Shown one piece after another: positions 1-64,000 of a DNA stretch of 64,000 nucleotides. The stretch is from contig NZ_LXYI01000023.1 in assembly GCF_001650875.1 (NCBI RefSeq), positions 62,001 to 126,000 on the forward strand, given 5' to 3'. The stretch comes from Sulfitobacter sp. EhC04. Lineage in GTDB: Bacteria > Pseudomonadota > Alphaproteobacteria > Rhodobacterales > Rhodobacteraceae. Position 1 is the stretch's first letter; the number at the start of each line of letters is the position of its first letter. The notes beneath the pieces are model-generated. The model was not told where the DNA came from. It saw only the letters and a program-made list of their open reading frames with translations, and ran no database searches. Made by a program: the position numbers and the translations under genes.

Positions 1-494
1 GAGTTTCCGAGATCGGACACGATCGTCACGAGCCGGGTGCCGGTCGCTGTGATTTCGGCGGCGGCGTTGCGCACCTCGGGGTGTTCGATGGCGAAAAAGA
101 TGATGCCGTCGGACCAGCTTGCGTTCTTGTGCAGCGCCTCGACCAGAGCGGCCGCATTGAAGCTTTCGATGAAGAAACACCGCAGGAACGGCGCATCGAC
201 GCCGGATTGGCCCACCCGTTCTTTGACCCGTTCGCCCAAAAGCCGCAGATAGGGGTTTGTGCCGGCAGGCAGCAGCACGGTGATGTTGAGTGGCCGTACC
301 GCGCGATACAGCTCGGCGTCTTCTGCACTGAGATATCCGATGTCACGGGCCGCATCCAGGACCCTGACGCGGGTGCGATCCTTGACGCCCTTGCGCCGGT
401 TTATCACGCGGTCCACCGTTGCCAGGGACACACCGGCGCGACTGGCCACCCTGGCAAGCAGCGGGCGTTCGGTGCCGCCCTCTGGCGCACTCAT
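1..494 (-). CDS. LacI-family transcriptional regulator (C-terminus cut by window edge)
   Basis: The reading frame starts at the ATG complementary to 492-494 and stays open to the window edge, so only about 164 N-terminal residues are present. The N-terminus has the LacI helix-turn-helix pattern (LLARVASRAGVSLATVDRVI) followed by the hinge-type stretch RVRVLDAARDIGY. After that comes the start of the periplasmic-binding-like sensor domain (residues about 62-164). It is divergent from the TRAP operon at 651, so it very likely controls that operon in response to an imported sugar or sugar acid. A 17-bp repeat lies on both sides of the divergent promoter region. Family call is firm; the ligand is inferred from neighbours only. 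Confidence 0.88.
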   Translation of the reverse strand, partial: MSAPEGGTERPLLARVASRAGVSLATVDRVINRRKGVKDRTRVRVLDAARDIGYLSAEDAELYRAVRPLNITVLLPAGTNPYLRLLGERVKERVGQSGVDAPFLRCFFIESFNAAALVEALHKNASWSDGIIFFAIEHPEVRNAAAEITATGTRLVTIVSDLGN

Positions 495-502
495 AACGTA
501 AA

Positions 503-519
503 CACCTCAAAACACCTCA
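503..519. promoter_or_regulatory. Candidate regulator site, copy 1 of a 17-bp repeat
   Basis: The sequence CACCTCAAAACACCTCA occurs here, 8 bp upstream of the LacI-family start codon, and again exactly at 611-627, close to the dctP ribosome binding site. Each copy is itself a tandem of a 10-bp unit (AACACCTCAA). The two copies start 108 bp apart, about ten helical turns. Direct repeats are unusual for LacI-type operators, which are normally palindromes, so the bound protein is an inference. Confidence 0.5.
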
Positions 520-610
520 TGCCAATTGCTTTGACGAATGGTGAACCAAAACTCTACCTTGGGTCAATACAATGATTATCGAGTGTCCGGCAGTGCGTGG
601 GGCCGCATGC

Positions 611-627
611 CACCTCAAAACACCTCA
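611..627. promoter_or_regulatory. Candidate regulator site, copy 2 of a 17-bp repeat
   Basis: Exact second copy of CACCTCAAAACACCTCA, lying 24 bp before the dctP start codon, where a bound protein would block transcription or initiation. See the copy at 503-519. Confidence 0.5.
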
Positions 628-650
628 AATTATCTCTGGGAGGAGAACAG

Positions 651-1664
651 ATGAAGAAATCGAACCTGATGAACCGTCGCACGATTCTCGCGGCTGGTGC
701 CGGCGCATTGGCGACACCGTTTTTGCTGCGTCCGGCGTGGGCTGCGACCTCTTTGCGATACGGTCACAACAACGAAGTGTCGTCAGTAGCAGGAGCGCAG
801 GCCGATTGGTTTGCCGAGGCGCTTGGCCAGACTTCCGGCGGCAACATCGACGTGCAAGTGTTCCCGAACAGCCAGCTTGGCAAACTACAGGAACTGGCTG
901 AAGCCGTATCGCTGGGCACCATTGCGTTTTCGCACAACACCGCCGGTGCGTTGGGATCGCTATACCAACCCTTCGCGGCACTCGACACGCCGTATCTGTA
1001 CCGTGACGTTGATCATCTGATGGCGGTGACCGATGTGGACAGCCCGGTGATGCAGGAACTGAACGAGGGGCTGATTGCCGCGGCCAACGTGCGGGTGATC
1101 TATGCGCATTACTTTGGCCGTCGCAACCTGACCTGCAACAAGGCGGTGATGTCGCCTGAGGACCTGGCAGGCACAAAAATCCGCGCCGTGCCGTTCCCGA
1201 TTTATACCACCGCCGTCGAAGGCATGGGCGCTGTTGCCGTGCCTGTCGACTGGTCCGAAGTGCCGACGGCGCTGGCAACGGGTGTGGTGCAGGGGCAGGA
1301 AAATCCGGTCAATGTGGTGCTGAACGTGAAGCTCTACGAGGTGCAGTCGCATCTGATGCTGACCGGCCATATGTCAAACGCCGAAGTTGTCGTGATGAAC
1401 GAGGATGCATGGCAGGCGCTGGACGACGCGGGCAAGGATGCCGTGCGCGAGGCGGCAAACCAGACACGTGAAAAGGCGACACGGGCCATTCTGGACAACG
1501 AAGAATCCGAAACGCAGCAGCTTCGCGATCTGGGCATGACCGTGATCGGCGAGGAAGACGGGCTGGACGTGGATGCGTTCCGCACCTCGGTCAAGGCATT
1601 GGTTGATGAACGGTTCGGTGCGGAATATGGCGATCTGTATACCAAGATCGCGGCCGTGTCCTAA
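651..1664 (+). CDS. dctP: TRAP transporter substrate-binding protein DctP (set 1)
   Basis: Periplasmic solute receptor of a tripartite ATP-independent transporter, 337 residues. The start at 651 follows GGGAGGAGAACAG, a strong ribosome binding site; an upstream in-frame ATG at 597 lacks one. The N-terminus carries a twin-arginine type export signal (NRRTILAAGAGALATPFLL) ending near AWA at residue 33. The body has the DctP pattern, including the conserved stretch LAGTKIRAVPFPIY near residue 183 and a GVVQGQENP segment near 213, which contributes to ligand binding in this family. It overlaps the next gene by one base (TAATG). Downstream enzymes suggest the cargo is a branched sugar acid such as D-apionate, but this is inference. 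Confidence 0.93.
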   Translation: MKKSNLMNRRTILAAGAGALATPFLLRPAWAATSLRYGHNNEVSSVAGAQADWFAEALGQTSGGNIDVQVFPNSQLGKLQELAEAVSLGTIAFSHNTAGALGSLYQPFAALDTPYLYRDVDHLMAVTDVDSPVMQELNEGLIAAANVRVIYAHYFGRRNLTCNKAVMSPEDLAGTKIRAVPFPIYTTAVEGMGAVAVPVDWSEVPTALATGVVQGQENPVNVVLNVKLYEVQSHLMLTGHMSNAEVVVMNEDAWQALDDAGKDAVREAANQTREKATRAILDNEESETQQLRDLGMTVIGEEDGLDVDAFRTSVKALVDERFGAEYGDLYTKIAAVS

Positions 1665-2197
1665 TGCCGAACGTGACGCCGGGTCGCGCATTTCTTGCGC
1701 GGCTCGCCCGTTTTGGTGTGGTGCTGGGGATGATCCTGCTGGCGTTGATCGCCGGTTTGGTTGTGCTTCAGGTTGCCGCGCGGAATTTCTTTGACGCGGG
1801 CCTGCCGTGGGCAGACGAGCTGGCCCGCTTCAGTTGCATCGCGCTGGTGTTCTTTGCGGTGCCTTGTCTGGCAGGCCGTCAGGTGCTGGTTTCGGTGTCG
1901 ATGCTGCCTGACATGGTGCGCCCCGCCCTGCGCCGCTGGCTGGTGCTGATCGCGGATCTGGCCACCTTGGGCTTTGCCGCACTGATGATCTGGAGCTTTG
2001 CCGAGTTTCTGCCGCGTGCCGGCAAGTTTCTGACCCCGGCGATGCGCGTGCCCAATTGGGTGTACTACAGTCTTGCCCTTGCCGGTTGCCTGTTGCTGGC
2101 CGTGATTGCGGCCCTGCGCGTTCTGGATGCGCTGCGACAGCGTGACCCGACCGCCCCCTACCGCGATGCGCGGGATGCAGACGGATTGCCCTTATGA
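1664..2197 (+). CDS. dctQ: TRAP transporter small permease DctQ (set 1)
   Basis: Small membrane subunit of 177 residues with four predicted hydrophobic segments (about residues 15-37, 48-67, 85-106 and 128-150). The family motif region LPWADELARFS follows the first segment. It pairs with DctM to couple sodium-driven uptake. The start codon overlaps the dctP stop codon, and the gene overlaps dctM by four bases, showing translational coupling. Confidence 0.9.
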   Translation: MPNVTPGRAFLARLARFGVVLGMILLALIAGLVVLQVAARNFFDAGLPWADELARFSCIALVFFAVPCLAGRQVLVSVSMLPDMVRPALRRWLVLIADLATLGFAALMIWSFAEFLPRAGKFLTPAMRVPNWVYYSLALAGCLLLAVIAALRVLDALRQRDPTAPYRDARDADGLPL

Positions 2198-3471
2198 GCC
2201 TGATCCTTATCTCTATTTTTGTGATGCTGCTGGTCCTCGGCGCGCCGATTGCGGTCTGCCTCGGTCTGTCATCCGCCATCGTCATCGTAACCCATGGGTT
2301 ACCCGTGTCGGTTGTCGCGCAACGCAGCCTGAACGCGCTGGACAGTTCGCCCTTGCTGGCGGTGCCGCTGTTCATCTTTGCGGCCAGTCTGCTGAACGCC
2401 ACCGGTGTCACCACCCATCTGTTCGAGCTGGTGCGCATGATGTTTGGCCGCATTCGCGGTGCCGTGGCGCAGGTCAGCATCTTTGTGTCTCTGATATTTT
2501 CGGGCATCTCGGGGGCTGCTCTGGCCGATATTGGCGCGCTTGGCGCGATCCAGATCAACCAGATGAAGGCGCAGGGCTACCGCGAGGATTTCGCAGCAGG
2601 TCTGACCGTGGCTGCCGCCACCATCGGACCGATCTTCCCGCCCTCCATTCCGATCATCATCTATGCGTCGGTTGCCAATGTCTCGGCGGTGAAACTGCTG
2701 ATTGCGGGGATCATCCCGGCGCTGCTGCTGACGGCGTTGCTGATGATACAGGTCGCCGTCATCGCACGGGTCAAGGGCCTGCCGCGGGACGACGTGCGGG
2801 TAGAACCGCGTGCGCTTACCAGAAAGGCGCTGATCTCCTTTCCTGCGCTGATGGCACCGGTCCTGCTGATCGGAGGGTTGGTCAGCGGCTATTTCGGCCC
2901 GACCGAGGTGGCTGGCGTGACGGTTGCCTATGCCATGCTGATCGGGATTTTTATCTACCGCTCGCTCAGCCTGCGCGGCATTTTGGGCGCATTGCGCGAA
3001 ACGGCTGAATCAACCGCGAACATCCTGTTTGTCGTATCCACCGCCGCGCTGTTTGCATGGGTGCTGACACTGGATCAGGTGCCGATGAAAGTGTCGGGCC
3101 TGCTGCTTGGCCTGTCGGACAATCCGCTGGTGCTGCTGTTTCTGGTGAACATCCTGCTGCTGCTGGTCGGCATGGTGCTGGAAAGCATCGCCGCGATCCT
3201 GATTATCGCGCCTATCATTGCACCCGCCCTGACGGCGGCGGGGGTTGATCCGCTGCAATTGGGCATTGTGTTTGTGCTGAACCTGATGATCGGCCTGCTG
3301 ACGCCCCCAGTGGGGATGAGCCTGTACATGATCACAATCATAACACGCATGCCCATCGGGCGGGTGATCGCCGGGGTGATGCCGTTTTTCATCCCGCTTC
3401 TTCTATCGCTGCTTGTGGTCTCCGCCGTTCCGGCGCTGTCGACCTGGCTGCCTGAACTTTTGATGAATTGA
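2194..3471 (+). CDS. dctM: TRAP transporter large permease DctM (set 1)
   Basis: Large 12-helix transport subunit, 425 residues, the usual length for DctM. It shows the family hallmarks: FSGISGAALADIGALG near residue 105, ATIGPIFPPSIPIIIY near 145, and NLMIGLLTPPVGMSLY near 363. It starts inside the end of dctQ (ATGA overlap) and ends 8 bp before the VOC gene, so it is part of the same operon. Confidence 0.94.
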   Translation: MSLILISIFVMLLVLGAPIAVCLGLSSAIVIVTHGLPVSVVAQRSLNALDSSPLLAVPLFIFAASLLNATGVTTHLFELVRMMFGRIRGAVAQVSIFVSLIFSGISGAALADIGALGAIQINQMKAQGYREDFAAGLTVAAATIGPIFPPSIPIIIYASVANVSAVKLLIAGIIPALLLTALLMIQVAVIARVKGLPRDDVRVEPRALTRKALISFPALMAPVLLIGGLVSGYFGPTEVAGVTVAYAMLIGIFIYRSLSLRGILGALRETAESTANILFVVSTAALFAWVLTLDQVPMKVSGLLLGLSDNPLVLLFLVNILLLLVGMVLESIAAILIIAPIIAPALTAAGVDPLQLGIVFVLNLMIGLLTPPVGMSLYMITIITRMPIGRVIAGVMPFFIPLLLSLLVVSAVPALSTWLPELLMN

Positions 3472-3479
3472 GGTCTGAA

Positions 3480-4019
3480 ATGAGCAACCTTCTGGGGCCG
3501 ATCCGCCAGCTTGGCTATGTGGTCGACGATATCGAAGCCGGCATGAAACACTGGTCCGAGGTCATGGGCGTCGGTCCGTGGTTCTACAACCCGCGCGTGC
3601 CGATCGAGGATTACACCTATGATGGTGAGCGTTACGAGCCGCATAATTCGGTGGCTCTGGCCAACTCCGGCGAGATGCAGGTTGAGCTGATCCAGATCCG
3701 CAATGACGTGCCGTCGATGTATCGTGACTTTCGCGACAAGGGCCTGCGCGGGTTGCAGCACATTGCCTTCTGGACCACGGATTTCGAGGCGGATCTGGAC
3801 ATGATGCTGGGCCGCGGCTTTACCGTGAAGATGAGCGGCTGCGTCGGCAAGAACGGCCGCTTTGTCTATTTTGCCGAACAGGACCATCCCGGCAGCTGCA
3901 TCGAACTGTCAGAGGTGCTTGGCCCGAAGGGCAAGATGTTCGATCTGATCCGCGCATCGTCGGTCGATTGGGACGGGTCGGACCCGGTGCGCCCCTTCCC
4001 CGATCTTTCGGCCTCGTGA
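3480..4019 (+). CDS. VOC (glyoxalase/bleomycin-resistance fold) family protein
   Basis: 179 residues with two beta-alpha-beta-beta-beta VOC modules: an N-terminal one beginning GPIRQLGYVVDDIEAGMKHW and a C-terminal one beginning LQHIAFWTTDFE. Likely metal ligands of the VOC fold are visible in VELIQI, LQHIAF and CIELSEV. The first ligand, often His, looks replaced in RQLGY. The start at 3480 (MSNLLG) follows GAGGTCTGAA; an upstream TTG at 3468 is in frame but overlaps dctM. It sits between the transporter and the RLP gene, so it probably acts on a keto or enediol intermediate as an isomerase, epimerase or lyase. The exact reaction is unknown. Confidence 0.8.
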   Translation: MSNLLGPIRQLGYVVDDIEAGMKHWSEVMGVGPWFYNPRVPIEDYTYDGERYEPHNSVALANSGEMQVELIQIRNDVPSMYRDFRDKGLRGLQHIAFWTTDFEADLDMMLGRGFTVKMSGCVGKNGRFVYFAEQDHPGSCIELSEVLGPKGKMFDLIRASSVDWDGSDPVRPFPDLSAS

Positions 4020-4026
4020 GGGTCGC

Positions 4027-5292
4027 ATGGAAAGCGTGATCGCTGAATATCTTCTTGAGACGCCATTTCCGCTGGAAGATGTCGCCGCCATGATGGCGGG
4101 CGAGCAGTCCAGCGGCACCTTTGTGCGCGTCGCGGGCGAAACCGATGAACTGCGCGCCCGTGCGGCGGCTCGGGTGCTCTCGATCGTGCCCGAAAACGAT
4201 GCGGCGGAGCCCGCGCTTTTGTCGGCCTATGTGGCGCGCAAGGGCGCGTCAGGTCCGTTCCGCCGTGCCCGCGTGCGCATCGCCTATCCGGTCGGCAATA
4301 TCGGGCGAAACCTGCCGACGCTGGCCGCGACCGTGTCGGGCAATCTTTACGACATCGGTGAGATCACCGGCCTGAAATTGCTGTCGCTGGACATCCCCGG
4401 AGCCTATCGCAGCCGTTATCCGCTGCCCGCTGTCGGTGTCGAGGGCACCCGCAGAAGTCTGGGTGTCAGCGATGGTCCGATCTTTGGCACCATCATCAAG
4501 CCCAATGTCGGGATGAGATCCGAAGAGATCGCGGCCCTTGTCGATCAACTCTGTGCAGCAGGTGTCGATTTCATCAAGGATGACGAGGTTTGCGCCAATC
4601 CCGACATCGCACCGCTTGCCGAACGTGTGCCCGCCGTCATGGCGGTGGTTCGCAAATGGCAGGACCGGACCGGGCGGCGCGTGATGATGGCCTTCAACGT
4701 CACGGATGAAACCGACGCGATGCGCCGCCACGCCGATCTTGTTGCTTCCGAAGGGGGCAGTTGTGTGATGGCCAGCCTGAATTGGTGTGGCCTGTCCGGG
4801 ATGGAATCGCTGCGCGCCCATACGCCGCTGGCGATCCATGCGCACCGCAACGGTTTTGGCGCGATGAGCCGTCATCCGCTGCTGGGTATAGGCTTTGCTG
4901 CCTATCATGCGCTGTACCGTTTGGCGGGGATCGACCACATGCATGTCCACGGGATCGGGGGCAAATTCGTCGATACCGCCGAAGAGGTGACAGAAGCCGC
5001 GCGCGCCTGTCTGCAACCGCTCAGCGAGGGGGGGCCGGATGATCGTGTGATGCCTGCATTTTCGTCTGGCCAGTGGGCCGGTACTTTGCCACGGACACTC
5101 GAAGCTGCCGGGAAGCCCGATTTCATGTTCATGTGTGGCGGCGGCATTCTGGCACATCCGGATGGTCCCGACGCGGGGATCAGATCGCTGCGCGAAGCCT
5201 ATGATGCGGTATGCGCGGGCGAACGTCTGGATCAGGCGGCAAAGACCCGCCCTGCGCTGGCCGCCGCATTGCGGTTCTTCGGGTCAAAATGA
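4027..5292 (+). CDS. RuBisCO-like protein (form IV), OiaX-type decarboxylase candidate
   Basis: 421 residues homologous to the RuBisCO large chain. The residues that matter are kept: Lys158 in TIIKPNVG (RuBisCO Lys175), the carbamylated-lysine motif FIKDDE with Lys184-Asp186-Glu187 (Lys201/Asp203/Glu204), His273-Arg274 in HAHRN, the HVHGIGGKF loop with Lys313 (Lys334), Ser347 in SSGQ and the phosphate-binding CGGGI at 370-374. The second loop lysine (Lys177 in RuBisCO) is Asn160, so it is not a true RuBisCO. RLPs paired with a DUF1537 kinase include OiaX, the 3-oxo-isoapionate-4-phosphate decarboxylase of D-apionate catabolism. The downstream kinase starts 1 bp after the stop codon. Fold assignment is firm and the OiaX role is likely but not proven, because no D-apionate oxidoisomerase gene is seen here. 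Confidence 0.88.
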   Translation: MESVIAEYLLETPFPLEDVAAMMAGEQSSGTFVRVAGETDELRARAAARVLSIVPENDAAEPALLSAYVARKGASGPFRRARVRIAYPVGNIGRNLPTLAATVSGNLYDIGEITGLKLLSLDIPGAYRSRYPLPAVGVEGTRRSLGVSDGPIFGTIIKPNVGMRSEEIAALVDQLCAAGVDFIKDDEVCANPDIAPLAERVPAVMAVVRKWQDRTGRRVMMAFNVTDETDAMRRHADLVASEGGSCVMASLNWCGLSGMESLRAHTPLAIHAHRNGFGAMSRHPLLGIGFAAYHALYRLAGIDHMHVHGIGGKFVDTAEEVTEAARACLQPLSEGGPDDRVMPAFSSGQWAGTLPRTLEAAGKPDFMFMCGGGILAHPDGPDAGIRSLREAYDAVCAGERLDQAAKTRPALAAALRFFGSK

Positions 5293-5293
5293 C

Positions 5294-6526
5294 ATGACCG
5301 AAGTTGTCTTTCTGGGCGACGATTTCACCGGGGCCTCGGACAGTCTGGCCACCTATTCTGGCAGGGGTTGGCCTGCGCGGCTGGTGCTGAACGCGGATGG
5401 TGCGACGGATGGGTTGATGGCACTTGGCCTGCCGACGGATCTGCGCTCGATCCAGCCCGAAGCGGCGCTTGCAGAGATTGCGAAGCTCTGGCCCCGGGTT
5501 GCCGATGCCGACCCGCCTGTGCTGCATTTGAAGGTGTGTTCGACTTTCGATTCCAGTCCATCGACCGGATCCATCGGTGCGGTGGCGATGGATTTGATCG
5601 GGCGCTTCAAACCGGATGTGGTCGCCGTGATCGGTGGGCAGCCAAGTCTGGGGCGGTACTGCGTCTTTGGCAATCTGTTCGCCAGGGGCCCGGATGGTGC
5701 GGTTCACCGGATCGACCGCCATCCGGTGATGGGCCAGCACCCCGTGACGCCAATGACCGAGGCCGATCTGCGCGCGCATCTTGCAATGCAGGGGCTTGGC
5801 GATCTTGATCTTGTGCCCTTTACCGAATTGGGAAGTACACAAGCGCTGGCGCAAAGGATGGCGCGTGGGCCGGTTCTTCTGGATGTGGTAACGCCGAACG
5901 ACCAGACCCTGATCGCCGGAGCCCTTGCACTTGCCGGTGGACGCCAGCTCTTGATCGGCGCAAGTTCGGTCGCGGAAATTCTGACCGCTGCGTCCCAAAA
6001 GGGTATCCAGCCCGAGCAAACCGAACGGCCCGTGGCGGGCAATCTTCTGGTCTTTGCCGGCAGCCGTTCGGCAAACACCTTTGAACAGGTCCGCAATGCC
6101 AGAGCTTTTAGAAAACTTCCTTTGACGCCAGACGCTCTGCTGTCTGACCAGCTGTCGCTGGAAGCCGCCCGGCTGCTTCAAGCTGGACAACCTGTGCTGG
6201 CCCATCTGATCCCGGATGCGGATTATGGCCTGAACCCCGGCGGGCTTGCGGATGCATCGGGCCGTTTCGTGGAAAGCGTGCTTGCGAAGGTCGATATCGG
6301 GTATCTGGGCCTTGCGGGCGGGGATACTTCAAGCCGGATCACGAAAAGGCTGGGCTTTGACGCTCTGGATTTCGAACGCAGTTTTGGGGCGGGCGCCTGT
6401 GTCTGTGTGGCGCGGCACAAGGCGCGGGAACGTGACCGGATGCGCGTCATGCTGAAGGGTGGGCAGATGGGACAAGCCGACCTCTTTGACGTCTTCGCAA
6501 AGAGCAGAGGATCAGCTGCGCCCTGA
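5294..6526 (+). CDS. DUF1537 four-carbon acid sugar kinase family protein, OiaK-like
   Basis: 410 residues with the two signatures of this ATP-dependent kinase family: LGDDFTGASDS at residues 7-17 (substrate side) and LAGGDTSSR near residue 339 (nucleotide side). The start at 5294 is set by the DDFTG motif and by the 1-bp gap after the RLP stop codon; a longer open frame upstream overlaps the RLP gene and is not used. The family phosphorylates acid sugars (threonate, erythronate, 3-oxo-isoapionate). Next to an RLP the best guess is 3-oxo-isoapionate 4-kinase, which would feed the RLP decarboxylase. It is the last gene of the operon. Confidence 0.88.
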   Translation: MTEVVFLGDDFTGASDSLATYSGRGWPARLVLNADGATDGLMALGLPTDLRSIQPEAALAEIAKLWPRVADADPPVLHLKVCSTFDSSPSTGSIGAVAMDLIGRFKPDVVAVIGGQPSLGRYCVFGNLFARGPDGAVHRIDRHPVMGQHPVTPMTEADLRAHLAMQGLGDLDLVPFTELGSTQALAQRMARGPVLLDVVTPNDQTLIAGALALAGGRQLLIGASSVAEILTAASQKGIQPEQTERPVAGNLLVFAGSRSANTFEQVRNARAFRKLPLTPDALLSDQLSLEAARLLQAGQPVLAHLIPDADYGLNPGGLADASGRFVESVLAKVDIGYLGLAGGDTSSRITKRLGFDALDFERSFGAGACVCVARHKARERDRMRVMLKGGQMGQADLFDVFAKSRGSAAP

Positions 6527-6630
6527 TCGACCCTCTGCATGTGCGGGATCGGTGTTGTCGCGCTGACGGGCGTGAGATGGCCACGTTTGACGGCCTGAGG
6601 AAATTTGAGACCTGGCCCTAGTATGAAGTT

Positions 6631-7290
6631 TCACAAAGGGGCTTCGGGCTGCGCAATGGCTAGAATGGCTTCGACCGTCTGCTTTCTAAGGTGCGACTGG
6701 CCATCTTCGGTAAAGACATCGGCACCGAACAGCGCCGAGAAAGTGGGCCGGTTCGAGACATTGAAAAAACTTGCGGCGCTGATTTGCCAGTGCAGGGCGA
6801 TGGGGTCGAGGCCGTGGCGGAACACGCCCTCTTTCTCGCCGCGCTCGCAGATCTCGCGCAGTTTGTCGATGGCCGCGACATTCAGTTTGCGAATCTTTTC
6901 AGACGCCGACAACGCTTCTGCCTGATGGATGTTCTCGATCATCACCATACGGATGAAATCCGGGTTTTCGCGGTGGTGGTCGAAGGTGAAGGCCACCAGT
7001 GTCGACAGCGCCTCCAGCGGCGGCAGGTCGCCCAGATCGAGGGCGGCTTCGCCCTCCCTGACCTTGAGATAGGCGGCTTCCAAAGCCCGCATATACAGGC
7101 CCTTCTTGTCGCCGAAATAGTAATAGATCATCCGCTTCGAGGTCTGGGTCCGGGCCACGATGTCGTCGACCTTGGCCCCCGAGAATCCGCGCGCGGCGAA
7201 TTCTGATACGGCGACCGCAAGAATATCGCGCTTCACCCCTTCGGGATTCTGCGTCCATCCGCGTCTGTCGTCTGTCGTCGAATTTGTCAT
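6631..7290 (-). CDS. TetR/AcrR-family transcriptional regulator
   Basis: 219 residues. The N-terminal helix-turn-helix reads ILAVAVSEFAARGFSGAKV then DDIVARTQTSKRMIYYYFG, a classical TetR domain at residues about 17-63, followed by an all-helical ligand-binding domain. The ATG at 7288-7290 was chosen because the sequence before it no longer fits a TetR N-terminus. It is divergent from the shikimate dehydrogenase gene, with a long inverted repeat in the 120-bp gap (7323-7378). It likely controls the quinate/shikimate genes and itself. Confidence 0.88.
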   Translation of the reverse strand: MTNSTTDDRRGWTQNPEGVKRDILAVAVSEFAARGFSGAKVDDIVARTQTSKRMIYYYFGDKKGLYMRALEAAYLKVREGEAALDLGDLPPLEALSTLVAFTFDHHRENPDFIRMVMIENIHQAEALSASEKIRKLNVAAIDKLREICERGEKEGVFRHGLDPIALHWQISAASFFNVSNRPTFSALFGADVFTEDGQSHLRKQTVEAILAIAQPEAPL

Positions 7291-7322
7291 GCCGTCCTCT
7301 ATGCGCAAACTATAGGGAAAGA

Positions 7323-7378
7323 AAAATGTTCTTGGTAGTACATTTGTATTTGACAAATTGTACTTTTGAGAACATTTT
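7323..7378. promoter_or_regulatory. Long nested inverted repeat, probable TetR operator over the dehydrogenase promoter
   Basis: The outer arms AAAATGTTCT (7323-7332) and AGAACATTTT (7369-7378) are perfect complements. At the same symmetry centre (7350.5) an inner pair AGTACA (7337-7342) and TGTACT (7359-7364) is also perfect. A TTGACA box (7350-7355) sits at the centre, with CATTTT 17 bp further on. A dimer pair bound here would cover the promoter of the gene at 7411 and probably the one of the divergent TetR gene. Confidence 0.65.
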
Positions 7379-7410
7379 GGGGAAAACGTGCGATGGGGAG
7401 GTCTGTGCGA

Positions 7411-8286
7411 ATGTCAGTAGAAGAGCACGGAATTGACGCGCCCGGTGTCGCGAGAACCTTGCGGATGGGGCTGGTCGGACGTGGGATCGGTCTGTCCCGC
7501 ACACCGGCGATGCACGAGGCAGAGGCCGCAGAGCAGGGTCTGGATTGCCGCTATGATCTGATCGACTCCGACGGGCAGGCAGGTATCCAGTTGTCAGACA
7601 TCCTTGATACTGCCGAGGCTGACGGGTTTGCCGGGCTGAACATTACCTATCCCTACAAGCAGGATGTGATCAGCCTGTTGGACGAGATTTCAGATGCGGC
7701 GCGGCGGGTCGGCGCGGTGAATACGGTGGTTTTCAAGGACGGCCGCCGTTTCGGTCACAACACCGATTTCTGGGGTTTTGCCGAGAGTTTTCGCCGTGGC
7801 TTGCCAGATGCGCCGCTCGAAACGGTTCTGTTGATCGGTGCTGGCGGGGCAGGCGGGGCCGTCGCCCACGCGCTCAGCGATCTGGGCGCGCGCTGCATCC
7901 TGATTTCAGACACCCGGATAGACGCCGCCGAAGCCTTGGCTGCTGCGGTCTGTGCTGCCGGGGGGCAGGCCGAGGTGGCACCAGATCTGGCCGGGGCTGC
8001 TGCTCGGGCCAATGGCATTGTGAACGCGACGCCGATGGGCATGGCCAAGCTGCCTGGCACGCCGTTCGATGTGGCCTGTTTGCGCGCCGATCACTGGGTG
8101 GCGGATATTGTCTATTTTCCGCTGGAAACCGCGCTGCTGAAGGCGTCGCGCGCGGTCGGCTGCCGGACCTTGCCGGGCGAAGGCATGGCGATTTTTCAGG
8201 CGGTGCGTGCCTTTGAACTGTTTACAAGACTTCCCGCCGATCCTGACCGGATGCGCGCGACTTTCCGCAGTTTTGGCGCAGAATGA
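7411..8286 (+). CDS. Shikimate/quinate dehydrogenase family protein
   Basis: 291 residues, AroE fold. N-terminal substrate domain: GLSRTPAMHE (residues 27-36) and NITYPYKQ with the catalytic Lys83, then GAVNTV and HNTDFWGF with the conserved Asp119. The C-terminal Rossmann domain begins with LIGAGGAGGAVAHAL. The SRTP motif differs from the SLSP motif of biosynthetic AroE, which fits a catabolic quinate or shikimate dehydrogenase. The start at 7411 follows GGGGAGG; an ATG at 7393 is in frame but lacks a ribosome site. The product, 3-dehydroshikimate or 3-dehydroquinate, is handled by the next gene and by the dehydroquinase at 13188. Confidence 0.88.
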   Translation: MSVEEHGIDAPGVARTLRMGLVGRGIGLSRTPAMHEAEAAEQGLDCRYDLIDSDGQAGIQLSDILDTAEADGFAGLNITYPYKQDVISLLDEISDAARRVGAVNTVVFKDGRRFGHNTDFWGFAESFRRGLPDAPLETVLLIGAGGAGGAVAHALSDLGARCILISDTRIDAAEALAAAVCAAGGQAEVAPDLAGAAARANGIVNATPMGMAKLPGTPFDVACLRADHWVADIVYFPLETALLKASRAVGCRTLPGEGMAIFQAVRAFELFTRLPADPDRMRATFRSFGAE

Positions 8287-8296
8287 AGGCAGGGAT

Positions 8297-10180
8297 ATGA
8301 AAACCGGCATCGCCACAGTTTCCATCTCCGGCAACCTCGAAGAAAAGATCGAGGCAATTGCTGCCGCCGGTTTTGATGGGATCGAGATCTTCGAGCAGGA
8401 TTTCATCGCTGACATCCGCACGCCGCGTGCAGTCGGAGAACGTATCCGCGCCGCAGGTCTTGAGGTGATGCTGTTCCAGCCGTTCCGTGATTTCGAAGGG
8501 TTGCCACAACCCTTGCGTGCCAAGGCATTCGATCGGATGGAGCGCAAGTTTGACGTGATGCAGGAGCTGGGCTGCGATCTGGTGCTGGTCTGCTCATCCA
8601 CCCATCCCAAGGCGCTTGGGGGCATTGACCGCGCGGCGGCGGATTTTGCCGAAGTGGGCAAACGTGCTGCGGCGCGGGGCTTGCGCATCGGATACGAGGC
8701 GCTGGCCTGGGGCACCCATGTCAACGATCACCGCGATGCCTGGGAAGTGGTGCGTCGGGCCGATCATCCGAATGTCGGCCTGATCCTTGACAGCTTTCAC
8801 ACGCTGGCCCGCGGGATCGACCCCGAAACCATCCGCCGTATTCCGGGCGACAAGATTTTCTTTGTGCAACTGGCGGATGCGCCGCGCATCGACATGGATC
8901 TGTTGTACTGGTCCCGCCACTTCCGCAATATGCCGGGCGAGGGCGATCTGGCCGTCACCGACTTTATGCGAGCGGTGATGGCGACAGGCTATTCCGGGCC
9001 TGTCAGCCTGGAAATCTTCAATGACCAGTTCCGCGGTGGCAGTCCGGGCACCGTTGCGCAGGACGGGCACCGATCGCTGATCGGGTTGATGGACGATGTG
9101 CGTCGCGCCGAACCGGATGTGGCCGTTGGTCTGCCCGAACTGCCGGGCCATGTCCCGGTCAAGGACACGGCGTTTGTTGAATTTGCATCCCGTGGAGAGG
9201 GTCTGGCCGCTCTTGAAACCTTGCTGCAAAGCCTTGGTTTCCGCCAAGCAGCGCGGCATGTGTCGAAAGATGTGACGCTGTGGCATCAGGGGGGCATCCG
9301 TATCGTGTTGAACGCGGAGACCGAGGGTCACGCGGCAAATGCCTGGAACGTGCGCGGGACAACCGTGTGCGATATCGGGCTTTCTGTCGCGTCTGCCGAA
9401 GACACTGTGCAGCGCGCCACGGCGCTTGGCGCGAAACCGTTTTCGCAACCCCTGGGGCCCGGAGAATTGCCGATTCCGGCGATCCGTGGATTGGGCGGCA
9501 GCGTGATGCATTTCATTGATGACGGACGCCTTGCCGAGGTGTGGGACATCGAATTCCAGCCTGCTGCCCCGGCAGAGGCAGATGCGGGGCTGACGCGCAT
9601 CGACCACATTGCACAGACCATGACCTATGACGAGATGCTGTCATGGTCATTGTTCTACACCAGCCTTTTCGACATGCAAAAGGCGCCGATGGTGGATGTG
9701 GTCGATCCCGATGGGCTGGTGCGCAGCCGTGCGCTGGCGACAGATGACGGCAGTTTCCGCATCACGCTGAACGGTGCCGAGACGCATCGCACGCTGGCTG
9801 GTTCATTTCTTGCCGAGGGGCTGGGGGCGACGGTTCAGCATATCGCCCTGGCCACCGATGACATCTTTGCCACCGCCAGGGCTTTGCGCGATGCAGGCTT
9901 TCCGGTTTTGCCCATATCACCCAACTACTTCGATGATCTGGCCGCGCGGTTCGACATTGCCCCCGAGGTGATGACCCGCATGCAGGCCGAGAATATCCTG
10001 TATGACGCAGACGACAGCGGCGAATTCTTCCAACTGTATTCGCAGCCCTTCGCCGGTCAGATGTTCTTTGAGGTGGTCGAGCGTCGCGGCGGCTATTCGG
10101 GATACGGTGCGCCAAATGCGCCTTTCAGGATCGCCGCGCAAAAGCAGTTTCGAAAACCCAAGGGGATGCCCGCCACCTGA
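8297..10180 (+). CDS. quiC: 3-dehydroshikimate dehydratase, two-domain QuiC type
   Basis: 627 residues, matching bacterial QuiC length. The N-terminal half (1-280) is a xylose-isomerase-like TIM barrel with metal ligands at the QuiC positions: Glu134 (GYEAL), Asp165 (LDSFH), Gln191 (VQLAD) and Glu239 (SLEIFND). His168 is also present. The C-terminal half (about 295-610) is a 4-hydroxyphenylpyruvate-dioxygenase-like VOC domain with DHIAQ, VQHIAL and FFEVVER metal-site segments. It converts 3-dehydroshikimate to protocatechuate. The start at 8297 follows AGGCAGGGAT, 10 bp after the dehydrogenase stop codon. No protocatechuate ring-cleavage genes are in the window, so they must lie elsewhere. 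Confidence 0.93.
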   Translation: MKTGIATVSISGNLEEKIEAIAAAGFDGIEIFEQDFIADIRTPRAVGERIRAAGLEVMLFQPFRDFEGLPQPLRAKAFDRMERKFDVMQELGCDLVLVCSSTHPKALGGIDRAAADFAEVGKRAAARGLRIGYEALAWGTHVNDHRDAWEVVRRADHPNVGLILDSFHTLARGIDPETIRRIPGDKIFFVQLADAPRIDMDLLYWSRHFRNMPGEGDLAVTDFMRAVMATGYSGPVSLEIFNDQFRGGSPGTVAQDGHRSLIGLMDDVRRAEPDVAVGLPELPGHVPVKDTAFVEFASRGEGLAALETLLQSLGFRQAARHVSKDVTLWHQGGIRIVLNAETEGHAANAWNVRGTTVCDIGLSVASAEDTVQRATALGAKPFSQPLGPGELPIPAIRGLGGSVMHFIDDGRLAEVWDIEFQPAAPAEADAGLTRIDHIAQTMTYDEMLSWSLFYTSLFDMQKAPMVDVVDPDGLVRSRALATDDGSFRITLNGAETHRTLAGSFLAEGLGATVQHIALATDDIFATARALRDAGFPVLPISPNYFDDLAARFDIAPEVMTRMQAENILYDADDSGEFFQLYSQPFAGQMFFEVVERRGGYSGYGAPNAPFRIAAQKQFRKPKGMPAT

Positions 10181-10217
10181 GCAGACCTTGGGAAATAAAA
10201 CGTAGGACATTTATGGT

Positions 10218-10228
10218 TATATCATATA
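10218..10228. promoter_or_regulatory. AT-rich palindrome before TRAP set 2
   Basis: TATATCATATA is a perfect 5+1+5 palindrome inside the 103-bp gap between quiC and dctP. It could be an operator for the GntR or TetR regulator of this module. No second copy was found near either regulator gene, so the assignment is weak. Confidence 0.3.
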
Positions 10229-10283
10229 GAAGATTGTTTGAAGACTTGGCCACTTCTGGCCGCCGTCATAAGGGAGGAGACCA

Positions 10284-11279
10284 ATGACACATCTAACCCG
10301 CCGGACCGCACTTGCGGCCACATTCGCTGCCACAACCATGCTTTCGGGCCTTGCTGGTTCAGCATTCGCGCAGGAAAAACCAACCCTGCGCCTAAGTTCC
10401 GTCGTATCGGAAAACGACATCCGCGCCGAAGCTTTCGCTGAGATTGCCGATGCGGTGTCGGATCAATTCGACATGCAGGTGTTCAACGGGGCCACATTGG
10501 TCAAACAGGGCACCGAGCTGACCTCGATCCAGCGCGGCAACCTTGAAATGGGCCTGATCGCACCGCAAACCATTTCTGAACAGATTCCGGAATGGTCGAT
10601 CCTGACCTCGGCCTATCTGTTCAGCGACGCCGACCACCTGAAAGCGACTTTCAAAAGCGATGTTGGCGCGCAGCTTCTGGCGCTGACAGAAGAAGCCGGC
10701 ATTCACGTTCTGGCACCGGTCTATTTCGGCACGCGGCAGGTGAACCTCGCCCCCGAAAAAGAGGTCATGAAGCCCGAAGATCTGAACGGCGTAACGCTGC
10801 GGATGCCCGGTGGCGATGCCTGGCAGTTCCTGGGTGAATCCATCGGTGCCAGCCCGACGCCACTGGCCTATGCGGAGGTGTACACCGCCCTTCAAACCGG
10901 CGCGATTGACGGTCAGGACAACCCCCTGCCGAACGATTACAATATGAAGTTCTACGAAGTGACCAGCCAGATCGTTCTGACCGGCCACCTTGTCGGCTTT
11001 GACGTGCTGGCGATCAGCGCGGAGCTGTGGAGCGGATTTACGCCCGAGCAGCAAGAAGCGCTGCAATCGGCAGTGGACACAGCCATCGACAAGAGCACCC
11101 AGCGTCACATTGACCGCGAAGTCGAGCTGATCCAGTTCTTCAAGGACGAAGGCCTGAAAGTATACGAACCCGACCGGATTGCTTTCCGCGACTATGCGCA
11201 GAAGAAATATCTGGAATCCGAGTTTGCGCAAAGCTGGCCCGAAGGCATGATCGACGCGATCAACGCACTGGCTGACTAA
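10284..11279 (+). CDS. dctP: TRAP transporter substrate-binding protein DctP (set 2)
   Basis: 331 residues. A signal peptide with an RR pair (LTRRTALAATFAATTMLSG) ends at AFA near residue 29. The mature part shows the DctP pattern MKPEDLNGVTLRMPGGDAWQ near residue 162 and LQTGAIDGQDNPLP near 203, which mark the carboxylate-binding Arg loop and the ligand gate. It follows GGGAGGAGACCA. Because it lies between quiC and the dehydroquinase, the expected cargo is quinate and/or shikimate. A stable hairpin lies between this gene and dctQ. Confidence 0.93.
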   Translation: MTHLTRRTALAATFAATTMLSGLAGSAFAQEKPTLRLSSVVSENDIRAEAFAEIADAVSDQFDMQVFNGATLVKQGTELTSIQRGNLEMGLIAPQTISEQIPEWSILTSAYLFSDADHLKATFKSDVGAQLLALTEEAGIHVLAPVYFGTRQVNLAPEKEVMKPEDLNGVTLRMPGGDAWQFLGESIGASPTPLAYAEVYTALQTGAIDGQDNPLPNDYNMKFYEVTSQIVLTGHLVGFDVLAISAELWSGFTPEQQEALQSAVDTAIDKSTQRHIDREVELIQFFKDEGLKVYEPDRIAFRDYAQKKYLESEFAQSWPEGMIDAINALAD

Positions 11280-11300
11280 ACCCTTTGCCACATCAGCTTG

Positions 11301-11326
11301 GTGTGGCCCGCGTTTGCGGGCCACAC
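11301..11326 (+). terminator. Perfect 11-bp hairpin between dctP and dctQ (set 2)
   Basis: The arms at 11301-11311 (GTGTGGCCCGC) and 11316-11326 pair perfectly around a GTTT loop. There is no T-tract afterwards, so it is more likely an mRNA-protecting or partial-termination hairpin that lets the receptor be made in excess over the membrane subunits. Confidence 0.7.
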
Positions 11327-11351
11327 TGACTGACCATTGCGGAAAGAAACG

Positions 11352-11876
11352 ATGCCCTCTTTTACCCGTCTCAAGCAAGTTGCTCGTGTGTTGGCTGACG
11401 CGGTTCCCGCGATCCTGCTGGCTGCGATGTTCCTGTGTTTCATCATTCAGGTACTGATGCGCTATGTCATGAACACTCCGGTTGGCTGGACCGTGGAGGT
11501 GTGTGTGATCGCATGGCTGTGGATCCTGCTGTGGGGACAGTCCGTATCGGCACGCGAAGAGGATGAGATCCGCTTTGACATTCTGTACGGCAGCGTCTCG
11601 CCTGCGGTACGGCGCTGGTTCCGCATGGTGTTCTCGGTGTTTCTGGTGGGCATCTACGCGTGGTCGTTGCCAGCGCTTTGGGATTTCGTGACCTTCATGA
11701 AAATCCAGAAAACCTCTTATCTCGATATCCGCTTCAACTGGGTCTACGCCATCGCACTGGTGTTTTCTGTCGTGTCGATCATCCGCTACCTGTGGGTGTT
11801 CTGGACCGCGGCGCAAGGACACGATGCGCCCGAGGCCGGAGCGGATGCGGTCGTACGCAAGGATCTTGTTGAATGA
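11352..11876 (+). CDS. dctQ: TRAP transporter small permease DctQ (set 2)
   Basis: 174 residues with four hydrophobic segments, and the family stretch TPVGWTVEVCVIAWLW after the first. The start at 11352 follows GGAAAGAAAC; an upstream in-frame GTG-type start adds only five residues and no ribosome site. It overlaps dctM by four bases (ATGA). Quinate/shikimate uptake is inferred from context. Confidence 0.9.
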   Translation: MPSFTRLKQVARVLADAVPAILLAAMFLCFIIQVLMRYVMNTPVGWTVEVCVIAWLWILLWGQSVSAREEDEIRFDILYGSVSPAVRRWFRMVFSVFLVGIYAWSLPALWDFVTFMKIQKTSYLDIRFNWVYAIALVFSVVSIIRYLWVFWTAAQGHDAPEAGADAVVRKDLVE

Positions 11877-13168
11877 GCTGGGAATTTGGGGCCTGCGTGG
11901 CCGTTATTCTGATGACTGCAATCATCGGCCTGCCCATCGGGCACGCGATGCTGGCGTCCTCTGTTTTTTATCTGCTGCTGCAAGGGCACGACATGTCCAT
12001 TGCATTCGAGCAGATGCTGACCGGGCTTTACGGCTCTTATGTTCTACTGGCTATTCCGCTGTTCATCTTTGCCGCCGATCTGATGAACGTGGGGTCGCTG
12101 TCTGACCGCCTGCTGGATTTCTGCCGGGCGCTGGTCGGGCGGTTCCGGGGCGGGCTGGGCCACGTCAACGTGGTGTCCTCACTGATCTTTTCGGGCATGT
12201 CCGGATCAGCCATCGCTGACGCCGTGGGCATGGGCCGGATCATCATCAACCTGATGACCAAGGACGGCAAATACCCCGGTGCCTATGCCGGCGCGATCAC
12301 CGCCGCTTCGGCCATCATCGGACCTATCATTCCGCCGTCGATCCCGATGGTGCTGTTTGCGCTTGTTTCCGACACGTCGATCGGATTCCTGTTTCTGGCG
12401 GGCGTCGTGCCTGGTCTGATCCTTGGTGTCCTGCTGATGGTGATGAACGCATGGCAGGCCCGCATTTACGATTATCCGGTCGACGATCCGGTGCCGCTGC
12501 GCGATCTGCCGCGCATTACACTGCGCGCTGTTCCTGCATTGTTGATGCCAGTGATCTTGCTGGTGGGTATCTACGGCGGCATCACGACACCGACGGAAGC
12601 TGCGGCGATGGCGGCACTTTATGCCTTCCTGGTGTCCACGGTCTTTTACCGTTCGGTGTCGCTGCGCACGGCCTATCAGACGGTACGCAACAGCGCCCGT
12701 TCGACGGCCAGCGTCGGCTTCCTGATCGCGGGGGCATTGGCATTCAACTATGTGGTGACCATCGAACAGGTTCCAAACGTCATCCGCGACGCATTGGGGG
12801 ACCGTGAACTGACGCTCATGTCGTTCCTGCTGATGGTCAACGTGTTGCTGCTGCTGCTGGGTTGCCTGCTGGAAGCGAATGCGATCCTGTTGGTGATTGT
12901 CCCGATCTTTCTGCCGACGGCGGTTGCGCTTGGTGTCGATCCGGTCCATTTCGGCGTCATTGTAGTGGTCAACACCATGATCGGGCTGGCCACACCGCCC
13001 TACGGATTATTACTGTTCGTGGTCACCTCAATCACCAAATCGCCGATCCGCGACACCATCCGTCACCTATTGCCTTTCCTCGCCATCATGATTGCAGGGC
13101 TTGCGATCATCACCTTTGTCCCCGACCTCGTGCTGTGGTTGCCACGGCTGTACGGGTACAAAGGGTGA
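11873..13168 (+). CDS. dctM: TRAP transporter large permease DctM (set 2)
   Basis: 431 residues, 12 hydrophobic segments. Hallmarks are FSGMSGSAIADAVGMG near residue 106, IIGPIIPPSIPMVLFAL near 143, and VNTMIGLATPPYGLLLF near 367. It is translationally coupled to dctQ and ends 19 bp before the dehydroquinase gene, so both are probably one transcript. Confidence 0.94.
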   Translation: MSWEFGACVAVILMTAIIGLPIGHAMLASSVFYLLLQGHDMSIAFEQMLTGLYGSYVLLAIPLFIFAADLMNVGSLSDRLLDFCRALVGRFRGGLGHVNVVSSLIFSGMSGSAIADAVGMGRIIINLMTKDGKYPGAYAGAITAASAIIGPIIPPSIPMVLFALVSDTSIGFLFLAGVVPGLILGVLLMVMNAWQARIYDYPVDDPVPLRDLPRITLRAVPALLMPVILLVGIYGGITTPTEAAAMAALYAFLVSTVFYRSVSLRTAYQTVRNSARSTASVGFLIAGALAFNYVVTIEQVPNVIRDALGDRELTLMSFLLMVNVLLLLLGCLLEANAILLVIVPIFLPTAVALGVDPVHFGVIVVVNTMIGLATPPYGLLLFVVTSITKSPIRDTIRHLLPFLAIMIAGLAIITFVPDLVLWLPRLYGYKG

Positions 13169-13187
13169 CAGTGAACCGGAGCTTTCC

Positions 13188-13634
13188 ATGCCTGACACCA
13201 TCCTGATCATCAACGGCCCCAACCTCGACATGCTCGGCACCCGCCAGCCCGAGGTCTACGGCCATGATACGCTGGCCGATGTCGAAGCGCTGTGCCAGCG
13301 TATCGCCGGGGAAGAAAGCGTAGACATGGATTTTCGCCAAAGCGACAGCGAGGCGGAAATCATGGGCTGGATCAAACAGGGGCGCGGCATGACCGCGGGC
13401 CTGCTGATCAACCCTGCCGGGTTTACATCGACGTCGATTGCCATTCTGGACAGCCTGCTGATCTATGATGCGCCCATTATCGAAGTCCACATTTCGCCGC
13501 TGTTCCGCCGCGATGAATTTCGACACCTGTCTTATGTGTCAAAAGCGGCGACAGCAAAGATCGAAGGATTCGGTGTGCGCGGGTACGAGTTTGCCATCCG
13601 GAAACTTGCGGAACTGGCCAGAGCGCGGGGTTAG
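13188..13634 (+). CDS. aroQ: Type II 3-dehydroquinate dehydratase
   Basis: 148 residues, typical for type II dehydroquinase. It keeps the catalytic set at canonical positions: Arg19 and Tyr24 (GTRQPEVYG), Asn75 (LINPAG), Glu99 and His101 (IIEVH) and Arg112 (EFRH). The usual stretch with THTS followed by ALRDA is divergent here (FTSTSIAILDS), with a Ser at the place of a substrate-contacting His and a Leu for the Arg. It interconverts 3-dehydroquinate and 3-dehydroshikimate. Placed after a transporter and quiC, it serves quinate breakdown rather than aromatic amino acid synthesis. The start was chosen at the ILIINGPNLDMLG N-terminus. Confidence 0.93.
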   Translation: MPDTILIINGPNLDMLGTRQPEVYGHDTLADVEALCQRIAGEESVDMDFRQSDSEAEIMGWIKQGRGMTAGLLINPAGFTSTSIAILDSLLIYDAPIIEVHISPLFRRDEFRHLSYVSKAATAKIEGFGVRGYEFAIRKLAELARARG

Positions 13635-13735
13635 CCTTGTCCTCGTGTAGCTGGCGCAGTTCAGGAGGCCGGACATGCGCCTTCCAGTCTTGCGGTGATG
13701 CTGCATTTCGACGATTGCAAAGGCGACACCGCCGA

Positions 13736-14422
13736 TCAGTCGAAACGCCCTGTGCTCATGACGTGATCGAACCCACTTTGGATATGTCGCTGCAACAGGG
13801 TTACAGCACCGTCCGCGTTGCGTTCAATCACCAGATCTCGCAGCGCATTGTGGTCGTCCACAACGCCTTGCCCGCGAAAATTCATCGCCAGCATGTGATA
13901 CCGGACGAATCTGTCAAAGATTGACGCATGTGTCTTCATCAGCACCGGCTGGCCGCAGGCCGCGATGGTTGCGTAGTGAAAGCCCCAGTCGCACGACACC
14001 CATTGATCAACACCGCCCTCATTTCCCGCGATATGGTTCCGTTCGGCCACCGCCAGTTTGTAATGCGCGGCCACCACCGAGGCTTCCCATTCGATGTCGC
14101 CCTGACCGATAGAGGCCCGCAAGGCATGTGTTTCAAGCAACATGCGCAGGGCCGCAAGTTCGCGGAACTCGGCACCGCTGACACCTGCGACACGAAACCC
14201 GCGCTGACCCTCTGCTGTGACCAGTTCCTCGACCGCGAGCCGGTTCAGAATTTCGCGCAAGGTGGTGACGCTGGCACCGTAAATTTCCTTCATGCGGTCC
14301 AGCTTGAGTTTGCTGTCGGGCAAAAGCTGGCCATTCACGATGTGCGAACGGATGCGCCGATAGGCAATTTCGCCTATCGTGTCACCGGAACGCTCTTGTG
14401 TTTCGAACCTGAAATTTTCCAT
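13736..14422 (-). CDS. GntR-family regulator with FCD domain
   Basis: 228 residues. N-terminal winged helix at about 14-78 (IAYRRIRSHIVNGQLLPDSK then VTTLREILNRLAVEELV) and a C-terminal FCD effector domain from about 85 with helices carrying ALRMLLETHALR and HYATIAACGQP. It is convergent with aroQ and divergent from the MarR gene at 14583. It could sense quinate-pathway compounds or govern the MarR-side operon. The choice cannot be settled from sequence. Confidence 0.88.
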   Translation of the reverse strand: MENFRFETQERSGDTIGEIAYRRIRSHIVNGQLLPDSKLKLDRMKEIYGASVTTLREILNRLAVEELVTAEGQRGFRVAGVSGAEFRELAALRMLLETHALRASIGQGDIEWEASVVAAHYKLAVAERNHIAGNEGGVDQWVSCDWGFHYATIAACGQPVLMKTHASIFDRFVRYHMLAMNFRGQGVVDDHNALRDLVIERNADGAVTLLQRHIQSGFDHVMSTGRFD

Positions 14423-14582
14423 CGGTGATCAGTATATTGTGCAATTGGCGCCGCCGTTAGTCTTAAACTGGCTGATCAGGGAAGATCTATACTGACCAAA
14501 GTGATTGTCCCATAACCGGATCGTTTATCTTTATTATCAAGACAGGCTATTGCATCATCGAACCAAACCTAAAGGAATCTAC

Positions 14583-15173
14583 ATGAACGACAAGACTATG
14601 CCCGAGCTGATTTCTGATGCTTGGCGGCGGGAAAGACCGGACCTGGCGAACACTGGTGTGCCACTGACCTTCAGATTGCGCGCGCTTGCGATCGAGATCG
14701 ACCATGTTGTCGCTGAGATCGGGATTCGGGAAGGTATCCGCCCCGAGGACATGCTGCTGATCTTTTCAATGCGTCGCGTCGGGCGACCCTATTGCCTGCG
14801 GCCGACTGACATTTACGGGATTCTCAATATCACGTCAGGTGCAGCGACCTACCGGATCGACAGGCTTGTCAAACAGGGCATCGCCGAGCGGATAGCCGAT
14901 CCGAATGACCGCCGCGGCTATCTGCTCTGCTTGAGTGAACGCGGCGTCGAGACGGCCGACCGGGCTGTCAAAAGTCTGGCGGAAACCACCGAGCGTGCGC
15001 TTGCTGGGGCGGGGTTAGATCCTGTCGGAATTGTCGCATTGGAAGCGACGCTGGGTCAGCTCGAACATGGGTGGGAGCAAGTCATTCCTTTTGAAGAAAA
15101 CCCCTTGGCGCGACGTGTCCTGAAGCCTCGGACCAAACAACCACCAGCGGTCAGTACAGACGATATACCTTAA
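14583..15173 (+). CDS. MarR-family transcriptional regulator
   Basis: 196 residues. The winged helix spans about 75-130: the recognition part ILNITSGAATYRIDRLVKQG is followed by the wing IADPNDRRGYLLCLSERG, the DxRRGxxLxLT-type wing of MarR proteins. The start at 14583 follows AAAGGAATCTAC; a TTG 78 bp upstream is open but unsupported. It precedes the Baeyer-Villiger operon in the same direction and is its likely regulator, responding to an aromatic ligand as many MarR proteins do. Confidence 0.88.
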   Translation: MNDKTMPELISDAWRRERPDLANTGVPLTFRLRALAIEIDHVVAEIGIREGIRPEDMLLIFSMRRVGRPYCLRPTDIYGILNITSGAATYRIDRLVKQGIAERIADPNDRRGYLLCLSERGVETADRAVKSLAETTERALAGAGLDPVGIVALEATLGQLEHGWEQVIPFEENPLARRVLKPRTKQPPAVSTDDIP

Positions 15174-15587
15174 TTATAAAGTTACTTGACAGCTAAGATA
15201 TAATACACCAATTTCCCAACGTGGGCCGACTCGGGGATATGCCCGGTCGGCCACAGATTATCTGCGTGCAATTTGCGCGGGGGATTGTCTTGGGAGGACT
15301 GGAATATGGACAAGCGTCGAAATCATGCGCGGGTGTTTGATCAGCGCGGCCCACTGTGCGTGGCGCATTGGCCCGACGTTGCTTCGAGCGACGCGTGCGC
15401 TTCACCTCGGACCCATTGTGCGTTCCAGGTTGTAGGGCAAGCCCGACATTCCCGTCGATAAGTCTGGTTCTTTGCAATGAACCCCCATTCCTCTCTCCGT
15501 TCCGCGAACAAATCGTCTGACGCCGATCTGCGGCGTGACCAAGAGCTCGAAAGTCGCGCATCAGGGCATCATTCAGGAGTTTCAAAA
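15174..15587 (+). promoter_or_regulatory. Long leader region of the Baeyer-Villiger operon
   Basis: About 410 bp without a certain gene. AT-rich arms ATTATA (15173-15178) and TATAAT (15199-15204) enclose a TTGACA box (15186-15191). This is a plausible promoter and MarR operator, though the TTGACA-to-TATAAT spacing (7 bp) is too short for them to act as one promoter. Downstream is a strong ribosome site (TGGGAGGA, 15291-15298) before a 51-codon reading frame, listed separately. The rest shows nothing recognisable. Confidence 0.4.
15306..15461 (+). CDS. Possible small protein or leader peptide (51 residues)
   Basis: An ATG at 15306 lies 7 bp after a near-perfect ribosome site (TGGGAGGA) and opens a basic, Cys/His-containing 51-residue frame starting MDKRRNHARVFDQRG. 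No homologue is recognised. It may be a leader peptide, a genuine small protein or a remnant of a deleted gene whose ribosome site survived. Confidence 0.3.
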   Translation: MDKRRNHARVFDQRGPLCVAHWPDVASSDACASPRTHCAFQVVGQARHSRR

Positions 15588-17495
15588 GTGAGCATCCCGG
15601 AAAATTTGAGAAAATACGTCGAGGCTGGCGAGGTGATTCCGCTGTTGTGCGCCCTTGCTGAGTCCAGCGGCGACAGAAGCCTGCTCGACGATAGTTTCAT
15701 GCCCCATTTAGATGCGGAACTGATCACGGTTCCGGCTCATGGGGGCCTAAGCGAAATGGCGGTCAAGGCCGCGCGTGAACGTATCGCTGTCACCCTGGAG
15801 AAGCTTCTGGAGAACGGCGATGTTGGGTCGAAGATTCCAACGCAGGAAATCATTCAATTCATGACCGCTGGTTCGCAGGAATATGCGAAACTCATGCAGG
15901 ATGAATTCGGTGACGAGGCCGATTGGCCGACCTGGCAGAAGTCGGAGATTGCCCCTGACAGAAAATTCCGGGTTGGGATTATTGGCGCGGGTCAATCCGG
16001 CCTGGCGATGGCGCGCGAATTGAAGCGTGCCGGTGTGGATTTCGTCTTGTACGATCGCAATGAAGGCGCTGGCGGCGCGTGGTGGCAGAACACCTATCCG
16101 GGTTGCCGGCTGGATACAGGCAGGCTTGCCTACAGCTATTCGTTCGCGCAGCGGAAGGATTGGAGCCATTTCTTTACCAGGCAAGAGGATCTGGTCCGCT
16201 ACTACAATGATTTCGCGTCCGACCAGGGTCTGAACGACCATATCGAGTACAATAGTCAGGTCCTGGCCGCGCAGTTCCAGCAGGATGACGCCAGCTGGTG
16301 CCTCACCATTCGCGATCTGGCGAGTGGTGCCGAGCGTAGCACGACAGTCGACGTACTGATCAGCGCGGTTGGCGTCCTTAATCAGCCAAAAATCCCAAAA
16401 ATCACGGACGATCACCGCTTCAAGGGAGAGACTGTCCACTCGGCGCAATGGCATAGCGGGATCGACGTTAAGGGCAAGCGGGTCAGCATCATCGGGACCG
16501 GGGCCAGCGCCTATCAGATTGCTCCGTCGATTGTTGACGAGGTGGCTTCATTGGCGATTTTCCAGCGCAGCGCGCCCTGGATGCTGCCAACGCCGACCTA
16601 TCACGACGAGGTCTCTTCCGAGGCACTTTGGCTGTCAGATGTGCTCCCGACCTATCACCGCTGGCAGCGTCTTTGGGAGTTCTGGCATTCGACCATCGGA
16701 AAATACGCGCTGACTCAGGCCGATCCTGACTGGCGTGAGCCGGGATCAGTTTCAGAGGCCAATCAAAGGTTCCGGGCGAGCCTTGAGGCGCATATTCGAC
16801 GCCAGTATGAGGCCGACGACCCGCTCGCGGAACGTGCCATACCGGCGTATCCCGTCGGCGCCAAAAGGATGCTGCGCGACAATGGTGTCTGGGCCCGCAC
16901 GCTGCGATCGCCGCATGTCTCGCTGGTGACAGACGGGATCGCCCGTTTTGACAAGGATGGCATCGTCACAAACAGCGATGAGCACGTCCCGAGCGACCTG
17001 ATCATCTACGCCACTGGCTTCAATGCGACGGATTTCCTTGGCACATTCGAAGTTCGGGGCCGGGATGGGCTTTTGCTGAGCGAATTCTGGGGAGACGAGC
17101 CGCGCGCCAATCTTGGTATCACGGTTCCGGGGTTCCCCAACCTGTTCTGTATCGGAGGACCGAACACGTCTCTGGTCGCGATTGGAAGCCAGACCTTCAT
17201 ACATGAGTCCGCTGTTCGCTACATCAACCAGTCGATCAGAGCATTGCTGGAGGAGGGGGCCGCCTGTGTCGAACCGACGCAAGAGGCATACCAGCAGTTC
17301 GCGCGCTGGGTCGATGAAGGCAATCGCAAGATGGCCTGGGGCGCGGCTGAAGTGAACAGCTGGTATCGCAACAGCCGTGGGGTCGTGACGGCGAGTTGGC
17401 CGTATTCCTTGCTGACATATTGGCAAATCACGCGCGACGTCGATCCCGGAGAGGTCGTCTATTCCGGCAATGTCCAGGTGGCGATGAGCACTTGA
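15588..17495 (+). CDS. Baeyer-Villiger flavin monooxygenase, 4-hydroxyacetophenone monooxygenase-like
   Basis: 635 residues from a GTG start preceded by CAGGAG at 15574-15579. An ATG at 15477 would add 37 low-complexity residues and has no ribosome site. An N-terminal extension of about 120 residues precedes the FAD-binding Rossmann motif (GIIGAGQSG, from about 131). The type I BVMO fingerprint FKGETVHSAQW is at about 278-288, and the NADPH Rossmann motif (IIGTGASA) follows near 301. The length and N-terminal extension match HAPMO (about 640 residues), which turns aryl ketones into aryl esters. The following alpha/beta hydrolase could open the ester or lactone. A cyclic ketone substrate is equally possible. 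Confidence 0.87.
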   Translation: MSIPENLRKYVEAGEVIPLLCALAESSGDRSLLDDSFMPHLDAELITVPAHGGLSEMAVKAARERIAVTLEKLLENGDVGSKIPTQEIIQFMTAGSQEYAKLMQDEFGDEADWPTWQKSEIAPDRKFRVGIIGAGQSGLAMARELKRAGVDFVLYDRNEGAGGAWWQNTYPGCRLDTGRLAYSYSFAQRKDWSHFFTRQEDLVRYYNDFASDQGLNDHIEYNSQVLAAQFQQDDASWCLTIRDLASGAERSTTVDVLISAVGVLNQPKIPKITDDHRFKGETVHSAQWHSGIDVKGKRVSIIGTGASAYQIAPSIVDEVASLAIFQRSAPWMLPTPTYHDEVSSEALWLSDVLPTYHRWQRLWEFWHSTIGKYALTQADPDWREPGSVSEANQRFRASLEAHIRRQYEADDPLAERAIPAYPVGAKRMLRDNGVWARTLRSPHVSLVTDGIARFDKDGIVTNSDEHVPSDLIIYATGFNATDFLGTFEVRGRDGLLLSEFWGDEPRANLGITVPGFPNLFCIGGPNTSLVAIGSQTFIHESAVRYINQSIRALLEEGAACVEPTQEAYQQFARWVDEGNRKMAWGAAEVNSWYRNSRGVVTASWPYSLLTYWQITRDVDPGEVVYSGNVQVAMST

Positions 17496-17580
17496 ACGCA
17501 AGCCTGTTGACCAAACTTCCCGCTCGGATCGGTCGGGTTCTTCGGGCGGTTGAACCACAGACAACAATACGGATCTTGAT

Positions 17581-18456
17581 ATGCTGAAAGAACACAACAT
17601 TAAGCTCGGACCGGTGCGCACGCGCTACTTTGAGGGTGGCAAGGCCGACGCGACGCCCGTGGTTTTGATCCATGAAGGCGGGTTCGGTGGCGATGCGCTC
17701 AACAGCTATGGCAAGCTTGTTGCGCATCTTGCGGACGACTACCGCCTGATATTGCCCGAAATGCTGGGATTCGGCGGGACAGACAAAGCTGTTTTCTTCG
17801 GCGAAAATCCTTATGAGCCCCGTCTGCGCCATTTGGCGGCCTTCTTTGACGCGATTGATCTCGGGAAGGCGCATTTCGTCGGCAACTCCTTTGGCGGCGG
17901 CATGGTGCTGCGGCTCAGCCTCCGCTCCGAGACGGCATGGCGCATGCTGTCGGCAACCAGCATTTCCGGCACTGGTGGACCGTTTCGAACGCCCGAGGGC
18001 ATTGCCGGTGCCTTCGACTATGAACCGAGTATCGAGGCGGCGCGGCAGCTCGATTCCTGGGTGCTGGGCACCAATTTCGGAGATGAGGCGCATGCCCGCG
18101 ACCGGTTCGACAGCAGCATGCGTCCGGGCCAATGGGAATCCATGGCCGCGCCACAGTTGCGCAATCCGGCTCTGACCGACAAAGACAAGGTCGCCAAGTG
18201 GGACCTGCCTGACGGCCTGTCCCTGAGCCAGACCCGCACGCTCCTGATTGCTGGCGCCAGGGATCGGATGCTTGAAAAGGGCTGGGAAGAAAAGCTCGCT
18301 GCCCATCTGAAAGACGGGACCACCGTTCGGGTCGATGCTGCGCATTCTCCAAATATCACGCACCCCGAAGCGACAGCACAGATCCTGCGTCGGTTCTTCG
18401 AGAATAACCTTCAGCCCTCGGCAGGGGTCAATTCCGTTTTTGAAGGAGTGAACTGA
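17581..18456 (+). CDS. Alpha/beta hydrolase, MhpC/meta-cleavage hydrolase-like
   Basis: 291 residues with a full triad: nucleophile Ser in VGNSFGGG (about 103), Asp in IAGARDRM (about 227) and His in DAAHSPNITHPE (about 258). The oxyanion-side loop LIHEGGFGG resembles the HGGGPG motif of C-C bond hydrolases such as MhpC/BphD, and also of lactone esterases. It is 85 bp after the monooxygenase, so the simplest role is hydrolysis of the ester or lactone that enzyme makes. Cleavage of a vinylogous diketone is an alternative. Confidence 0.82.
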   Translation: MLKEHNIKLGPVRTRYFEGGKADATPVVLIHEGGFGGDALNSYGKLVAHLADDYRLILPEMLGFGGTDKAVFFGENPYEPRLRHLAAFFDAIDLGKAHFVGNSFGGGMVLRLSLRSETAWRMLSATSISGTGGPFRTPEGIAGAFDYEPSIEAARQLDSWVLGTNFGDEAHARDRFDSSMRPGQWESMAAPQLRNPALTDKDKVAKWDLPDGLSLSQTRTLLIAGARDRMLEKGWEEKLAAHLKDGTTVRVDAAHSPNITHPEATAQILRRFFENNLQPSAGVNSVFEGVN

Positions 18457-18458
18457 AC

Positions 18459-19418
18459 ATGGCCATCCATCATGAACAATGGCGCGGATATTTTGCCGCA
18501 TCGCCCACACCCTTTGATGTGGACGGGGCTCTGGATCTTGCGCGCTTGAAATCGACGTTGGACTGGTTCGTCGCCACCAAGCCGCATGGCCTGGTCGTGA
18601 ATGGCACCACCGGCGAGTGGTTCGCCCAGACAATCGAGGAGCGAGAGCAAGTTGTAGAAGCGGCAAGGGCCGTTGTTCCGACCGACTTGCCTTTGCTGGT
18701 CGGCATTTCAAGCATTGACCCAAGAGAGTCCCTGCGTCTGGGCAAACATGCACATGCGGCCGGTGCGGATGGCGTTCTGGTGACCATCCCACCCGCCAGG
18801 CGATTGACCGAAGAGGATGTCGTCGCCTTTTTTGCGGATGTCGCCAAAAATACGCCCCTGCCTGTGCTTATCTACAACGTGCCCGGCACAGCAGGCGTGG
18901 ATATTCCAACGCGACTGCTCGAAAGGCTTCAGACGATCGAAGGCGTGGTCGGCGTCAAGGACAACACGCCCAGCAATGCAGCCCGTCTGGAGACACTTCG
19001 TACCCTGGGCAAAGAGCGGGCGTTGTTTTCAGATGTGCTGGAGCCCGAGGCGTTCGAACTCTTCGCTCAGGGGTTTGGCCGCGGACAAATTGGCAGTGGC
19101 ATGCCGCTGGGGCAGGAGTTGGCAACCGCGTTCGAACTTGTGTGGTCCGGTCAGGTTGATGCTGCTCGCGAGACGGTTCGGCGCTTCACCCAGTTCAAAT
19201 CCGACGTGATCAGTATTCTGCCGCAAGGCCAGCCTTGGCACGCCCAGATCAAGGCCCTGATGTTCGCGAGCGGCGTTGATGCAGGCGTTCCCCGTTTTCC
19301 TGTTCGGTCGATCACGAAAGACAAGGAAGCCTTCGCGAAAATCCGAAATCTGATGTCGTCGTATCTGAACCCTGCGCCTGAGGATCAGGGGCAGTCGGAC
19401 GAAAATCAAAAAGGATAA
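18459..19418 (+). CDS. Dihydrodipicolinate synthase/N-acetylneuraminate lyase family aldolase
   Basis: 319 residues, TIM barrel class I aldolase. It has the GTTGEW motif (49-54) for binding the pyruvate carboxylate, Tyr139 in YNVPG and the Schiff-base Lys167 in VVGVKDN. In a catabolic operon such proteins act as pyruvate-forming or pyruvate-using hydratase-aldolases, for example on o-hydroxybenzylidenepyruvate, rather than in lysine synthesis. The start is 2 bp after the previous stop codon. Substrate unknown. Confidence 0.85.
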   Translation: MAIHHEQWRGYFAASPTPFDVDGALDLARLKSTLDWFVATKPHGLVVNGTTGEWFAQTIEEREQVVEAARAVVPTDLPLLVGISSIDPRESLRLGKHAHAAGADGVLVTIPPARRLTEEDVVAFFADVAKNTPLPVLIYNVPGTAGVDIPTRLLERLQTIEGVVGVKDNTPSNAARLETLRTLGKERALFSDVLEPEAFELFAQGFGRGQIGSGMPLGQELATAFELVWSGQVDAARETVRRFTQFKSDVISILPQGQPWHAQIKALMFASGVDAGVPRFPVRSITKDKEAFAKIRNLMSSYLNPAPEDQGQSDENQKG

Positions 19419-20201
19419 ATGTTGATGGACGTGCATTACGAAACTGAATTTCGGTCCGACCGGCCAACCGTGATTTTCGGTTCATCTCTGGGAACCGACG
19501 GGTCGATGTGGAAGCCGCAACTTGAAGCGCTTGGCGCGACATGGAACACCGTGACATTCGATCTTCGCGGACATGGAAAGTCACCGCTCAGTGAGGTCTC
19601 GCCTTCGATTGATACCTTCGCTGATGATGTGATCTCCGTTGCCGATGCGCTGGGGGTTCGGACGTTCGCCTATTGCGGACTTTCGATCGGAGGGGTCATA
19701 GGCCAAAGCCTCGCAGCACGCTATGCAGAGCGCGTGGATGCGCTGGTTCTTGCCTCTACAGGGCTCACAATTCTAACGCCGCGTGCCCTGAATGAGCGCG
19801 CTGACCGGGTCTTGGCGGAGGGAATGGCCGGCGTTGCCGAGGCGTCCGTTTCGCGCTGGTTCAATGCCCGGTTCCGTGCAGCCCAACCAGAGGTCGTTGC
19901 AGCAAAAACAGAGCATATGAGGGGCATGAACGCCCGCGGCTATGCCGATGCTTGCCGCGCTCTAGCAGGATTCGACGGCGCGCAGATTGCCGCTGATATC
20001 AAGGCTCCCACCCTGGTGATTGCGGGGGCGGATGACGTCGCCACCCCCCCGGCAGATGGTCAAAAGCTGGCGTCGGCCATTGAAGGCGCAGTGTATCAGG
20101 AAATCCCGGACGCTTCGCACCTGTGCAACGTCGAACAGCCAGAGTTGTTCGTGGGGCTTCTGCGCGAACATATCGAAGAATACGCGCGAGGTGTCCGGTG
20201 A
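19419..20201 (+). CDS. Alpha/beta hydrolase, PcaD (3-oxoadipate enol-lactonase)-like
   Basis: 260 residues. The N-terminus FGSSLGTDGSMW matches the conserved NSLGTD loop of PcaD. The nucleophile Ser is in YCGLSIGGVIG (about 90), the acid in IAGADDVATPP and the base His in IPDASHLCNVEQP. It begins straight after the aldolase stop codon (TAAATG); a second ATG at 19425 is better spaced from AAAGGA. It may hydrolyse a lactone intermediate. The true beta-ketoadipate role is unlikely, as no pcaB, pcaC or pcaIJ genes adjoin it. Confidence 0.83.
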   Translation: MLMDVHYETEFRSDRPTVIFGSSLGTDGSMWKPQLEALGATWNTVTFDLRGHGKSPLSEVSPSIDTFADDVISVADALGVRTFAYCGLSIGGVIGQSLAARYAERVDALVLASTGLTILTPRALNERADRVLAEGMAGVAEASVSRWFNARFRAAQPEVVAAKTEHMRGMNARGYADACRALAGFDGAQIAADIKAPTLVIAGADDVATPPADGQKLASAIEGAVYQEIPDASHLCNVEQPELFVGLLREHIEEYARGVR

Positions 20202-20306
20202 ACAGATCATTCACGAGGCGGCGTAAACATCGTGTTGCACTGGTCTTTGCAGGTCAGTGCCGGGCCATTGCCCGCTGCCACCAGTCAATCATATTGGAGG
20301 ATTGTC

Positions 20307-21101
20307 GTGTCACAAGTTGATTACGAGCTGTCCGGCGGTCTGGCGATCATTTCGCTCTCGACCGATCGCACCGGCGCATTGAATCCAGACACCTATGCGG
20401 ATCTGGAGAAGGCCGTCCTGAGGTCCTCTCGTGACGGCGCGCGTGCGGTGTTGCTGCGCACGCGCGGCAAGGTTTTTGCGTCCGGCTTTGACATTTCCGT
20501 CTTCAAGGGAATGAGCACGGAGCAAGCGCAGGCGCTTTTCACTGACCTGCTGCGTGCGGTGCAGGCGCTTGAAGGGCTGACGGTTCCGGTCATCGCTGCC
20601 GTCCACGGGCAATGTATGGGCGGTGGCCTCGAACTTGCCCTTGCCTGCGATCTGATCGTCGCGCGTGAAGACACGATGTTCGGTCAAATCGAGGTGCGCG
20701 TGGGCGGCACGACGTTCATGGGTGGGGTGTACCGCCTTGCCGAAAGATGTGGATCAGCGCGCGCACTCGAAATCGCAATGACGGGTGATCTCTATACGGC
20801 TGACAAGTTCGAACAATGGAATATTGTCCAATCCGTACAGTCGGCAGACGACTTTGCGGACTACGCACTTGCCATTGCCAACAAGATTGCCAATGGCCCG
20901 ACCGCCGCGCATGTCGTCACAAAACAGCTGTCCCGCAGCGCGGGGGCAAAGCGGTTGCAGGAGCTGGATGCGCTTCTTTTGAAGATCGCGCCGGACCTTC
21001 TTGAAACACAGGACATGCAAAGCGCCGTGGACATGATCATGTCGATTGGTCCCCGCAAGTTCATGTCAGACCCATCCGTAGTTGTCTTCGATGGCAAATA
21101 G
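20307..21101 (+). CDS. Enoyl-CoA hydratase/isomerase (crotonase) family protein 1
   Basis: 264 residues from a GTG start 6 bp after GGAGG (20296-20300); the longer upstream frame lacks support. The crotonase oxyanion hole is visible in GKVFASGFDIS (54-64) and HGQCMGGGLELALACD (100-115), and the acid residue region in FGQIEVRVGGTTFMGG (125-140). Crotonases act on acyl-CoA by hydration, isomerisation or C-C cleavage of beta-diketones. The gene adjoins an acyl-CoA ligase, so its substrate is probably made by that enzyme. Confidence 0.87.
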   Translation: MSQVDYELSGGLAIISLSTDRTGALNPDTYADLEKAVLRSSRDGARAVLLRTRGKVFASGFDISVFKGMSTEQAQALFTDLLRAVQALEGLTVPVIAAVHGQCMGGGLELALACDLIVAREDTMFGQIEVRVGGTTFMGGVYRLAERCGSARALEIAMTGDLYTADKFEQWNIVQSVQSADDFADYALAIANKIANGPTAAHVVTKQLSRSAGAKRLQELDALLLKIAPDLLETQDMQSAVDMIMSIGPRKFMSDPSVVVFDGK

Positions 21102-21111
21102 GGAGAGCAGA

Positions 21112-23022
21112 ATGCGTTCGTCTGAAACCAGCATCATCCATCTATTGGAACGTCAGGCAGAACAACAGCCGAGTGCGCCTGCCATTTCAGTGTTGACCGC
21201 AGAGGGCGTCGAAACAACCAGTTGGTCCGAATATCGCAGACTAACCGAGTTGACGGCCGCCGGCTTATTGGAATTGGGCGTTGTCAGCGGTGACACGGTG
21301 GCAATTTTCGCCGGCAATTGCCTGGAACATTATGTGGCAGACCTGGCGGCGGTGCAGTGTGGCGCAGCGTCGGTATCATTGTATGCGACGCTGGCTGACG
21401 ATCAGCTTGCCCATGTGCTCAAGGACGCCAATCCATCCGTTATTGTGGTTGCCAATGAGCAGTTGCGAGAGCGGATACGCGGGGCGCTTGCCGATGGGCA
21501 GCGTCCCTGGCTTGTGAACCTCGACGCCGTTGCGGAGACATCGCCAAAAACCATCTCTGATGCCGTCGCGCCAGCTCAGCCGAATGAGCGGGGCATATCC
21601 TGGGAAAGCCTTCTTGAAACCGGGGCGCGGAAGCTGGAGTCGCACCGGTCGCGACTGTCCGATCAGGCGTCGTCTGATGTGAAAGATTGCGTCGCCACCT
21701 ATGTCTATACATCCGGTACAACCGGCGCATCAAAAGGCGTCGCACTGACACACGGCAACATCTGTTGGCAGCTCGACTCTTGGGAGCGCATGGGTTTGTT
21801 CGCCCCGAGCTATCGCGCGATCTCCTATCTGCCATTGGCGCACATCGCGGAACGTCTTTGGAGTCTGTACTTTCCGTTGAAGGCTGGCGGTCATGTCTTC
21901 TGTTGCTCCGATCCATCGCAGTTGGGCGCTTCTCTGAAGCTTCATCGCCCCAGCTTCTTTATGGGCGTTCCCAGAATCTGGGAAAAGCTGAAGGATACAA
22001 TTGACCAACGCCTCGCGTCCGAGACCTATCGCCCCCGCAGCGCAGACCTGGCCCGAGACCGCCAGACCTTGACTGAGGCCTGGACCCTTCGTCAGACCGA
22101 TGCGCCCCTGCCGTCGGACCTTCGCATGCAGGCCCTCCATGCCCGCGAAGGCGTCTTGCATGATTTGCGCGTGGAACTGGGACTCGACAAGCTTGTCTTC
22201 GGGACAAGCGGCGCGGCACCGCTGGGAGACAGTATCAAGCGGTTCTTTGGGTCAATTGGCGTTGATATCACCCAAGCCTACGGCATGACTGAGACGACGG
22301 GCATCGCCACCTGGGAAAGGGGTCCGGGAGGATCGCGTGACAGCGTTGGCACACCGCTTCCGGGCTGTGACATCAAGCTTGCCGAAGATGGCGAAATTCT
22401 CATCCGGTGCCCTGGGAACACGCCCGGCTATCGCAAGGTGTCCAACGCGCAATCCGGTCTCTATCGCGGCGACTGGTTGGCGTCCGGAGATGTTGGAACG
22501 ATTGATGATGCTGGCCGGCTGCATATCATCGACAGGAAAAAGGAAATGATCGTCAATTCCTCCGGAAAGAATATCTCTCCAGTGGCAATTGAGAGCAGAT
22601 TGTCTGACGAAGGTTTCATCGACAAGGCGGTGGCGATTGGCGACCAGCGGCCCTACATCGTAGCACTTATCACCGTAAAACAACGGGAATTGACAGATCT
22701 TGCCGCCCGGTTCGGCATTTCTGGTGAGATTGCCGAACTGGTCAACCACCCGGAAATTCTCAAAGACGCGCAACGCCTGATCAATCAATGCAACGCGGGG
22801 CTTTCACGCCCCGAGCAGGTCAAGCGGTTCACCCTGATCCCGGATGAATGGTCAAACCGCACGGGCGAAATGACCCCTACCATGAAAATTAGACGCCAGG
22901 TTGTTGAGCGCAAATACGCCAGCATCATCGACGCGATGTATGCAACGTCTCCCTCCGCAAATCCGATCCCGGCTGATCTTGCCCGACAGGTTCGAACGGG
23001 ACCGAACACGGAAGAAGTATAA
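21112..23022 (+). CDS. AMP-dependent acyl-CoA ligase, long-chain FACS-like
   Basis: 636 residues. The ATP-binding P-loop-like motif YTSGTTGASKGVALT lies at about 197-211, AYGMTETTG near 388, the GDWLASGDVG region near 460 and the hinge/C-terminal DRKKEMIVNSSGKNISP near 475. The start at 21112 follows GGGAGAG; the ORF overlaps the crotonase if extended. It activates an organic acid to its CoA thioester. The overall shape is that of long-chain or bulky acid ligases (FadD15/FAA class) rather than benzoate ligases, which favours an alicyclic or side-chain acid. Confidence 0.87.
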   Translation: MRSSETSIIHLLERQAEQQPSAPAISVLTAEGVETTSWSEYRRLTELTAAGLLELGVVSGDTVAIFAGNCLEHYVADLAAVQCGAASVSLYATLADDQLAHVLKDANPSVIVVANEQLRERIRGALADGQRPWLVNLDAVAETSPKTISDAVAPAQPNERGISWESLLETGARKLESHRSRLSDQASSDVKDCVATYVYTSGTTGASKGVALTHGNICWQLDSWERMGLFAPSYRAISYLPLAHIAERLWSLYFPLKAGGHVFCCSDPSQLGASLKLHRPSFFMGVPRIWEKLKDTIDQRLASETYRPRSADLARDRQTLTEAWTLRQTDAPLPSDLRMQALHAREGVLHDLRVELGLDKLVFGTSGAAPLGDSIKRFFGSIGVDITQAYGMTETTGIATWERGPGGSRDSVGTPLPGCDIKLAEDGEILIRCPGNTPGYRKVSNAQSGLYRGDWLASGDVGTIDDAGRLHIIDRKKEMIVNSSGKNISPVAIESRLSDEGFIDKAVAIGDQRPYIVALITVKQRELTDLAARFGISGEIAELVNHPEILKDAQRLINQCNAGLSRPEQVKRFTLIPDEWSNRTGEMTPTMKIRRQVVERKYASIIDAMYATSPSANPIPADLARQVRTGPNTEEV

Positions 23023-23024
23023 GT

Positions 23025-23807
23025 ATGACTTACAAGCATGTAACACTTGAACAGATTGGGGATGTCCTGCTGATCGGGATCGACAGACCCGAAAAGGCCA
23101 ATGCGTTCAACCTCAGGCTCTTTCACGAGCTTTCGCTGGCTTATGCGGAGTTCGATAGCATGCCGTCAGTGCGCGTCGGTGTGCTGCATGGCGTGGGCAA
23201 ATATTTTGCCGTGGGCATGGATTTGGCTGCCGTCGCGCCGCATGTGCAGGCTGGCGGATCAATTGTGGCACCCGGTGGGATCAATCCATTTCAGGTCGAT
23301 GGTCAGCGCCTCTCCAAGCCTCTGGTCGCGGCGGTTCACGGGAAGTGCCTGACCCTTGGAATTGAATTGCTACTCGCCACGGATATCGTGGTTTGTTCTG
23401 AATCCACGACGTTCGCACAGTTGGAGCCAAGTCTTGGATTGTTTCCATTCGGGGGCGTGACCCTTCGCCTTCCGCGTGCGGCCGGTTGGGGCAACGCGAT
23501 GCGGTGGCTTTTGACCTCAGAACAATTCGACGCGCAAGAAGCACATCGCATCGGACTTGTGCAGGAAGTGGTGCCCGATGGAGACCATCTGACGCGTGGG
23601 CTGGCCATAGCGCAACGCATAGCCCGCCAATCGCCCTCGGCGATCAGGGCAGTGTTGGACAACGCCCGAAGCGCGCTGCGTGACGGTGAACAAGCCGCAG
23701 AGCAGCAAATGGTTCCACTGGCGGAAAAGACCTTCAACAGCCCGGATGGGAGGAAGGGCATCAACGCCTTTATGAGCCCATGGACGCCGGAATTCGATGA
23801 TGAATGA
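23025..23807 (+). CDS. Enoyl-CoA hydratase/isomerase (crotonase) family protein 2
   Basis: 260 residues with the crotonase oxyanion motifs GKYFAVGMDLA (about 62-72) and HGKCLTLGIELLLATD (about 105-120), and LGLFPFGGVTLRL further on. It is clearly different from the crotonase at 20307, so the pathway uses two separate steps of this family. The GG usually seen in the second oxyanion loop (GGGxEL) is replaced by TLGIEL, which may alter activity. It starts 2 bp after the ligase stop codon. Confidence 0.86.
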   Translation: MTYKHVTLEQIGDVLLIGIDRPEKANAFNLRLFHELSLAYAEFDSMPSVRVGVLHGVGKYFAVGMDLAAVAPHVQAGGSIVAPGGINPFQVDGQRLSKPLVAAVHGKCLTLGIELLLATDIVVCSESTTFAQLEPSLGLFPFGGVTLRLPRAAGWGNAMRWLLTSEQFDAQEAHRIGLVQEVVPDGDHLTRGLAIAQRIARQSPSAIRAVLDNARSALRDGEQAAEQQMVPLAEKTFNSPDGRKGINAFMSPWTPEFDDE

Positions 23808-23858
23808 GCGCCACGCAAAAGATCGGGAGTTGCGTTGCTGCCGGAGCAATATCCTTTG

Positions 23859-24689
23859 ATGTCAAGGAATGTGCAATCCTTTGCCGATGTGACGGCCGTT
23901 GTTGCAGAGGGCGACCTTCGTTTTAGGGCCGACCTTGATCCCAACTGGTCGACTGCGGGTGTGCCCAGTGGCGGGTATATTCTGGCCAGTTTGGTGCGGG
24001 CTGGTCTGATCGCGAGCGACAAGCCGCATGTCGTTTCAATGACCGCCCATTTTCTCAATAAACCACAGTTCGGCCACGCCGCGATTGAGGCAGTGCCGTT
24101 GAGGCGAAGCCGTTCGACGGATCAATTGCGCCTTACAATGACGCAGCAAGATATCCCCTGTGTCGAGACTACCATAGGGCTCAGCACTCTGAACCCCAAA
24201 GGGAGCGGCGAGGGACAATTCTGGGACGGCGGGAGCGAGGTCCGTCCGAATATTGCCTATGACGCGTGCGACTTGTTCGTCTCAACACCAGAGCGCTACC
24301 CCTCGCCGATGATGGGGCAATTGGGCCTGCGTCTGGATGAGCGGTCAATGGGTTTCATGACCGGATCACCAAGCGAGCGGGGCTGTCTGGACGGATGGCT
24401 TGAACTGGCGGGCGGAGAAAACTTCGATCCGACCTCGCTTGTCTTCGCCCTCGATGCCTTGCCGCCAGCCACATTCGATATTCAACCCACTGCCTGGGTG
24501 CCGACTTTGACATTGACCGCTTATGTGCGTGCCCTGCCAGCCCCTGGGCCGGTGCAAATTCGCTATCGGGCGGGCCTCGTTCAAGGCGGGCGCGTGGACC
24601 AATATTGCACCATTTGGGACAGCGAGGGCGCAATTGTCGCGCAGGGAACTCAGTTGGCCAGTGTGAGAATGCCATCAGGAAGTCATTGA
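23859..24689 (+). CDS. Acyl-CoA thioesterase, double-hotdog (TesB/TE-family) type
   Basis: 276 residues from ATG 23859; a TTG at 23835 directly after GGGAG is an alternative start. The pattern is the two-hotdog thioesterase: NWSTAGVPSGGYILASLVRAGL in the first half with the helix facing a beta sheet (SMTAHFLNKPQFG), and a second module with PTLTLTAYVRALPAPGPVQIRYR then DQYCTIWDSEGAIVAQGTQLA. It would release a free acid from CoA. It is the last enzyme gene before TRAP set 3. Confidence 0.78.
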   Translation: MSRNVQSFADVTAVVAEGDLRFRADLDPNWSTAGVPSGGYILASLVRAGLIASDKPHVVSMTAHFLNKPQFGHAAIEAVPLRRSRSTDQLRLTMTQQDIPCVETTIGLSTLNPKGSGEGQFWDGGSEVRPNIAYDACDLFVSTPERYPSPMMGQLGLRLDERSMGFMTGSPSERGCLDGWLELAGGENFDPTSLVFALDALPPATFDIQPTAWVPTLTLTAYVRALPAPGPVQIRYRAGLVQGGRVDQYCTIWDSEGAIVAQGTQLASVRMPSGSH

Positions 24690-24727
24690 AACTACAAAAC
24701 TATGTCCAATCAAACGAGGAGGAAAAT

Positions 24728-25762
24728 ATGAAAATTCGGATCAAGAAACTCTGCGCGCTGGCGCTGACGACATTAATGGCGGCAGGCGTTGCCAACGCGG
24801 AGACGCGCACGCTTGTGATAGCGTCCTGGGCCGCACCGACCCATGTGTTCAACCAGCGCATGTGGCCAGACTTCATCAAGAAACTCGAAGAGGTGTCGGA
24901 CGGAGAATTGACCGCCGAAGTCAAGCTCAACCTCGTGCCACCGCCCGCAATGGCAGATCTTGTTGCCGACGGTGCGGCTGACATCACCTTCATTTTTCAC
25001 GGCTATAATGCGGGCCGGTTCGTGACGACACAGCTTGTGGAACTGCCAGGCGTGGCAGGCGATGCCGAAGCGACTTCGGTTGCATACTGGCGGGTGTGGG
25101 ACAAATATCTGAAGGCCGCTGGCGAACAGGACGAGTTCAAAACCATCGGCATGTTCATGCATGGGGCTGCCCAAATTCATACGGCAGAGCCGATCCAAAG
25201 CCTGGCCGATTTGAATGGCATGAAGGTTCGTTCCCCCGGCGGCGTCGGTTCCATGATTGTCGATGAACTGGGCGGTATTGGCATCCAGGTGCCGGGCACA
25301 AAGGTCTATGAGACCCTGGCGGCCCGTGCGGCAGACGGTGTTGTGATGAACGTCGAGGCCCGCACCAGCTTTAATCTCGACGAAGTTGCGCCGGCTGTGT
25401 TCCTGTATCCCGGCGGTCTATATCGTGGTTCTTTTGCAGCTCTCATGAACAAGGAAACCTGGGACAGTTTTTCGCCGGAATTGCAGGCAAAACTCGACAA
25501 AGGGCTTTTCGGTGAGCCGATGTCGCGGTTGTTTGGCAAGCTTTGGGCCGAGGGCGACATGAGTGCCTTGGAAAACAGTCGTGCTGCTGGGCTGCCAATC
25601 ATCGAGGCAACGGACAAGGACGTCGAGCTTTTTAATCCCATCATCGAGAAAATCAGCGCCAACATCATTGATGTGGTGAATGCCAAGGGGATCGATGCCG
25701 TTGCTGCGCAGAAGGACTTTGCAGACATTACAGCGGAGATCATGAAAGAAACTTCCCGGTGA
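24728..25762 (+). CDS. dctP: TRAP transporter substrate-binding protein DctP (set 3)
   Basis: 344 residues, beginning after GAGGAGGAAAATATG. A Sec signal peptide (MKIRIKKLCALALTTLMAAG, cleavage after VANA near residue 23) leads into ASWAAPTHVFNQRMWPDF. The conserved ligand segments are LADLNGMKVRSPGGVGSM near 158 and ARAADGVVMNVEARTSF near 196. The opening differs from sets 1 and 2 and is of the type found with aromatic or hydrophobic acid transporters, but the ligand is not known. Confidence 0.92.
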   Translation: MKIRIKKLCALALTTLMAAGVANAETRTLVIASWAAPTHVFNQRMWPDFIKKLEEVSDGELTAEVKLNLVPPPAMADLVADGAADITFIFHGYNAGRFVTTQLVELPGVAGDAEATSVAYWRVWDKYLKAAGEQDEFKTIGMFMHGAAQIHTAEPIQSLADLNGMKVRSPGGVGSMIVDELGGIGIQVPGTKVYETLAARAADGVVMNVEARTSFNLDEVAPAVFLYPGGLYRGSFAALMNKETWDSFSPELQAKLDKGLFGEPMSRLFGKLWAEGDMSALENSRAAGLPIIEATDKDVELFNPIIEKISANIIDVVNAKGIDAVAAQKDFADITAEIMKETSR

Positions 25763-26289
25763 CCCGGATTGCAAAATTTGCCGCCGTCCGCCTGCCATTA
25801 TGGCTGGCGGCGGCTTCACTGTTCGCGATGATGCTGCTCACTTTCGTCGACGTTACGATGCGCAGTTTCGCCAACGCGCCGGTCGCGGGGGCGGCGGAAT
25901 TGACGGAAATTCTTCTCATCATGATTGTGTTCATAGCGCTGCCGATCACGTCGATGCAGGATCGTCACGTCACGGTTGATCTGTTCGATGCGATGATTCC
26001 GCCTTTGATAATTCGTTGGCGGGATGCCTTGATAAACGTCCTGTTCGGGGCCCTCCTTTTGGCCCCATCCTGGTCCTGTTGGAAGGGTGCGATAAGGACG
26101 CTGGGACATGGCGAGGTGACGCTCTACCTGCGAATTCCCGTCGGCTGGCTCCAGCTTCTGGCGACTGTCGGGCTGTTCATTTGCGCACTTTGCATGATCG
26201 TGCGCGGAATTTTGTTGCTTGCCCGTCCCGAACTGCTGGCCAAATCGCAAGACGAGGCATTGGATTCGATCCCTGGAGATGCCCTGTGA
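25759..26289 (+). CDS. dctQ: TRAP transporter small permease DctQ (set 3)
   Basis: 176 residues from a GTG start that overlaps the dctP stop codon (GTGA). Four hydrophobic segments are seen, with the family stretch PVAGAAELTEILLIM after the first and DRHVTVDLFD after the second. It overlaps dctM by four bases. Confidence 0.9.
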   Translation: MTRIAKFAAVRLPLWLAAASLFAMMLLTFVDVTMRSFANAPVAGAAELTEILLIMIVFIALPITSMQDRHVTVDLFDAMIPPLIIRWRDALINVLFGALLLAPSWSCWKGAIRTLGHGEVTLYLRIPVGWLQLLATVGLFICALCMIVRGILLLARPELLAKSQDEALDSIPGDAL

Positions 26290-27602
26290 TTCCTTCATTG
26301 GTTGGCTTTGCCGTCGTCCTTGCGTTCATTTTCCTGCGCGTTCCCATCGCATTGGCCATGGGCCTTGTCGGCGTCGTGGGCTTCGCATTTGAGACCAACA
26401 TGTCGGCCGCTCTTTCAATGTCCGCACGGATAGTGACAGAGTCGTCGCGCGACTATGGCCTGTCGGTGATCCCGCTCTTCGTTCTCATGGGCCTGTTCGT
26501 TAACGAATCCGGCATGAGCCGCGAAATTTATCGGGCGGCGCATGCATTTCTCGGGCATCTGCGCGGCGGCCTTGCGATGGCGACGATTGTCGCCTGCGGG
26601 GTGTTTGCCGCAATATCCGGTTCTTCGCTCGCCACTGTTGCGACCATGAGCCGGGTGACGATGCCGGAAATGCGCCGGTTCGGGTATGATGACGGACTGT
26701 CGACCGCTTCCATCGCCGCCGGTGGAACGCTGGGCATTCTCATCCCGCCTTCTGTCATCCTCGTCATGTACGGGCTTCTGACCCAGACCTCAATCATCGG
26801 GCTTTTTCTTGCCGGACTGCTGCCCGGACTCATCGGTATCGTATTTTACCTGGCGGCGGTCGCTTTCGTTGTGAAACGCAACCCCGATGCGGGTCCCTGT
26901 GGTGAGCGCAGCAGTTGGATGCAGCGTTGGGTCGCGTTGCGTGGCATAGGCGCGGTGCTTGCGCTTTTTGTCATGATGATCGGAGGTCTCTACGGTATCT
27001 TCAATTGGTATCCGCTCAACCTTACCTTCTCCCCAACCGAAGCAGCGGGCATGGGCGCGTCGGGCACCTTTCTGATTGCACTGCTGCGGCGCCGGTTGTC
27101 TTGGGCCAGTACGCTCAAGGCTCTGGTGGAAACAGCGATCACCACGGCCGGTTTGTTTGCGATCCTCATGGGGGCGTGGATATTTTCCAATTTTGTCAAC
27201 TATGCAGGATTGCCCGAAACCCTGGTTGCCATCGTCACGGAACACAATCTTCCGCCGCTGGCCGTCATAGGCATGATCCTTGTGATCTATCTCCTGTTGG
27301 GGTGCGTGTTCGAGAGCCTTTCGATGATTGTGCTGACCGTGCCGGTATTTTTTCCCGTAGTGGTGCAGTTGGGCATGGATCCGATCTGGTTTGGTATCGT
27401 TGTGGTGATCGTGACTGAAATCAGTCTCATCACGCCGCCCGTGGGGCTGAACGTCTTTATCATGAAGAGCGTACTGGATGACGTACCAACCTCGACAATC
27501 TTCAAGGGCGTGACGCCTTTCTGGATTGTGGACATCCTGCGTCTGACGCTGATCGTTCTCGTGCCACCTGTGGCTCTCGTTCTTCCCTGGATCGTGATGT
27601 GA
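26286..27602 (+). CDS. dctM: TRAP transporter large permease DctM (set 3)
   Basis: 438 residues from a GTG start overlapping the dctQ stop codon; a longer upstream open frame inside dctQ is ignored. Twelve hydrophobic segments, with ISGSSLATVATMSRVTMPEM near 113, GTLGILIPPSVILVMYG near 147 and EISLITPPVGLNVFIMK near 379. The SLATV form puts it in a different DctM subgroup from sets 1 and 2 and the same one as set 4. Last gene of the operon; a hairpin follows. Confidence 0.93.
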   Translation: MIPSLVGFAVVLAFIFLRVPIALAMGLVGVVGFAFETNMSAALSMSARIVTESSRDYGLSVIPLFVLMGLFVNESGMSREIYRAAHAFLGHLRGGLAMATIVACGVFAAISGSSLATVATMSRVTMPEMRRFGYDDGLSTASIAAGGTLGILIPPSVILVMYGLLTQTSIIGLFLAGLLPGLIGIVFYLAAVAFVVKRNPDAGPCGERSSWMQRWVALRGIGAVLALFVMMIGGLYGIFNWYPLNLTFSPTEAAGMGASGTFLIALLRRRLSWASTLKALVETAITTAGLFAILMGAWIFSNFVNYAGLPETLVAIVTEHNLPPLAVIGMILVIYLLLGCVFESLSMIVLTVPVFFPVVVQLGMDPIWFGIVVVIVTEISLITPPVGLNVFIMKSVLDDVPTSTIFKGVTPFWIVDILRLTLIVLVPPVALVLPWIVM

Positions 27603-27668
27603 TTTTAGGTAACCCACAGATTTCCAATTAGAACTCGCCCTCTAATGTCTCCCTTCGGGCGAACAACT

Positions 27669-27695
27669 GGCGGCATCGGGACATCCGGTGCCGCC
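27669..27695 (+). terminator. Hairpin terminator after the Baeyer-Villiger/TRAP set 3 operon
   Basis: Arms 27669-27679 (GGCGGCATCGG) and 27685-27695 (CCGGTGCCGCC) pair over 11 bp with one G-T wobble around loop GACAT, followed by GCCTTTC. The T-run is short, so it is a moderate terminator. The rest of 27603-27875 shows no convincing gene. Confidence 0.6.
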
Positions 27696-27875
27696 GCCTT
27701 TCAACACTGACCTGGCAGGAATAGACCTGACGCCAGCAACGACAACGGCACGATCGCCACGAGCCGCCCGCCAGGGGCCTGACGTTTGACGGCATCGATC
27801 AGACGCCTGGCCGCGATATGTTTTTCCGGCATTGCCAAGTTGTTCAGGGGCAGCGAAGGGTGATCGAAGAGCCGC

Positions 27876-28493
27876 TCAGCTAGACAGGACACCGATACAT
27901 GCCAATGACGAGATCGCGTCCTGAATATCCTCCAGCGTCGCGGCGTTGCTGCGATACCAAAGCGGCACCGAGTTCACCATGCCAAGAAGCGCAAGTGTGA
28001 GCAGGCGCGGGTCAATCTCAGCCCGGAATTCACCCGACCTGCGCCCGTCGCGCAGAACCGTCTCAAAGGCGAGTTCCAGTTTCTGCGACACCGCGCGGAC
28101 CCTGCCACGGGCTTCACCGGCCAGCCATTTCCTTTCGTTCAGAAACGTCATCATATAGTCGGCGCTGTCGCGCAGGGGCATACAATGTGCCGCGATCAGT
28201 TTCGTCAGCTTGTCCCGGTTACTGATCTTGGACTCCAGTATCCTGTTTGCGCGGTCCACGAAGCCTTCGGCCCCTCGTGCGCATACCAGTTCGAGCGCTT
28301 CTTCCTTGGAACGAAAATAGTAATAGAGGCTGCCCTGCTGAATGCTCAGCTCGTCGGCGATATCCTGGGTCGACGTACCATGATACCCGCGTCTGGCAAA
28401 GACGCGGGCAGCCGCGTCGAGAACTTCGGTCTCGCGTTTCTTGCTGGGGCGGACGCTGCCGCCTGAAGTCTTGCTTAGCTTTTCGTCGCCCAT
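27876..28493 (-). CDS. TetR-family transcriptional regulator
   Basis: 205 residues. The N-terminal TetR domain is at about 20-66 (VLDAAARVFARRGYHGTSTQ then DIADELSIQQGSLYYYF). The C-terminal region resembles TetR_C proteins that bind CoA thioesters or aromatic ligands. It is divergent from TRAP set 4, and a perfect 9+2+9 palindrome sits in the gap at 28585-28604. A close variant lies at 35299-35318 before the methyltransferase operon. This is good evidence that one regulator governs both halves. Confidence 0.9.
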   Translation of the reverse strand: MGDEKLSKTSGGSVRPSKKRETEVLDAAARVFARRGYHGTSTQDIADELSIQQGSLYYYFRSKEEALELVCARGAEGFVDRANRILESKISNRDKLTKLIAAHCMPLRDSADYMMTFLNERKWLAGEARGRVRAVSQKLELAFETVLRDGRRSGEFRAEIDPRLLTLALLGMVNSVPLWYRSNAATLEDIQDAISSLACIGVLSS

Positions 28494-28584
28494 CCGATCC
28501 CCTCAATGCGCATCCGTGCAAGTATAGAGCCCCAAATGACAACCGACCAGCCGGAGAAAGCGGGCAAACAGGACGCTTGCAAAA

Positions 28585-28604
28585 ATTCTATTGAACAATA
28601 GAAT
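28585..28604. promoter_or_regulatory. TetR operator copy 1, before TRAP set 4
   Basis: ATTCTATTG (28585-28593) and CAATAGAAT (28596-28604) are perfect inverted arms with AA between. It is 93 bp before the dctP start codon and 91 bp from the TetR start. The motif is repeated at 35299-35318. Confidence 0.75.
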
Positions 28605-28697
28605 AAATTTACTGCCCTTCGGAGGAGGTGTCGGAACGGCAGTTCCGCAATTTCGAGTGCCTGGCGCGGATCAATGCCAATAAAACTGGAGGAACAC

Positions 28698-29693
28698 ATG
28701 AATTACCTTTTGAAGAAGTTACCTGCTTTCGCCGCTGGCGCCGTCGTCGCAGCCACCCTTTCGACTGGTGCAGTCGCCGAGGAACTTGCGCTCGCTGACT
28801 TCCTGTCGCCGCAACACCCGTACCAGACGGACGTTTACGGCGTCATGGCAGAAAAGGTCGCGACCGCGACCGACGGTGCTATGACGATCAAGATCTATCC
28901 GGGAGGAGAGCTTGGTGCCGGGCCGGTCGAGCAATATAACCGCGTTGTGGATGGCGTGGCCGATATCGCCTTTGCGCTGCCGGGGTATACGGCCTCAAAC
29001 TTCCCCAAGACCTTGCTGACGGAACTGCCGGGTGTCATCGATTCGGAAACCGGCACGACCAAGATCTGGGAAAATATCGACTATATTTCGGACGAGTATA
29101 GCCGGGTGAAGCTGCTCTCGATCTGGACTAATGGTGAAAATGTCCTCTATTCGAAAGAGCCAATCCGCTCGCTCGCCGACGTCCAGGGTCTGAAGATCCG
29201 CGTCCCTTCGAAAAACGCCGGGCTGATGGTCGAAGCATGGGGCGGCTCCCCTGTCTCTCTGCCGACGCCTGAAATCTACAACGCGTTCCAGACAGGGGTC
29301 GTTGACGCCGTCCTGATCGACACGACCGCGACCTATGCTTTCAACCTCGGCGAAGTCGCAAACTACGTCACTGCCGGCATGAACGGTACGATTTCGCCCT
29401 TCGTGCTCATCATGAACCGGGATCGTTACGAGTCTCTGAGTGAAGCGCAGCAATCGGCTCTGGATGAGATCGGGCGCGAAATCTCGGACATCGGGCTGGC
29501 GGTGCAACTTGCCGGTGTCGAGCGTGGGGCCCAGATGATCAAGGATGCCGAAGGCAAGGAGTGGATTCAACTGTCTGATGAAGCCGCTGCGGAATTCAAC
29601 AATGCCGCCGCATCGGTGGTCGAAGATGCAATCGCCGGGGCCGAGGCCGAGGGACTTCCCGCACGCGACTACATTGACGCCTTGAAGAAATAG
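28698..29693 (+). CDS. dctP: TRAP transporter substrate-binding protein DctP (set 4)
   Basis: 331 residues; the start at 28698 follows CTGGAGGAACAC. A Sec signal peptide (MNYLLKKLPAFAAGAVVAAT) ends at AVAEE near residue 28. Ligand segments LADVQGLKIRVPSKNAGLMV near 158 and FQTGVVDAVLIDTTATYAF near 197 are clear. It opens the transport part of the TetR unit and is 9 bp from dctQ. The cargo is probably an aromatic acid that the downstream IorAB, methyltransferase and CoA ligase act on. Confidence 0.92.
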   Translation: MNYLLKKLPAFAAGAVVAATLSTGAVAEELALADFLSPQHPYQTDVYGVMAEKVATATDGAMTIKIYPGGELGAGPVEQYNRVVDGVADIAFALPGYTASNFPKTLLTELPGVIDSETGTTKIWENIDYISDEYSRVKLLSIWTNGENVLYSKEPIRSLADVQGLKIRVPSKNAGLMVEAWGGSPVSLPTPEIYNAFQTGVVDAVLIDTTATYAFNLGEVANYVTAGMNGTISPFVLIMNRDRYESLSEAQQSALDEIGREISDIGLAVQLAGVERGAQMIKDAEGKEWIQLSDEAAAEFNNAAASVVEDAIAGAEAEGLPARDYIDALKK

Positions 29694-29702
29694 GGCACCG
29701 CA

Positions 29703-30209
29703 ATGTCCTCGAACATGAAAGTCCGGCCGCGCATAATCGGCCGGATTACCTTGTGGCTGGGCGTGCTCTCAGGCGTGTTCCTCGTCGCAATACTCGGCAT
29801 GGTCGCGGCGGGGGTCGTGTCCCGCTATGTCTTCAATGCCCCGATCTTTGGCGGTGCCGAGCTGGTCCAGTTCGCTTCGGTGGGGATGATCATGTGCGCT
29901 ATTCCCTATTGCGGTGCGTCCGACAGTCACATCCGGGTGGATATCTTCGACAGCGCCCTGAACAGGACCGGACGGATCATCGGCGAAGTGATCTATGTCG
30001 TCGCCTCCATTGCCGTCTTTTCCTTCCTCATCCGCAGGGCCTGGGACAAGATGCTGGATGCGCGTCAGTACGGCGATGCGACGAATATCCTGAATCTGCC
30101 GATTTGGCCCATGCAGGCCTTTATTGTCCTGGGGGCGGTCGCCTTTTCAGTGGTCTTGCTTGGCCAGCTGATCCACACGCTGAACGTGGGACGGGCGCAA
30201 GATGAGTGA
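29703..30209 (+). CDS. dctQ: TRAP transporter small permease DctQ (set 4)
   Basis: 168 residues with four hydrophobic segments and the stretch NAPIFGGAELVQFASVG after the first, then SDSHIRVDIFDS. An ATG at 29715 is a possible later start. It overlaps dctM by eight bases. Confidence 0.89.
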   Translation: MSSNMKVRPRIIGRITLWLGVLSGVFLVAILGMVAAGVVSRYVFNAPIFGGAELVQFASVGMIMCAIPYCGASDSHIRVDIFDSALNRTGRIIGEVIYVVASIAVFSFLIRRAWDKMLDARQYGDATNILNLPIWPMQAFIVLGAVAFSVVLLGQLIHTLNVGRAQDE

Positions 30210-31506
30210 CGTATGGATCGGCACGAGCGGTCTGGTCGGCATGTTCGTCCTGATGGCGTTGCGCGTTCCCGTGGGCATGGCATTGCTCATCGCGGGGTTC
30301 GTCGGCATCTGGATCCTGCGCGGAGAACGTTCGGCAACGGCCGTGCTCACGACCGAATTCTATACATCCGCCGCGTCCTATTCGCTCATCGTCATTCCGC
30401 TCTTTGTCCTGATGGGCAACATCTGCTCGGTCACCGGGTTCAGTCGCGGGCTATACGATGCCGCCTATGCCTGGGTCGGTCGGTTTCGCGGTGGGCTGGC
30501 CTCTGCTTCCGTCTTGGGCAGTGCCGCGTTCTCTGCCGTTAGCGGGTCTTCGGTTGCGACGGCAATCACGATCGGTCGAGTCGCAATCCCGGAGATGAAA
30601 CGGTTCAATTATTCAAGCGGTCTGGCGGCCGGTTCGGTCGCGGCCGGTGGGACGCTGGGCTACCTAATTCCGCCCTCCACAGGCTTTGTCGTCTACGGCA
30701 TCCTGACCGAAGAATCGATCGGACAACTGTTCATGGCCGGCATATTGCCGGGGCTTTTGCTCATGATGCTGTTTATCGTCACGATCATCATCGTGACGCG
30801 CGTGAACCCCAGCGCTGGTCCGAAGGGCGAAGTGGTCGGCTTGACCGAACGTCTTCGTGCGCTTTGGGGCGCGGTGCCGCTTGTGTCCGTTATCGTCATT
30901 TCAATCGGGGGTATCTATGCCGGTGCCTTCACCCCTGTCGAGGCCGCCGGGATCGGCGCAGGACTGGTGTTGATCTTCGCCGTTGCGATGCGCGCGCTCT
31001 CCTTGCGCCAGTTCGTCGAGGTTTGCCTGGAGACCGTGCGCACAACGGCGATGCTTTATCTCATCGTGATCGGGGCAAGCGTTCTGGGTATCTTCATGGC
31101 CTACAGCGGCGTGCCGGACAGCCTTGCGGTTGGACTGGGCTCGTTGGGTCTTGGCGCGATGGGCTCGCTCATCGTGATCCTGATCGCATACATCCTGCTC
31201 GGTACCTTCATGGATGCGCTCTCCATGCTCGTCATCACGCTGCCGATCACATATCCGATCATTCTCTCCTTCGGTTTCGACCCGATCTGGTTTGGTGTGA
31301 TCCTGGTCATCGTGATCGAAACCGGGATGATAACGCCGCCTGTCGGCATCAATGTCTTTGTGGTGAAGGGCATTGCACAGGACATTCCGCTTGCCACGAT
31401 CTTCAAGGGCGTGCTGCCGTTCTGGATCGCCATGATCATCTGCCTCGTGCTGATCATCGCTTTCCCGCAGATCGCGCTTTTCATCCCGCAATCCATGTAC
31501 CGCTAG
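30202..31506 (+). CDS. dctM: TRAP transporter large permease DctM (set 4)
   Basis: 434 residues, 12 hydrophobic segments, with VSGSSVATAITIGRVAIPEM near 113, GTLGYLIPPSTGFVVYG near 147 and ETGMITPPVGINVFVVK near 372. It is the same subgroup as set 3. It ends 26 bp before the IorA-like gene, which suggests one transcript. Confidence 0.93.
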   Translation: MSDVWIGTSGLVGMFVLMALRVPVGMALLIAGFVGIWILRGERSATAVLTTEFYTSAASYSLIVIPLFVLMGNICSVTGFSRGLYDAAYAWVGRFRGGLASASVLGSAAFSAVSGSSVATAITIGRVAIPEMKRFNYSSGLAAGSVAAGGTLGYLIPPSTGFVVYGILTEESIGQLFMAGILPGLLLMMLFIVTIIIVTRVNPSAGPKGEVVGLTERLRALWGAVPLVSVIVISIGGIYAGAFTPVEAAGIGAGLVLIFAVAMRALSLRQFVEVCLETVRTTAMLYLIVIGASVLGIFMAYSGVPDSLAVGLGSLGLGAMGSLIVILIAYILLGTFMDALSMLVITLPITYPIILSFGFDPIWFGVILVIVIETGMITPPVGINVFVVKGIAQDIPLATIFKGVLPFWIAMIICLVLIIAFPQIALFIPQSMYR

Positions 31507-31532
31507 GCGGATCCTGAAAGGAGGCCGGAGCA

Positions 31533-33689
31533 ATGGCCGAACGCTCATTCAAGAAGGAGGTAGAGCAACTTCGTCTCGGCGAGGGGGAAACTTTCTCAGG
31601 TGAAGGCATCCTTGCGATCACCAAGGCGCTGCTGGAATCAGGTGTCGCCTATGTCGGCGGGTATCAGGGCGCACCGATTTCGGCGTTGATGGATGTGCTC
31701 GCCGATGCAGAGGAACTGATGACAGATCTGGGCGTGGAGTTTCGTGCAAATGCGTCCGAAGCCGCCGCGACCGCGATGCTTGCAGCCTCGGTTCATTATC
31801 CATTGCGCGGAGCGGTCGCGTTCAAGTCTCCGGTTGGCATGAATGTCGCGTCCGACGCGCTTGCGAACCTCGCCTCCGGTGGCGTGACCGGCGGCGCAAT
31901 GATCATCATCGGCGAGGACTATGGCGAAGGATCTGCGATCATGCAGGAGAGGGTGCATGCATTCGCGATGAAGAGCCAGGTCTGGCTGCTCGATCCACGC
32001 CCGAATCTGCCGTCCATGACCAAGCTCGTGGGGCAAGGGTTCGAACTGTCGGAGGCAACGGAGACGCCTGTAATTTTCGAACTGCGTATTCGGGCCTGTC
32101 ATGTCCATGGCTCGTTCGAAGCGGGGAATAATCGACGCCCAAGTCCAACGGCGGCGCAGGCCAAGGCAAAGCCGCGTCGCGACCTGGCCAAGGTTGCGAT
32201 CCCGCCGGCCGCCTATCAACAGGAAAAAGACAAGATCGAAAGGCGGCTGCCCGCAGCACGGGCTTTCATCCAGGAATACGGTCTGAACGAGGTTTTCGGC
32301 CCGCGTGAAGCGCCCATTGGTCTGGTTTTGCAAGGCGGGATGTATAACCAGGTCCTGCGCGCCCTGCAGCATCTCGGCCTTGCCACTCTGGACGGAGAGA
32401 CCGATGTACCGCTTTACGTGTTGAATGTGACCTATCCTTTGGTGCCTGAAGAGGTGATCGACTTTGCGCGGGACAAGGATGCCGTCCTGGTGATCGAAGA
32501 AGGCCAGCCCAACCACATCGAAGAAGCGGTCACGACCCTGATCCACAAGGCAAGGCTTGCGACCCGGATCGAAGGCAAGGAGCACCTTCCGATGGCTGGG
32601 GAATATACTGGCTCCGTAATGAAGGAAGGTTTGACCGGATTTCTGCGGGTCCATGCTGCCGACATGCTGACCCCGGCTTTGAGGGCACCCAACGTGCCCG
32701 ACGATCCGCCGCCGATCCTTCGCCCCTTGGCAGTGCCTGCCCGTCCGCCGGGATTCTGCATCGGTTGTCCGGAGCGTCCGATCATGGCGGCCACGAAGCT
32801 GGTGCAGGAGGATTTGGGCGACATACAGATGTCCGGTGACATCGGTTGCCACCTGTTTGCGATCCTGCCGCCCTTCAATCTGGGCGGCACGACGATGGGA
32901 TACGGGCTGGGACCTGCCTCCAACGCCGCCTTCAGCGCCGCCGGGTCGGGACGCCGCACCCTTAGTTTCATGGGTGATGGCGGTTTCTGGCACAATGGGC
33001 TTTCCAGTTCGATCAGCAATGCGGTTTTCAACAAATCGGATGGGGTTATCGTGCTGGTGGACAACTACTATTCCGCAGCGACAGGCGGGCAGGACATTCT
33101 CTCGTCCCGCGCCGACAACCCGACAAAATCGACACAGCACTCCCTCGAAAAAGCAGTGCGCGGGGTTGGTGTCGAATGGGTGCGCCAGATCGACCGGACC
33201 TATGACGTTCCAAAGATGAAAGCGACGATTCACGAGGCTATGACCACGGATGTCGAAGGCCCCAAGGTCATCATCGCGTCGTCCGAATGCATGCTGAACC
33301 GCGAACGCCGCGAACGGCCCGAGAGAGCACGCAAACTGCGCAACGGTGAAAGCCTGACCGTGCCCCGCTTTGGCGTGGACGAGGCCGTCTGTACCGGCGA
33401 CCATGCTTGCATCCGCTTGTCCGGTTGCCCATCGCTCACGTTGAAGGAAACGAAAGATCCGTTGCGCGACGATCCGGTCGCACACATCGACCAGGACTGT
33501 GTCGGTTGCGGGACCTGCGGTGAAGTGGCGGATGCCGCGGTGCTGTGCCCCTCGTTCTACCGGGTCGATGTCGAACACAACCCGTCGGCGATCTCACGCT
33601 ACGCCCAAAACATCAGCCACCGGATCATCGCGGCACTTCAGCGCCGTCGATCGTCAGGCCGCGTCCAATTCGACACGGACGCTGCATGA
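31533..33689 (+). CDS. iorA: Indolepyruvate ferredoxin oxidoreductase alpha subunit-like protein
   Basis: 718 residues. Pyrimidine-binding domain at about 20-200 (GGYQGAPISALMD), a transketolase C-like domain at about 255-370, and a TPP-binding domain from about 405 with GCPERP and the TPP motif MGDGGFWHNG then VLVDNYYSAATGGQ (480-519). The C-terminal ferredoxin region has Cys620, 626 and 632 and CVGCGTCGEVADAAVLCP (656-673). This enzyme class turns an aryl-pyruvate (2-oxoacid) and CoA into an aryl-acetyl-CoA, CO2 and reduced carrier. The partner gene overlaps by four bases. In this setting the substrate is more likely a lignin-type arylpyruvate or arylglyoxylate than tryptophan-derived indolepyruvate. 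Confidence 0.9.
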   Translation: MAERSFKKEVEQLRLGEGETFSGEGILAITKALLESGVAYVGGYQGAPISALMDVLADAEELMTDLGVEFRANASEAAATAMLAASVHYPLRGAVAFKSPVGMNVASDALANLASGGVTGGAMIIIGEDYGEGSAIMQERVHAFAMKSQVWLLDPRPNLPSMTKLVGQGFELSEATETPVIFELRIRACHVHGSFEAGNNRRPSPTAAQAKAKPRRDLAKVAIPPAAYQQEKDKIERRLPAARAFIQEYGLNEVFGPREAPIGLVLQGGMYNQVLRALQHLGLATLDGETDVPLYVLNVTYPLVPEEVIDFARDKDAVLVIEEGQPNHIEEAVTTLIHKARLATRIEGKEHLPMAGEYTGSVMKEGLTGFLRVHAADMLTPALRAPNVPDDPPPILRPLAVPARPPGFCIGCPERPIMAATKLVQEDLGDIQMSGDIGCHLFAILPPFNLGGTTMGYGLGPASNAAFSAAGSGRRTLSFMGDGGFWHNGLSSSISNAVFNKSDGVIVLVDNYYSAATGGQDILSSRADNPTKSTQHSLEKAVRGVGVEWVRQIDRTYDVPKMKATIHEAMTTDVEGPKVIIASSECMLNRERRERPERARKLRNGESLTVPRFGVDEAVCTGDHACIRLSGCPSLTLKETKDPLRDDPVAHIDQDCVGCGTCGEVADAAVLCPSFYRVDVEHNPSAISRYAQNISHRIIAALQRRRSSGRVQFDTDAA

Positions 33690-35206
33690 CCCGGCTCGAT
33701 CGCATCGCGGCGCGGCGGGGCACGCCACAGGAATCCGGGCTGATCAGTCTGGCAATTCTCGCTGTGGGCGGTCAGGGCGGCGGGGTCCTGACGAAACTGA
33801 TCGTCGAACTGGCAGAGGCCAACGGATATTTTGCGCAAAGTACATATGTGCCGGGCGTCGCGCAGAGAACCGGTGCAACGCTCTACTATGTTGAGATTGC
33901 GCCAAGGCGGTCGGTGCCGCCCGTCTTTTCGCTCATGCCGAGTGAAGGGCACGTCGATGTTGTCATCGCCGCAGAACTGATGGAGGCCGGGCGCGCCGTT
34001 CAACGCGGAATCGTAACCTCGGACCGAACGCTGCTGCTTGCGTCGAACCACCGCATCCTCACCATCGGGGAAAAAGCGGTTCCGGGCGACGGGACGGTCG
34101 AACCTGATGAAGTACAATCCGCGCTCTTTGACGAGGCGAAGCGATCCATCGTCTTTGACATGCAGCGAATGGCAAGCGAGACCGGAAGCCACATTTCGAC
34201 AGTGATGTTCGGCGCGCTTGCCGGGTCCCAGGCGCTGCCATTCGACAGGGCGGCTTTCGAGCGTGTCATGCAGGCAAACGCCCGTAGCGATGCCGATCTG
34301 TTGGCATTCGCGCGGGCTTATGACCTCAAGCCGGTGTCGGGCCAGAAAGACGAAATACCCACGGGGCTTTCCGTGAAGCCTTCGGGCCTTGACGCATTTG
34401 AACATCGTCTGAGCGGGCTGCCGGATTCTGTGCGACCCATGGCTGAGGCGGGCCTGAAAAAGATCGTGGACTACCAGGACATCGCTTATGGCGAAGAATA
34501 TCTCGACGGTGTTGAAGATGCGGTTGAAAGGGGTCGCGATGGCACATTTGCGGAAGCCTTTGCGAAACATCTGGCCAACGCCATGTGCTACATGGACATT
34601 CTGCGCGTAGCGGACCTGAAGACGCGCGCATCGCGGTTCGCGCGCATCGAACAGGAGTTTACCAAGGGAGCCACGCCCACCTATAGGGTCACCGAGTTCC
34701 TGCATCCGCGCGGTGAGGAATTCATCGCGACCCTGCCGGCAGGTCTTGCTGAACGCATCGACCGTTCGGAGCGGGCCAAGAGGATGGTCGACCGAATCCT
34801 GAACAAGGGGCGCCGGATCACGAGCAACCGGTTAGGTGGCTTCCTTGCTCTCTATGCCATCGCAGGGATGTCTGTCTGGCGGCGAAAACTTTTCAGACAC
34901 AGGCAGGAAATGCGTTGGATTTCCCGATGGCGGGACCTTGCGTTCGACATCGTGGCAGAAGATCCGGCACTCGCCACCGAGGTCGTTCGCGCACAGCGGC
35001 TGATAAAAGGCTACGGTGACACGCACGCACGCGGAAGCGGGCACTACGACAAGGTCATCGAAGGCATCGGGCTGGTCCGGGGCCGCGCCGATGCGGCTGA
35101 TTGGGCGCGGAGATTCATTGCGGCGGCTCTTGCAGACGAGTCCGGTGCCGCGCTGGACGGGGCGTTGGCGACTGTTCGCGGTTTTGTTGATGTCGGGCCG
35201 CAGTGA
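33686..35206 (+). CDS. iorB: IorB-like oxidoreductase subunit with long C-terminal extension
   Basis: 506 residues, overlapping iorA (ATGA). The N-terminal 200 residues are the pyruvate oxidoreductase gamma domain (LAVGGQGGGVLTKLIVELA, then YVPGVAQRTGATLYYVEI). Classical IorB is about 200 residues, but this one continues for about 300 more with a mainly helical, basic region similar in kind to the DUF6537 extension of large proteobacterial enzymes. It therefore represents a large-enzyme architecture split between two genes. The start at 33686 is set by the overlap. Function is as for iorA. Confidence 0.86.
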   Translation: MTRLDRIAARRGTPQESGLISLAILAVGGQGGGVLTKLIVELAEANGYFAQSTYVPGVAQRTGATLYYVEIAPRRSVPPVFSLMPSEGHVDVVIAAELMEAGRAVQRGIVTSDRTLLLASNHRILTIGEKAVPGDGTVEPDEVQSALFDEAKRSIVFDMQRMASETGSHISTVMFGALAGSQALPFDRAAFERVMQANARSDADLLAFARAYDLKPVSGQKDEIPTGLSVKPSGLDAFEHRLSGLPDSVRPMAEAGLKKIVDYQDIAYGEEYLDGVEDAVERGRDGTFAEAFAKHLANAMCYMDILRVADLKTRASRFARIEQEFTKGATPTYRVTEFLHPRGEEFIATLPAGLAERIDRSERAKRMVDRILNKGRRITSNRLGGFLALYAIAGMSVWRRKLFRHRQEMRWISRWRDLAFDIVAEDPALATEVVRAQRLIKGYGDTHARGSGHYDKVIEGIGLVRGRADAADWARRFIAAALADESGAALDGALATVRGFVDVGPQ

Positions 35207-35298
35207 GCCGCTCGAATGCCATCGCTCGAAGGGTGCTTCCTTGCGCGGTGGCGGGGGCAGGTCGCTTTGGCGGGACAGCACACCTTGACACGATCAAA

Positions 35299-35318
35299 AA
35301 TCTATAGATCAATAGAAT
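35299..35318. promoter_or_regulatory. TetR operator copy 2, before the methyltransferase operon
   Basis: The right arm CAATAGAAT (35310-35318) is identical to that of the palindrome at 28596-28604, and the left arm AATCTATAG (35299-35307) matches it at 7 of 9 positions, again with a 2-bp spacer. A TTGACA box lies just upstream (35285-35290). The 170-bp gap also holds the promoter for 35377. Confidence 0.7.
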
Positions 35319-35376
35319 TTATTATTTCACCGGTCTGCATAACTGCAGTTCGGTTCCGAACTGGAAGGAAGACCTG

Positions 35377-36825
35377 ATGAACGCTGACAAAACGAGATCG
35401 TTGTCCGATCTGCTCGAAACCATCCCCAACGTGACGGATCACCTTTTCCGGAATGCGCCGAAGAATGCGCTGACGATCTTTACGCAGATGATGCCGGGCG
35501 ACGGCGTGCGCCCGGAATTCACGACCTGGCGCGACGAGCAGTGGGCCTGGCGCAATGCCATCGCCCTGCATGACCAGAGTTATCACATGAACTCGACCCA
35601 TGTGCGCGGCCCGGATGCGCTCGCATTCACGCAGTACCTCTCCGTCAATTCGTTCCGAAACTTCGAGATCGGCGCTGCAAAGCAACTCGTCTGTTGTTCG
35701 CCCGAAGGCTATCTGATCGGCGACTCGATCCTCTATCGCATGGGGGAAAACGACTATATGGTTGTGGGCAACCCGGCGACGAATGAATGGGTCGAATACA
35801 ACGCGGAAGTGCTCGACTTCGACGTAAAGACCGAAAGCGATCCGATGTGGACGCTCAACAAGGCCAAGAAGCGGGAGTTCTATCGGTTTCAGGTCGAGGG
35901 GCCGAAAGCCTGGGAGTTGCTGGAAGAACTGAACGGCGGCCCGCTTCCGGAGATCAAGTTCTTCAAATCGGCCGAGATAAACCTGGGCGAGCACAAGGCG
36001 CGTGGCATGCGCCACTCCATGGGTGGAATGCCAGGTCTCGAAATCTACGGACCCTGGGATGAATATCGGGCGGTCAAAAGCCTTTTTCGAAAGGCCGGGG
36101 CCAAATATGGTCTGCGTATGGTCGGGTCCATCGCCTATTTCACCACAGTGATCGAATCCGGGTGGTGGGCTGTTCCCGTTTCCGCAGTCTACACGGGTCA
36201 GGGAACCAAAGGCTACCGCGATTGGATGTCGGACAAGAACGCCTCGATGCGCATGTCGCTTGGCGGCAGTTTCTATTCCTCCGACATCGAAGATTATTAT
36301 GTGACCCCGTTCGATGTGAACTATGGGCACATCATCAAGTTCGACCACGACTTCATCGGCCGCGATGCGCTGGAGGCGATGGCAGGCAAGCCGCATCGCA
36401 AGAAAGTGACGCTGGTCTGGAATGCCGACGACGTGATGAAGGTACAGCAGAGCCAGCTCGAAGATACGGGCGAAACCCCGCCGCTTCCCATTTCGATCCC
36501 TCTCGCTGCGACCGCACGGATGCATTACGACAAGGTGACGGATTCCGACGACAACATGATCGGTATCGCCACCTATCCCGGCTATACTGCGAACGAGCGC
36601 GCGATGATGTCGCTCGCGACGATTGACGAGGCCTTTGCAGCGCCCGGTACAGAGGTGATCCTGCATTGGGGTGAAGATGGCGGCGGGTCCCGCAGCGCGG
36701 GCAATCTCGAACCGCATCGCCAGGTGAAGATTCGTGCAACCGTCGCGCCCAGCCCTATTTCCAAAGCTGCGCAAAGTTATCGGTCGGACATTGGTATCAA
36801 GCGCGGATCGCTCGACGATGTTTAG
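35377..36825 (+). CDS. Aminomethyltransferase-fold O-demethylase, LigM/DesA-like
   Basis: 482 residues, close to the 471-residue LigM. The GcvT/aminomethyltransferase fold is seen in FRFQVEGP-type and GLEIYGPWDEY segments and in a C-terminal beta barrel with LPISIPLAATARM and NEVILHW-type strands. LigM and DesA take the methyl group from vanillate, 3-O-methylgallate or syringate to tetrahydrofolate. No ligH/metF gene follows, so methyl-THF must enter core C1 metabolism. It starts 13 bp after GGAAGG and leads the second TetR-controlled operon. Dimethylsulfoniopropionate demethylase (DmdA) is in the same fold family and is the main alternative; length and context favour an aromatic ether. Confidence 0.78.
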   Translation: MNADKTRSLSDLLETIPNVTDHLFRNAPKNALTIFTQMMPGDGVRPEFTTWRDEQWAWRNAIALHDQSYHMNSTHVRGPDALAFTQYLSVNSFRNFEIGAAKQLVCCSPEGYLIGDSILYRMGENDYMVVGNPATNEWVEYNAEVLDFDVKTESDPMWTLNKAKKREFYRFQVEGPKAWELLEELNGGPLPEIKFFKSAEINLGEHKARGMRHSMGGMPGLEIYGPWDEYRAVKSLFRKAGAKYGLRMVGSIAYFTTVIESGWWAVPVSAVYTGQGTKGYRDWMSDKNASMRMSLGGSFYSSDIEDYYVTPFDVNYGHIIKFDHDFIGRDALEAMAGKPHRKKVTLVWNADDVMKVQQSQLEDTGETPPLPISIPLAATARMHYDKVTDSDDNMIGIATYPGYTANERAMMSLATIDEAFAAPGTEVILHWGEDGGGSRSAGNLEPHRQVKIRATVAPSPISKAAQSYRSDIGIKRGSLDDV

Positions 36826-36848
36826 CTGCATGAAGGGAAGGGCAGGAA

Positions 36849-38267
36849 ATGACGCATCCATCAAACCGCGCCGAGGTGACCCGTCGCCGTTGGAAAGATG
36901 TCTTGGAAACCCATGCCGACGTGCGGAACGCGCCTGTCTCGGACCGCTTCTGGTCCGAGCAGGACACCTGGTCCCGTGATCACATCCGGGCGGTCCAGGA
37001 CCAGAAAGTCGCTTCTGTCGCGCCGTTTCTGTACGAGAACAGTGCCTTCTATCGCGCGCGGTTCGACAGATTGGGGATGGCGCCTACTGACCTTGCATCA
37101 GTTGATGATCTGATTGCAAAATGGCCCGTCATCACCAAGCAGGAGATGATGGATGACGTCACGGCGAACCCGCCTTACGGAACATACACGGCCTGTGGCG
37201 ATGCAGAGTGGGCGGATCGAGGATGGATGCTCTTTTCGTCTTCAGGCACAACGGGCGTGCCACGCGTGTTCCGCTACACTCATTTTGACCGGCAATTCTG
37301 GGAACAGGCAAATGCCCGCGCCCTGCACTCCGGTGGCCTGCGCAAGGGCGACAGCGCCCTGCCGTTGGTGGGGTTCGGCCCGCATGTCTTTGCATGGGGC
37401 GCACAGTATGCTCTGGCCGCGATGGGTCTTCCGGTCATCCCCGGAGGTGGCCTGGACAGCAAGGCCCGCGTGGACCTGATCCAACGGTTCAATCCCAGCA
37501 CGCTCGTCTGCACGCCATCCTATGCGCTCTATATTGCCAGCGTCATGGAGGACTTGGGCATTGATCCCGCTGCATCCTCGGTCAAGACCCTTGTCATCGG
37601 AGGCGAGGCGGCTTCGGGCGTCGAAGGGACCGGAGACAGGCTCAAGAACCTTTGGGGTGCAAAGATTGCCGAATTCTACGGTTGCACGGAGGTATCACCG
37701 CATTGTGGCGGATATTCCTGCGCTGAGAGCCAGTCTGGCGGCGTGCCGTTCATGCATCTCATGGAAGATATCCAGATCTGGGAAACGGTCGATGCCGAAA
37801 CACTTGTGCCCTTGAACGAAGGCGAACGCGGGTTGACGGTCTGCACCAACCTGTGCTCGGAAACCTCACCGCATCTTCGCTTTCTCGTCGGCGACTACAC
37901 GATGCTCGACAGCACCCCGTGTCCTTGCGGGCGAAATCACCTCAAGGCGATGGGCTGCATGACCGGCCGGGCAGACGACTTGATCAATCTTCGCGGCATC
38001 AAATTCTTCCCGGTTCAAATCGAAGAGGCTGTTCGATCTGTGCCTGGCACGGGCGACGAGTTTCAAATCCGCCTGTCACGGACTGACAGTGGCCTCGACA
38101 CGCTGACAGTTGTTGTCGAACACACCGATCCGGGCGCTGCTGCTCAGGTGGCCGCTGCCGTAAGATCGCGATGCGAGGTTCGGTGTGACGTCGATGTTGT
38201 TGCCCCCAAAACCTTGCCGAAATCCGAGATGAAGGCCAAACGGGTGTTCGACGAAAGGAATATGTGA
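36849..38267 (+). CDS. Phenylacetate-CoA ligase (PaaK)-family AMP-forming ligase
   Basis: 472 residues. The ATP motif FSSSGTTGVPRVFRYT is at about 129-144, FYGCTEVSPHCGG near 276, GDYTMLD near 350, and the PaaK-type tail GRADDLINLRGIKFFPVQIE near 377, with the last conserved lysine in PKSEMKAKR. A CPCG motif (about 358) may bind metal. The gene begins 23 bp after the methyltransferase. It activates an aromatic acid to its CoA ester. Since IorAB would already make an aryl-acetyl-CoA, the ligase may activate the other part or a different entry compound of the same pathway. Confidence 0.87.
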   Translation: MTHPSNRAEVTRRRWKDVLETHADVRNAPVSDRFWSEQDTWSRDHIRAVQDQKVASVAPFLYENSAFYRARFDRLGMAPTDLASVDDLIAKWPVITKQEMMDDVTANPPYGTYTACGDAEWADRGWMLFSSSGTTGVPRVFRYTHFDRQFWEQANARALHSGGLRKGDSALPLVGFGPHVFAWGAQYALAAMGLPVIPGGGLDSKARVDLIQRFNPSTLVCTPSYALYIASVMEDLGIDPAASSVKTLVIGGEAASGVEGTGDRLKNLWGAKIAEFYGCTEVSPHCGGYSCAESQSGGVPFMHLMEDIQIWETVDAETLVPLNEGERGLTVCTNLCSETSPHLRFLVGDYTMLDSTPCPCGRNHLKAMGCMTGRADDLINLRGIKFFPVQIEEAVRSVPGTGDEFQIRLSRTDSGLDTLTVVVEHTDPGAAAQVAAAVRSRCEVRCDVDVVAPKTLPKSEMKAKRVFDERNM

Positions 38268-38692
38268 TGCTGACCAATAAACTTACGCGCCGTGTCGAAT
38301 GGGGTGATTGCGACCCTGCCGGTATCGTTTTCAATCCCCAGTTTTTCCGATGGTTCGATCACGGCACGGCAATGCTTTACGAAGCTGCGGGTTGGCCAAA
38401 GCAGGAGATGCTGGCGCTGTTCGGCGCCGCCGGCTGCCCCATCGTTGAGACGCGCGCGGTGTTCAAGGCACCCTGCCGGTATGGCGAAGATGTCGAAATC
38501 ACGACCGAGATCGTGGACCTAAAAGACCGGAGTTTTGACGTCAAACATACACTGACGAAGAATGGTCATGTCTGTGTCGAAGGTTTCGAGACCCGCGTCT
38601 GGACCGTCAAAGACCCTGAGAAGGGTTTGAAATCGGCAAAGATACCCGACGCGCTGGCCGCGCGATTTCGCGATAGTCACAGTCCTGCCTAG
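38264..38692 (+). CDS. 4-hydroxybenzoyl-CoA thioesterase (4HBT) family protein
   Basis: 142 residues, hotdog fold. The N-terminus has the 4HBT signature VEWGDCDPAGIVFNPQFFRW with the catalytic Asp17. It overlaps the ligase by four bases. It would release free aromatic acid from CoA, which suggests that the CoA ester is a transient needed for one step, such as side-chain removal, in this operon. Confidence 0.9.
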   Translation: MMLTNKLTRRVEWGDCDPAGIVFNPQFFRWFDHGTAMLYEAAGWPKQEMLALFGAAGCPIVETRAVFKAPCRYGEDVEITTEIVDLKDRSFDVKHTLTKNGHVCVEGFETRVWTVKDPEKGLKSAKIPDALAARFRDSHSPA

Positions 38693-38942
38693 ACAGACCG
38701 GCATCGCTTGCTCGACGACATGATCGGGCCTATCACCGCTTTGCTATTACCCGGTTCGACGTTGAAGAGGTATGGCGCTCTGCCAGGTCCAGCATCGACG
38801 TCGAGGTACAGCTTGGGCTGAAGACCGGGCGGCGCGGGGTCGAACAGGTGCGGGTGCCGGAGATCTGATATCCGTGATCCCACCTGCTGGTCCGCGTGAG
38901 GCGGCCCAGTATCGCAATGCTGCGTGGCGAAGTGCCTCCCTC
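38693..38942 (+). pseudogene. Decayed coding fragment before the nucleotidyltransferase gene
   Basis: No start codon or ribosome site supports a whole gene. The forward frame ending at the TGA near 38868 reads like a genuine C-terminus (FAITRFDVEEVWRSARSS ... GVEQVRVPEI) rather than random sequence. The opposite strand has a 64-codon frame that is probably its shadow. The family is not recognised. It may be a leftover of a gene cut by insertion of the downstream island. Confidence 0.3.
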
Positions 38943-39009
38943 GGTAAACGGAAAAGAATTGGTTTACTGATTGCCACGGTAAACCAAAATATATAGGTTT
39001 ACCGTGGCA
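38943..39009. promoter_or_regulatory. Array of four alternating GGTAAAC/GGTTTAC sites before the nucleotidyltransferase
   Basis: Half-sites GGTAAAC at 38943-38949, GGTTTAC at 38961-38967, GGTAAAC at 38978-38984 and GGTTTAC at 38996-39002 are spaced 17-18 bp apart with alternating orientation. The last pair extends to a perfect 14-bp inverted repeat: TGCCACGGTAAACC (38972-38985) and GGTTTACCGTGGCA (38996-39009), around AAAATATATA. The TATATA at 38990-38995 is a likely -10 box. This is the layout of an autoregulatory operator. Confidence 0.75.
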
Positions 39010-39026
39010 GCAACCCGGAGGGCGTT

Positions 39027-40052
39027 ATGGCGAACCTGAGTTCAGTGGCACGCTCCGCTTATGGAGATCTATTGCGTCTTCTGAAAGACGACATGATCGC
39101 GAATGTCCGCGGCTCGCTTGTCACCAAGGAACGTGGCGGCAAGACCTACTGGTACGCAGCCGAGAAAATCGGAAGTGATGTGAAATTCTGGTATATCGGG
39201 CCGGACAATCCCGAGACGCGCAATCGTGTGGACCGCATGAACGAACTGCGCGAGCTGGCATCCGAGCGCAAGCGCGAACGCGCCCGCCTCGCGCGTCTGC
39301 TGCGCGCCGAGGGTATGACGCCGGTGGACCGGGGCACAGGTGGCTTGCTGCTTGCCATGGCCAAAGTCGGAACGTTCCGGCTGGGCGGCACACTCATTGG
39401 CACGAACGCCTTTCGCTTGATGGAGGGAGACCTGGGTGCCACCCTTCCCCTTGGCAGTGTAGCGAACACCGGAGACGTCGACATCGCGCAATTCGAGCGT
39501 CTGTCGGTCGCCTTGCAAGACGCCGTCGAACCATCCCTGGCCCGGACATTTTCGGCGCTCAAATTCGATCCCGTTCAGGGACTTGACCGCGACAGCGTCT
39601 GGCGCTGGCGGCAAAGCGGACAAACGGGCATGATGATCGAATTCCTGACGCCGTCTTTTGATGCCGAAGAAGGCATTCGCGACCTGCCTGCCCTCGGCGT
39701 CAAGGCGCGGGCCCTGCATCATTTGAACTACCTGATCTCGGAACCGATCCACGCCGTCGCGCTTTATCGGGACGGTATCCTTGTGCAGATTCCCCGCCCC
39801 GAGAAGTTCGCCATCCACAAGCTGATCGTTGCTGACCGCCGCCGCGACGGCTCAGGGTCCTTCAAGGCCGAAAAGGACCGCCAGCAGGCCGCATTCATTA
39901 TCGAAACCATGTCCGAGGATCGCCCCTCCGACATCTGGGAAGCCTATGCCGACGCAATGGAGCGCGGCCCCAAGTGGCGCGAGAGGATCGAACGGACGCT
40001 GGAGCGAATGCCAGGCACACAGGCGATGCTGATGAGCTGCGAGGCGGGGTAG
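39027..40052 (+). CDS. GSU2403-type nucleotidyltransferase-fold protein
   Basis: 341 residues after GGAGGGCGTT. A helical N-terminus (1-90) precedes a nucleotidyltransferase core: the glycine motif RLGGTLIGTNAF near 130 and the metal-binding acidic pair TGDVDIAQF near 151, as in the GG/GS-Dx-D pattern. The C-terminal part (about 215-340) has PRPEKFAIHKLIVADRR, a segment found in similar NTases. Proteins of this kind include AbiEii-like toxin NTases, but the cognate antitoxin is not next to it. It stands alone and interrupts otherwise catabolic DNA, so it is probably acquired. Its substrate is unknown. Confidence 0.78.
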   Translation: MANLSSVARSAYGDLLRLLKDDMIANVRGSLVTKERGGKTYWYAAEKIGSDVKFWYIGPDNPETRNRVDRMNELRELASERKRERARLARLLRAEGMTPVDRGTGGLLLAMAKVGTFRLGGTLIGTNAFRLMEGDLGATLPLGSVANTGDVDIAQFERLSVALQDAVEPSLARTFSALKFDPVQGLDRDSVWRWRQSGQTGMMIEFLTPSFDAEEGIRDLPALGVKARALHHLNYLISEPIHAVALYRDGILVQIPRPEKFAIHKLIVADRRRDGSGSFKAEKDRQQAAFIIETMSEDRPSDIWEAYADAMERGPKWRERIERTLERMPGTQAMLMSCEAG

Positions 40053-40111
40053 CATGGCCACCCGCGCAGCGCAGGAACAGAGGTGTTCCTGTCCCGCCCC
40101 GCATTTCGGTT

Positions 40112-40237
40112 GCACGGGCGAGACGTTCGGAACATCAGCGTGATCCTGGTGTCGGCGGCGCTGGCCTCCTGCGCGGTGGCCCGACCGATTCCGTACGATC
40201 CGCCGAACAATGTGCCGCGCGCGCCATTGAGGTCATT
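40112..40237 (-). pseudogene. Remnant of a short-chain dehydrogenase N-terminus
   Basis: Read on the minus strand, this stretch gives NGARGTLFGGSYGIGRATAQ followed by EASAADTRITLMFRTS, which is the N-terminal Rossmann pattern of an SDR (GGSxGIGRATA). It has no start codon in phase, overlaps the end of the dehydrogenase gene (40233) by five bases, and breaks off into unrelated sequence. It is best read as the stub of an SDR gene that once followed in the operon and was lost at the junction with the nucleotidyltransferase island. Confidence 0.45.
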
Positions 40238-41141
40238 CCGCGGCGGGATGAAGTTCGTCCCCGGTGAGCATTTCGGAAAAGCGCGCCATATGCGTGTGAT
40301 CCAGCCCCGGCCCCAGCGCTTTCTGAGCGCCCTGCCACATCTCCCGGCAGAGGATCGCAAAGGGCACCGTGGTGCCGGTCGTTTCGGCCACGCCCAAGGC
40401 GATGCCAAGATCCTTGACCATAAGGTCCAGCCCGAAGCCCGCATTGAACTTGCGCGACAGGACGAACTGCTTGAACTTCTTCTGGGTGGAGTTGTTCATT
40501 CCGGTCGAAACATTGAGCACATCGACCATCAGCGCGGGGTCGAGACCGAAGCGGCTTCCGATCAGGAGCGCTTCGATGCCGATCAGGAACCCGCCTGCCG
40601 ACACAAGGTTGTTGAGCGCCTTCATCGCATGTGCCGAGCCGACCGGTCCTGTGCGGGTGATCGAGCTTCCCATCGTGGCGAGAACCGGTTCGCCCAGCTT
40701 GAAGTCGGCGTCCTCTCCGCCCGCCATGATGGCAAGCTCGCCGCTGATGGCGCGGGAAACGCCGCCGGAGACAGGGCAATCCAGCAAGGTGACATTATGC
40801 GCCGCAAGTTCGGTGGCAATCATCCGGGTGGTATCGGGCACACCCGAGGACATCTCGAGGATCACGGTGCCGGGCTTGAGCCCCGCAATGACGCCAGTGT
40901 CGCCGTCAAGTGCCGCGCGCACGATGTCGGAGGAGGGCAGCATGGTCACGATAACGTCGGCGCGTTCCGCGAGTTCCTTGCCGTGCGCGGCGGCGGTCCC
41001 CCCGGTGACTTTGGCGATCTCGGCGGCTTTGTCCGCGTTCGCGTCGAGCACCACTAAGGGAAAGCCAGCGCCCGCCACACGTTTTGCCATGGGTTCGCCC
41101 ATCGCGCCAAGGCCGATGAATCCGACAGTCGGTTGTGCCAT
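40233..41141 (-). CDS. Beta-hydroxyacid dehydrogenase (3-hydroxyisobutyrate/tartronate-semialdehyde reductase family)
   Basis: 302 residues. The N-terminal NAD(P) site is FIGLGAMGEPMA (8-19), the substrate motif is DCPVSGG (121-127), and the catalytic Lys174 lies in GSAHAMKALNNLV. The family includes 3-hydroxyisobutyrate dehydrogenase, tartronate semialdehyde reductase and related enzymes. It lies 21 bp after dctM of TRAP set 5 and is the last gene of that leftward operon. Substrate not determinable from sequence. Confidence 0.88.
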   Translation of the reverse strand: MAQPTVGFIGLGAMGEPMAKRVAGAGFPLVVLDANADKAAEIAKVTGGTAAAHGKELAERADVIVTMLPSSDIVRAALDGDTGVIAGLKPGTVILEMSSGVPDTTRMIATELAAHNVTLLDCPVSGGVSRAISGELAIMAGGEDADFKLGEPVLATMGSSITRTGPVGSAHAMKALNNLVSAGGFLIGIEALLIGSRFGLDPALMVDVLNVSTGMNNSTQKKFKQFVLSRKFNAGFGLDLMVKDLGIALGVAETTGTTVPFAILCREMWQGAQKALGPGLDHTHMARFSEMLTGDELHPAAE

Positions 41142-41162
41142 AGGTAGTCCTTTTGTCTTTGG

Positions 41163-42473
41163 TTACATCATCTGGCCAGGCAGCCAGAGCGAGATCTGGG
41201 GGAAGGCGATCAGCAGCGCCAGAACGATCACCTCGATGACAATGAACGGGAGAATCCCGCGATAGATTTCCGGCAACTTCACACGGCCTTCGGAGGCACC
41301 GATCACGGCGAAGAGGTTCATTCCGACAGGCGGCGAGAGCACCGCAAGTTCAACCAGCTTCACCATGATGACGCCGAACCAGATGCCGTCGAAGCCCATC
41401 GAGGTCACGATGGGATAGACGAAGGGCAGCGTCATGACCTGCATCGCCATCGGGTCCATGAACATGCCGAGGATAACGAAGACGAAAGCCAGCAAGATGA
41501 TGAAGGCCATCGGCGAGATTTCCAGTGACTGCATCAGCGAGGTCGCATCGGTCACGGTGCCCGCGACAAGGAAGAACCGTGTGAACATCAGCCCGCCGAT
41601 GATGACGATGAAGAGCGAGGCGGTGACCGCAGCGGTGGAGCGCAGGTTGTCGGAGAGCGAAGCCCAGGTGAGCTTGCGGCGGAACAGCGCAATCAGAAGC
41701 GCGCCGGTGGCCCCAAGCGCGCCCGCCCCGGAGGGGGTCGTGTAGCCGAGGTAAATGCCACCGATCACCAGGGCCGCCAGCAGGAAAGTGGCCCAGAGGT
41801 TGAGCGCGCTGTGCCCTATTTCCCTCAGTGAGGCGCGCGGTTGCGGTTCAGGTGCCAGCTCGGGGCGCAACCGCACAAAGAAGTAGACCCCGACCATATA
41901 GGCCGCGGCGGTCAGGATGCCGGGGAGCATCCCGGCAATCAGAAGCTCGGCGACGCTTTCGCCAGTGAGAAGCCCGTAGATCACAAAGCTGATGGAGGGC
42001 GGAATCAGCGCAGCGATGGTGCCAGCGGCGGCGATGGCACCCGCAGAAAGCGCCTTGTCATAGCCAAGCCGGAGCATTTCTCCCAGCGCGATACGGGTAA
42101 AGAGTGCGGCATTCACGAGGGTGGAGCCGGAAATCGCCGCAAAGCCTGCCGACGACAGGATCGTCGCCTGGTAAAGCGCTCCGCGCGAAGATCGCAGGAT
42201 CAGGTTGGAGAAGCGGAAAAGCTCGTTCGTGATGCCCGAGGAAGACGCAATTGCGCCCATCAGAACGAACATCGGAATAACGACAAAGGCGTAATCCGAT
42301 GCCGTGGCGAATGGCAGGTTGGTTATGACCGAAAGTGCAAAATTCGCGCCGCCGGTCACCCAAAGGCCCACGATGGCGACAGAGCCCATGGCGATACCCA
42401 CGGGCACGCCGAGGACGGCCAGGATCAGCATTGCGGCAATGGCGACCGCACCGAGGCTGAGGGGATCAAACAT
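41163..42473 (-). CDS. dctM: TRAP transporter large permease DctM (set 5)
   Basis: 436 residues, 12 hydrophobic segments, with ISGSTLVNAALFTRIALGEM near 113, GTIAALIPPSISFVIYG near 149 and LAVLSPPVGMNLFAV near 373. The VNAALF form separates it from the other five sets. It overlaps dctQ by eight bases. Direction is leftward, away from the divergent GntR-type operator at 44164. Confidence 0.93.
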   Translation of the reverse strand: MFDPLSLGAVAIAAMLILAVLGVPVGIAMGSVAIVGLWVTGGANFALSVITNLPFATASDYAFVVIPMFVLMGAIASSSGITNELFRFSNLILRSSRGALYQATILSSAGFAAISGSTLVNAALFTRIALGEMLRLGYDKALSAGAIAAAGTIAALIPPSISFVIYGLLTGESVAELLIAGMLPGILTAAAYMVGVYFFVRLRPELAPEPQPRASLREIGHSALNLWATFLLAALVIGGIYLGYTTPSGAGALGATGALLIALFRRKLTWASLSDNLRSTAAVTASLFIVIIGGLMFTRFFLVAGTVTDATSLMQSLEISPMAFIILLAFVFVILGMFMDPMAMQVMTLPFVYPIVTSMGFDGIWFGVIMVKLVELAVLSPPVGMNLFAVIGASEGRVKLPEIYRGILPFIVIEVIVLALLIAFPQISLWLPGQMM

Positions 42474-43014
42474 CGGCGGCGTCCTTGTTCACAGTGTTGG
42501 TGTCAGACGTGATCGGGACACCGGCGGGGGTTATCAGTCGAAGCAGAAGCTGTCGGGCAAATTCGGCGGCCGAGAGCCAGGCGCCGAAAGCGGCAAGCGC
42601 TTTGAACGGCGGCAGCGGAAAGGCCAGCGCACCGAGCGCGGTTTCGTTGTAGCTGAGCGATTTCAGCGCCAACTCGCTGGTATGCCATGCGACGACCCCC
42701 ATGAAGACCATCCCGGTCGCCAGCGAAAACAGGGCAGAGAATTTATGCGCGCGTGGCCCCATGGCCGACGTCGCCACGTCGATGACGATATGCGATCCGC
42801 GGGCCTGCGCCTCGGCGAGGCCAAGAAAGACAATCACGGCCAGCAACGCACCGGACAATTCGACCATGCCGGGGATCGGTGTATAGAACAGGTTGGTCGA
42901 AATAACATCGGCGGTTCCCATAACGCCGACGAACAGAAGCAGGAAAGAGGCTGCAAGAAACCCGAGATAGGAGAGTTTCCTCAAGAGCCATTCAAGTCTG
43001 GAAAAAAGAAGCAT
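42466..43014 (-). CDS. dctQ: TRAP transporter small permease DctQ (set 5)
   Basis: 182 residues with four hydrophobic segments (AASFLLLFVGVMG first) and the stretch TPIPGMVELSGALLAV. The start at 43014 (MLLFSRLEWLLRK) is preceded by CCGAGGTCTCC. A terminator-like hairpin lies between it and dctP. Confidence 0.88.
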   Translation of the reverse strand: MLLFSRLEWLLRKLSYLGFLAASFLLLFVGVMGTADVISTNLFYTPIPGMVELSGALLAVIVFLGLAEAQARGSHIVIDVATSAMGPRAHKFSALFSLATGMVFMGVVAWHTSELALKSLSYNETALGALAFPLPPFKALAAFGAWLSAAEFARQLLLRLITPAGVPITSDTNTVNKDAADV

Positions 43015-43040
43015 GGAGACCTCGGGTCAGCAGTGAAAAA

Positions 43041-43060
43041 GGACGGGGCGTGCCCCGTCC
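43041..43060 (-). terminator. Hairpin with T5 tail between dctP and dctQ (set 5)
   Basis: On the minus strand, GGACGGGGCACGCCCCGTCC forms a 9-bp near-perfect hairpin followed directly by TTTTT. This looks like a partial intrinsic terminator that lowers the level of the membrane subunits relative to the receptor. Confidence 0.75.
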
Positions 43061-43086
43061 CTGAAGTGTTGCGTTGGAGCAGGGGG

Positions 43087-44100
43087 TCAGCGATTTTCGC
43101 GAATGTAAACCGCAAGTGCCTGGGCGTCGTCGCCCTTGCCTGATTTGGCCATGCTTTCGACCCAGATGTCGAGCATGTCAGGTGTTGCAGCTTCAAAAGC
43201 GGCCTTTTCCTCGAAGGGCACGATTTCAAGACCTGCCTGGGTGATCGCCGCCACGGCGCCGACCTCGTCTTTGGCGATCAATTCGTTGCCAAAGGCTTCG
43301 GCGTCGGCTGCCACGTCTTCGAACAGCTTTCGCACGTCCTCAGGCCAGCTTTCCCATTTATCTTTCCCGACAAACAGGGTGTGGGCCGAGATCACGCCGA
43401 AGGACAGGTCAGTCGCGTATTCGGCAACCTGATCAATCTTGAATGCCTTCACCGCCGAGTCGAACATGTAAGTGCAATCCATCGCGCCGGATTGCATCGC
43501 CTGGATCATGTCGATGGGCGGGATGTTCACCGGCACCGCGCCCAGGCTTTCGAACATCACCGGCACAAACGACCCATAGGACCGGATCTTCGTGTTCTTG
43601 AAGTCCGCCATCGTCTTCATCGGCTTGCTGCAGTAGATTCGATAGTCGGGCAGGTAACGGAACAGGAGCGGATGAAGACCCGCCCGGTCCAGCTCGGCCA
43701 CGACCGTCGGATTGCTGGTCATGATGCCACGTGTCAATTGGTTCAGCTTCGGCCCGTCCCGGTAGGTCAGCGGCAGCGCGTTGGTCACCGCGGCAAAGGG
43801 CATCCGGGATGCCTGATTGCCCATGACGATCAGGCCAAGGTCCACAGCACCGGATCCGACAAGGTCGACGATTTCGGATTCGCCGCCAAGGGTGTTGGCC
43901 CAGAAGTGCTGGATCTTGATCTTTCCGCCCGACCGTTTTTCGATCTCTGACGAGAAATAGGTGTCGATTTTCGATGTATTGACCACTTCCGGGATGTTTG
44001 ACGAGTATCGCAGCGTCATTTCCGGGTAGTCCTGTGCGAAACTGGCGTTTGTGAACGACAGGGCCGCTATCGCCGAGGCGAAGAGCGTCGTGAATTTCAT
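43087..44100 (-). CDS. dctP: TRAP transporter substrate-binding protein DctP (set 5)
   Basis: 337 residues; start ATG complementary to 44098-44100, preceded on the minus strand by GGGAGGAAACC. A Sec signal peptide (MKFTTLFASAIAALSFTNAS, cleavage near FAQ at residue 22) is followed by EMTLRYSSNIPEVVN. Ligand segments are MADFKNTKIRSYGSFVPVMF near 161 and QSGAMDCTYMFDS near 202. It is divergent from the metallo-beta-lactamase gene, with TTGTCATACAA at 44164-44174 between them. Confidence 0.92.
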   Translation of the reverse strand: MKFTTLFASAIAALSFTNASFAQDYPEMTLRYSSNIPEVVNTSKIDTYFSSEIEKRSGGKIKIQHFWANTLGGESEIVDLVGSGAVDLGLIVMGNQASRMPFAAVTNALPLTYRDGPKLNQLTRGIMTSNPTVVAELDRAGLHPLLFRYLPDYRIYCSKPMKTMADFKNTKIRSYGSFVPVMFESLGAVPVNIPPIDMIQAMQSGAMDCTYMFDSAVKAFKIDQVAEYATDLSFGVISAHTLFVGKDKWESWPEDVRKLFEDVAADAEAFGNELIAKDEVGAVAAITQAGLEIVPFEEKAAFEAATPDMLDIWVESMAKSGKGDDAQALAVYIRENR

Positions 44101-44163
44101 GGTTTCCTCCCAAGCAGGTAAAGCGCAAGTTTGCCTGTGCAATTAATTTTACACATTGCCAGC

Positions 44164-44174
44164 TTGTCATACAA
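44164..44174. promoter_or_regulatory. GntR-type operator TTGTCATACAA, copy 1
   Basis: Palindrome TTGT-CAT-ACAA between the divergent dctP (set 5) and metallo-beta-lactamase genes. It is the same sequence as at 45047-45057 and 49287-49297. Confidence 0.75.
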
Positions 44175-44228
44175 CACGACGATATGGTAATTCAAGATGA
44201 AATCCACAATGAGGTAGGGATGCCCTCC

Positions 44229-45026
44229 ATGTATCAGGTCTATGCCTTGCGCTACGCGACGACGGCGCCGGATCGCCCGCGGCGCGAGAACTTCATGCCG
44301 GGGATGGACCTGCATGAGGGTCCGATGCCGCTCGATTACTATATTTGGGTCATCCGTGGGCCCGATCTGGAGGTTGTGGTCGATACAGGGTTTGGCCATG
44401 CGCAGGCGGCGGCGCGGGGGCGCACTCTGTTGGCTACCCCAGCACAAATGCTGACGCGCCTCGGTATGGATGCGGCGACGGTCCGGACCGTTGTGCTGAC
44501 GCATCTTCACTATGATCATGCCGGCACGCTGGGTGATTTCCCGGCGGCGCAGTTTCACATTCAGGATGCAGAGATGGCCTATGCCACCGGCAGGCCCATG
44601 TGCCACGCCTGTCTGTCGGCGCCGTTCCACGTGGAGGATGTCGTTGACGCAGTGCGCCTGGTCCATGGTGGCCGAATGACATTCCACGATGGCGATAGCG
44701 AGATTGTGCCGGGCATCACGCTGCACCGGATCGGCGGCCATACAAACGGGCTTCAGGTTGTCCGCGTGATGACGAAGCGTGGCCCGCTGGTGCTGGCCTC
44801 CGACGCGTTCCACTTTACCGAAAATCGGACCCGGCGCGCGCCCTTCCCACTGGTTTACAGCGTCGGGGACATGCTTGAGGGGTATCGGAAATGCGAAGCG
44901 CTGGCGGGTGGGGACCCGGATCTTCTGATCCCCGGCCACGATCCGGAGGTCGCCCGCCGTTGGCCCTCACTGAGCGAGGGTGAGCCCAATATTCTTCGGC
45001 TCGATCTCGCGCCTGTCGCAAAATGA
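44229..45026 (+). CDS. Metallo-beta-lactamase fold hydrolase, N-acyl-homoserine lactonase-like
   Basis: 265 residues from ATG 44229 (MYQVYALRYA), which is the usual N-terminus of this subfamily and best spaced from GAGGTAGGGA; ATGs at 44184 and 44220 would extend it. The metal motif HLHYDH lies at 92-97, with a further His in RIGGHTNG and in IPGHDPEV, giving a complete dinuclear site. The subfamily contains lactonases (AiiA class) and many lactone or ester hydrolases of catabolic operons. Placed with a serine hydrolase, two SDRs and a CMD protein, a pathway lactone is a more likely substrate than a quorum signal. Confidence 0.85.
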   Translation: MYQVYALRYATTAPDRPRRENFMPGMDLHEGPMPLDYYIWVIRGPDLEVVVDTGFGHAQAAARGRTLLATPAQMLTRLGMDAATVRTVVLTHLHYDHAGTLGDFPAAQFHIQDAEMAYATGRPMCHACLSAPFHVEDVVDAVRLVHGGRMTFHDGDSEIVPGITLHRIGGHTNGLQVVRVMTKRGPLVLASDAFHFTENRTRRAPFPLVYSVGDMLEGYRKCEALAGGDPDLLIPGHDPEVARRWPSLSEGEPNILRLDLAPVAK

Positions 45027-45043
45027 TAGTATGGTATGTTGAC

Positions 45044-45060
45044 AGTTTGTCATACAAACT
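45044..45060. promoter_or_regulatory. GntR-type operator, extended perfect copy (copy 2)
   Basis: AGTTTGTCATACAAACT is a perfect 7+3+7 palindrome, 32 bp before the serine hydrolase start codon, and contains the core TTGTCATACAA. A TTGACA box overlaps its left end (45039-45044), so bound repressor would block RNA polymerase. Confidence 0.8.
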
Positions 45061-45092
45061 GGTAGCACTCGAACAAATCTTCGGAGGACCTC

Positions 45093-46280
45093 ATGCAATT
45101 CGACAAGACCGTGACCGCACGCGGCCATGATTTTCAACTGACCGGCTGGGTCAAAAGCGGCTTTGAGGGCGTTGCCGGGGCCTTCGCTGAGAACTTCGCG
45201 ACGGAAGAGGAAATCGGGGCGTCCACGGCCATATTCATTGATGGCGAGCAAGTCGCGGATCTGTGGGGCGGCTACCGTGATGCCGATTTCTCGAAGCCGT
45301 GGGAGAAAGACACCATCGTCTGCATGATGTCCGTGGCGAAGGGCATTTCCGGCATCACCTTCAACGGGCTGATTTCCGAAGGGTTGGTCGATCCGTCCGA
45401 AAAGGTCGCGACCTATTGGCCGGAATTCGCGCAAAACGGGAAAGAAGATATCACCGTTTCGATGGTGCTCGACCATACCTGCGCGCTGCCGGTGGTGACG
45501 GACCCGCTCTATAAGGGTGCCATCTTTGATTGCGACCTGATCGTCTCGGCGCTTGAAAAGCAGGCGCCGCTTTGGGAGCCGGGTACGATTGCCGCCTATC
45601 ACATCCACACGCAGGGCAACCTGTTGGGCGAGATTGCACGCCGGGTGACCGGCAAGCGGTTCAAGGACGTGATCCAGGAGCGTGTGATTCAGCCGCTTGG
45701 TGGCGATTATAAGATCGGTGATCTGACCGACGAAGAGATCGAAACCCGCGTCGCCACTCTGGTGCCGACGCTTGCCGGGACCTTGCTTGAGCGCAAGGAC
45801 ACGGAGCCGGACACACTTTTGGCAAAGGGCTTTGTCCAGCACCCGGACGAGCCAATCGGGGTGACGCTTAATTCGAAAGATTGGCGGACCGCGGAAATCG
45901 CCAGCGCCAACGGTCACGGTACTGCGCGGACCATCGCCAAGGTCTACGGAACTGTGGTGCGGGGCGGGTCGCTAGATGGCGTGACGCTCATGTCACCGGA
46001 GACGGTCGAGGGCATGATTACGGAGCGGCACCACCAGTACGAGCGGATGCAACAGCGCCATTACCACCAGGGACGCGGCATCCTGCTCAATACCGAAGAG
46101 GCCGTCTGGATGGGACCGAACCCCCGGTCCTTCGGGCATCACGGGTTTGGCGGTTCGATAGGTTTCGGTGATCCGGATGCGAATATCGGCTTTGCCTATT
46201 CGTGCAACAAGATGCATGCGCGGGGCGACAACGGACCGCGCGCCCGCCGCATCATCGAAGCGCTCTATGCGGGGCTGTAA
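45093..46280 (+). CDS. Serine hydrolase, class C beta-lactamase/esterase (EstB) family
   Basis: 395 residues, start after CGGAGGACCTC. The SxxK motif is Ser80-Val-Ala-Lys83 (CMMSVAKG) and the second-motif Tyr is Tyr169 in YHIHTQG, with HHGFGG near 350 in place of KTG. There is no signal peptide, so it is a cytoplasmic esterase rather than a penicillin-binding protein. Related proteins hydrolyse esters, lactones or amides. Probably it opens an ester in the pathway of the GntR unit. Confidence 0.86.
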   Translation: MQFDKTVTARGHDFQLTGWVKSGFEGVAGAFAENFATEEEIGASTAIFIDGEQVADLWGGYRDADFSKPWEKDTIVCMMSVAKGISGITFNGLISEGLVDPSEKVATYWPEFAQNGKEDITVSMVLDHTCALPVVTDPLYKGAIFDCDLIVSALEKQAPLWEPGTIAAYHIHTQGNLLGEIARRVTGKRFKDVIQERVIQPLGGDYKIGDLTDEEIETRVATLVPTLAGTLLERKDTEPDTLLAKGFVQHPDEPIGVTLNSKDWRTAEIASANGHGTARTIAKVYGTVVRGGSLDGVTLMSPETVEGMITERHHQYERMQQRHYHQGRGILLNTEEAVWMGPNPRSFGHHGFGGSIGFGDPDANIGFAYSCNKMHARGDNGPRARRIIEALYAGL

Positions 46281-46282
46281 GC

Positions 46283-47071
46283 ATGGGCGGTAAGCAACTT
46301 GACCGGGTGGCTGCCGTAACCGGCGGAGCGGGTGGTATTGGCGCGGCGACCGTTGTGCGTTTGCGGGCGGCGGGCTGGCAGGTCGCGATCCTGGATCGCG
46401 ACATGGACCTTGCGCGCAAAATCGCCTCCGAGACCGGGGGCATCGCCCGTGAAATCGACCTGGGCGATGGCGACAGCATCCGGGCGGCCGCCGACTGGGT
46501 TGAGGCCGAGATGGGCCCGGTCGAGGCCCTAGCCTGTGTCGCCGCGCATCTTGAAAACCCGCATAATCCGCAGGATCAGGACGAGGACGAGTGGGACGCG
46601 ATCGTGCGGGTGAACCTCACCGGGACGTTCAAGACGCTCAATGCGTTCGGCAATCCGATGCGCGCGCGGCGGCGCGGCTCAATCGTCACGGTCGGTTCGA
46701 TCACCTCGCTGAACTCCAGCCCGTTGATGGGCTATGGGCCCACCAAGGCCGGTATCATCAACATGACGCGGAATTTCGCGGTCGCTTGGGGGCGCGAGGG
46801 AGTGCGGTGCAACACCGTCCATCCGGGTCCAACCAGGACGCCGGCGGTCGAAGCCAGCTACGCGCGTGGCGAGCGCAGTCCGGATGCAATGATCCGGCAA
46901 ACTGCGCTCGGTCGGCTCGTCATGCCAGAGCAAGTGGCGAATGCCATTCACTTTTTACTGTCTGACGAAGCGGCCGCGATCACCGGGATCGAGCTGCCTG
47001 TCGACAGCGGGACGCTCGCGACGGGCCTATGGTTGCTCTACGGCGGGGTCCCGGACAATAGCGCGGGCTAA
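46283..47071 (+). CDS. Short-chain dehydrogenase/reductase (SDR) 1
   Basis: 262 residues. Cofactor motif TGGAGGIG (13-20), catalytic Ser139, Tyr151 and Lys155 (MGYGPTKAG). The NNAG motif is replaced by ACVAAH at 84-89, an unusual variation that may affect the active site. The C-terminal part TGIELPVDSGTLATGLW is typical. It starts 2 bp after the serine hydrolase stop codon (TAAGCATG). Confidence 0.87.
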   Translation: MGGKQLDRVAAVTGGAGGIGAATVVRLRAAGWQVAILDRDMDLARKIASETGGIAREIDLGDGDSIRAAADWVEAEMGPVEALACVAAHLENPHNPQDQDEDEWDAIVRVNLTGTFKTLNAFGNPMRARRRGSIVTVGSITSLNSSPLMGYGPTKAGIINMTRNFAVAWGREGVRCNTVHPGPTRTPAVEASYARGERSPDAMIRQTALGRLVMPEQVANAIHFLLSDEAAAITGIELPVDSGTLATGLWLLYGGVPDNSAG

Positions 47072-47091
47072 GCGCCCTTTGGGAGAATGAC

Positions 47092-47847
47092 ATGACACAA
47101 AGACATGCAGATCAGGTTGTCCTGATCACCGGGGCGGGCCGGGGGATCGGGGCCGCGACAGCGAGGTTGCTGGCAGAGCGTGCCGCAGCGGTGGGCGTTT
47201 TCGACATCGACGAGGGTCTCGCCAAGGCCACGGCAGCGGCCATCGTACAAATCGGGGGGCGGGCCATCCCGCTGGTTGCCGATGCCGCCGACCGCAGTCA
47301 GGTCATGCAGGCCGCGAAAACGCTTGCCGACGCTTTCGGCCCGCTTACCGGGGTCGTCAACGACGCCATCTGGATTCGCTATGGCCCGATCGAAGATGTG
47401 ACCGACGATGTGCTCGGGCGCATGTTTGACGTGGGGATCAAGGGGGCCTTCTGGGGCGTTCAGGCGCTTTTGGCCTACAAGGGCGACGCCCCGGCTGCCG
47501 TGGTCAACATCACCTCCCCGGTGTCCGAGGTTGGCTCTGCCGGAACCTCGTCTTACACGGCTGTCAAGGGTGCCATCGCCTCGATCACCCGGCAGCTTGC
47601 GGTCGAACTTGGCCCCAAGGGCCTGCGCGTGAACGCGGTCACACCGGGGGCGGTGCCGACGCCAGGCGCGCGGGCAATCGTGGACGAAGCCGGATACGAG
47701 AAGCGCAAGGCGCAGACACCGCTCGGGCGGCTTGGGAGCGAGGAAGAAATCGCCGCCGCAATTGCCTATCTGCTGTCCGAGGATGCAAGCTTTGTCACCG
47801 GCACCATTTTGCGTGCCGATGGCGGTATCACTGTGAAATCGGTCTGA
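47092..47847 (+). CDS. Short-chain dehydrogenase/reductase (SDR) 2
   Basis: 251 residues. Cofactor motif TGAGRGIG (13-20), catalytic Tyr155 and Lys159 in SYTAVKGAI, and the C-terminal TGTILRADGG. The NNAG motif is VVNDAI here, a less common form. The two SDRs sit in tandem and probably act on successive alcohol/ketone stages. Last gene of this rightward operon. Confidence 0.88.
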   Translation: MTQRHADQVVLITGAGRGIGAATARLLAERAAAVGVFDIDEGLAKATAAAIVQIGGRAIPLVADAADRSQVMQAAKTLADAFGPLTGVVNDAIWIRYGPIEDVTDDVLGRMFDVGIKGAFWGVQALLAYKGDAPAAVVNITSPVSEVGSAGTSSYTAVKGAIASITRQLAVELGPKGLRVNAVTPGAVPTPGARAIVDEAGYEKRKAQTPLGRLGSEEEIAAAIAYLLSEDASFVTGTILRADGGITVKSV

Positions 47848-47896
47848 GATGATGCCGACCGACCAGATATTCCCCTTCCCCGGAGCCGGTGTGCCG

Positions 47897-48595
47897 TCAG
47901 TCCTGCGGCTGGCTCTCGGCAATGGAGGAGAGCGCCGCAGTCGCCGCCTTCTCGACATGGTCGAGACACAGCTCCCAGGCCAGGTCTTCGTCGCGGGCTT
48001 CGAGGGCATCGCAAAAGGCGCGAAGCTCTTTGATCGACCGTTGGGCGCGTTCCTCGCTGGACAGCGACACGACCCGCAATTGCGAGACACGGGTGTGGAT
48101 GCGACGCAGCATATCCGCGGCGACCTCGTTCCCGGCCCCCAAGAGCAGGATGTCGTAGAACTGGCCTTTCACCCTGATGAAGGCCTCGGGCGAAAAGTTC
48201 CGGTACACCTCCGCCAGCTCGTCGACACTCTCACGCAGGGCCTGCATCTGCTCTGGTGTCGCGCGCTTGGCAAACAGCCGGGCGGCAAGCCCTTCGAGCA
48301 TCCGGCGCACCTCGTAGATCGAGCGCGTGGTTTCGACGGTGAGCACCGAAACACTCATACCCTTGTTGGGTTTGAGTGTGATGAGACCATCGGCCTGAAG
48401 TTCGCGAAGCGCTTCACGCAGCGAGGTACGAGACACACCCATCCTGTCGCAAAGTTCCCGTTCGATGAGCCGCTCGCCCGGTTTGAAATGCCCTGTGACA
48501 ATCGCCATACGCAACCGTTCTGCCACCTGTTCACGCAGGCCGGGAAGTGTTTTCACTCGGAGGTTCATGTGTTGGGCTATCGGCGTGGTTGGCAT
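47897..48595 (-). CDS. GntR-family regulator with FCD domain
   Basis: 232 residues from the ATG at 48593-48595, which follows AAGGAG on the minus strand; an open frame upstream is not used. The winged helix is at about 18-80 (VAERLRMAIVTGHFKPGERL, MGVSRTSLREALRELQADGL) and the FCD domain follows with AFIRVKGQFYDILLLGAGN and MLRRIHTRVSQLR. It stands between the SDR operon and the CMD/ABC operon. The palindrome TTGTCATACAA, found at every promoter of the unit and close to its own, is the likely operator. Confidence 0.9.
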   Translation of the reverse strand: MPTTPIAQHMNLRVKTLPGLREQVAERLRMAIVTGHFKPGERLIERELCDRMGVSRTSLREALRELQADGLITLKPNKGMSVSVLTVETTRSIYEVRRMLEGLAARLFAKRATPEQMQALRESVDELAEVYRNFSPEAFIRVKGQFYDILLLGAGNEVAADMLRRIHTRVSQLRVVSLSSEERAQRSIKELRAFCDALEARDEDLAWELCLDHVEKAATAALSSIAESQPQD

Positions 48596-48702
48596 TTTGC
48601 GACTCCTTCGAAACGACGGACAAAAAGACCTGCGCGTGATGCAACGGGTCCGAGTTGGGGCGGTGTCCCGCCAAACAGGCCGCCTTCTCTTATATTGTAT
48701 TT

Positions 48703-48713
48703 TTGTATGGCAA
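48703..48713. promoter_or_regulatory. GntR-type operator variant, copy 3 (near the gntR and cmd promoters)
   Basis: TTGTATGGCAA differs at one position from TTGTATGACAA, the reverse complement of TTGTCATACAA. It lies 20 bp before the carboxymuconolactone-decarboxylase-family start codon and also upstream of the divergent gntR gene, so it could serve autoregulation. Confidence 0.55.
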
Positions 48714-48732
48714 AAAACAAGGTTCAGATGCA

Positions 48733-49134
48733 ATGACAAATCAAGAAAAGACCATCAGAGAGCTGTTCGAGGAGGGTCTCGATATTCGCCGTGAGGTGCT
48801 TGGGGCAGAGTATGTCGATGGGTCAATAGAACAGGCAAATGACTTCATGATGGCGTTCCAGCATGTCACGACAGAGTGGTGCTGGGGGTATGCCTGGGGC
48901 CGGGATACGCTCAACAAGAAAACCCGGTCCATGCTCAACCTCGCGATGTTGACGGCATTGAACCGCGCGGCGGAAATCAAGCTCCATGTCCGGGGTGCCG
49001 TGAACAATGGCGTCAGCGTCGAGGAAATCCGCGAAACGCTTCTGCACGCGACGGTTTACTGCGGCATTCCCGCCGGGCTTGATGCGTTCAAGGCGGCCAA
49101 CGAAGTGCTGAAGGAAATGGGTCAGGTCGACTGA
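48733..49134 (+). CDS. Carboxymuconolactone decarboxylase (CMD) family protein
   Basis: 133 residues, the length of PcaC. The helical core with NLAMLTALNRAAEIKLHVRGAVNNGVS then EIRETLLHATVYCGIPAG matches the PcaC family pattern, including the His in LHVRG and the CGIPAG loop. The family also contains peroxiredoxin-like AhpD proteins, but no CxxC pair is present here. Start at 48733 lies inside the GntR operator region; upstream frame not used. Confidence 0.87.
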   Translation: MTNQEKTIRELFEEGLDIRREVLGAEYVDGSIEQANDFMMAFQHVTTEWCWGYAWGRDTLNKKTRSMLNLAMLTALNRAAEIKLHVRGAVNNGVSVEEIRETLLHATVYCGIPAGLDAFKAANEVLKEMGQVD

Positions 49135-49285
49135 TCTCCGCGCATCATTGCCTCGGGTCAACGCACGCACGGATTGAAATCCAGCAAATGCTCACCGCGC
49201 TCTCCGATGTCCAGGCTGAATGGACCCGGACCTGGGCTGTTGCCACCGCAGAGACCGAACACGCCACCCTCGATGGACACCTCGA

Positions 49286-49298
49286 ATTGTCATACAAT
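49286..49298. promoter_or_regulatory. GntR-type operator, copy 4 (before the ABC operon)
   Basis: ATTGTCATACAAT is a perfect 5+3+5 palindrome, about 70 bp before the ABC receptor start codon. A second, slightly altered copy (AGATTATCATACAATCT) follows at 49323-49339. Confidence 0.8.
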
Positions 49299-49322
49299 CA
49301 AATACCCCTATTGACCGATGGT

Positions 49323-49339
49323 AGATTATCATACAATCT
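49323..49339. promoter_or_regulatory. GntR-type operator, copy 5 (before the ABC operon)
   Basis: AGATTATCATACAATCT is a near-perfect palindrome, with one mismatched pair, 27 bp before the start codon. The centre-to-centre distance from copy 4 is 39 bp, nearly four helical turns. Confidence 0.7.
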
Positions 49340-49365
49340 GACAAGCAATAAAAGGGAGGGACCAC

Positions 49366-50649
49366 ATGACTAAAGGTTACATGCTCACCAGCCGTCGGAG
49401 TGTCTTGAAAGGGCTCACCGCCGGTGCCACTGCAATCGGGCTGCCGTCGATTGTCCGCGCGAAGACTGAAGGCACGATCCGGATCGGCTATATCGACCAG
49501 ATCACCGGGATTCGGTCGAACTTTGGCGAAACTGCGCCTTGGGTTGTCGATCAGGTGAAAGAGGTCCTGAAGGACGGGCTGGAAATCGACGGAAAGCTCT
49601 ATGATGTCGAAATCCTCGTGCGTGACAGCCAGTCTGACCCGAACCGGATGGGGAGCATCGGCAACGAGTTGGTGCTGCGGGAAAATGTTGACCTCTTGCT
49701 TGTGGCCGACGGTCTTGCCGCTCCGGCGCTTGAAATCTGCGACCAGAATGGGACGCCGGGCATCTCGACGATCCTGCAATGGGAACCGTTCTATGCGGCG
49801 CGCGGCGGCACGCCGGAAACGGGCTATCCCTACAGCTTCCTGTTCTTCTGGTCCGGCGCAGACATCATCGAGAACTACATCGGAATGTGGAAGGAAAGCG
49901 GGATCGACCCGGTCGTGGGCACCTTCTATGAGGACAACGATTTTGGCCGCGGGTTTTCCCAAGGCATGTCCGGCGCACTGTCGGCCAACGGGTTCACCGA
50001 AGTCGCAGGCGGCATCTTCAAGGAACAGGTCGACGACTTCTCGAACCAGGTTGCGGCCTTCCGCGAAGGCGGGGCAAATATCGTGACCGGCCTGGTCTTC
50101 CCGAACCATTTCGCCACATTCTTCGGGCAGGCGCGTCAGATGGGTCTCGACCTTGAGGCCGTCTCGATTGCGGCTGCCTTTGTCTTTCCCGCCGGAGTCG
50201 AAGTGCTTGGTGATCGGGGGGCGGGGATGTCGACGGAAATCTGGTTCAACCGCCAGCTTCCTTACTCGTCCACAATCACGGGCCAGTCGGCGGATGCATT
50301 CTGTAGTGCTTACGAGCAAGACACCGGCAAGCAGTGGGCGCAGCCGATGGGCTATCACCACGCGATCTGGGAAGTGGCGCTTGCCGCACTCAAGAACTCG
50401 GGCGACCCGAAGAACCGCGATGCGGTGCGCGATGCGATTGCCGACCTGGATATCGACACCATCATCGGGAAGGTCGATTTCCGCAATTCGCCCATGAAAT
50501 CGGTCGCATCGACATGGGTCACCATGGGCCAGTGGCACAAGAACCCGGAGGGGTCGAAGTTCCCCTACGAGCTCTATGTCACCAACAATGTCACCGCGCC
50601 TCACGTTCCGATCCAGAAGGAATTCCTGAAGCTCTCCGATTTCGGCTGA
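49366..50649 (+). CDS. livK: Branched-chain amino acid-type ABC transporter substrate-binding protein
   Basis: 427 residues. A twin-arginine signal peptide (SRRSVLKGLTAGATAIGLPS) ends near residue 38 (VRAK). The mature part has the LivK-like fold: RIGYIDQITGIRSNFGE, then the periplasmic-binding hinge sequence DLLLVADGLAAPALEICDQNG and GTFYEDNDFGRGFSQGMS. A later ATG at 49381 is equally possible. Ligands of such receptors in catabolic operons are often aromatic or organic acids. A GC-rich hairpin follows at 50673-50692. Confidence 0.92.
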   Translation: MTKGYMLTSRRSVLKGLTAGATAIGLPSIVRAKTEGTIRIGYIDQITGIRSNFGETAPWVVDQVKEVLKDGLEIDGKLYDVEILVRDSQSDPNRMGSIGNELVLRENVDLLLVADGLAAPALEICDQNGTPGISTILQWEPFYAARGGTPETGYPYSFLFFWSGADIIENYIGMWKESGIDPVVGTFYEDNDFGRGFSQGMSGALSANGFTEVAGGIFKEQVDDFSNQVAAFREGGANIVTGLVFPNHFATFFGQARQMGLDLEAVSIAAAFVFPAGVEVLGDRGAGMSTEIWFNRQLPYSSTITGQSADAFCSAYEQDTGKQWAQPMGYHHAIWEVALAALKNSGDPKNRDAVRDAIADLDIDTIIGKVDFRNSPMKSVASTWVTMGQWHKNPEGSKFPYELYVTNNVTAPHVPIQKEFLKLSDFG

Positions 50650-50672
50650 TCGCAGACGACGACACCTGGACC

Positions 50673-50692
50673 GGGCGCGTCGCAGCGCGCCC
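50673..50692 (+). terminator. Hairpin between the ABC receptor and ATPase genes
   Basis: GGGCGCG (50673-50679) pairs with CGCGCCC (50686-50692) around a six-base gap. There is no T-tract. Position after the receptor gene mirrors the hairpins in the TRAP operons. Confidence 0.5.
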
Positions 50693-50718
50693 AGTCTGCA
50701 TTCATCAGGAGGTAGCGC

Positions 50719-51444
50719 GTGACAGTACTGGCCGTCACCAATCTGTCCCGGCGGTTCGGAGCGATCACGGTCGCCGACAACCTGTCCTTCGAGGTCGCGC
50801 AGGGGGAATGCCTTGGCATCATCGGCCCGAACGGGGCCGGGAAAACATCGGTCTTCAACATGCTGACGGGGAATGTCAAACCGGAAGCGGGGCGGATCGT
50901 TCTGGACGGTAAGGACATGACCGGTGCAACCGCGCATGCCCGGACAAAGGCAGGGCTCGGGCGCACCTATCAGGTGCCGCAGCCGTTTGGCCGGCTCACG
51001 GCCTTCGAGAACGTCTTGGCCGCTGCCGTCTTTGGCGGCGGCGCGGGGCATGCCGCGCAGCACCGGGCGCGCGACGTGATCTCGCGCACCGGGCTGAAGG
51101 CCCGCGCCGACAAACCCGCCGAGTCTTTGCCGCTTCTCGACCGCAAACGGCTTGAACTGGCGCGCGCCATGGCGCTCAGGCCGCGGCTGCTGCTGCTGGA
51201 CGAGATCGCGGGCGGGCTGACCGAGGCCGAAGTGCATGAACTGGTGGAGCTGATCCAGGAGTTGAAACCCGATGTGGCAATGGTCTGGATCGAACATGTG
51301 ACCCATGCGCTCTCTGCCGTGGCCGAACGGATCCTTGCCATCAATTTCGGGGCCGAGATCGCCAGTGGTCTGCCCGACGCGGTGATGCGCGACCCCGCTG
51401 TCCTTGAAATCTATATGGGAGCGGTTCTGGATGCCCCTGCTTGA
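50719..51444 (+). CDS. livG: ABC transporter ATPase subunit, LivG type
   Basis: 241 residues after TCAGGAGG. Walker A is GPNGAGKTS (about 37-45), the signature region here reads ESLPLLDRKRLELARA instead of LSGGQ, and Walker B is LLLLDEIAGGL. The degenerate signature is worth noting. LivG proteins usually have LSYGQQR; this form still keeps the helical part and the switch HVTHALS. The gene ends 14 bases inside livF. Confidence 0.88.
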   Translation: MTVLAVTNLSRRFGAITVADNLSFEVAQGECLGIIGPNGAGKTSVFNMLTGNVKPEAGRIVLDGKDMTGATAHARTKAGLGRTYQVPQPFGRLTAFENVLAAAVFGGGAGHAAQHRARDVISRTGLKARADKPAESLPLLDRKRLELARAMALRPRLLLLDEIAGGLTEAEVHELVELIQELKPDVAMVWIEHVTHALSAVAERILAINFGAEIASGLPDAVMRDPAVLEIYMGAVLDAPA

Positions 51445-52141
51445 AGTTGAAAACCTGAAAGTCTCCTACGGCGACTTTCAGGCGGTCAATGGCGTCAGCC
51501 TGACACTGGATGAAGGTCAGACCATCTCTATCATCGGAGCGAACGGGGCGGGAAAGTCGACGCTTCTGAACGCCATTTCGGGGATCCATGGTCAAAAGAC
51601 CGGAACCGTCCGTTTCGCGGGCAAAGACATCACCCGTCACCGCGCCGACAGGATCGCCCGCGCCGGGATGACCATGGTGCCCGAAGGCCGCCGCCTGTTC
51701 GGATCGCTCTCGGTCGAGGAAAACCTTCTGATCGGGGCAAGCGCTGGACGCGCGGGGCAATGGACGACAGGCGCAATCTACGAGTTGTTCCCGATTTTGG
51801 GCGAATTGCGCCACGCCGTCGCCAACAGCCTGTCTGGCGGCCAGCAGCAGATGGTCGCCATCGGGCGGGCATTGATGACCAATCCACGCGTCTTGCTGTG
51901 CGATGAACTGTCGCTCGGCCTCGCCCCGACCATCATCAACGACATCTACCGCTGTTTCGGTGCGATCCGGAGTACCGGCGTGTCCATCGTGGTGATCGAA
52001 CAGAATGTGACACAGGCCGTTGCCGCGGCGGGCTATGCCTATTGCCTCCTCGAAGGCCAGGTAAGTCTCGAAGGGCCAACCGATATGCTTGCGATGGACG
52101 ACATCACGGCGGCCTATTTCGGAACGGAGAAAACCGAATGA
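51431..52141 (+). CDS. livF: ABC transporter ATPase subunit, LivF type
   Basis: 236 residues. Walker A GANGAGKSTL (about 36-45), signature NSLSGGQQQMVAIGRAL and Walker B VLLCDELSLGL. This subunit has a complete signature, in contrast to livG. The ATG at 51431 was chosen because the protein opens with LLEVENLKVSYG, the conserved LivF N-terminus. It overlaps livH by four bases. Confidence 0.92.
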   Translation: MPLLEVENLKVSYGDFQAVNGVSLTLDEGQTISIIGANGAGKSTLLNAISGIHGQKTGTVRFAGKDITRHRADRIARAGMTMVPEGRRLFGSLSVEENLLIGASAGRAGQWTTGAIYELFPILGELRHAVANSLSGGQQQMVAIGRALMTNPRVLLCDELSLGLAPTIINDIYRCFGAIRSTGVSIVVIEQNVTQAVAAAGYAYCLLEGQVSLEGPTDMLAMDDITAAYFGTEKTE

Positions 52142-53001
52142 TCTGGGTTGAAACCATCGTCAACGGGATGCTTCTGGGTGGGCTTTACGCGCTTGTCGGT
52201 CTTGGTCTCGGATATGCATTCGGCATTATGAAGATTGTGAACGTAACTCAGGGGGATTTCATCGTCGCCGCCGCGTTTCTCGGGGTCTTTCTCGTGCCCT
52301 GGACGCCGGTGCATCCGTTGCTTGTCATCGTCCCGGTTGCGGCGATCTCTTTTGGCGTCGGTATCTTGCTGCAATGGTTGTTGATCAACCGGGTGCTTGG
52401 GCAGGATCCGATTCCGCAGATCCTGTTGACCTTCGGGCTGGCCATCGTTTTGCGCAACGGCATGGTCGAGCTTTACGGTGCCAACAGCCATTCGATCGAC
52501 GTTGGCGAGCTGCGCTTCATGGGGTTCGATTTCCTTGGGCTCAGGCTCGGTGTGCTGCCGGTGGTGATCCTTGGCATCGCGCTGGCGCTTTTTGCCGGGC
52601 TGCACCTATGGATGCGCCGCAGCCGAATGGGCCGCATCATTCGTGCCACGGCAGACGATCACCAGGTCGCGCAGCTCTCGGGAATCAATTATCGAAGGGT
52701 CTACGGCATTGCCATGGGGATCGCCATGGCCCTGTCGGCGGTGGCCGGGGTGCTGCTTGCCATGCGCGGCAGTTTCACGCCCTATTCCGGGGCCGACCGG
52801 CTTTTGATCGCCTTCGAGGTGGTCGTGATCGGCGGGCTTGGCAGTTTCTGGGGGATGTTCGCCGGTGGCATTATCCTCGGGGTCACGCAGCTTGTCGCGC
52901 TGAAACTTGATCCGTCGTCCGGGCTGATGTGGGGCCACCTCATGTTCCTTCTCATCCTCTTCCTGTCTCCAAACGGCATTGCCGGGATGGTGCGGCGATG
53001 A
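52138..53001 (+). CDS. livH: Branched-chain amino acid-type ABC permease LivH
   Basis: 287 residues with about eight hydrophobic segments, opening with ETIVNGMLLGGLYALVGLGL, the standard LivH N-terminus, and ending with HLMFLLILFLSPNGIAG. The conserved cytoplasmic loop RSRMGRIIRATADDHQVAQL is intact. Overlaps livF and livM by four bases each. Confidence 0.92.
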   Translation: MIWVETIVNGMLLGGLYALVGLGLGYAFGIMKIVNVTQGDFIVAAAFLGVFLVPWTPVHPLLVIVPVAAISFGVGILLQWLLINRVLGQDPIPQILLTFGLAIVLRNGMVELYGANSHSIDVGELRFMGFDFLGLRLGVLPVVILGIALALFAGLHLWMRRSRMGRIIRATADDHQVAQLSGINYRRVYGIAMGIAMALSAVAGVLLAMRGSFTPYSGADRLLIAFEVVVIGGLGSFWGMFAGGIILGVTQLVALKLDPSSGLMWGHLMFLLILFLSPNGIAGMVRR

Positions 53002-53981
53002 CTGATCTTCGATCGAAACTTGTGACCGGGGCGGCCCTTCTGTCAGCGGTCCTCCTCATCGCGATGCCCCATGCGATGGCCGAGGGGAACCTGCGGTATA
53101 TCGTCGAAATCTTCTGCGTCTTCGCCTTTGCGCAAAGCTGGAATTTTCTCGCGGGCTATGTCGGCCTCATGTCTTTCGGGCAGCAGCTGTTCATCGGGCT
53201 GGGCGCTTATTTCGTCTTCGTACTGTCCAACCGGCTGGGTCTGAACCCGTTCTGGATCGTGCCGCTGGCCTTCGTGTTCGCAGGCACCTTTGCCGCGCTG
53301 ATCTCGCCGCTCGTCTTCCGGCTGCGGGACGCCTATTTCGCGATCTCGATCTGGGTGATTGCCGAGATTGTCCGGCTGTTCATTGCCCAGCGTGATTTCC
53401 TTGGATCGGTCTCCGGCCTTCCTCTGATGGCAACGCGCGGTATGGACCGAAGCCTAGTGGCCATGTGGACCTTCTATCTCGCCGCCTTGCTCGCCTTTCT
53501 TGCGGTCTTTGGTCTCTATTACCTGTCACGCTCACGCCTCGGGCTCGCACTGGCAGCGGTACGCGACAACGAAGGCACTGCGGCCTCCATCGGGATCAAC
53601 GTCTGGTGGACACGGTTCGTCGGCTTCGTCGTCGGCTCCGGCTTCACCGGAGCGGCCGGAGCGGTCTACTACATGTCGGTCTTCCAGGTTCAACCGGGCG
53701 GGGCGTTTGACCCCAACTGGATGGTGATCATGCTCTTCATTGTGATCATCGGTGGCATCGGCACGGTCGAGGGGCCGATTATCGGTACAGCGATCTACTT
53801 CTTGCTGCGGGCCTTTTTCTCGGGCACCGGCAATCTCTACCTAATGCTGCTCGGCGCTGCGGCGATTGCCGTCATGATGGTTTCCGCCAAGGGGATCTGG
53901 GGCGTCTTCCGTGATTTCTCTGGCATCGACATCTTGGGTGCGCGACGTGCCAGCGGCTTTGACACCCACACGAAAAGCTAG
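52998..53981 (+). CDS. livM: Branched-chain amino acid-type ABC permease LivM
   Basis: 327 residues with about nine hydrophobic segments. Conserved loop RSRLGLALAAVRDNEGTAAS near residue 184 and GGIGTVEGPIIGTAIYFL near 257. It begins in the overlap with livH (ATGA) and ends 29 bp from the end of the convergent eutC gene. Confidence 0.92.
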   Translation: MTDLRSKLVTGAALLSAVLLIAMPHAMAEGNLRYIVEIFCVFAFAQSWNFLAGYVGLMSFGQQLFIGLGAYFVFVLSNRLGLNPFWIVPLAFVFAGTFAALISPLVFRLRDAYFAISIWVIAEIVRLFIAQRDFLGSVSGLPLMATRGMDRSLVAMWTFYLAALLAFLAVFGLYYLSRSRLGLALAAVRDNEGTAASIGINVWWTRFVGFVVGSGFTGAAGAVYYMSVFQVQPGGAFDPNWMVIMLFIVIIGGIGTVEGPIIGTAIYFLLRAFFSGTGNLYLMLLGAAAIAVMMVSAKGIWGVFRDFSGIDILGARRASGFDTHTKS

Positions 53982-54010
53982 ACCGATGGCCGGCGTCCTG
54001 GCGGGCGCTG

Positions 54011-54814
54011 TCAACGACGCGTGGCGGGCCTGTCAAGATAGACGCGGTGGTCCTGAAGCGGGCCCGCCGCCTCGGCCGCCGTTTCGTCCTTCAGGCCGAC
54101 GCCCGAAAAACCGCGCTGAAGTGACTGGCTGACCAGGAAATGCGCGCGGTAGGCGGCCTCTTCGTAGCGCAGCCCACCGGGTCGGATGTTCGAGATGCAG
54201 TTGCGATCCGCGTCGGTAAGGCCCGTCTTTGGTGCGAATGTCAGGTAAAGGCCCATGCTGTCGGCTGCGGTCAGACCCGGCCGCTCGCCTATCAGCACCA
54301 GCGTCAGCCGTGCCCCCAGCGCCGCGCCGACCGGATCGGCCAGCGCCACCCGGGCCTGGGTGGCGATCACCAGAGGTGCCAAACGCAGCCCTTCGGTCGC
54401 CAGTCGCGGCAACAGCTGGGCGAGAAACGGGGCCGCGTTATGCTGAACGGCATAGGCGGACAGCCCGTCGCAGACCACCACGGCAACATCGGCCCCGTCG
54501 CCATCGGTGGCCAGTTGGGCCGCGGCCTCGGCGGTCGGTCGGCGGCCAAGGTCGGGGCGGTGCAGATAGGTCGTGCGGTCGGGGGCTTGGCTTTGCACCA
54601 CCAGGGTGGCCGGGAAATAGCGGTCAATGTCGTCGCGCAGGGCGGCAATATCCAGCGCGGAATGTACCGCCATCCGGGCCAGCGCATGCGCCGACTGGAA
54701 TTCGAGATGCCGGGCCGTCGACAGCGATACGCCGGTGCGACCCAACGCGATGCGCGCCGGGGTGTGGCGTCGCAGACGGTGCCAGAGGTCGCTGTTGTCA
54801 GGGGCCTCGGTCAT
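54011..54814 (-). CDS. eutC: Ethanolamine ammonia-lyase small subunit EutC
   Basis: 267 residues; start at 54814 (MTEAPDNSDLWHRL) overlaps the eutB stop codon by four bases. It shows the EutC pattern: VCDGLSAYAVQHNAAPFL, LVLIGERPGLTAADSMGLYL and GLTDADRNCISNIRPGGL. A few residues shorter than enteric EutC. With EutB it forms the adenosylcobalamin-dependent lyase that makes acetaldehyde and ammonia from ethanolamine. No eutA reactivase or microcompartment genes are nearby. Confidence 0.95.
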   Translation of the reverse strand: MTEAPDNSDLWHRLRRHTPARIALGRTGVSLSTARHLEFQSAHALARMAVHSALDIAALRDDIDRYFPATLVVQSQAPDRTTYLHRPDLGRRPTAEAAAQLATDGDGADVAVVVCDGLSAYAVQHNAAPFLAQLLPRLATEGLRLAPLVIATQARVALADPVGAALGARLTLVLIGERPGLTAADSMGLYLTFAPKTGLTDADRNCISNIRPGGLRYEEAAYRAHFLVSQSLQRGFSGVGLKDETAAEAAGPLQDHRVYLDRPATRR

Positions 54815-56208
54815 CGGCTTTCCAGGTGCCCGAGCATGCCGGTAAAGCGCTGCGGCGGCAGGCTGGCAGGGGTGAAGCGGCCATCGGCGGCCATGATGCC
54901 GCTCTGCTCCAGCCAGGTCTCGAACTCCGGTGCCGGAGGCAGGTTCAGCACGCGCCTGGCATAGAGCGCGTCGTGGAACGAGGTGGTCTGATAGTTCAAC
55001 ATGATGTCGTCCGACCCCGGAATGCCCATGATATAGGTGATCCCGGCCACCCCCAGAAGCGTCAGCAGCATGTCGACATCGTTCTGATCGGCTTCGGCGT
55101 GGTTGGTGTAGCAGATGTCGCAGCCCATCGGCAGGCCCAGCAGCTTGCCGCAAAAGTGGTCTTCCAGCCCGGCGCGGATGATCTGGCGACCATCAAACAG
55201 GTACTCCGGGCCGATGAAGCCAACGACCGTGTTGACCAGCAGGGGCTCGACATGGCGGGCGACGGCATAGGCCCGCGCCTCCAGCGTCTGCTGGTCGACG
55301 CCGTGATGCGCCTCTGCCGAGAGGCACGAACCCTGGCCGGTTTCCAGATACATCACGTTGTTGCCGACCGTGCCGCGTTTCAGCGACAGCGCCGCCTGCT
55401 GTGCCTCGACCAACAGCGCGAGCGAGATGCCGAAGGACTGGTTGGCGGCCTCGGTTCCGGCGATCGACTGGAACACCAGATCGACTGGCGCGCCGGCCTC
55501 GATTGCGGCGATGCTGGTTGTGACATGCGCCAGGATGCAGGATTGGGTCGGGATTTCGTGCTGATGGATGATCTCGTCGGTCAGATGCAGCAGGGCGGAT
55601 ACGGCGGCGGTATTGTCCGAGGCCGGGTTGATGCCGATGACCGCGTCGCCCGAACCGTACATCAGCCCGTCGAAGATCGACGCGGCGACCCCGGCGGGGT
55701 CGTCGGTGGCATGGTTCGGTTGCAGCCGGGTCGAAAGCCGTCCGGGCAGGCCGATCGTATTGCGGAACCGGGTCACCACGCGGCATTTGCGGGCGATGGC
55801 AATCAGGTCCTGCACCCGGCAGATTTTCGAAACCGCCGCCGCCATCTCGGGTGTCAACCCGGGGGCGAGGGCGGTCAGCTCGGGTGCATTCACCGCGTCG
55901 GACAACAGCCAGTCGCGCAAGCCGCCGACGGTCAGATGAGCGACCGGGGCAAAGGCGGTGGCGCTGTGGCTGTCGAGGATCAGCCGGGTAACTTCGCAGG
56001 TCTCGTAGGGCACCAGCGCCACGTTGAGGAATTCGCGCAGCGGCAGATCGGCCAGCGCCAGTTGCGCCGCCGCCCGCTCGATCTCGGTCGCGGCGGCGAG
56101 CCCGGCCAGCTGGTCGCCCGAGCGCAAAGGTGTCGCCCTGGCCATCAGCGTTTTCAGATCGGCAAAACGGAAGCTCTCGCCGCCAAGACTGTGGTGATAT
56201 CCGGACAT
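54811..56208 (-). CDS. eutB: Ethanolamine ammonia-lyase large subunit EutB
   Basis: 465 residues, full length. Family hallmarks: GSGDAVIGINPASDN (near 203), QSIAGTEAANQSFGIS, ETGQGSCLSAEAHHGVDQQT and GCDICYTNHAEADQNDVD near 360. The substrate and cobalamin site residues lie in these segments. It lies 25 bp after RidA and is coupled to eutC. Ethanolamine from phospholipids is the probable substrate; the upstream TRAP transporter could import it or a related amine. Confidence 0.95.
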   Translation of the reverse strand: MSGYHHSLGGESFRFADLKTLMARATPLRSGDQLAGLAAATEIERAAAQLALADLPLREFLNVALVPYETCEVTRLILDSHSATAFAPVAHLTVGGLRDWLLSDAVNAPELTALAPGLTPEMAAAVSKICRVQDLIAIARKCRVVTRFRNTIGLPGRLSTRLQPNHATDDPAGVAASIFDGLMYGSGDAVIGINPASDNTAAVSALLHLTDEIIHQHEIPTQSCILAHVTTSIAAIEAGAPVDLVFQSIAGTEAANQSFGISLALLVEAQQAALSLKRGTVGNNVMYLETGQGSCLSAEAHHGVDQQTLEARAYAVARHVEPLLVNTVVGFIGPEYLFDGRQIIRAGLEDHFCGKLLGLPMGCDICYTNHAEADQNDVDMLLTLLGVAGITYIMGIPGSDDIMLNYQTTSFHDALYARRVLNLPPAPEFETWLEQSGIMAADGRFTPASLPPQRFTGMLGHLESR

Positions 56209-56233
56209 GGCTCTTCTTGGATGACGGTTGCTG

Positions 56234-56617
56234 TTAGCGCGCGGCGGCGATGACGTCGATTTCCACCTTGAACGGACCCATCAGCCCGGACTGGACGCAG
56301 GCGCGGGCCGGGAGATCGGCACCGAAATAGTCGCGATAGATCGAATTGAAGGCGGTGATGTCATCGGCCGAAGTCAGCCAGACGGTGGCCTTGACCACGT
56401 CCGCCAGGCCGAGCCCGCCCGCCGCCAGCGCGGACTTGAGATTGGCGAACATCCGATGGGTCTCGGCCTCGATGCCACCGGGCACCGGCTGGCCGGTATC
56501 GTCCATGCCGACCTGCCCGGCGACGAAGACCAGACCGGCGGCGGTCTTGACCAGTTTCGAATAGGGCGGGGTCTGGCCCTTGGCGTCGGGCGTGTAGGAG
56601 ATTCGCTCGATTTGCAT
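56234..56617 (-). CDS. RidA/YjgF-YER057c-UK114 family enamine deaminase
   Basis: 127 residues, typical size. Conserved FVAGQVGMD and the catalytic Arg105 in ARACVQSGL are present. RidA hydrolyses reactive enamine/imine intermediates; here it would suit the imines formed by the amine oxidase at 61227 or by PLP chemistry. It sits between dctM and eutB, in the same direction. Confidence 0.9.
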   Translation of the reverse strand: MQIERISYTPDAKGQTPPYSKLVKTAAGLVFVAGQVGMDDTGQPVPGGIEAETHRMFANLKSALAAGGLGLADVVKATVWLTSADDITAFNSIYRDYFGADLPARACVQSGLMGPFKVEIDVIAAAR

Positions 56618-56650
56618 GGATCGCGTCCTTTCGGTTTTTTTGGGGGGGGG

Positions 56651-57955
56651 CTATTGCCCGAGGATCAGATGTGGCAGCCACATCGACAGGGCGGGGACGA
56701 AGGTGGTGAGAAGGACGACCGGAAGATAGGCGAACAGCACGAAGATGATCGAGGGTTTCAGCATCGACGCGAGGTTGGCCTTGCCGATCAGCGCGGCGAA
56801 ATAGAGGATCGGCGCGGTCGGAGGGGTGATCAGCCCCATGCCGAGATTGGTGGCAACGATGGCCGAAAAATGGATCGGATCGACGCCAGCCCGTGTCACC
56901 ACCGGCAACAACAGCGGTGCCGCCAGCAGGATGCCGCTGACATCTTCCATGAACATCCCGACGACCAGCAGGAACAGGTTGGCCATCAGCAGCAGTACCA
57001 CCGGGTTATCACTGACGGTCAGGAAGCCCTCCATGATCTGCTGCGGCACGTTTTCCAGCGTCCAGATCCGGCCCAGCATGGCGGCGAAAAAGATCAGCAC
57101 CATCAGCACACCGGTGGTCTGCCCGGCCCTCCAGATCACCTCGCTCAGGTCGCGCCAGTTCAAGTCGCGGTAAAGGTAGATCGAGATCGGGATGGCGTAG
57201 ACCACGGCGACGGCGGCGGCTTCGGTCGGCGTGGTGACGCCGCCATAGATGAAGCCGAGGATGATCAGGGGCATCATCAGCCCGGCACCGGCGCGCTTGG
57301 CGCGGGCGAAGACCTCAAAACCGATCTCACGGGTGGTGGCTGGTGGCTGCACCGTCAGCGGCATCTTGCGGGTCAGAATGTAGTTCCAGGAGCCGAGCGC
57401 CAGGCAGAGCAGCAGGCCGGGCAAGATGGGCGCCAGGAAGCAGGCAAGGATCGAGGTGCCGGTGACCCAGCCGTAGAGGATCATCGAGGCCGAAGGCGGG
57501 ATCAGCAGTGCCAGCACCGAGGAGGCGGCGACCAGTGAGGTGGCATAACCGCGGTCGTAGCCACGTTCCTCCATCCGCGGGATCATGATCGTGCCGATGG
57601 CGGCGACGGCTGATGACGCCATGCCGGAGATGGCACCGAACACCGCCGTCGCCAGGATCACCACGATCCCGAGCCCGCCACGCAACCGGCCAAACACCGA
57701 ATCCGCCAGATCGACCAGCCGCCCGGCAATGCCGCCCGACCCCATGATGCCGCCAGCGAGGATGTAAAGCGGGATCGCCACCAGGACCAGCGACGACAGC
57801 TTGGAATAGCCGGCACCGATCAGGAAGCTGGCGGCGCCGAAATCGCCGAAAATCATTAGAAACAGCACCGCCCCGGCGAAGCAGAAGGGGACCGGCACGC
57901 CGATGACCAACAGCAGGGTCAGCAGCCCCGCATCGACAATGACAAGCGGGCTCAT
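56651..57955 (-). CDS. dctM: TRAP transporter large permease DctM (set 6)
   Basis: 434 residues from 57955 (MSPLVIVDAGLL), overlapping dctQ by four bases; an upstream extension into dctQ is ignored. Hallmarks ISGMASSAVAAIGTIMIPRM, ASSVLALLIPPSASMILYG and GMGLITPPTAPILYF identify DctM. A G-tract (56641-56650) follows the stop codon on the plus strand. Confidence 0.93.
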   Translation of the reverse strand: MSPLVIVDAGLLTLLLVIGVPVPFCFAGAVLFLMIFGDFGAASFLIGAGYSKLSSLVLVAIPLYILAGGIMGSGGIAGRLVDLADSVFGRLRGGLGIVVILATAVFGAISGMASSAVAAIGTIMIPRMEERGYDRGYATSLVAASSVLALLIPPSASMILYGWVTGTSILACFLAPILPGLLLCLALGSWNYILTRKMPLTVQPPATTREIGFEVFARAKRAGAGLMMPLIILGFIYGGVTTPTEAAAVAVVYAIPISIYLYRDLNWRDLSEVIWRAGQTTGVLMVLIFFAAMLGRIWTLENVPQQIMEGFLTVSDNPVVLLLMANLFLLVVGMFMEDVSGILLAAPLLLPVVTRAGVDPIHFSAIVATNLGMGLITPPTAPILYFAALIGKANLASMLKPSIIFVLFAYLPVVLLTTFVPALSMWLPHLILGQ

Positions 57956-58548
57956 GCTGCGTCTGCCCGGTTGTCGGATGGGCTGGCGCGCAGCATCACC
58001 TCGATGGCGAAATACAGCGTCATCAGGCTCAGGCAGACCGGCATCACCACGATGATCGCATACATCGGGATGCCGGTTTCGAGCGAAACGGTGTGGCGGT
58101 GGATAACGAAGGCCAGGTATTGCCATGACCAAAGCGTCATCCAGCCGCAGAGGGCCGTGGTAATGCCTGCGGCGATCACCGCCACGACATGCTGCGACCG
58201 GCCCTTGGGCAGAATAAGATCAACGAGGCTGGCCGAGATATGGCCGCGCTCCCAGGTGCCATGGGTGGCACCGACGAAATAAAGGTAGACAGCGACGAAA
58301 CTGGCCAGTTCCTCGATCCCGAACAGTGAAATGCCCATCAGATAGCGCGTGACCACCTGAACGAAGACCAGAACCGTCAGCGCGCTGCCGCAGATCAGCA
58401 ATACCAACCGCTGCAGGCGGATCTTGGCGGTCCAAAGTGCCAGCATCCGGCCATTGAGGAATTTAGGCGTATTGACGCCATCTGGGTGAAAGCTGCCCTC
58501 GGCCGAAAGCGTTTCGGCAATGCTGGCATGGTGTCCATCTTCGCGCAT
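57952..58548 (-). CDS. dctQ: TRAP transporter small permease DctQ (set 6)
   Basis: 198 residues with four hydrophobic segments and an unusually long 40-residue cytoplasmic N-terminus before RLVLLICGSALTVLVFVQVV. The family stretch MGISLFGIEELASFVAVYL follows. A hairpin lies between it and dctP (58572-58600). Confidence 0.88.
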   Translation of the reverse strand: MREDGHHASIAETLSAEGSFHPDGVNTPKFLNGRMLALWTAKIRLQRLVLLICGSALTVLVFVQVVTRYLMGISLFGIEELASFVAVYLYFVGATHGTWERGHISASLVDLILPKGRSQHVVAVIAAGITTALCGWMTLWSWQYLAFVIHRHTVSLETGIPMYAIIVVMPVCLSLMTLYFAIEVMLRASPSDNRADAA

Positions 58549-58571
58549 CGCGGTCTCCCGACCAGGTTGGG

Positions 58572-58600
58572 GCCGGGCCGACCGCTGGGGCCGACCCGGC
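58572..58600 (-). terminator. Hairpin between dctP and dctQ (set 6)
   Basis: On the minus strand GCCGGGTCG (58592-58600) pairs with CGGCCCGGC (58572-58580) over 9 bp with one wobble, loop of 11 bases. There is no T-tract. It fits the same receptor/permease spacing as in sets 2 and 5. Confidence 0.5.
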
Positions 58601-58606
58601 GAAGGC

Positions 58607-59614
58607 TCAATTCATGCCGATCGAGGTTTCGAGCTTCTTCAGCGTCTCGGCACCCAATTCGTCGGCAATCTGCGGCCACACCACGGTGCGCGCGGTCTGG
58701 GCAAGTTTGTCGAGCGTCGCATCGTCGAAAGTCACGACGGTGATGCCCTTGTCGCGCATCGTTTGCAGTGCCGCCGCGTCCGCCGCCTTTACTGCTGCGA
58801 ATTGTTCATTGGCAACTTCGACAGCGGCGTCCTGGATCACCTTCTGGTCCTCGGGCGAGAGCCCGGCGAACTTGTCGGAGTTGATGAAGAAGTAATCGGA
58901 CTCGAAATGATCGTTATACTGCACCCAGGTCTTGGTGATATCGGCGAAGCTTTCCAATGCCATCACTGCGGTGCCGCCGATCTGGCCATCGACCACGCCG
59001 GTTTGCATGCCGGTATAGAGATCGGCCCAGGGCAGGGTTGCGGTGTTATAGCCAAAGTCTTCCAGCAGCACCTTGTGGGTGGTGCCGCCCGGCCAGACCC
59101 GGACTTTCAGGTTGCGACGCAGTGCGGTATCGGCCGGATCCTCGACCGGACCGGCAAAGCCCGCGCCGCCCATGCCCGCGCCATAGACGGCGAGCGGCGT
59201 CAGCCCCTGCGGTGTCAGCGCATCGCGGACGATCTCGAACACCGGGCCGCCGGGCGACAGCGATTCTTCGGCAGTCTCGTAGTTGGTGAAGGCATAGGGG
59301 AACCAAGTGATCGCCAGCCGCTTGTCGGAACTGGTGGCCAAGGGTTGCATCGCCATGTCGATGGCACCGGCGATCACCTGTTCATAAACCTCGGTCCAAT
59401 CACCCAGCTGGCTGGCCGGATAGACTGTGACTGTCAGATTGCCACCGGATTTTTCGGCGACCAGATCGGCGAAATGCTGCGCCGCCTTGGCGCCATCTGA
59501 CCCAGGCTGCTTCAGGGTCGAAAGTCGCAGCGTTTCGGCATTGGCTGCACCCGCCATCATGGCGAAAAGTGAAACGGCACCGAGGGTGACGGAAAGTTTG
59601 CGGGATAGAATCAT
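58607..59614 (-). CDS. dctP: TRAP transporter substrate-binding protein DctP (set 6)
   Basis: 335 residues; start at the ATG complementary to 59612-59614, behind GGAGGACTATCCGC. Signal peptide MILSRKLSVTLGAVSLFAMM, cleavage near ANAE at residue 26. Ligand segments LRRNLKVRVWPGGTTHKVLL near 170 and MQTGVVDGQIGGTAVMAL near 204. The receptor's neighbours are eutBC, so the cargo may be ethanolamine or a larger amine-containing compound, although TRAP ligands are usually carboxylates. Confidence 0.92.
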   Translation of the reverse strand: MILSRKLSVTLGAVSLFAMMAGAANAETLRLSTLKQPGSDGAKAAQHFADLVAEKSGGNLTVTVYPASQLGDWTEVYEQVIAGAIDMAMQPLATSSDKRLAITWFPYAFTNYETAEESLSPGGPVFEIVRDALTPQGLTPLAVYGAGMGGAGFAGPVEDPADTALRRNLKVRVWPGGTTHKVLLEDFGYNTATLPWADLYTGMQTGVVDGQIGGTAVMALESFADITKTWVQYNDHFESDYFFINSDKFAGLSPEDQKVIQDAAVEVANEQFAAVKAADAAALQTMRDKGITVVTFDDATLDKLAQTARTVVWPQIADELGAETLKKLETSIGMN

Positions 59615-59797
59615 GCGGATAGTCCTCCAGTTGGTTGGCAGGCAGACATTCGGGTCTGATTGTTTTATTATATGGTCATACATTACCAGTTTGTCTGGCA
59701 TAATCTGCGGCCAGATGTCCGTCAAGCGGTAATTTTGCCGAGATTTCGCGATAATCAACGATTAATCGGCAGTAATCTGGCAGAAAGTTAGACTTGT
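59615..59797. promoter_or_regulatory. Divergent promoter region of TRAP set 6 and the MocR regulator
   Basis: 183 bp, AT-rich. It contains the imperfect sequence ATGGTCATACATTACCA (59672-59688) and CCAGTTTGTCTGG (59686-59698, arms CCAG/CTGG). MocR regulators usually bind paired direct repeats; none is obvious. The first element is partly like the GntR core TTGTCATACAA but with too many mismatches to be called. Confidence 0.4.
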
Positions 59798-61234
59798 ATG
59801 TCACTCAAGTACGTGGCAAAATCCGAGCTAACAAAACAGGCAGGCACAATGTTTGAAGCTATCGACACCAGCAGGGATGACATCCCGGTCTATCGGCAAT
59901 TGGCCGATCACGTCGCGCAATTGGTCGAGACCGGCGAACTGAGCGCTGGCGACCGCTTGCCGCCACAGCGCGAGATTGCCCGCCAGGCTGGGGTGAACGT
60001 GACCACTGTTACCCGCGCATTTGCGACGCTCCAGGAACGCGGGTTGGTCGAGAGTCGGCCGGGGCGCGGCTCGATCATCGTTTCGGCCGCTGATCGCGCG
60101 GCGTTCAAGTCGGCTCCGCTCGAAGCGGAAGGCTATCTCGATCTCACGGTGAACCGACCGGCAACCGAAGGCTATCTGAAGGCGATTGCCAACCTGATGC
60201 CGCGGCTGGTTTCAGATCCGCGCTTTCACGCGGTCCAGGATTTTCATCCCGCCGAAGGGCCGCGCTGGACCAGGGCGGCACTTTCCGGCTGGCTGACCTC
60301 GGCGACCGGCCACAACGATCCCGACCGCATCGTGGTCACCAACGGGGCCCAGCACGGCCTTGCCTGTGTGCTTGGCGCCATCGCCAGGCCGGGGCAGGCG
60401 GTGCTGGCCGACGCCATCACTTATCAGGGGATCGCACCGCTTTGCGCCTCGCTCGATCTGCGTCTGGTGCCGGTAGCCACCGATGCAGGCGGGATGCTGC
60501 CCGAGGCCCTGGCGATGGCCTGCCGGACACAGGAAGCGGCGGCGCTGTTTCTGGTGCCGAACCTGCAGAACCCGACCACGGTGACGCTCGACCTCGACCG
60601 CCGCCGTGCGTTGGCCCGGATTGCCCGCGCTGCCGGGGTAAAAATTATCGAGGATGACGTCTACCGGGCGCAAATTGCCGATCCGCTGCCGACGATTGCC
60701 GCCGAGAACCCCGATATCACCGTCCATATCACCAGCCTGTCGAAATGCGCCGCGCCCGGCATCCGTCTGGGGGCGGTCAGCGCATCGCCCTCTCTGGTGC
60801 GCGATATCGCCGCGATCCTGCGGGTTAACTGCTGGAGCACCAGCTTCTTGACCGGGCTCATGGTGACCCGGTTGATCGAAGAGGGCAGCCTCGACCGGAT
60901 CATTGCCGAGCAGCGCGATGAGCTGCAGGCGCGCCAGCAAATCCTGTCTCAGGGGCTGGTCGACTACGACCTGAGGTCGGAACCGACCGCGCCGCACGGC
61001 TGGCTGATGCTGCCCGACCCATGGCGCAGCAGCAGTTTCGTGCGCGCCGCCGAGAGCGCCGGGGTCAGCGTCCTGCCCGGCGAGGCATTCGCTCTCGACC
61101 GGGATCAGGCACCGCCGCATGCGGTGCGGATCAACCTCAGCGCCGCCCGCTCGCGCGACGATCTGCGCCGAGCGGCGGCGATCCTGCGCACAATCCTGGA
61201 GGGCGGCCTGCACAAGGCCAACGTCCATGTCTGA
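59798..61234 (+). CDS. MocR-type regulator: GntR winged helix fused to a PLP aminotransferase fold
   Basis: 478 residues. The N-terminal GntR domain is at about 30-95 (PVYRQLADHVAQLVETGELS, QAGVNVTTVTRAFATLQERG), and the C-terminal fold type I domain follows, with the PLP lysine Lys316 in SLSKCAAPGIRLG and an Asp in IIEDDVYRA. A later ATG at 59849 could also be the start. MocR proteins sense amines or amino acids through PLP and control transport and catabolic genes. It is divergent from TRAP set 6 and overlaps the oxidase by eight bases, so it probably controls both. Confidence 0.92.
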   Translation: MSLKYVAKSELTKQAGTMFEAIDTSRDDIPVYRQLADHVAQLVETGELSAGDRLPPQREIARQAGVNVTTVTRAFATLQERGLVESRPGRGSIIVSAADRAAFKSAPLEAEGYLDLTVNRPATEGYLKAIANLMPRLVSDPRFHAVQDFHPAEGPRWTRAALSGWLTSATGHNDPDRIVVTNGAQHGLACVLGAIARPGQAVLADAITYQGIAPLCASLDLRLVPVATDAGGMLPEALAMACRTQEAAALFLVPNLQNPTTVTLDLDRRRALARIARAAGVKIIEDDVYRAQIADPLPTIAAENPDITVHITSLSKCAAPGIRLGAVSASPSLVRDIAAILRVNCWSTSFLTGLMVTRLIEEGSLDRIIAEQRDELQARQQILSQGLVDYDLRSEPTAPHGWLMLPDPWRSSSFVRAAESAGVSVLPGEAFALDRDQAPPHAVRINLSAARSRDDLRRAAAILRTILEGGLHKANVHV

Positions 61235-62444
61235 GCCGACGTTTTTCTCTGGCGCTCCTCAATCTGTTGAAATTGCCGTCATTGGCGGCGGTGTGATCGG
61301 CATGGCCATCGCGCTGCGGCTGGCCCGCGACGGCCGCGAGGTGGCCGTGATCGAGCCGAACGCCCCCGGTTCCGGTGCCTCGTTCGGCAATGCCGGTACT
61401 ATTGCCGATTACGGGGTGCTGCCGGTCGCCAATCCGGGCGTTCTTCGCAACCTCGCGGCCCTGGCTTTCGACCGCGACAGCCCACTCTCGGTGCGGCTGG
61501 CGGCGCTGCCGGGCCTGACGCCTTGGATCGCCCGCTTCCTGCGCAATTGCCTGCCCGCCCGCACCGAGGCCAACGCCGCCGCGCTGGGAGAGCTATTGCA
61601 TGACGCGACGCCGCTGTGGCAGGAATTTGCCGCCGAAATCGGTGCCAGCGGGCATCTCCACCGGAACGGCTGCCTCTATGCCTATGACACGCCGCAGGCA
61701 ATGACTGCCGGCGCCACCGAGGCGGCATTCCGACGCCGGCACGGCGCAGAGGTTGAACTTCTGGACGGGCCGCAGGTGGCGCAGATGGAGCCACGGCTGA
61801 AGCCGGTTGCCGGGGCACAGTTCTTTCCCAATGCGGTCAACATCGACGACCCCGGCGAAGTGATGCGGAAACTGGCCACCAGCCTGACCGAGGCTGGCGT
61901 CGCCATGGTTCCGCGGGCCGTGCGGCGGCTTGAACGGCGCGGTGGCCGGGTGCATCTGCAGGGCGACGGTCTGGCCATCGCAGCCGGAAAGGTGGTGATT
62001 GCCGCCGGGGCCCATTCGCGTGCCCTGTCGGCCCAGGCAGGCGATCTGCTGCCGCTCGATACCGAACGCGGATACCATATCGAATACGACATGACAGAGC
62101 CGCTGCTGCGGCGTGTCGTCTGCCCGGTTGCGCGCGGGTTCTATGCCATTCCCATGGCCGGACGGCTGCGCTTTGCCGGAACGGTGGAACTGGGCGGGCT
62201 TGGCCTGCCGCCCGACCCTGCGCGCCATGCGCTTCTGGAACGCGGCGCGCGGGCGATGTTCCCGCACCTCGGCACGCCCGACCGGTGCTGGTTCGGCTTT
62301 CGCCCCTCGATGCCGGATTCGATCCCGGTGATCCGCCGCGGGCGGCTTGGCGGCGATGTCATCCTGGCGTTTGGTCACGGCCATCTGGGCCTGACTCTGG
62401 CTCCCAGAACCGCCCGCATGGTCGCGCGACTAGTGGCAGATTAG
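61227..62444 (+). CDS. FAD-dependent amine/D-amino-acid oxidoreductase, DadA-like
   Basis: 405 residues; start at the ATG 61227, overlapping the MocR gene. FAD-binding motif AVIGGGVIGMAIALRLARDG at about 17-36, with the DAO-type sequence GNAGTIADYG; C-terminal GFRPSMPDSIPVI then GHGHLGLTLAPRTARMV close the FAD site. The family oxidises D-amino acids, sarcosine-like or other amines to imino compounds, with RidA (56234) able to clear the imine. The substrate is presumably related to the compound sensed by the MocR protein. Confidence 0.88.
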   Translation: MSEPTFFSGAPQSVEIAVIGGGVIGMAIALRLARDGREVAVIEPNAPGSGASFGNAGTIADYGVLPVANPGVLRNLAALAFDRDSPLSVRLAALPGLTPWIARFLRNCLPARTEANAAALGELLHDATPLWQEFAAEIGASGHLHRNGCLYAYDTPQAMTAGATEAAFRRRHGAEVELLDGPQVAQMEPRLKPVAGAQFFPNAVNIDDPGEVMRKLATSLTEAGVAMVPRAVRRLERRGGRVHLQGDGLAIAAGKVVIAAGAHSRALSAQAGDLLPLDTERGYHIEYDMTEPLLRRVVCPVARGFYAIPMAGRLRFAGTVELGGLGLPPDPARHALLERGARAMFPHLGTPDRCWFGFRPSMPDSIPVIRRGRLGGDVILAFGHGHLGLTLAPRTARMVARLVAD

Positions 62445-62640
62445 CGCGGCTTCACCGCTCGACAACGTCACTGGAATCCGGCCCGGAGGCATGGGCAAAA
62501 CATGGTGTTTGGTGTGATACGTCTAGGTATCCAGAACCAAGCCTGGCCCATCATGAAGGTTCGAATTTTTGTCGAAACGGTGTTTGAAAGCCGTGAAATG
62601 TTGATGCGCTCGGGTCCATCCCGTTGCGTCGGGGCGGATC

Positions 62641-63741
62641 CTAGAGGCGGCCCGTCCGGTTATCCTCCGACAGCTTGAGCAGGGGAGGCGCTTTGTACAG
62701 GTTCTCGGGCTGAATCCTTTCCCATAGGCTGCCTTTGCCAAGCTCCCGTCCGAGTTGATCTTCGCGTCTCAGCCAGTCTTCAACGCTTTTGATGCGGTTG
62801 GGGTGAATTTCATCCAGAAGTGCATAGTCCCGCTTGACCGTCTCATTTTTCCAGCTGTTCCAGAATCCGGTAAAGTTTTGCTTTACAGTCATCGTGCTCT
62901 TATCCGCCAAGTCGGCGTTGTAACCGGCAGGCGCTTTGGCCGCCCTGCTGAGCGACCCACTGGTCCAGTAGGTTTCCAGATCGGTGTCGATGTATCTTGC
63001 CGGGTGTCCGGTCACCTTTTCGAACGCGGTGGCGAGCTTTTGATAGTCAACCTGCTCGATGGCGACTTCAAGTTTCATGCCATTTGCGCGCTCAGCATTG
63101 TCGAAGAGCCAGCGGGCGTAATAACTGCAATCTTCGAGTGCGACATGCGGCACCGCGCCGTCGCCGAGTGGCACCCGCCATGTCGCAATGCCGTCTTCCA
63201 CGGTGGGGCTCATGGGCGTCCACGCCGAGATCGCCATCTCCATATAGGGGCCGGTGGTGAACACGGCTGCGCCCATCCGGTCCTTGTTCTCTTCGTTTTG
63301 CCACAAGATCCATTCGGCGATGCGGCCCTTGCCGTCATAGTGGCCGGTGCGGAATTTGGAGTCGTAGCCGCCCTTTTTCAGCGCGTAGTCGAGGTTTCCG
63401 TAAACGAAGAACTTCACGCCTTCTTCGATGGCGATTTCATAGCTGCGGATGGCCCAGAACAGTTCTGTTTTCTCGCCGCTGTTGAAGCCGTCGATGTTGA
63501 CATAGGCCCCGTCACAGCCGCGAAATCCTTGCCGCAGAGTTTCCTCGTCGGCAAATGTCCCCTCAAGAATCTCGACATTGCCAAGCGCAAGCAAGGCTTT
63601 GGCCCGGCGGGAGTTTGGGTCACGGCTGAGGGCGCGGACCGAATATTTCTTGTCTGCGACCAGACCGCTGACCACCGGCATGCCCTGAGCGCCGGTGGCG
63701 CCAATGACGAAGATCTTGGAAGGGGAGTGTGAAGGCATCAT
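62641..63741 (-). CDS. NmrA-like family NAD(P)-binding protein
   Basis: 366 residues; two adjacent ATGs (63741, 63738) follow GAGGAGACA. Rossmann motif VIGATGAQG (12-20) near the N-terminus, then SVRALSRDP and the NmrA-type TFADEETLRQGFRGCDGAYV. NmrA-like proteins bind NAD(P) and act as redox sensors or isoflavone-reductase-type enzymes. It stands alone; a palindrome at 63811-63825 lies 70 bp upstream. The catalytic Tyr/Lys pair of SDRs is not clear. Confidence 0.85.
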   Translation of the reverse strand: MMPSHSPSKIFVIGATGAQGMPVVSGLVADKKYSVRALSRDPNSRRAKALLALGNVEILEGTFADEETLRQGFRGCDGAYVNIDGFNSGEKTELFWAIRSYEIAIEEGVKFFVYGNLDYALKKGGYDSKFRTGHYDGKGRIAEWILWQNEENKDRMGAAVFTTGPYMEMAISAWTPMSPTVEDGIATWRVPLGDGAVPHVALEDCSYYARWLFDNAERANGMKLEVAIEQVDYQKLATAFEKVTGHPARYIDTDLETYWTSGSLSRAAKAPAGYNADLADKSTMTVKQNFTGFWNSWKNETVKRDYALLDEIHPNRIKSVEDWLRREDQLGRELGKGSLWERIQPENLYKAPPLLKLSEDNRTGRL

Positions 63742-63810
63742 TGTCTCCTCGGGATTAACGAAACGGATATCCGGGCGTTTGCAGTTCGGTCTTGCCGGAA
63801 TTTCATGATA

Positions 63811-63825
63811 CTCTTATAATAAGAG
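63811..63825. promoter_or_regulatory. Palindromic operator candidate before the NmrA-like gene
   Basis: CTCTTATAATAAGAG has perfect 7-bp arms around one base, 70 bp upstream of the NmrA-like start codon. It is likely the binding site of a regulator whose gene may start beyond the window edge. Confidence 0.55.
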
Positions 63826-63939
63826 GGACTATGAAGCAAGGGGCAATTTGCTCAAATCGGGATGGCTGGACCAAGACCCCTGCGCACGGCAGGTGGCATC
63901 GCGCGAACCGGGTTGAGTTTGTTAGAGAACCAAATTAAG

Positions 63940-64000
63940 CTAACTCTGATTATGAGAGTTAAGAGGCGCGTCTTTTCGGAATATCTCCTGGGGCGCAAAG
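63940..64000 (+). other. Inverted repeat and possible start of a gene leaving the window
   Basis: TAACTCT and AGAGTTA form an inverted repeat around GATTATG at 63941-63961. An ATG at 63952 inside it begins an open frame (MRVKRRVFSEYLLGRK) that runs off the window. No ribosome site precedes it, so it may be either a gene start or chance. With the palindrome at 63811 it marks a divergent regulatory region. Confidence 0.2.

Follow-up and report, generated by a model that had tools for sequence, protein, structure and literature searches.

A putative TetR-controlled gene set for methoxylated aromatic acids in Sulfitobacter sp. EhC04

Closest described systems and organization of the locus

The closest described relatives of the demethylase reported here are LigM and DesA, the tetrahydrofolate (THF)-dependent vanillate and syringate O-demethylases of Sphingobium SYK-6, in which LigM is coupled to methylene-THF reductase (MTHFR). 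Few THF-dependent aryl demethylases have been characterized; according to a 2022 paper, four genes for such enzymes had been reported before its own (PMC9404685). In the literature searched, which was covered mainly as abstracts and with few subscription journals, we found no described system in which such a demethylase occurs together with IorAB, a CoA ligase, and a thioesterase for aryl-CoA, nor any homovanillate demethylase that depends on THF.

The window analyzed here is a 64,000-nucleotide stretch of contig NZ_LXYI01000023.1 of Sulfitobacter sp. EhC04. All eight genes that an initial annotation had combined into a candidate aromatic pathway are present in it, their family assignments were upheld, and they are accompanied by a divergent TetR gene and two putative operators, as follows.

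27876-28493, minus strand: divergent TetR regulator (TetR_N and TetR_C_24)
28587-28602: putative operator 1, TCTATTGAACAATAGA, which forms the core of a 20-bp palindrome, ATTCTATTGAACAATAGAAT
28698-29693, plus strand: DctP, solute receptor of the TRAP system; its nearest structures are TarP-type receptors for aromatic acids
29703-30209, plus strand: DctQ, TRAP small permease subunit
30202-31506, plus strand: DctM, TRAP large permease subunit
31533-33689, plus strand: IorA-like subunit, 2-oxoacid:ferredoxin oxidoreductase, TPP domain
33686-35206, plus strand: IorB-like subunit (POR and DUF6537; above the PRK08312 subfamily cut-off)
35301-35316: putative operator 2, TCTATAGATCAATAGA, between iorB and the demethylase gene
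35377-36825, plus strand: predicted THF-dependent demethylase from a distinct clade within the LigM/DesA family
36849-38267, plus strand: predicted PaaK-type AMP-forming aryl-CoA ligase
38264-38692, plus strand: predicted 4HBT-type aryl-CoA thioesterase, GDCDPAG motif

The longest open reading frame of the IorB-like gene, which is the form given by the ORF lister, starts at 33545; the start at 33686, with an ATGA overlap with iorA, is the probable one.

The palindrome TCTATWGNNCWATAGA is matched exactly at both operator positions, one ahead of each transcription unit. With up to two mismatches allowed, it had three matches in the window versus 0.06 expected by chance; with up to one mismatch, the two operators were its only places in the 4.85-Mb genome, and a backward control of the motif gave zero matches genome-wide at one mismatch. 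Orthologs of the TetR protein (58% and 50% identity) adjoin the demethylase gene in two loci of other genomes, L017 and L019, and the motif also lies ahead of the demethylase there, at the TetR/demethylase junctions. We infer TetR binding at these operators and, likewise, a TetR ligand. The common motif supports the co-regulation initially proposed, and the eight genes look like one TetR regulon of two units, TRAP-IorA-IorB and demethylase-ligase-thioesterase. The exact motif was found in none of the demethylase loci lacking a TetR ortholog, where other regulators lie nearby; its absence from these remaining loci was counted against the main reading set out below.

Our main reading, which we hold at slightly less than an even chance, is that TetR controls a module for methoxylated aromatic acids of the homovanillate type, whose side chain has two or three carbons; homovanillate, vanillylpyruvate, and the like are candidate substrates. 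The TRAP system would import the methoxylated acid, the PaaK-like ligase would convert an arylacetate to aryl-acetyl-CoA, and IorAB would arrive at a thioester of this kind by oxidatively decarboxylating an arylpyruvate. The demethylase would move the O-methyl group to THF, probably on the CoA thioester, and the 4HBT enzyme would hydrolyze the thioester to a phenolic or catecholic arylacetate, for example homoprotocatechuate, which would enter the hpa meta-cleavage pathway, whose genes lie on another contig of the same genome. We infer the substrate, enzyme activities, direction, and step order of this scheme; the gene families, operator motif, clade and residue changes, co-occurrences, and hpa-type genes can be read from the sequences themselves. 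If this is true, marine Rhodobacterales would have a pathway dedicated to methoxylated arylacetates that also supplies one-carbon units as methyl-THF, and the regulon, with its defined operator, would lend itself to testing.

The demethylase clade and its neighbors

The initial annotation had made its proposal depend on the methyltransferase being neither a glycine-cleavage T-protein (GcvT) nor DmdA, and it is neither: it scored 69 bits against the GcvT profile TIGR00528 (cut-off, 236) and 31 bits against DmdA (cut-off, 410). It aligned to 5tl4 with 394 bits versus 59 bits for the best aminomethyltransferase, and its likeness to LigM and DesA extends over most of its length; in the best segment it is approximately 39 to 46% identical to proteins of the LigM/DesA type. 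It nevertheless fell below both equivalog cut-offs, with 456.7 bits for LigM (NF047885; cut-off, 580) and 495.7 bits for DesA (NF047633; cut-off, 800). The protein falls into a clade of its own, represented in 16 genomes (16 tree rows; SH-aLRT, 100), whose members in L017 and L019 were also below both cut-offs; all eight relatives scored outside the clade passed that of LigM, and one (L024) passed that of DesA too.

Residues are given by what we take to be LigM positions. His60 and Tyr247 are kept in 18/18 aligned clade rows from the 16 genomes. In contrast, the position of Arg122 is Asn in all 18 rows versus Arg in 52 of the 56 other rows, and the Tyr31 segment, which in most other rows is YVYPV or a close variant, is TQMMPGDG in the clade (L019 has A in place of the final G). 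Because the aligned LigM piece begins past Tyr31, the loss of this segment is judged from the other relatives. Both Arg122 and Tyr31 presumably have a role in LigM. The label "LigM/DesA-like" therefore stands at the family level and not beyond it, since the clade lacks Arg122 and the Tyr31 segment. A simple vanillate or syringate demethylase was rejected on the two missed cut-offs and the residue changes. Maritimibacter harenae carries a clade member (L021) as well as a separate LigM-type gene (L044). The clade's Maritimibacter demethylases share 86 to 87% identity with the window protein.

The two changed positions would also suit a methyl-transfer enzyme whose target is not an aryl methyl ether but, for instance, an N-methyl group or a methylenedioxy ring. 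BrdA and SesA of the wider family open the methylenedioxy rings of berberine and sesamin, but BrdA shares only 26.7% identity with LigM and DesA (PMC5547118), against the approximately 39 to 46% of the window protein, and we regard such a substrate as very unlikely.

The eight genes do not form a conserved unit across genomes. In 16/16 loci a 4HBT thioesterase gene lies downstream of the demethylase gene in the same orientation, and in 14 a PaaK-like ligase gene lies between the two, while IorAB adjoins the demethylase in only 2 of the 16 loci compared, a count held against the main reading. The same applies to L017 and L019, in which no PaaK-like gene was found beside the demethylase-4HBT pair. 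This pairing with a thioesterase, and usually with a CoA ligase too, sets the clade apart from LigM and DesA. An MTHFR gene adjoins the demethylase in one locus (L018), directly upstream, as expected for methyl-THF output. In three loci (L011, L012, and L021) a thiolase gene stands between demethylase and ligase, which points to other side-chain chemistry there and was also counted against the main reading.

The ligase is of the same adenylating family as the phenylacetate-CoA ligase PaaK, with 4r1l as its best solved match, but it is far below the PaaK equivalog cut-off (TIGR02155; 223.4 bits; cut-off, 646.3). The thioesterase belongs to the 4HBT family of 4-hydroxybenzoyl-CoA thioesterase, although it scored higher against 5wh9 (78 bits) than against that enzyme (1bvq; 57 bits). 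Its GDCDPAG motif, which we take to hold the catalytic Asp of the Pseudomonas-type enzyme, is present in 15 of the 16 loci; the exception, GECDPAG in L019, keeps the second Asp.

A ligase and a thioesterase in the surroundings of the demethylase are most easily explained if the substrate is a thioester. The clade may comprise the first THF-dependent aryl O-demethylases to act on a CoA thioester: the IorAB and ligase branches would meet at methoxyaryl-acetyl-CoA, which would be demethylated without the Arg122-Tyr31 pair of LigM, and the dedicated thioesterase would free homoprotocatechuate. In this specific form we consider the proposal rather doubtful. If it is true, a single TetR would govern the conversion of methoxylated arylacetates and arylpyruvates to a substrate for ring cleavage. 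Making and then hydrolyzing a CoA thioester costs ATP, which was counted against the main reading.

The best NCBIfam match of the TetR protein, below threshold, is FadR, and FadR senses acyl-CoA. This resemblance would fit an alternative, in our view unlikely, in which the demethylase, like LigM, acts on the imported free acid, and the ligase and thioesterase form a separate or proofreading branch or make a CoA thioester sensed by TetR. The characterized relatives LigM (PMC12585457 and PMC9404685), DesA, and the dicamba enzyme Dmt (both PMC9404685) act on free acids. Furthermore, the LigM-type genes in L044 and L046 adjoin TRAP receptors related to that of the window (42% identity in local alignment), and no ligase or 4HBT match was found in these two stretches. 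The thioesterase in 16/16 loci and the loss of Arg122 and the Tyr31 segment argue against free-acid demethylation by the clade.

The TRAP receptor and the IorAB oxidoreductase

The assignment of the TRAP transporter to an aromatic pathway is supported by structural neighbors of its receptor. The best 11 matches of DctP had Z scores of 36.8 to 39.4, and 10 of these 11 are titled as aromatic-acid receptors or as bound to coumarate, cinnamate, caffeate, ferulate, or 4-hydroxyphenylacetate. TarP aromatic-acid receptors are among the top matches, with identities to DctP of at most 29% in the structural alignments. The 42% identical receptors next to LigM-type genes in L044 and L046 also speak for the main reading. 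In L020, the receptor linked to IorAB has as its nearest match Bpro_4736 (4mni; Z score, 32.7; 36% identity), presumably a benzoylformate-bound receptor.

These likenesses, to coumarate and ferulate receptors and to 4mni, would also suit a different side-chain length: cinnamates, arylpropionates, or arylglyoxylates would proceed via CoA thioesters to aroyl-CoA, and the thioesterase would free a benzoate, such as vanillate, for demethylation. The thiolase gene in 3 of the 16 loci and the kinship of the 4HBT protein to 4-hydroxybenzoyl-CoA thioesterase agree with this. However, no enoyl-CoA hydratase was a common neighbor among the clusters scanned, and the scarcity of pcaH (see below) tells against a PcaGH route; we judge this version decidedly unlikely.

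IorB scored above the PRK08312 subfamily cut-off (575.3 bits; cut-off, 348), and IorA scored below the equivalog cut-off of TIGR03336 (289.5 bits; cut-off, 650.9). Both subunits are homologous to those of the iac/iad indole-3-acetate loci, but the window IorAB is in a different subclade and lies inside a TRAP and demethylase regulon. MarR and cyclase matches lie near 33 of the 65 IorA loci fetched, with an amine oxidase match at 24 of those 33. None of these three genes was found among the window neighbors scanned; a second IorA copy of the same genome, on another contig (C89; L128), has all three beside it. An indole-acetate locus of the iac/iad type was therefore rejected, as the window context differs from that of many other IorAB of the order.

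The window IorAB groups with seven others into a subclade of eight members, all from demethylase-bearing genomes (SH-like support, 0.99 for the joined subunits; 92 for IorA alone; 91 for IorB alone). The group persisted in the final tree, which includes L165, L184, L186, and L192, absent from the first tree; L186, which has no IorB, is excluded from the IorB tree. In an unbiased sample of 292 genomes of the order, the three subclade members found were all within the four demethylase-bearing genomes (naive Fisher P value, 1e-6; two of these members are from one genus). This link and the position of IorAB downstream of operator 1 make it quite unlikely that IorAB is an indolepyruvate-type enzyme of a common kind that came to lie in the operon as a bystander, with no part in demethylation. 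On the side of a bystander are the presence of IorA in 50 of the 292 genomes, the frequent MarR and cyclase context, and the rarity of adjacency to the demethylase. The long branches of the window IorA and IorB, and the lack of an IorA match at an E value of 1e-100 in 4 of 14 other demethylase-bearing genomes, were also counted against the main reading.

Ring-cleavage genes elsewhere in the genome

As the initial annotation had remarked, no ring-cleavage gene was seen among the eight genes (28698-38692); one is present on another contig of the same genome. On this contig (C10), HpaR, HpaE, HpaD, and HpaH pass their cut-offs, and genes resembling HpaG and HpaF fall short of theirs. Of 15 genomes with the demethylase, 14 have HpaD (homoprotocatechuate 2,3-dioxygenase) above the cut-off, versus 81 of 292 in the order, which speaks for the main reading. 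Counted by lineage in our own grouping, the link is modest (5/6 lineages; P value of about 0.03), which was held against the main reading; inside the unbiased 292-genome sample it is 3/4 (P value, 0.066). No TetR operator was found in a 20-kb stretch of the hpa contig or, at one mismatch, anywhere in the genome beyond the two operators of the window. Also counted against the main reading was a genome (G125) with the demethylase, ligase, thioesterase, orthologous TRAP system, and pcaH, in which no IorA match and no HpaD above the cut-off was found.

Other product routes were compared in the same 15 genomes. Protocatechuate via PcaGH was rejected, with pcaH over cut-off in only 4 of them. Homogentisate was likewise rejected as the common product: hmgA was over cut-off in 14 (with a fragment in the last), which says little because it also passes the cut-off in 219 of the 292 genomes of the order. 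The paaA gene was found in 12 of the 15.

Gene cluster and putative TetR operators

All eight genes reported in the initial annotation (DctP, DctQ, DctM, IorA-like, IorB-like, demethylase, PaaK-like ligase and 4HBT thioesterase) were confirmed, and a divergently oriented tetR gene lies beside them. Gene spacing suggests two transcription units, DctP-DctQ-DctM-IorA-IorB and demethylase-ligase-thioesterase: a gap of 170 bases separates iorB from the demethylase gene, and the ligase and thioesterase genes overlap by 4 bases. A palindrome of 20 bases lies between tetR and dctP, with a near copy in the iorB-demethylase gap. Their common core, TCTATWGNNCWATAGA, has two exact matches in the window and, at up to two mismatches, three places against 0.06 expected; at up to one mismatch the whole genome held these two places only, while the backward control at one mismatch gave no match in the genome. 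Among 213 loci, three had the exact motif: L017, L019 and the locus of the window itself. L017 (58%) and L019 (50%) are also the only demethylase loci of the 16, besides the window, with a TetR ortholog, and in both the motif sits between tetR and the demethylase gene. From this distribution, we infer that TetR controls both units via these putative operators.

Upstream of the cluster lies a same-strand block, possibly a second acid-degradation pathway:

15477-27602, same strand throughout; contains an FMO/BVMO-like monooxygenase and alpha/beta hydrolases, one over the PcaD cut-off
15477-27602, same strand throughout; also contains a DHDPS-family protein, two enoyl-CoA hydratases, an acyl-CoA ligase, a thioesterase and another TRAP transporter

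The demethylase clade and its neighbors

A scan of 84,980 species genomes, not exhaustive because it was seeded with six short peptide patterns, found 61 loci with demethylase relatives. Fourteen of these are 66-87% identical to the window demethylase, and the next relatives reach at most 46%; adding the window and G125, a further genome, gives a clade of 16 genomes. Genomes G098 and G187 were taken to be the same as those of loci L014 and L011, respectively, on the basis of identical IorA places. The clade forms one side of a branch (SH-aLRT, 100) with a long stem (0.92), which separates it from LigM and from relatives passing the LigM or DesA cut-off, in a tree from a short search in which long branches were flagged and L076 joins the clade at 87. 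The three members scored gave 425-461 bits with the LigM model (cut-off, 580) and 470-517 bits with the DesA model (cut-off, 800). None of the 14 other genomes of the window's genus carries a demethylase relative at E 1e-100; the cluster is therefore accessory there.

Seventy-four relatives were aligned, including 18 clade rows, two of which are second copies from genomes already included. We take the numbering and roles of LigM His60, Tyr247, Arg122 and Tyr31 to be those reportedly given in a 2017 LigM structure paper. All 18 clade rows retain the His60 and Tyr247 of LigM, whereas its Arg122-Tyr31 pair is gone. Asn occupies the Arg122 position in 18/18 clade rows, while 52 of the 56 others retain Arg (exceptions, L076, L080, L081 and L085). 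The loss of Tyr31 is read from the other relatives, most of which have a YVYPV-type segment where the clade has a TQMMPGDG-type one, since the LigM fragment in the alignment starts downstream of that residue.

Conserved co-occurrence of the eight genes, raised as a check in the initial annotation, held for part of the set, within neighbor stretches reaching at most 10 kb on each side and shorter in places (only about 0.8 kb upstream in L019). The 4HBT gene follows the demethylase gene on the same strand in 16/16 loci, and a PaaK-like gene lies between them in 14/16; a thiolase is inserted in three (L011, L012 and L021). Transporter and regulator vary: a MarR match was found nearby in 13/16 loci (three of these only 40-42% identical) and a LivK-type receptor in 9/16, while in G125 an orthologous TRAP transporter precedes the demethylase gene (DctP, 63%; DctM, 65%). 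The transporter and regulator thus change, and the demethylase and thioesterase stay. In L018 alone, a methylenetetrahydrofolate reductase gene (8894-9877) lies directly upstream, as expected if methyl-tetrahydrofolate (THF) is a product. An integrase-core fragment adjoins the 4HBT gene in G125 (L148, 6648-7130), hinting at mobility of the cluster.

IorAB contexts and the TRAP receptor

An IorA match at E 1e-100 was present in 50 of 292 sampled genomes of the order and in 10 of the 14 other demethylase-bearing genomes searched (that of L013 left out). MarR and cyclase matches lie near IorA in 33 of the 65 loci compared in addition to the window, and 24 of the 33 also have an amine oxidase match; iorAB is listed among genes of auxin-degradation loci in PMC9613470, and these 33 are probably such loci. 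In a second context, a LysR gene accompanies TRAP-IorA-IorB (L134, L140, L209, L210 and L020), always in demethylase-bearing genomes, and in L020 this set directly adjoins the demethylase trio. These five loci group with the window, L206 and L207, the latter two also from demethylase-bearing genomes, in a joined IorA-IorB tree (62 rows including the window; SH-like, 0.99). With four omitted loci restored, separate trees supported the window's group at 92 (IorA, 66 rows) and 91 (IorB, 65 rows), both below 95, the value starred by the tree tool. In the unbiased 292-genome sample, the three subclade members (the window's genome, G098 and G187) are all among the four genomes with an ortholog-level demethylase (naive Fisher, 1e-6), good evidence of a link but not independent, because two of the three, G098 and G187, are congeneric and the window sits on long branches in the trees.

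A third context is seen in L147 and L187-L191, whose IorAB form a clade of their own and have a 4HBT gene as neighbor, some also with a TRAP transporter. This arrangement suits a thioesterase acting after IorAB; no demethylase match was found in the fetched stretches.

The predicted structure of the window DctP (pLDDT, 87.4; alignment of 13 rows only) had eleven best matches at Z 36.8-39.4. The titles of ten name an aromatic-acid receptor or a complex with coumarate, cinnamate, caffeate, ferulate or 4-hydroxyphenylacetate; the eleventh title is incomplete. The modeled fold resembles aromatic-acid receptors, though a common fold is not a common ligand. The predicted IorAB-linked receptor of L020 (pLDDT, 79.8) was closest to Bpro_4736 structures.

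Ring cleavage and a proposed route

Ring-cleavage genes were surveyed in the window's genome and 14 other demethylase-bearing genomes. HpaD was over the cut-off in 14/15 against 81/292 in the order (naive Fisher, 3e-7, but 0.066 within the 292-genome sample alone and P about 0.03 by six lineages of our own grouping), PcaH in 4/15, paaA in 12/15 and hmgA in 14/15 against 219/292. Contig C10 of the window's genome carries HpaD with HpaR, HpaE and HpaH over the cut-off and, beside HpaD, HpaG-like and HpaF-like genes under it. This points to homoprotocatechuate as the product in most carriers, G125 excepted, and therefore to homovanillate-type substrates in the same carriers.

The TRAP transporter would import the acid, and a thioester would be made by the ligase from an arylacetate or by IorAB from an arylpyruvate. 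The methyl group would then be moved to THF, the 4HBT thioesterase would hydrolyze the thioester, and Hpa enzymes would carry out meta-cleavage. We favor demethylation of the CoA thioester on two grounds, the invariable presence of the thioesterase beside the demethylase and the loss of the Arg122-Tyr31 pair; demethylation may instead take place on the free acid. The parts belong to known families. No account of the gene combination, of the clade and its altered residues, or of the predicted TetR regulon with two operators was found in the literature searched, whose coverage excluded most subscription journals.

Adjoining the hpa cluster on C10 is a gene (L224, 9979-13410) for a 1,143-residue fusion protein, in which a reductive dehalogenase domain (202 bits; cut-off, 160) is joined to NADH oxidoreductase-like parts; this protein may dehalogenate hydroxyphenylacetates. 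The same genome has two full-length homogentisate dioxygenase (hmgA) copies over the cut-off, on contigs C10 and C84; most genomes compared have one match.
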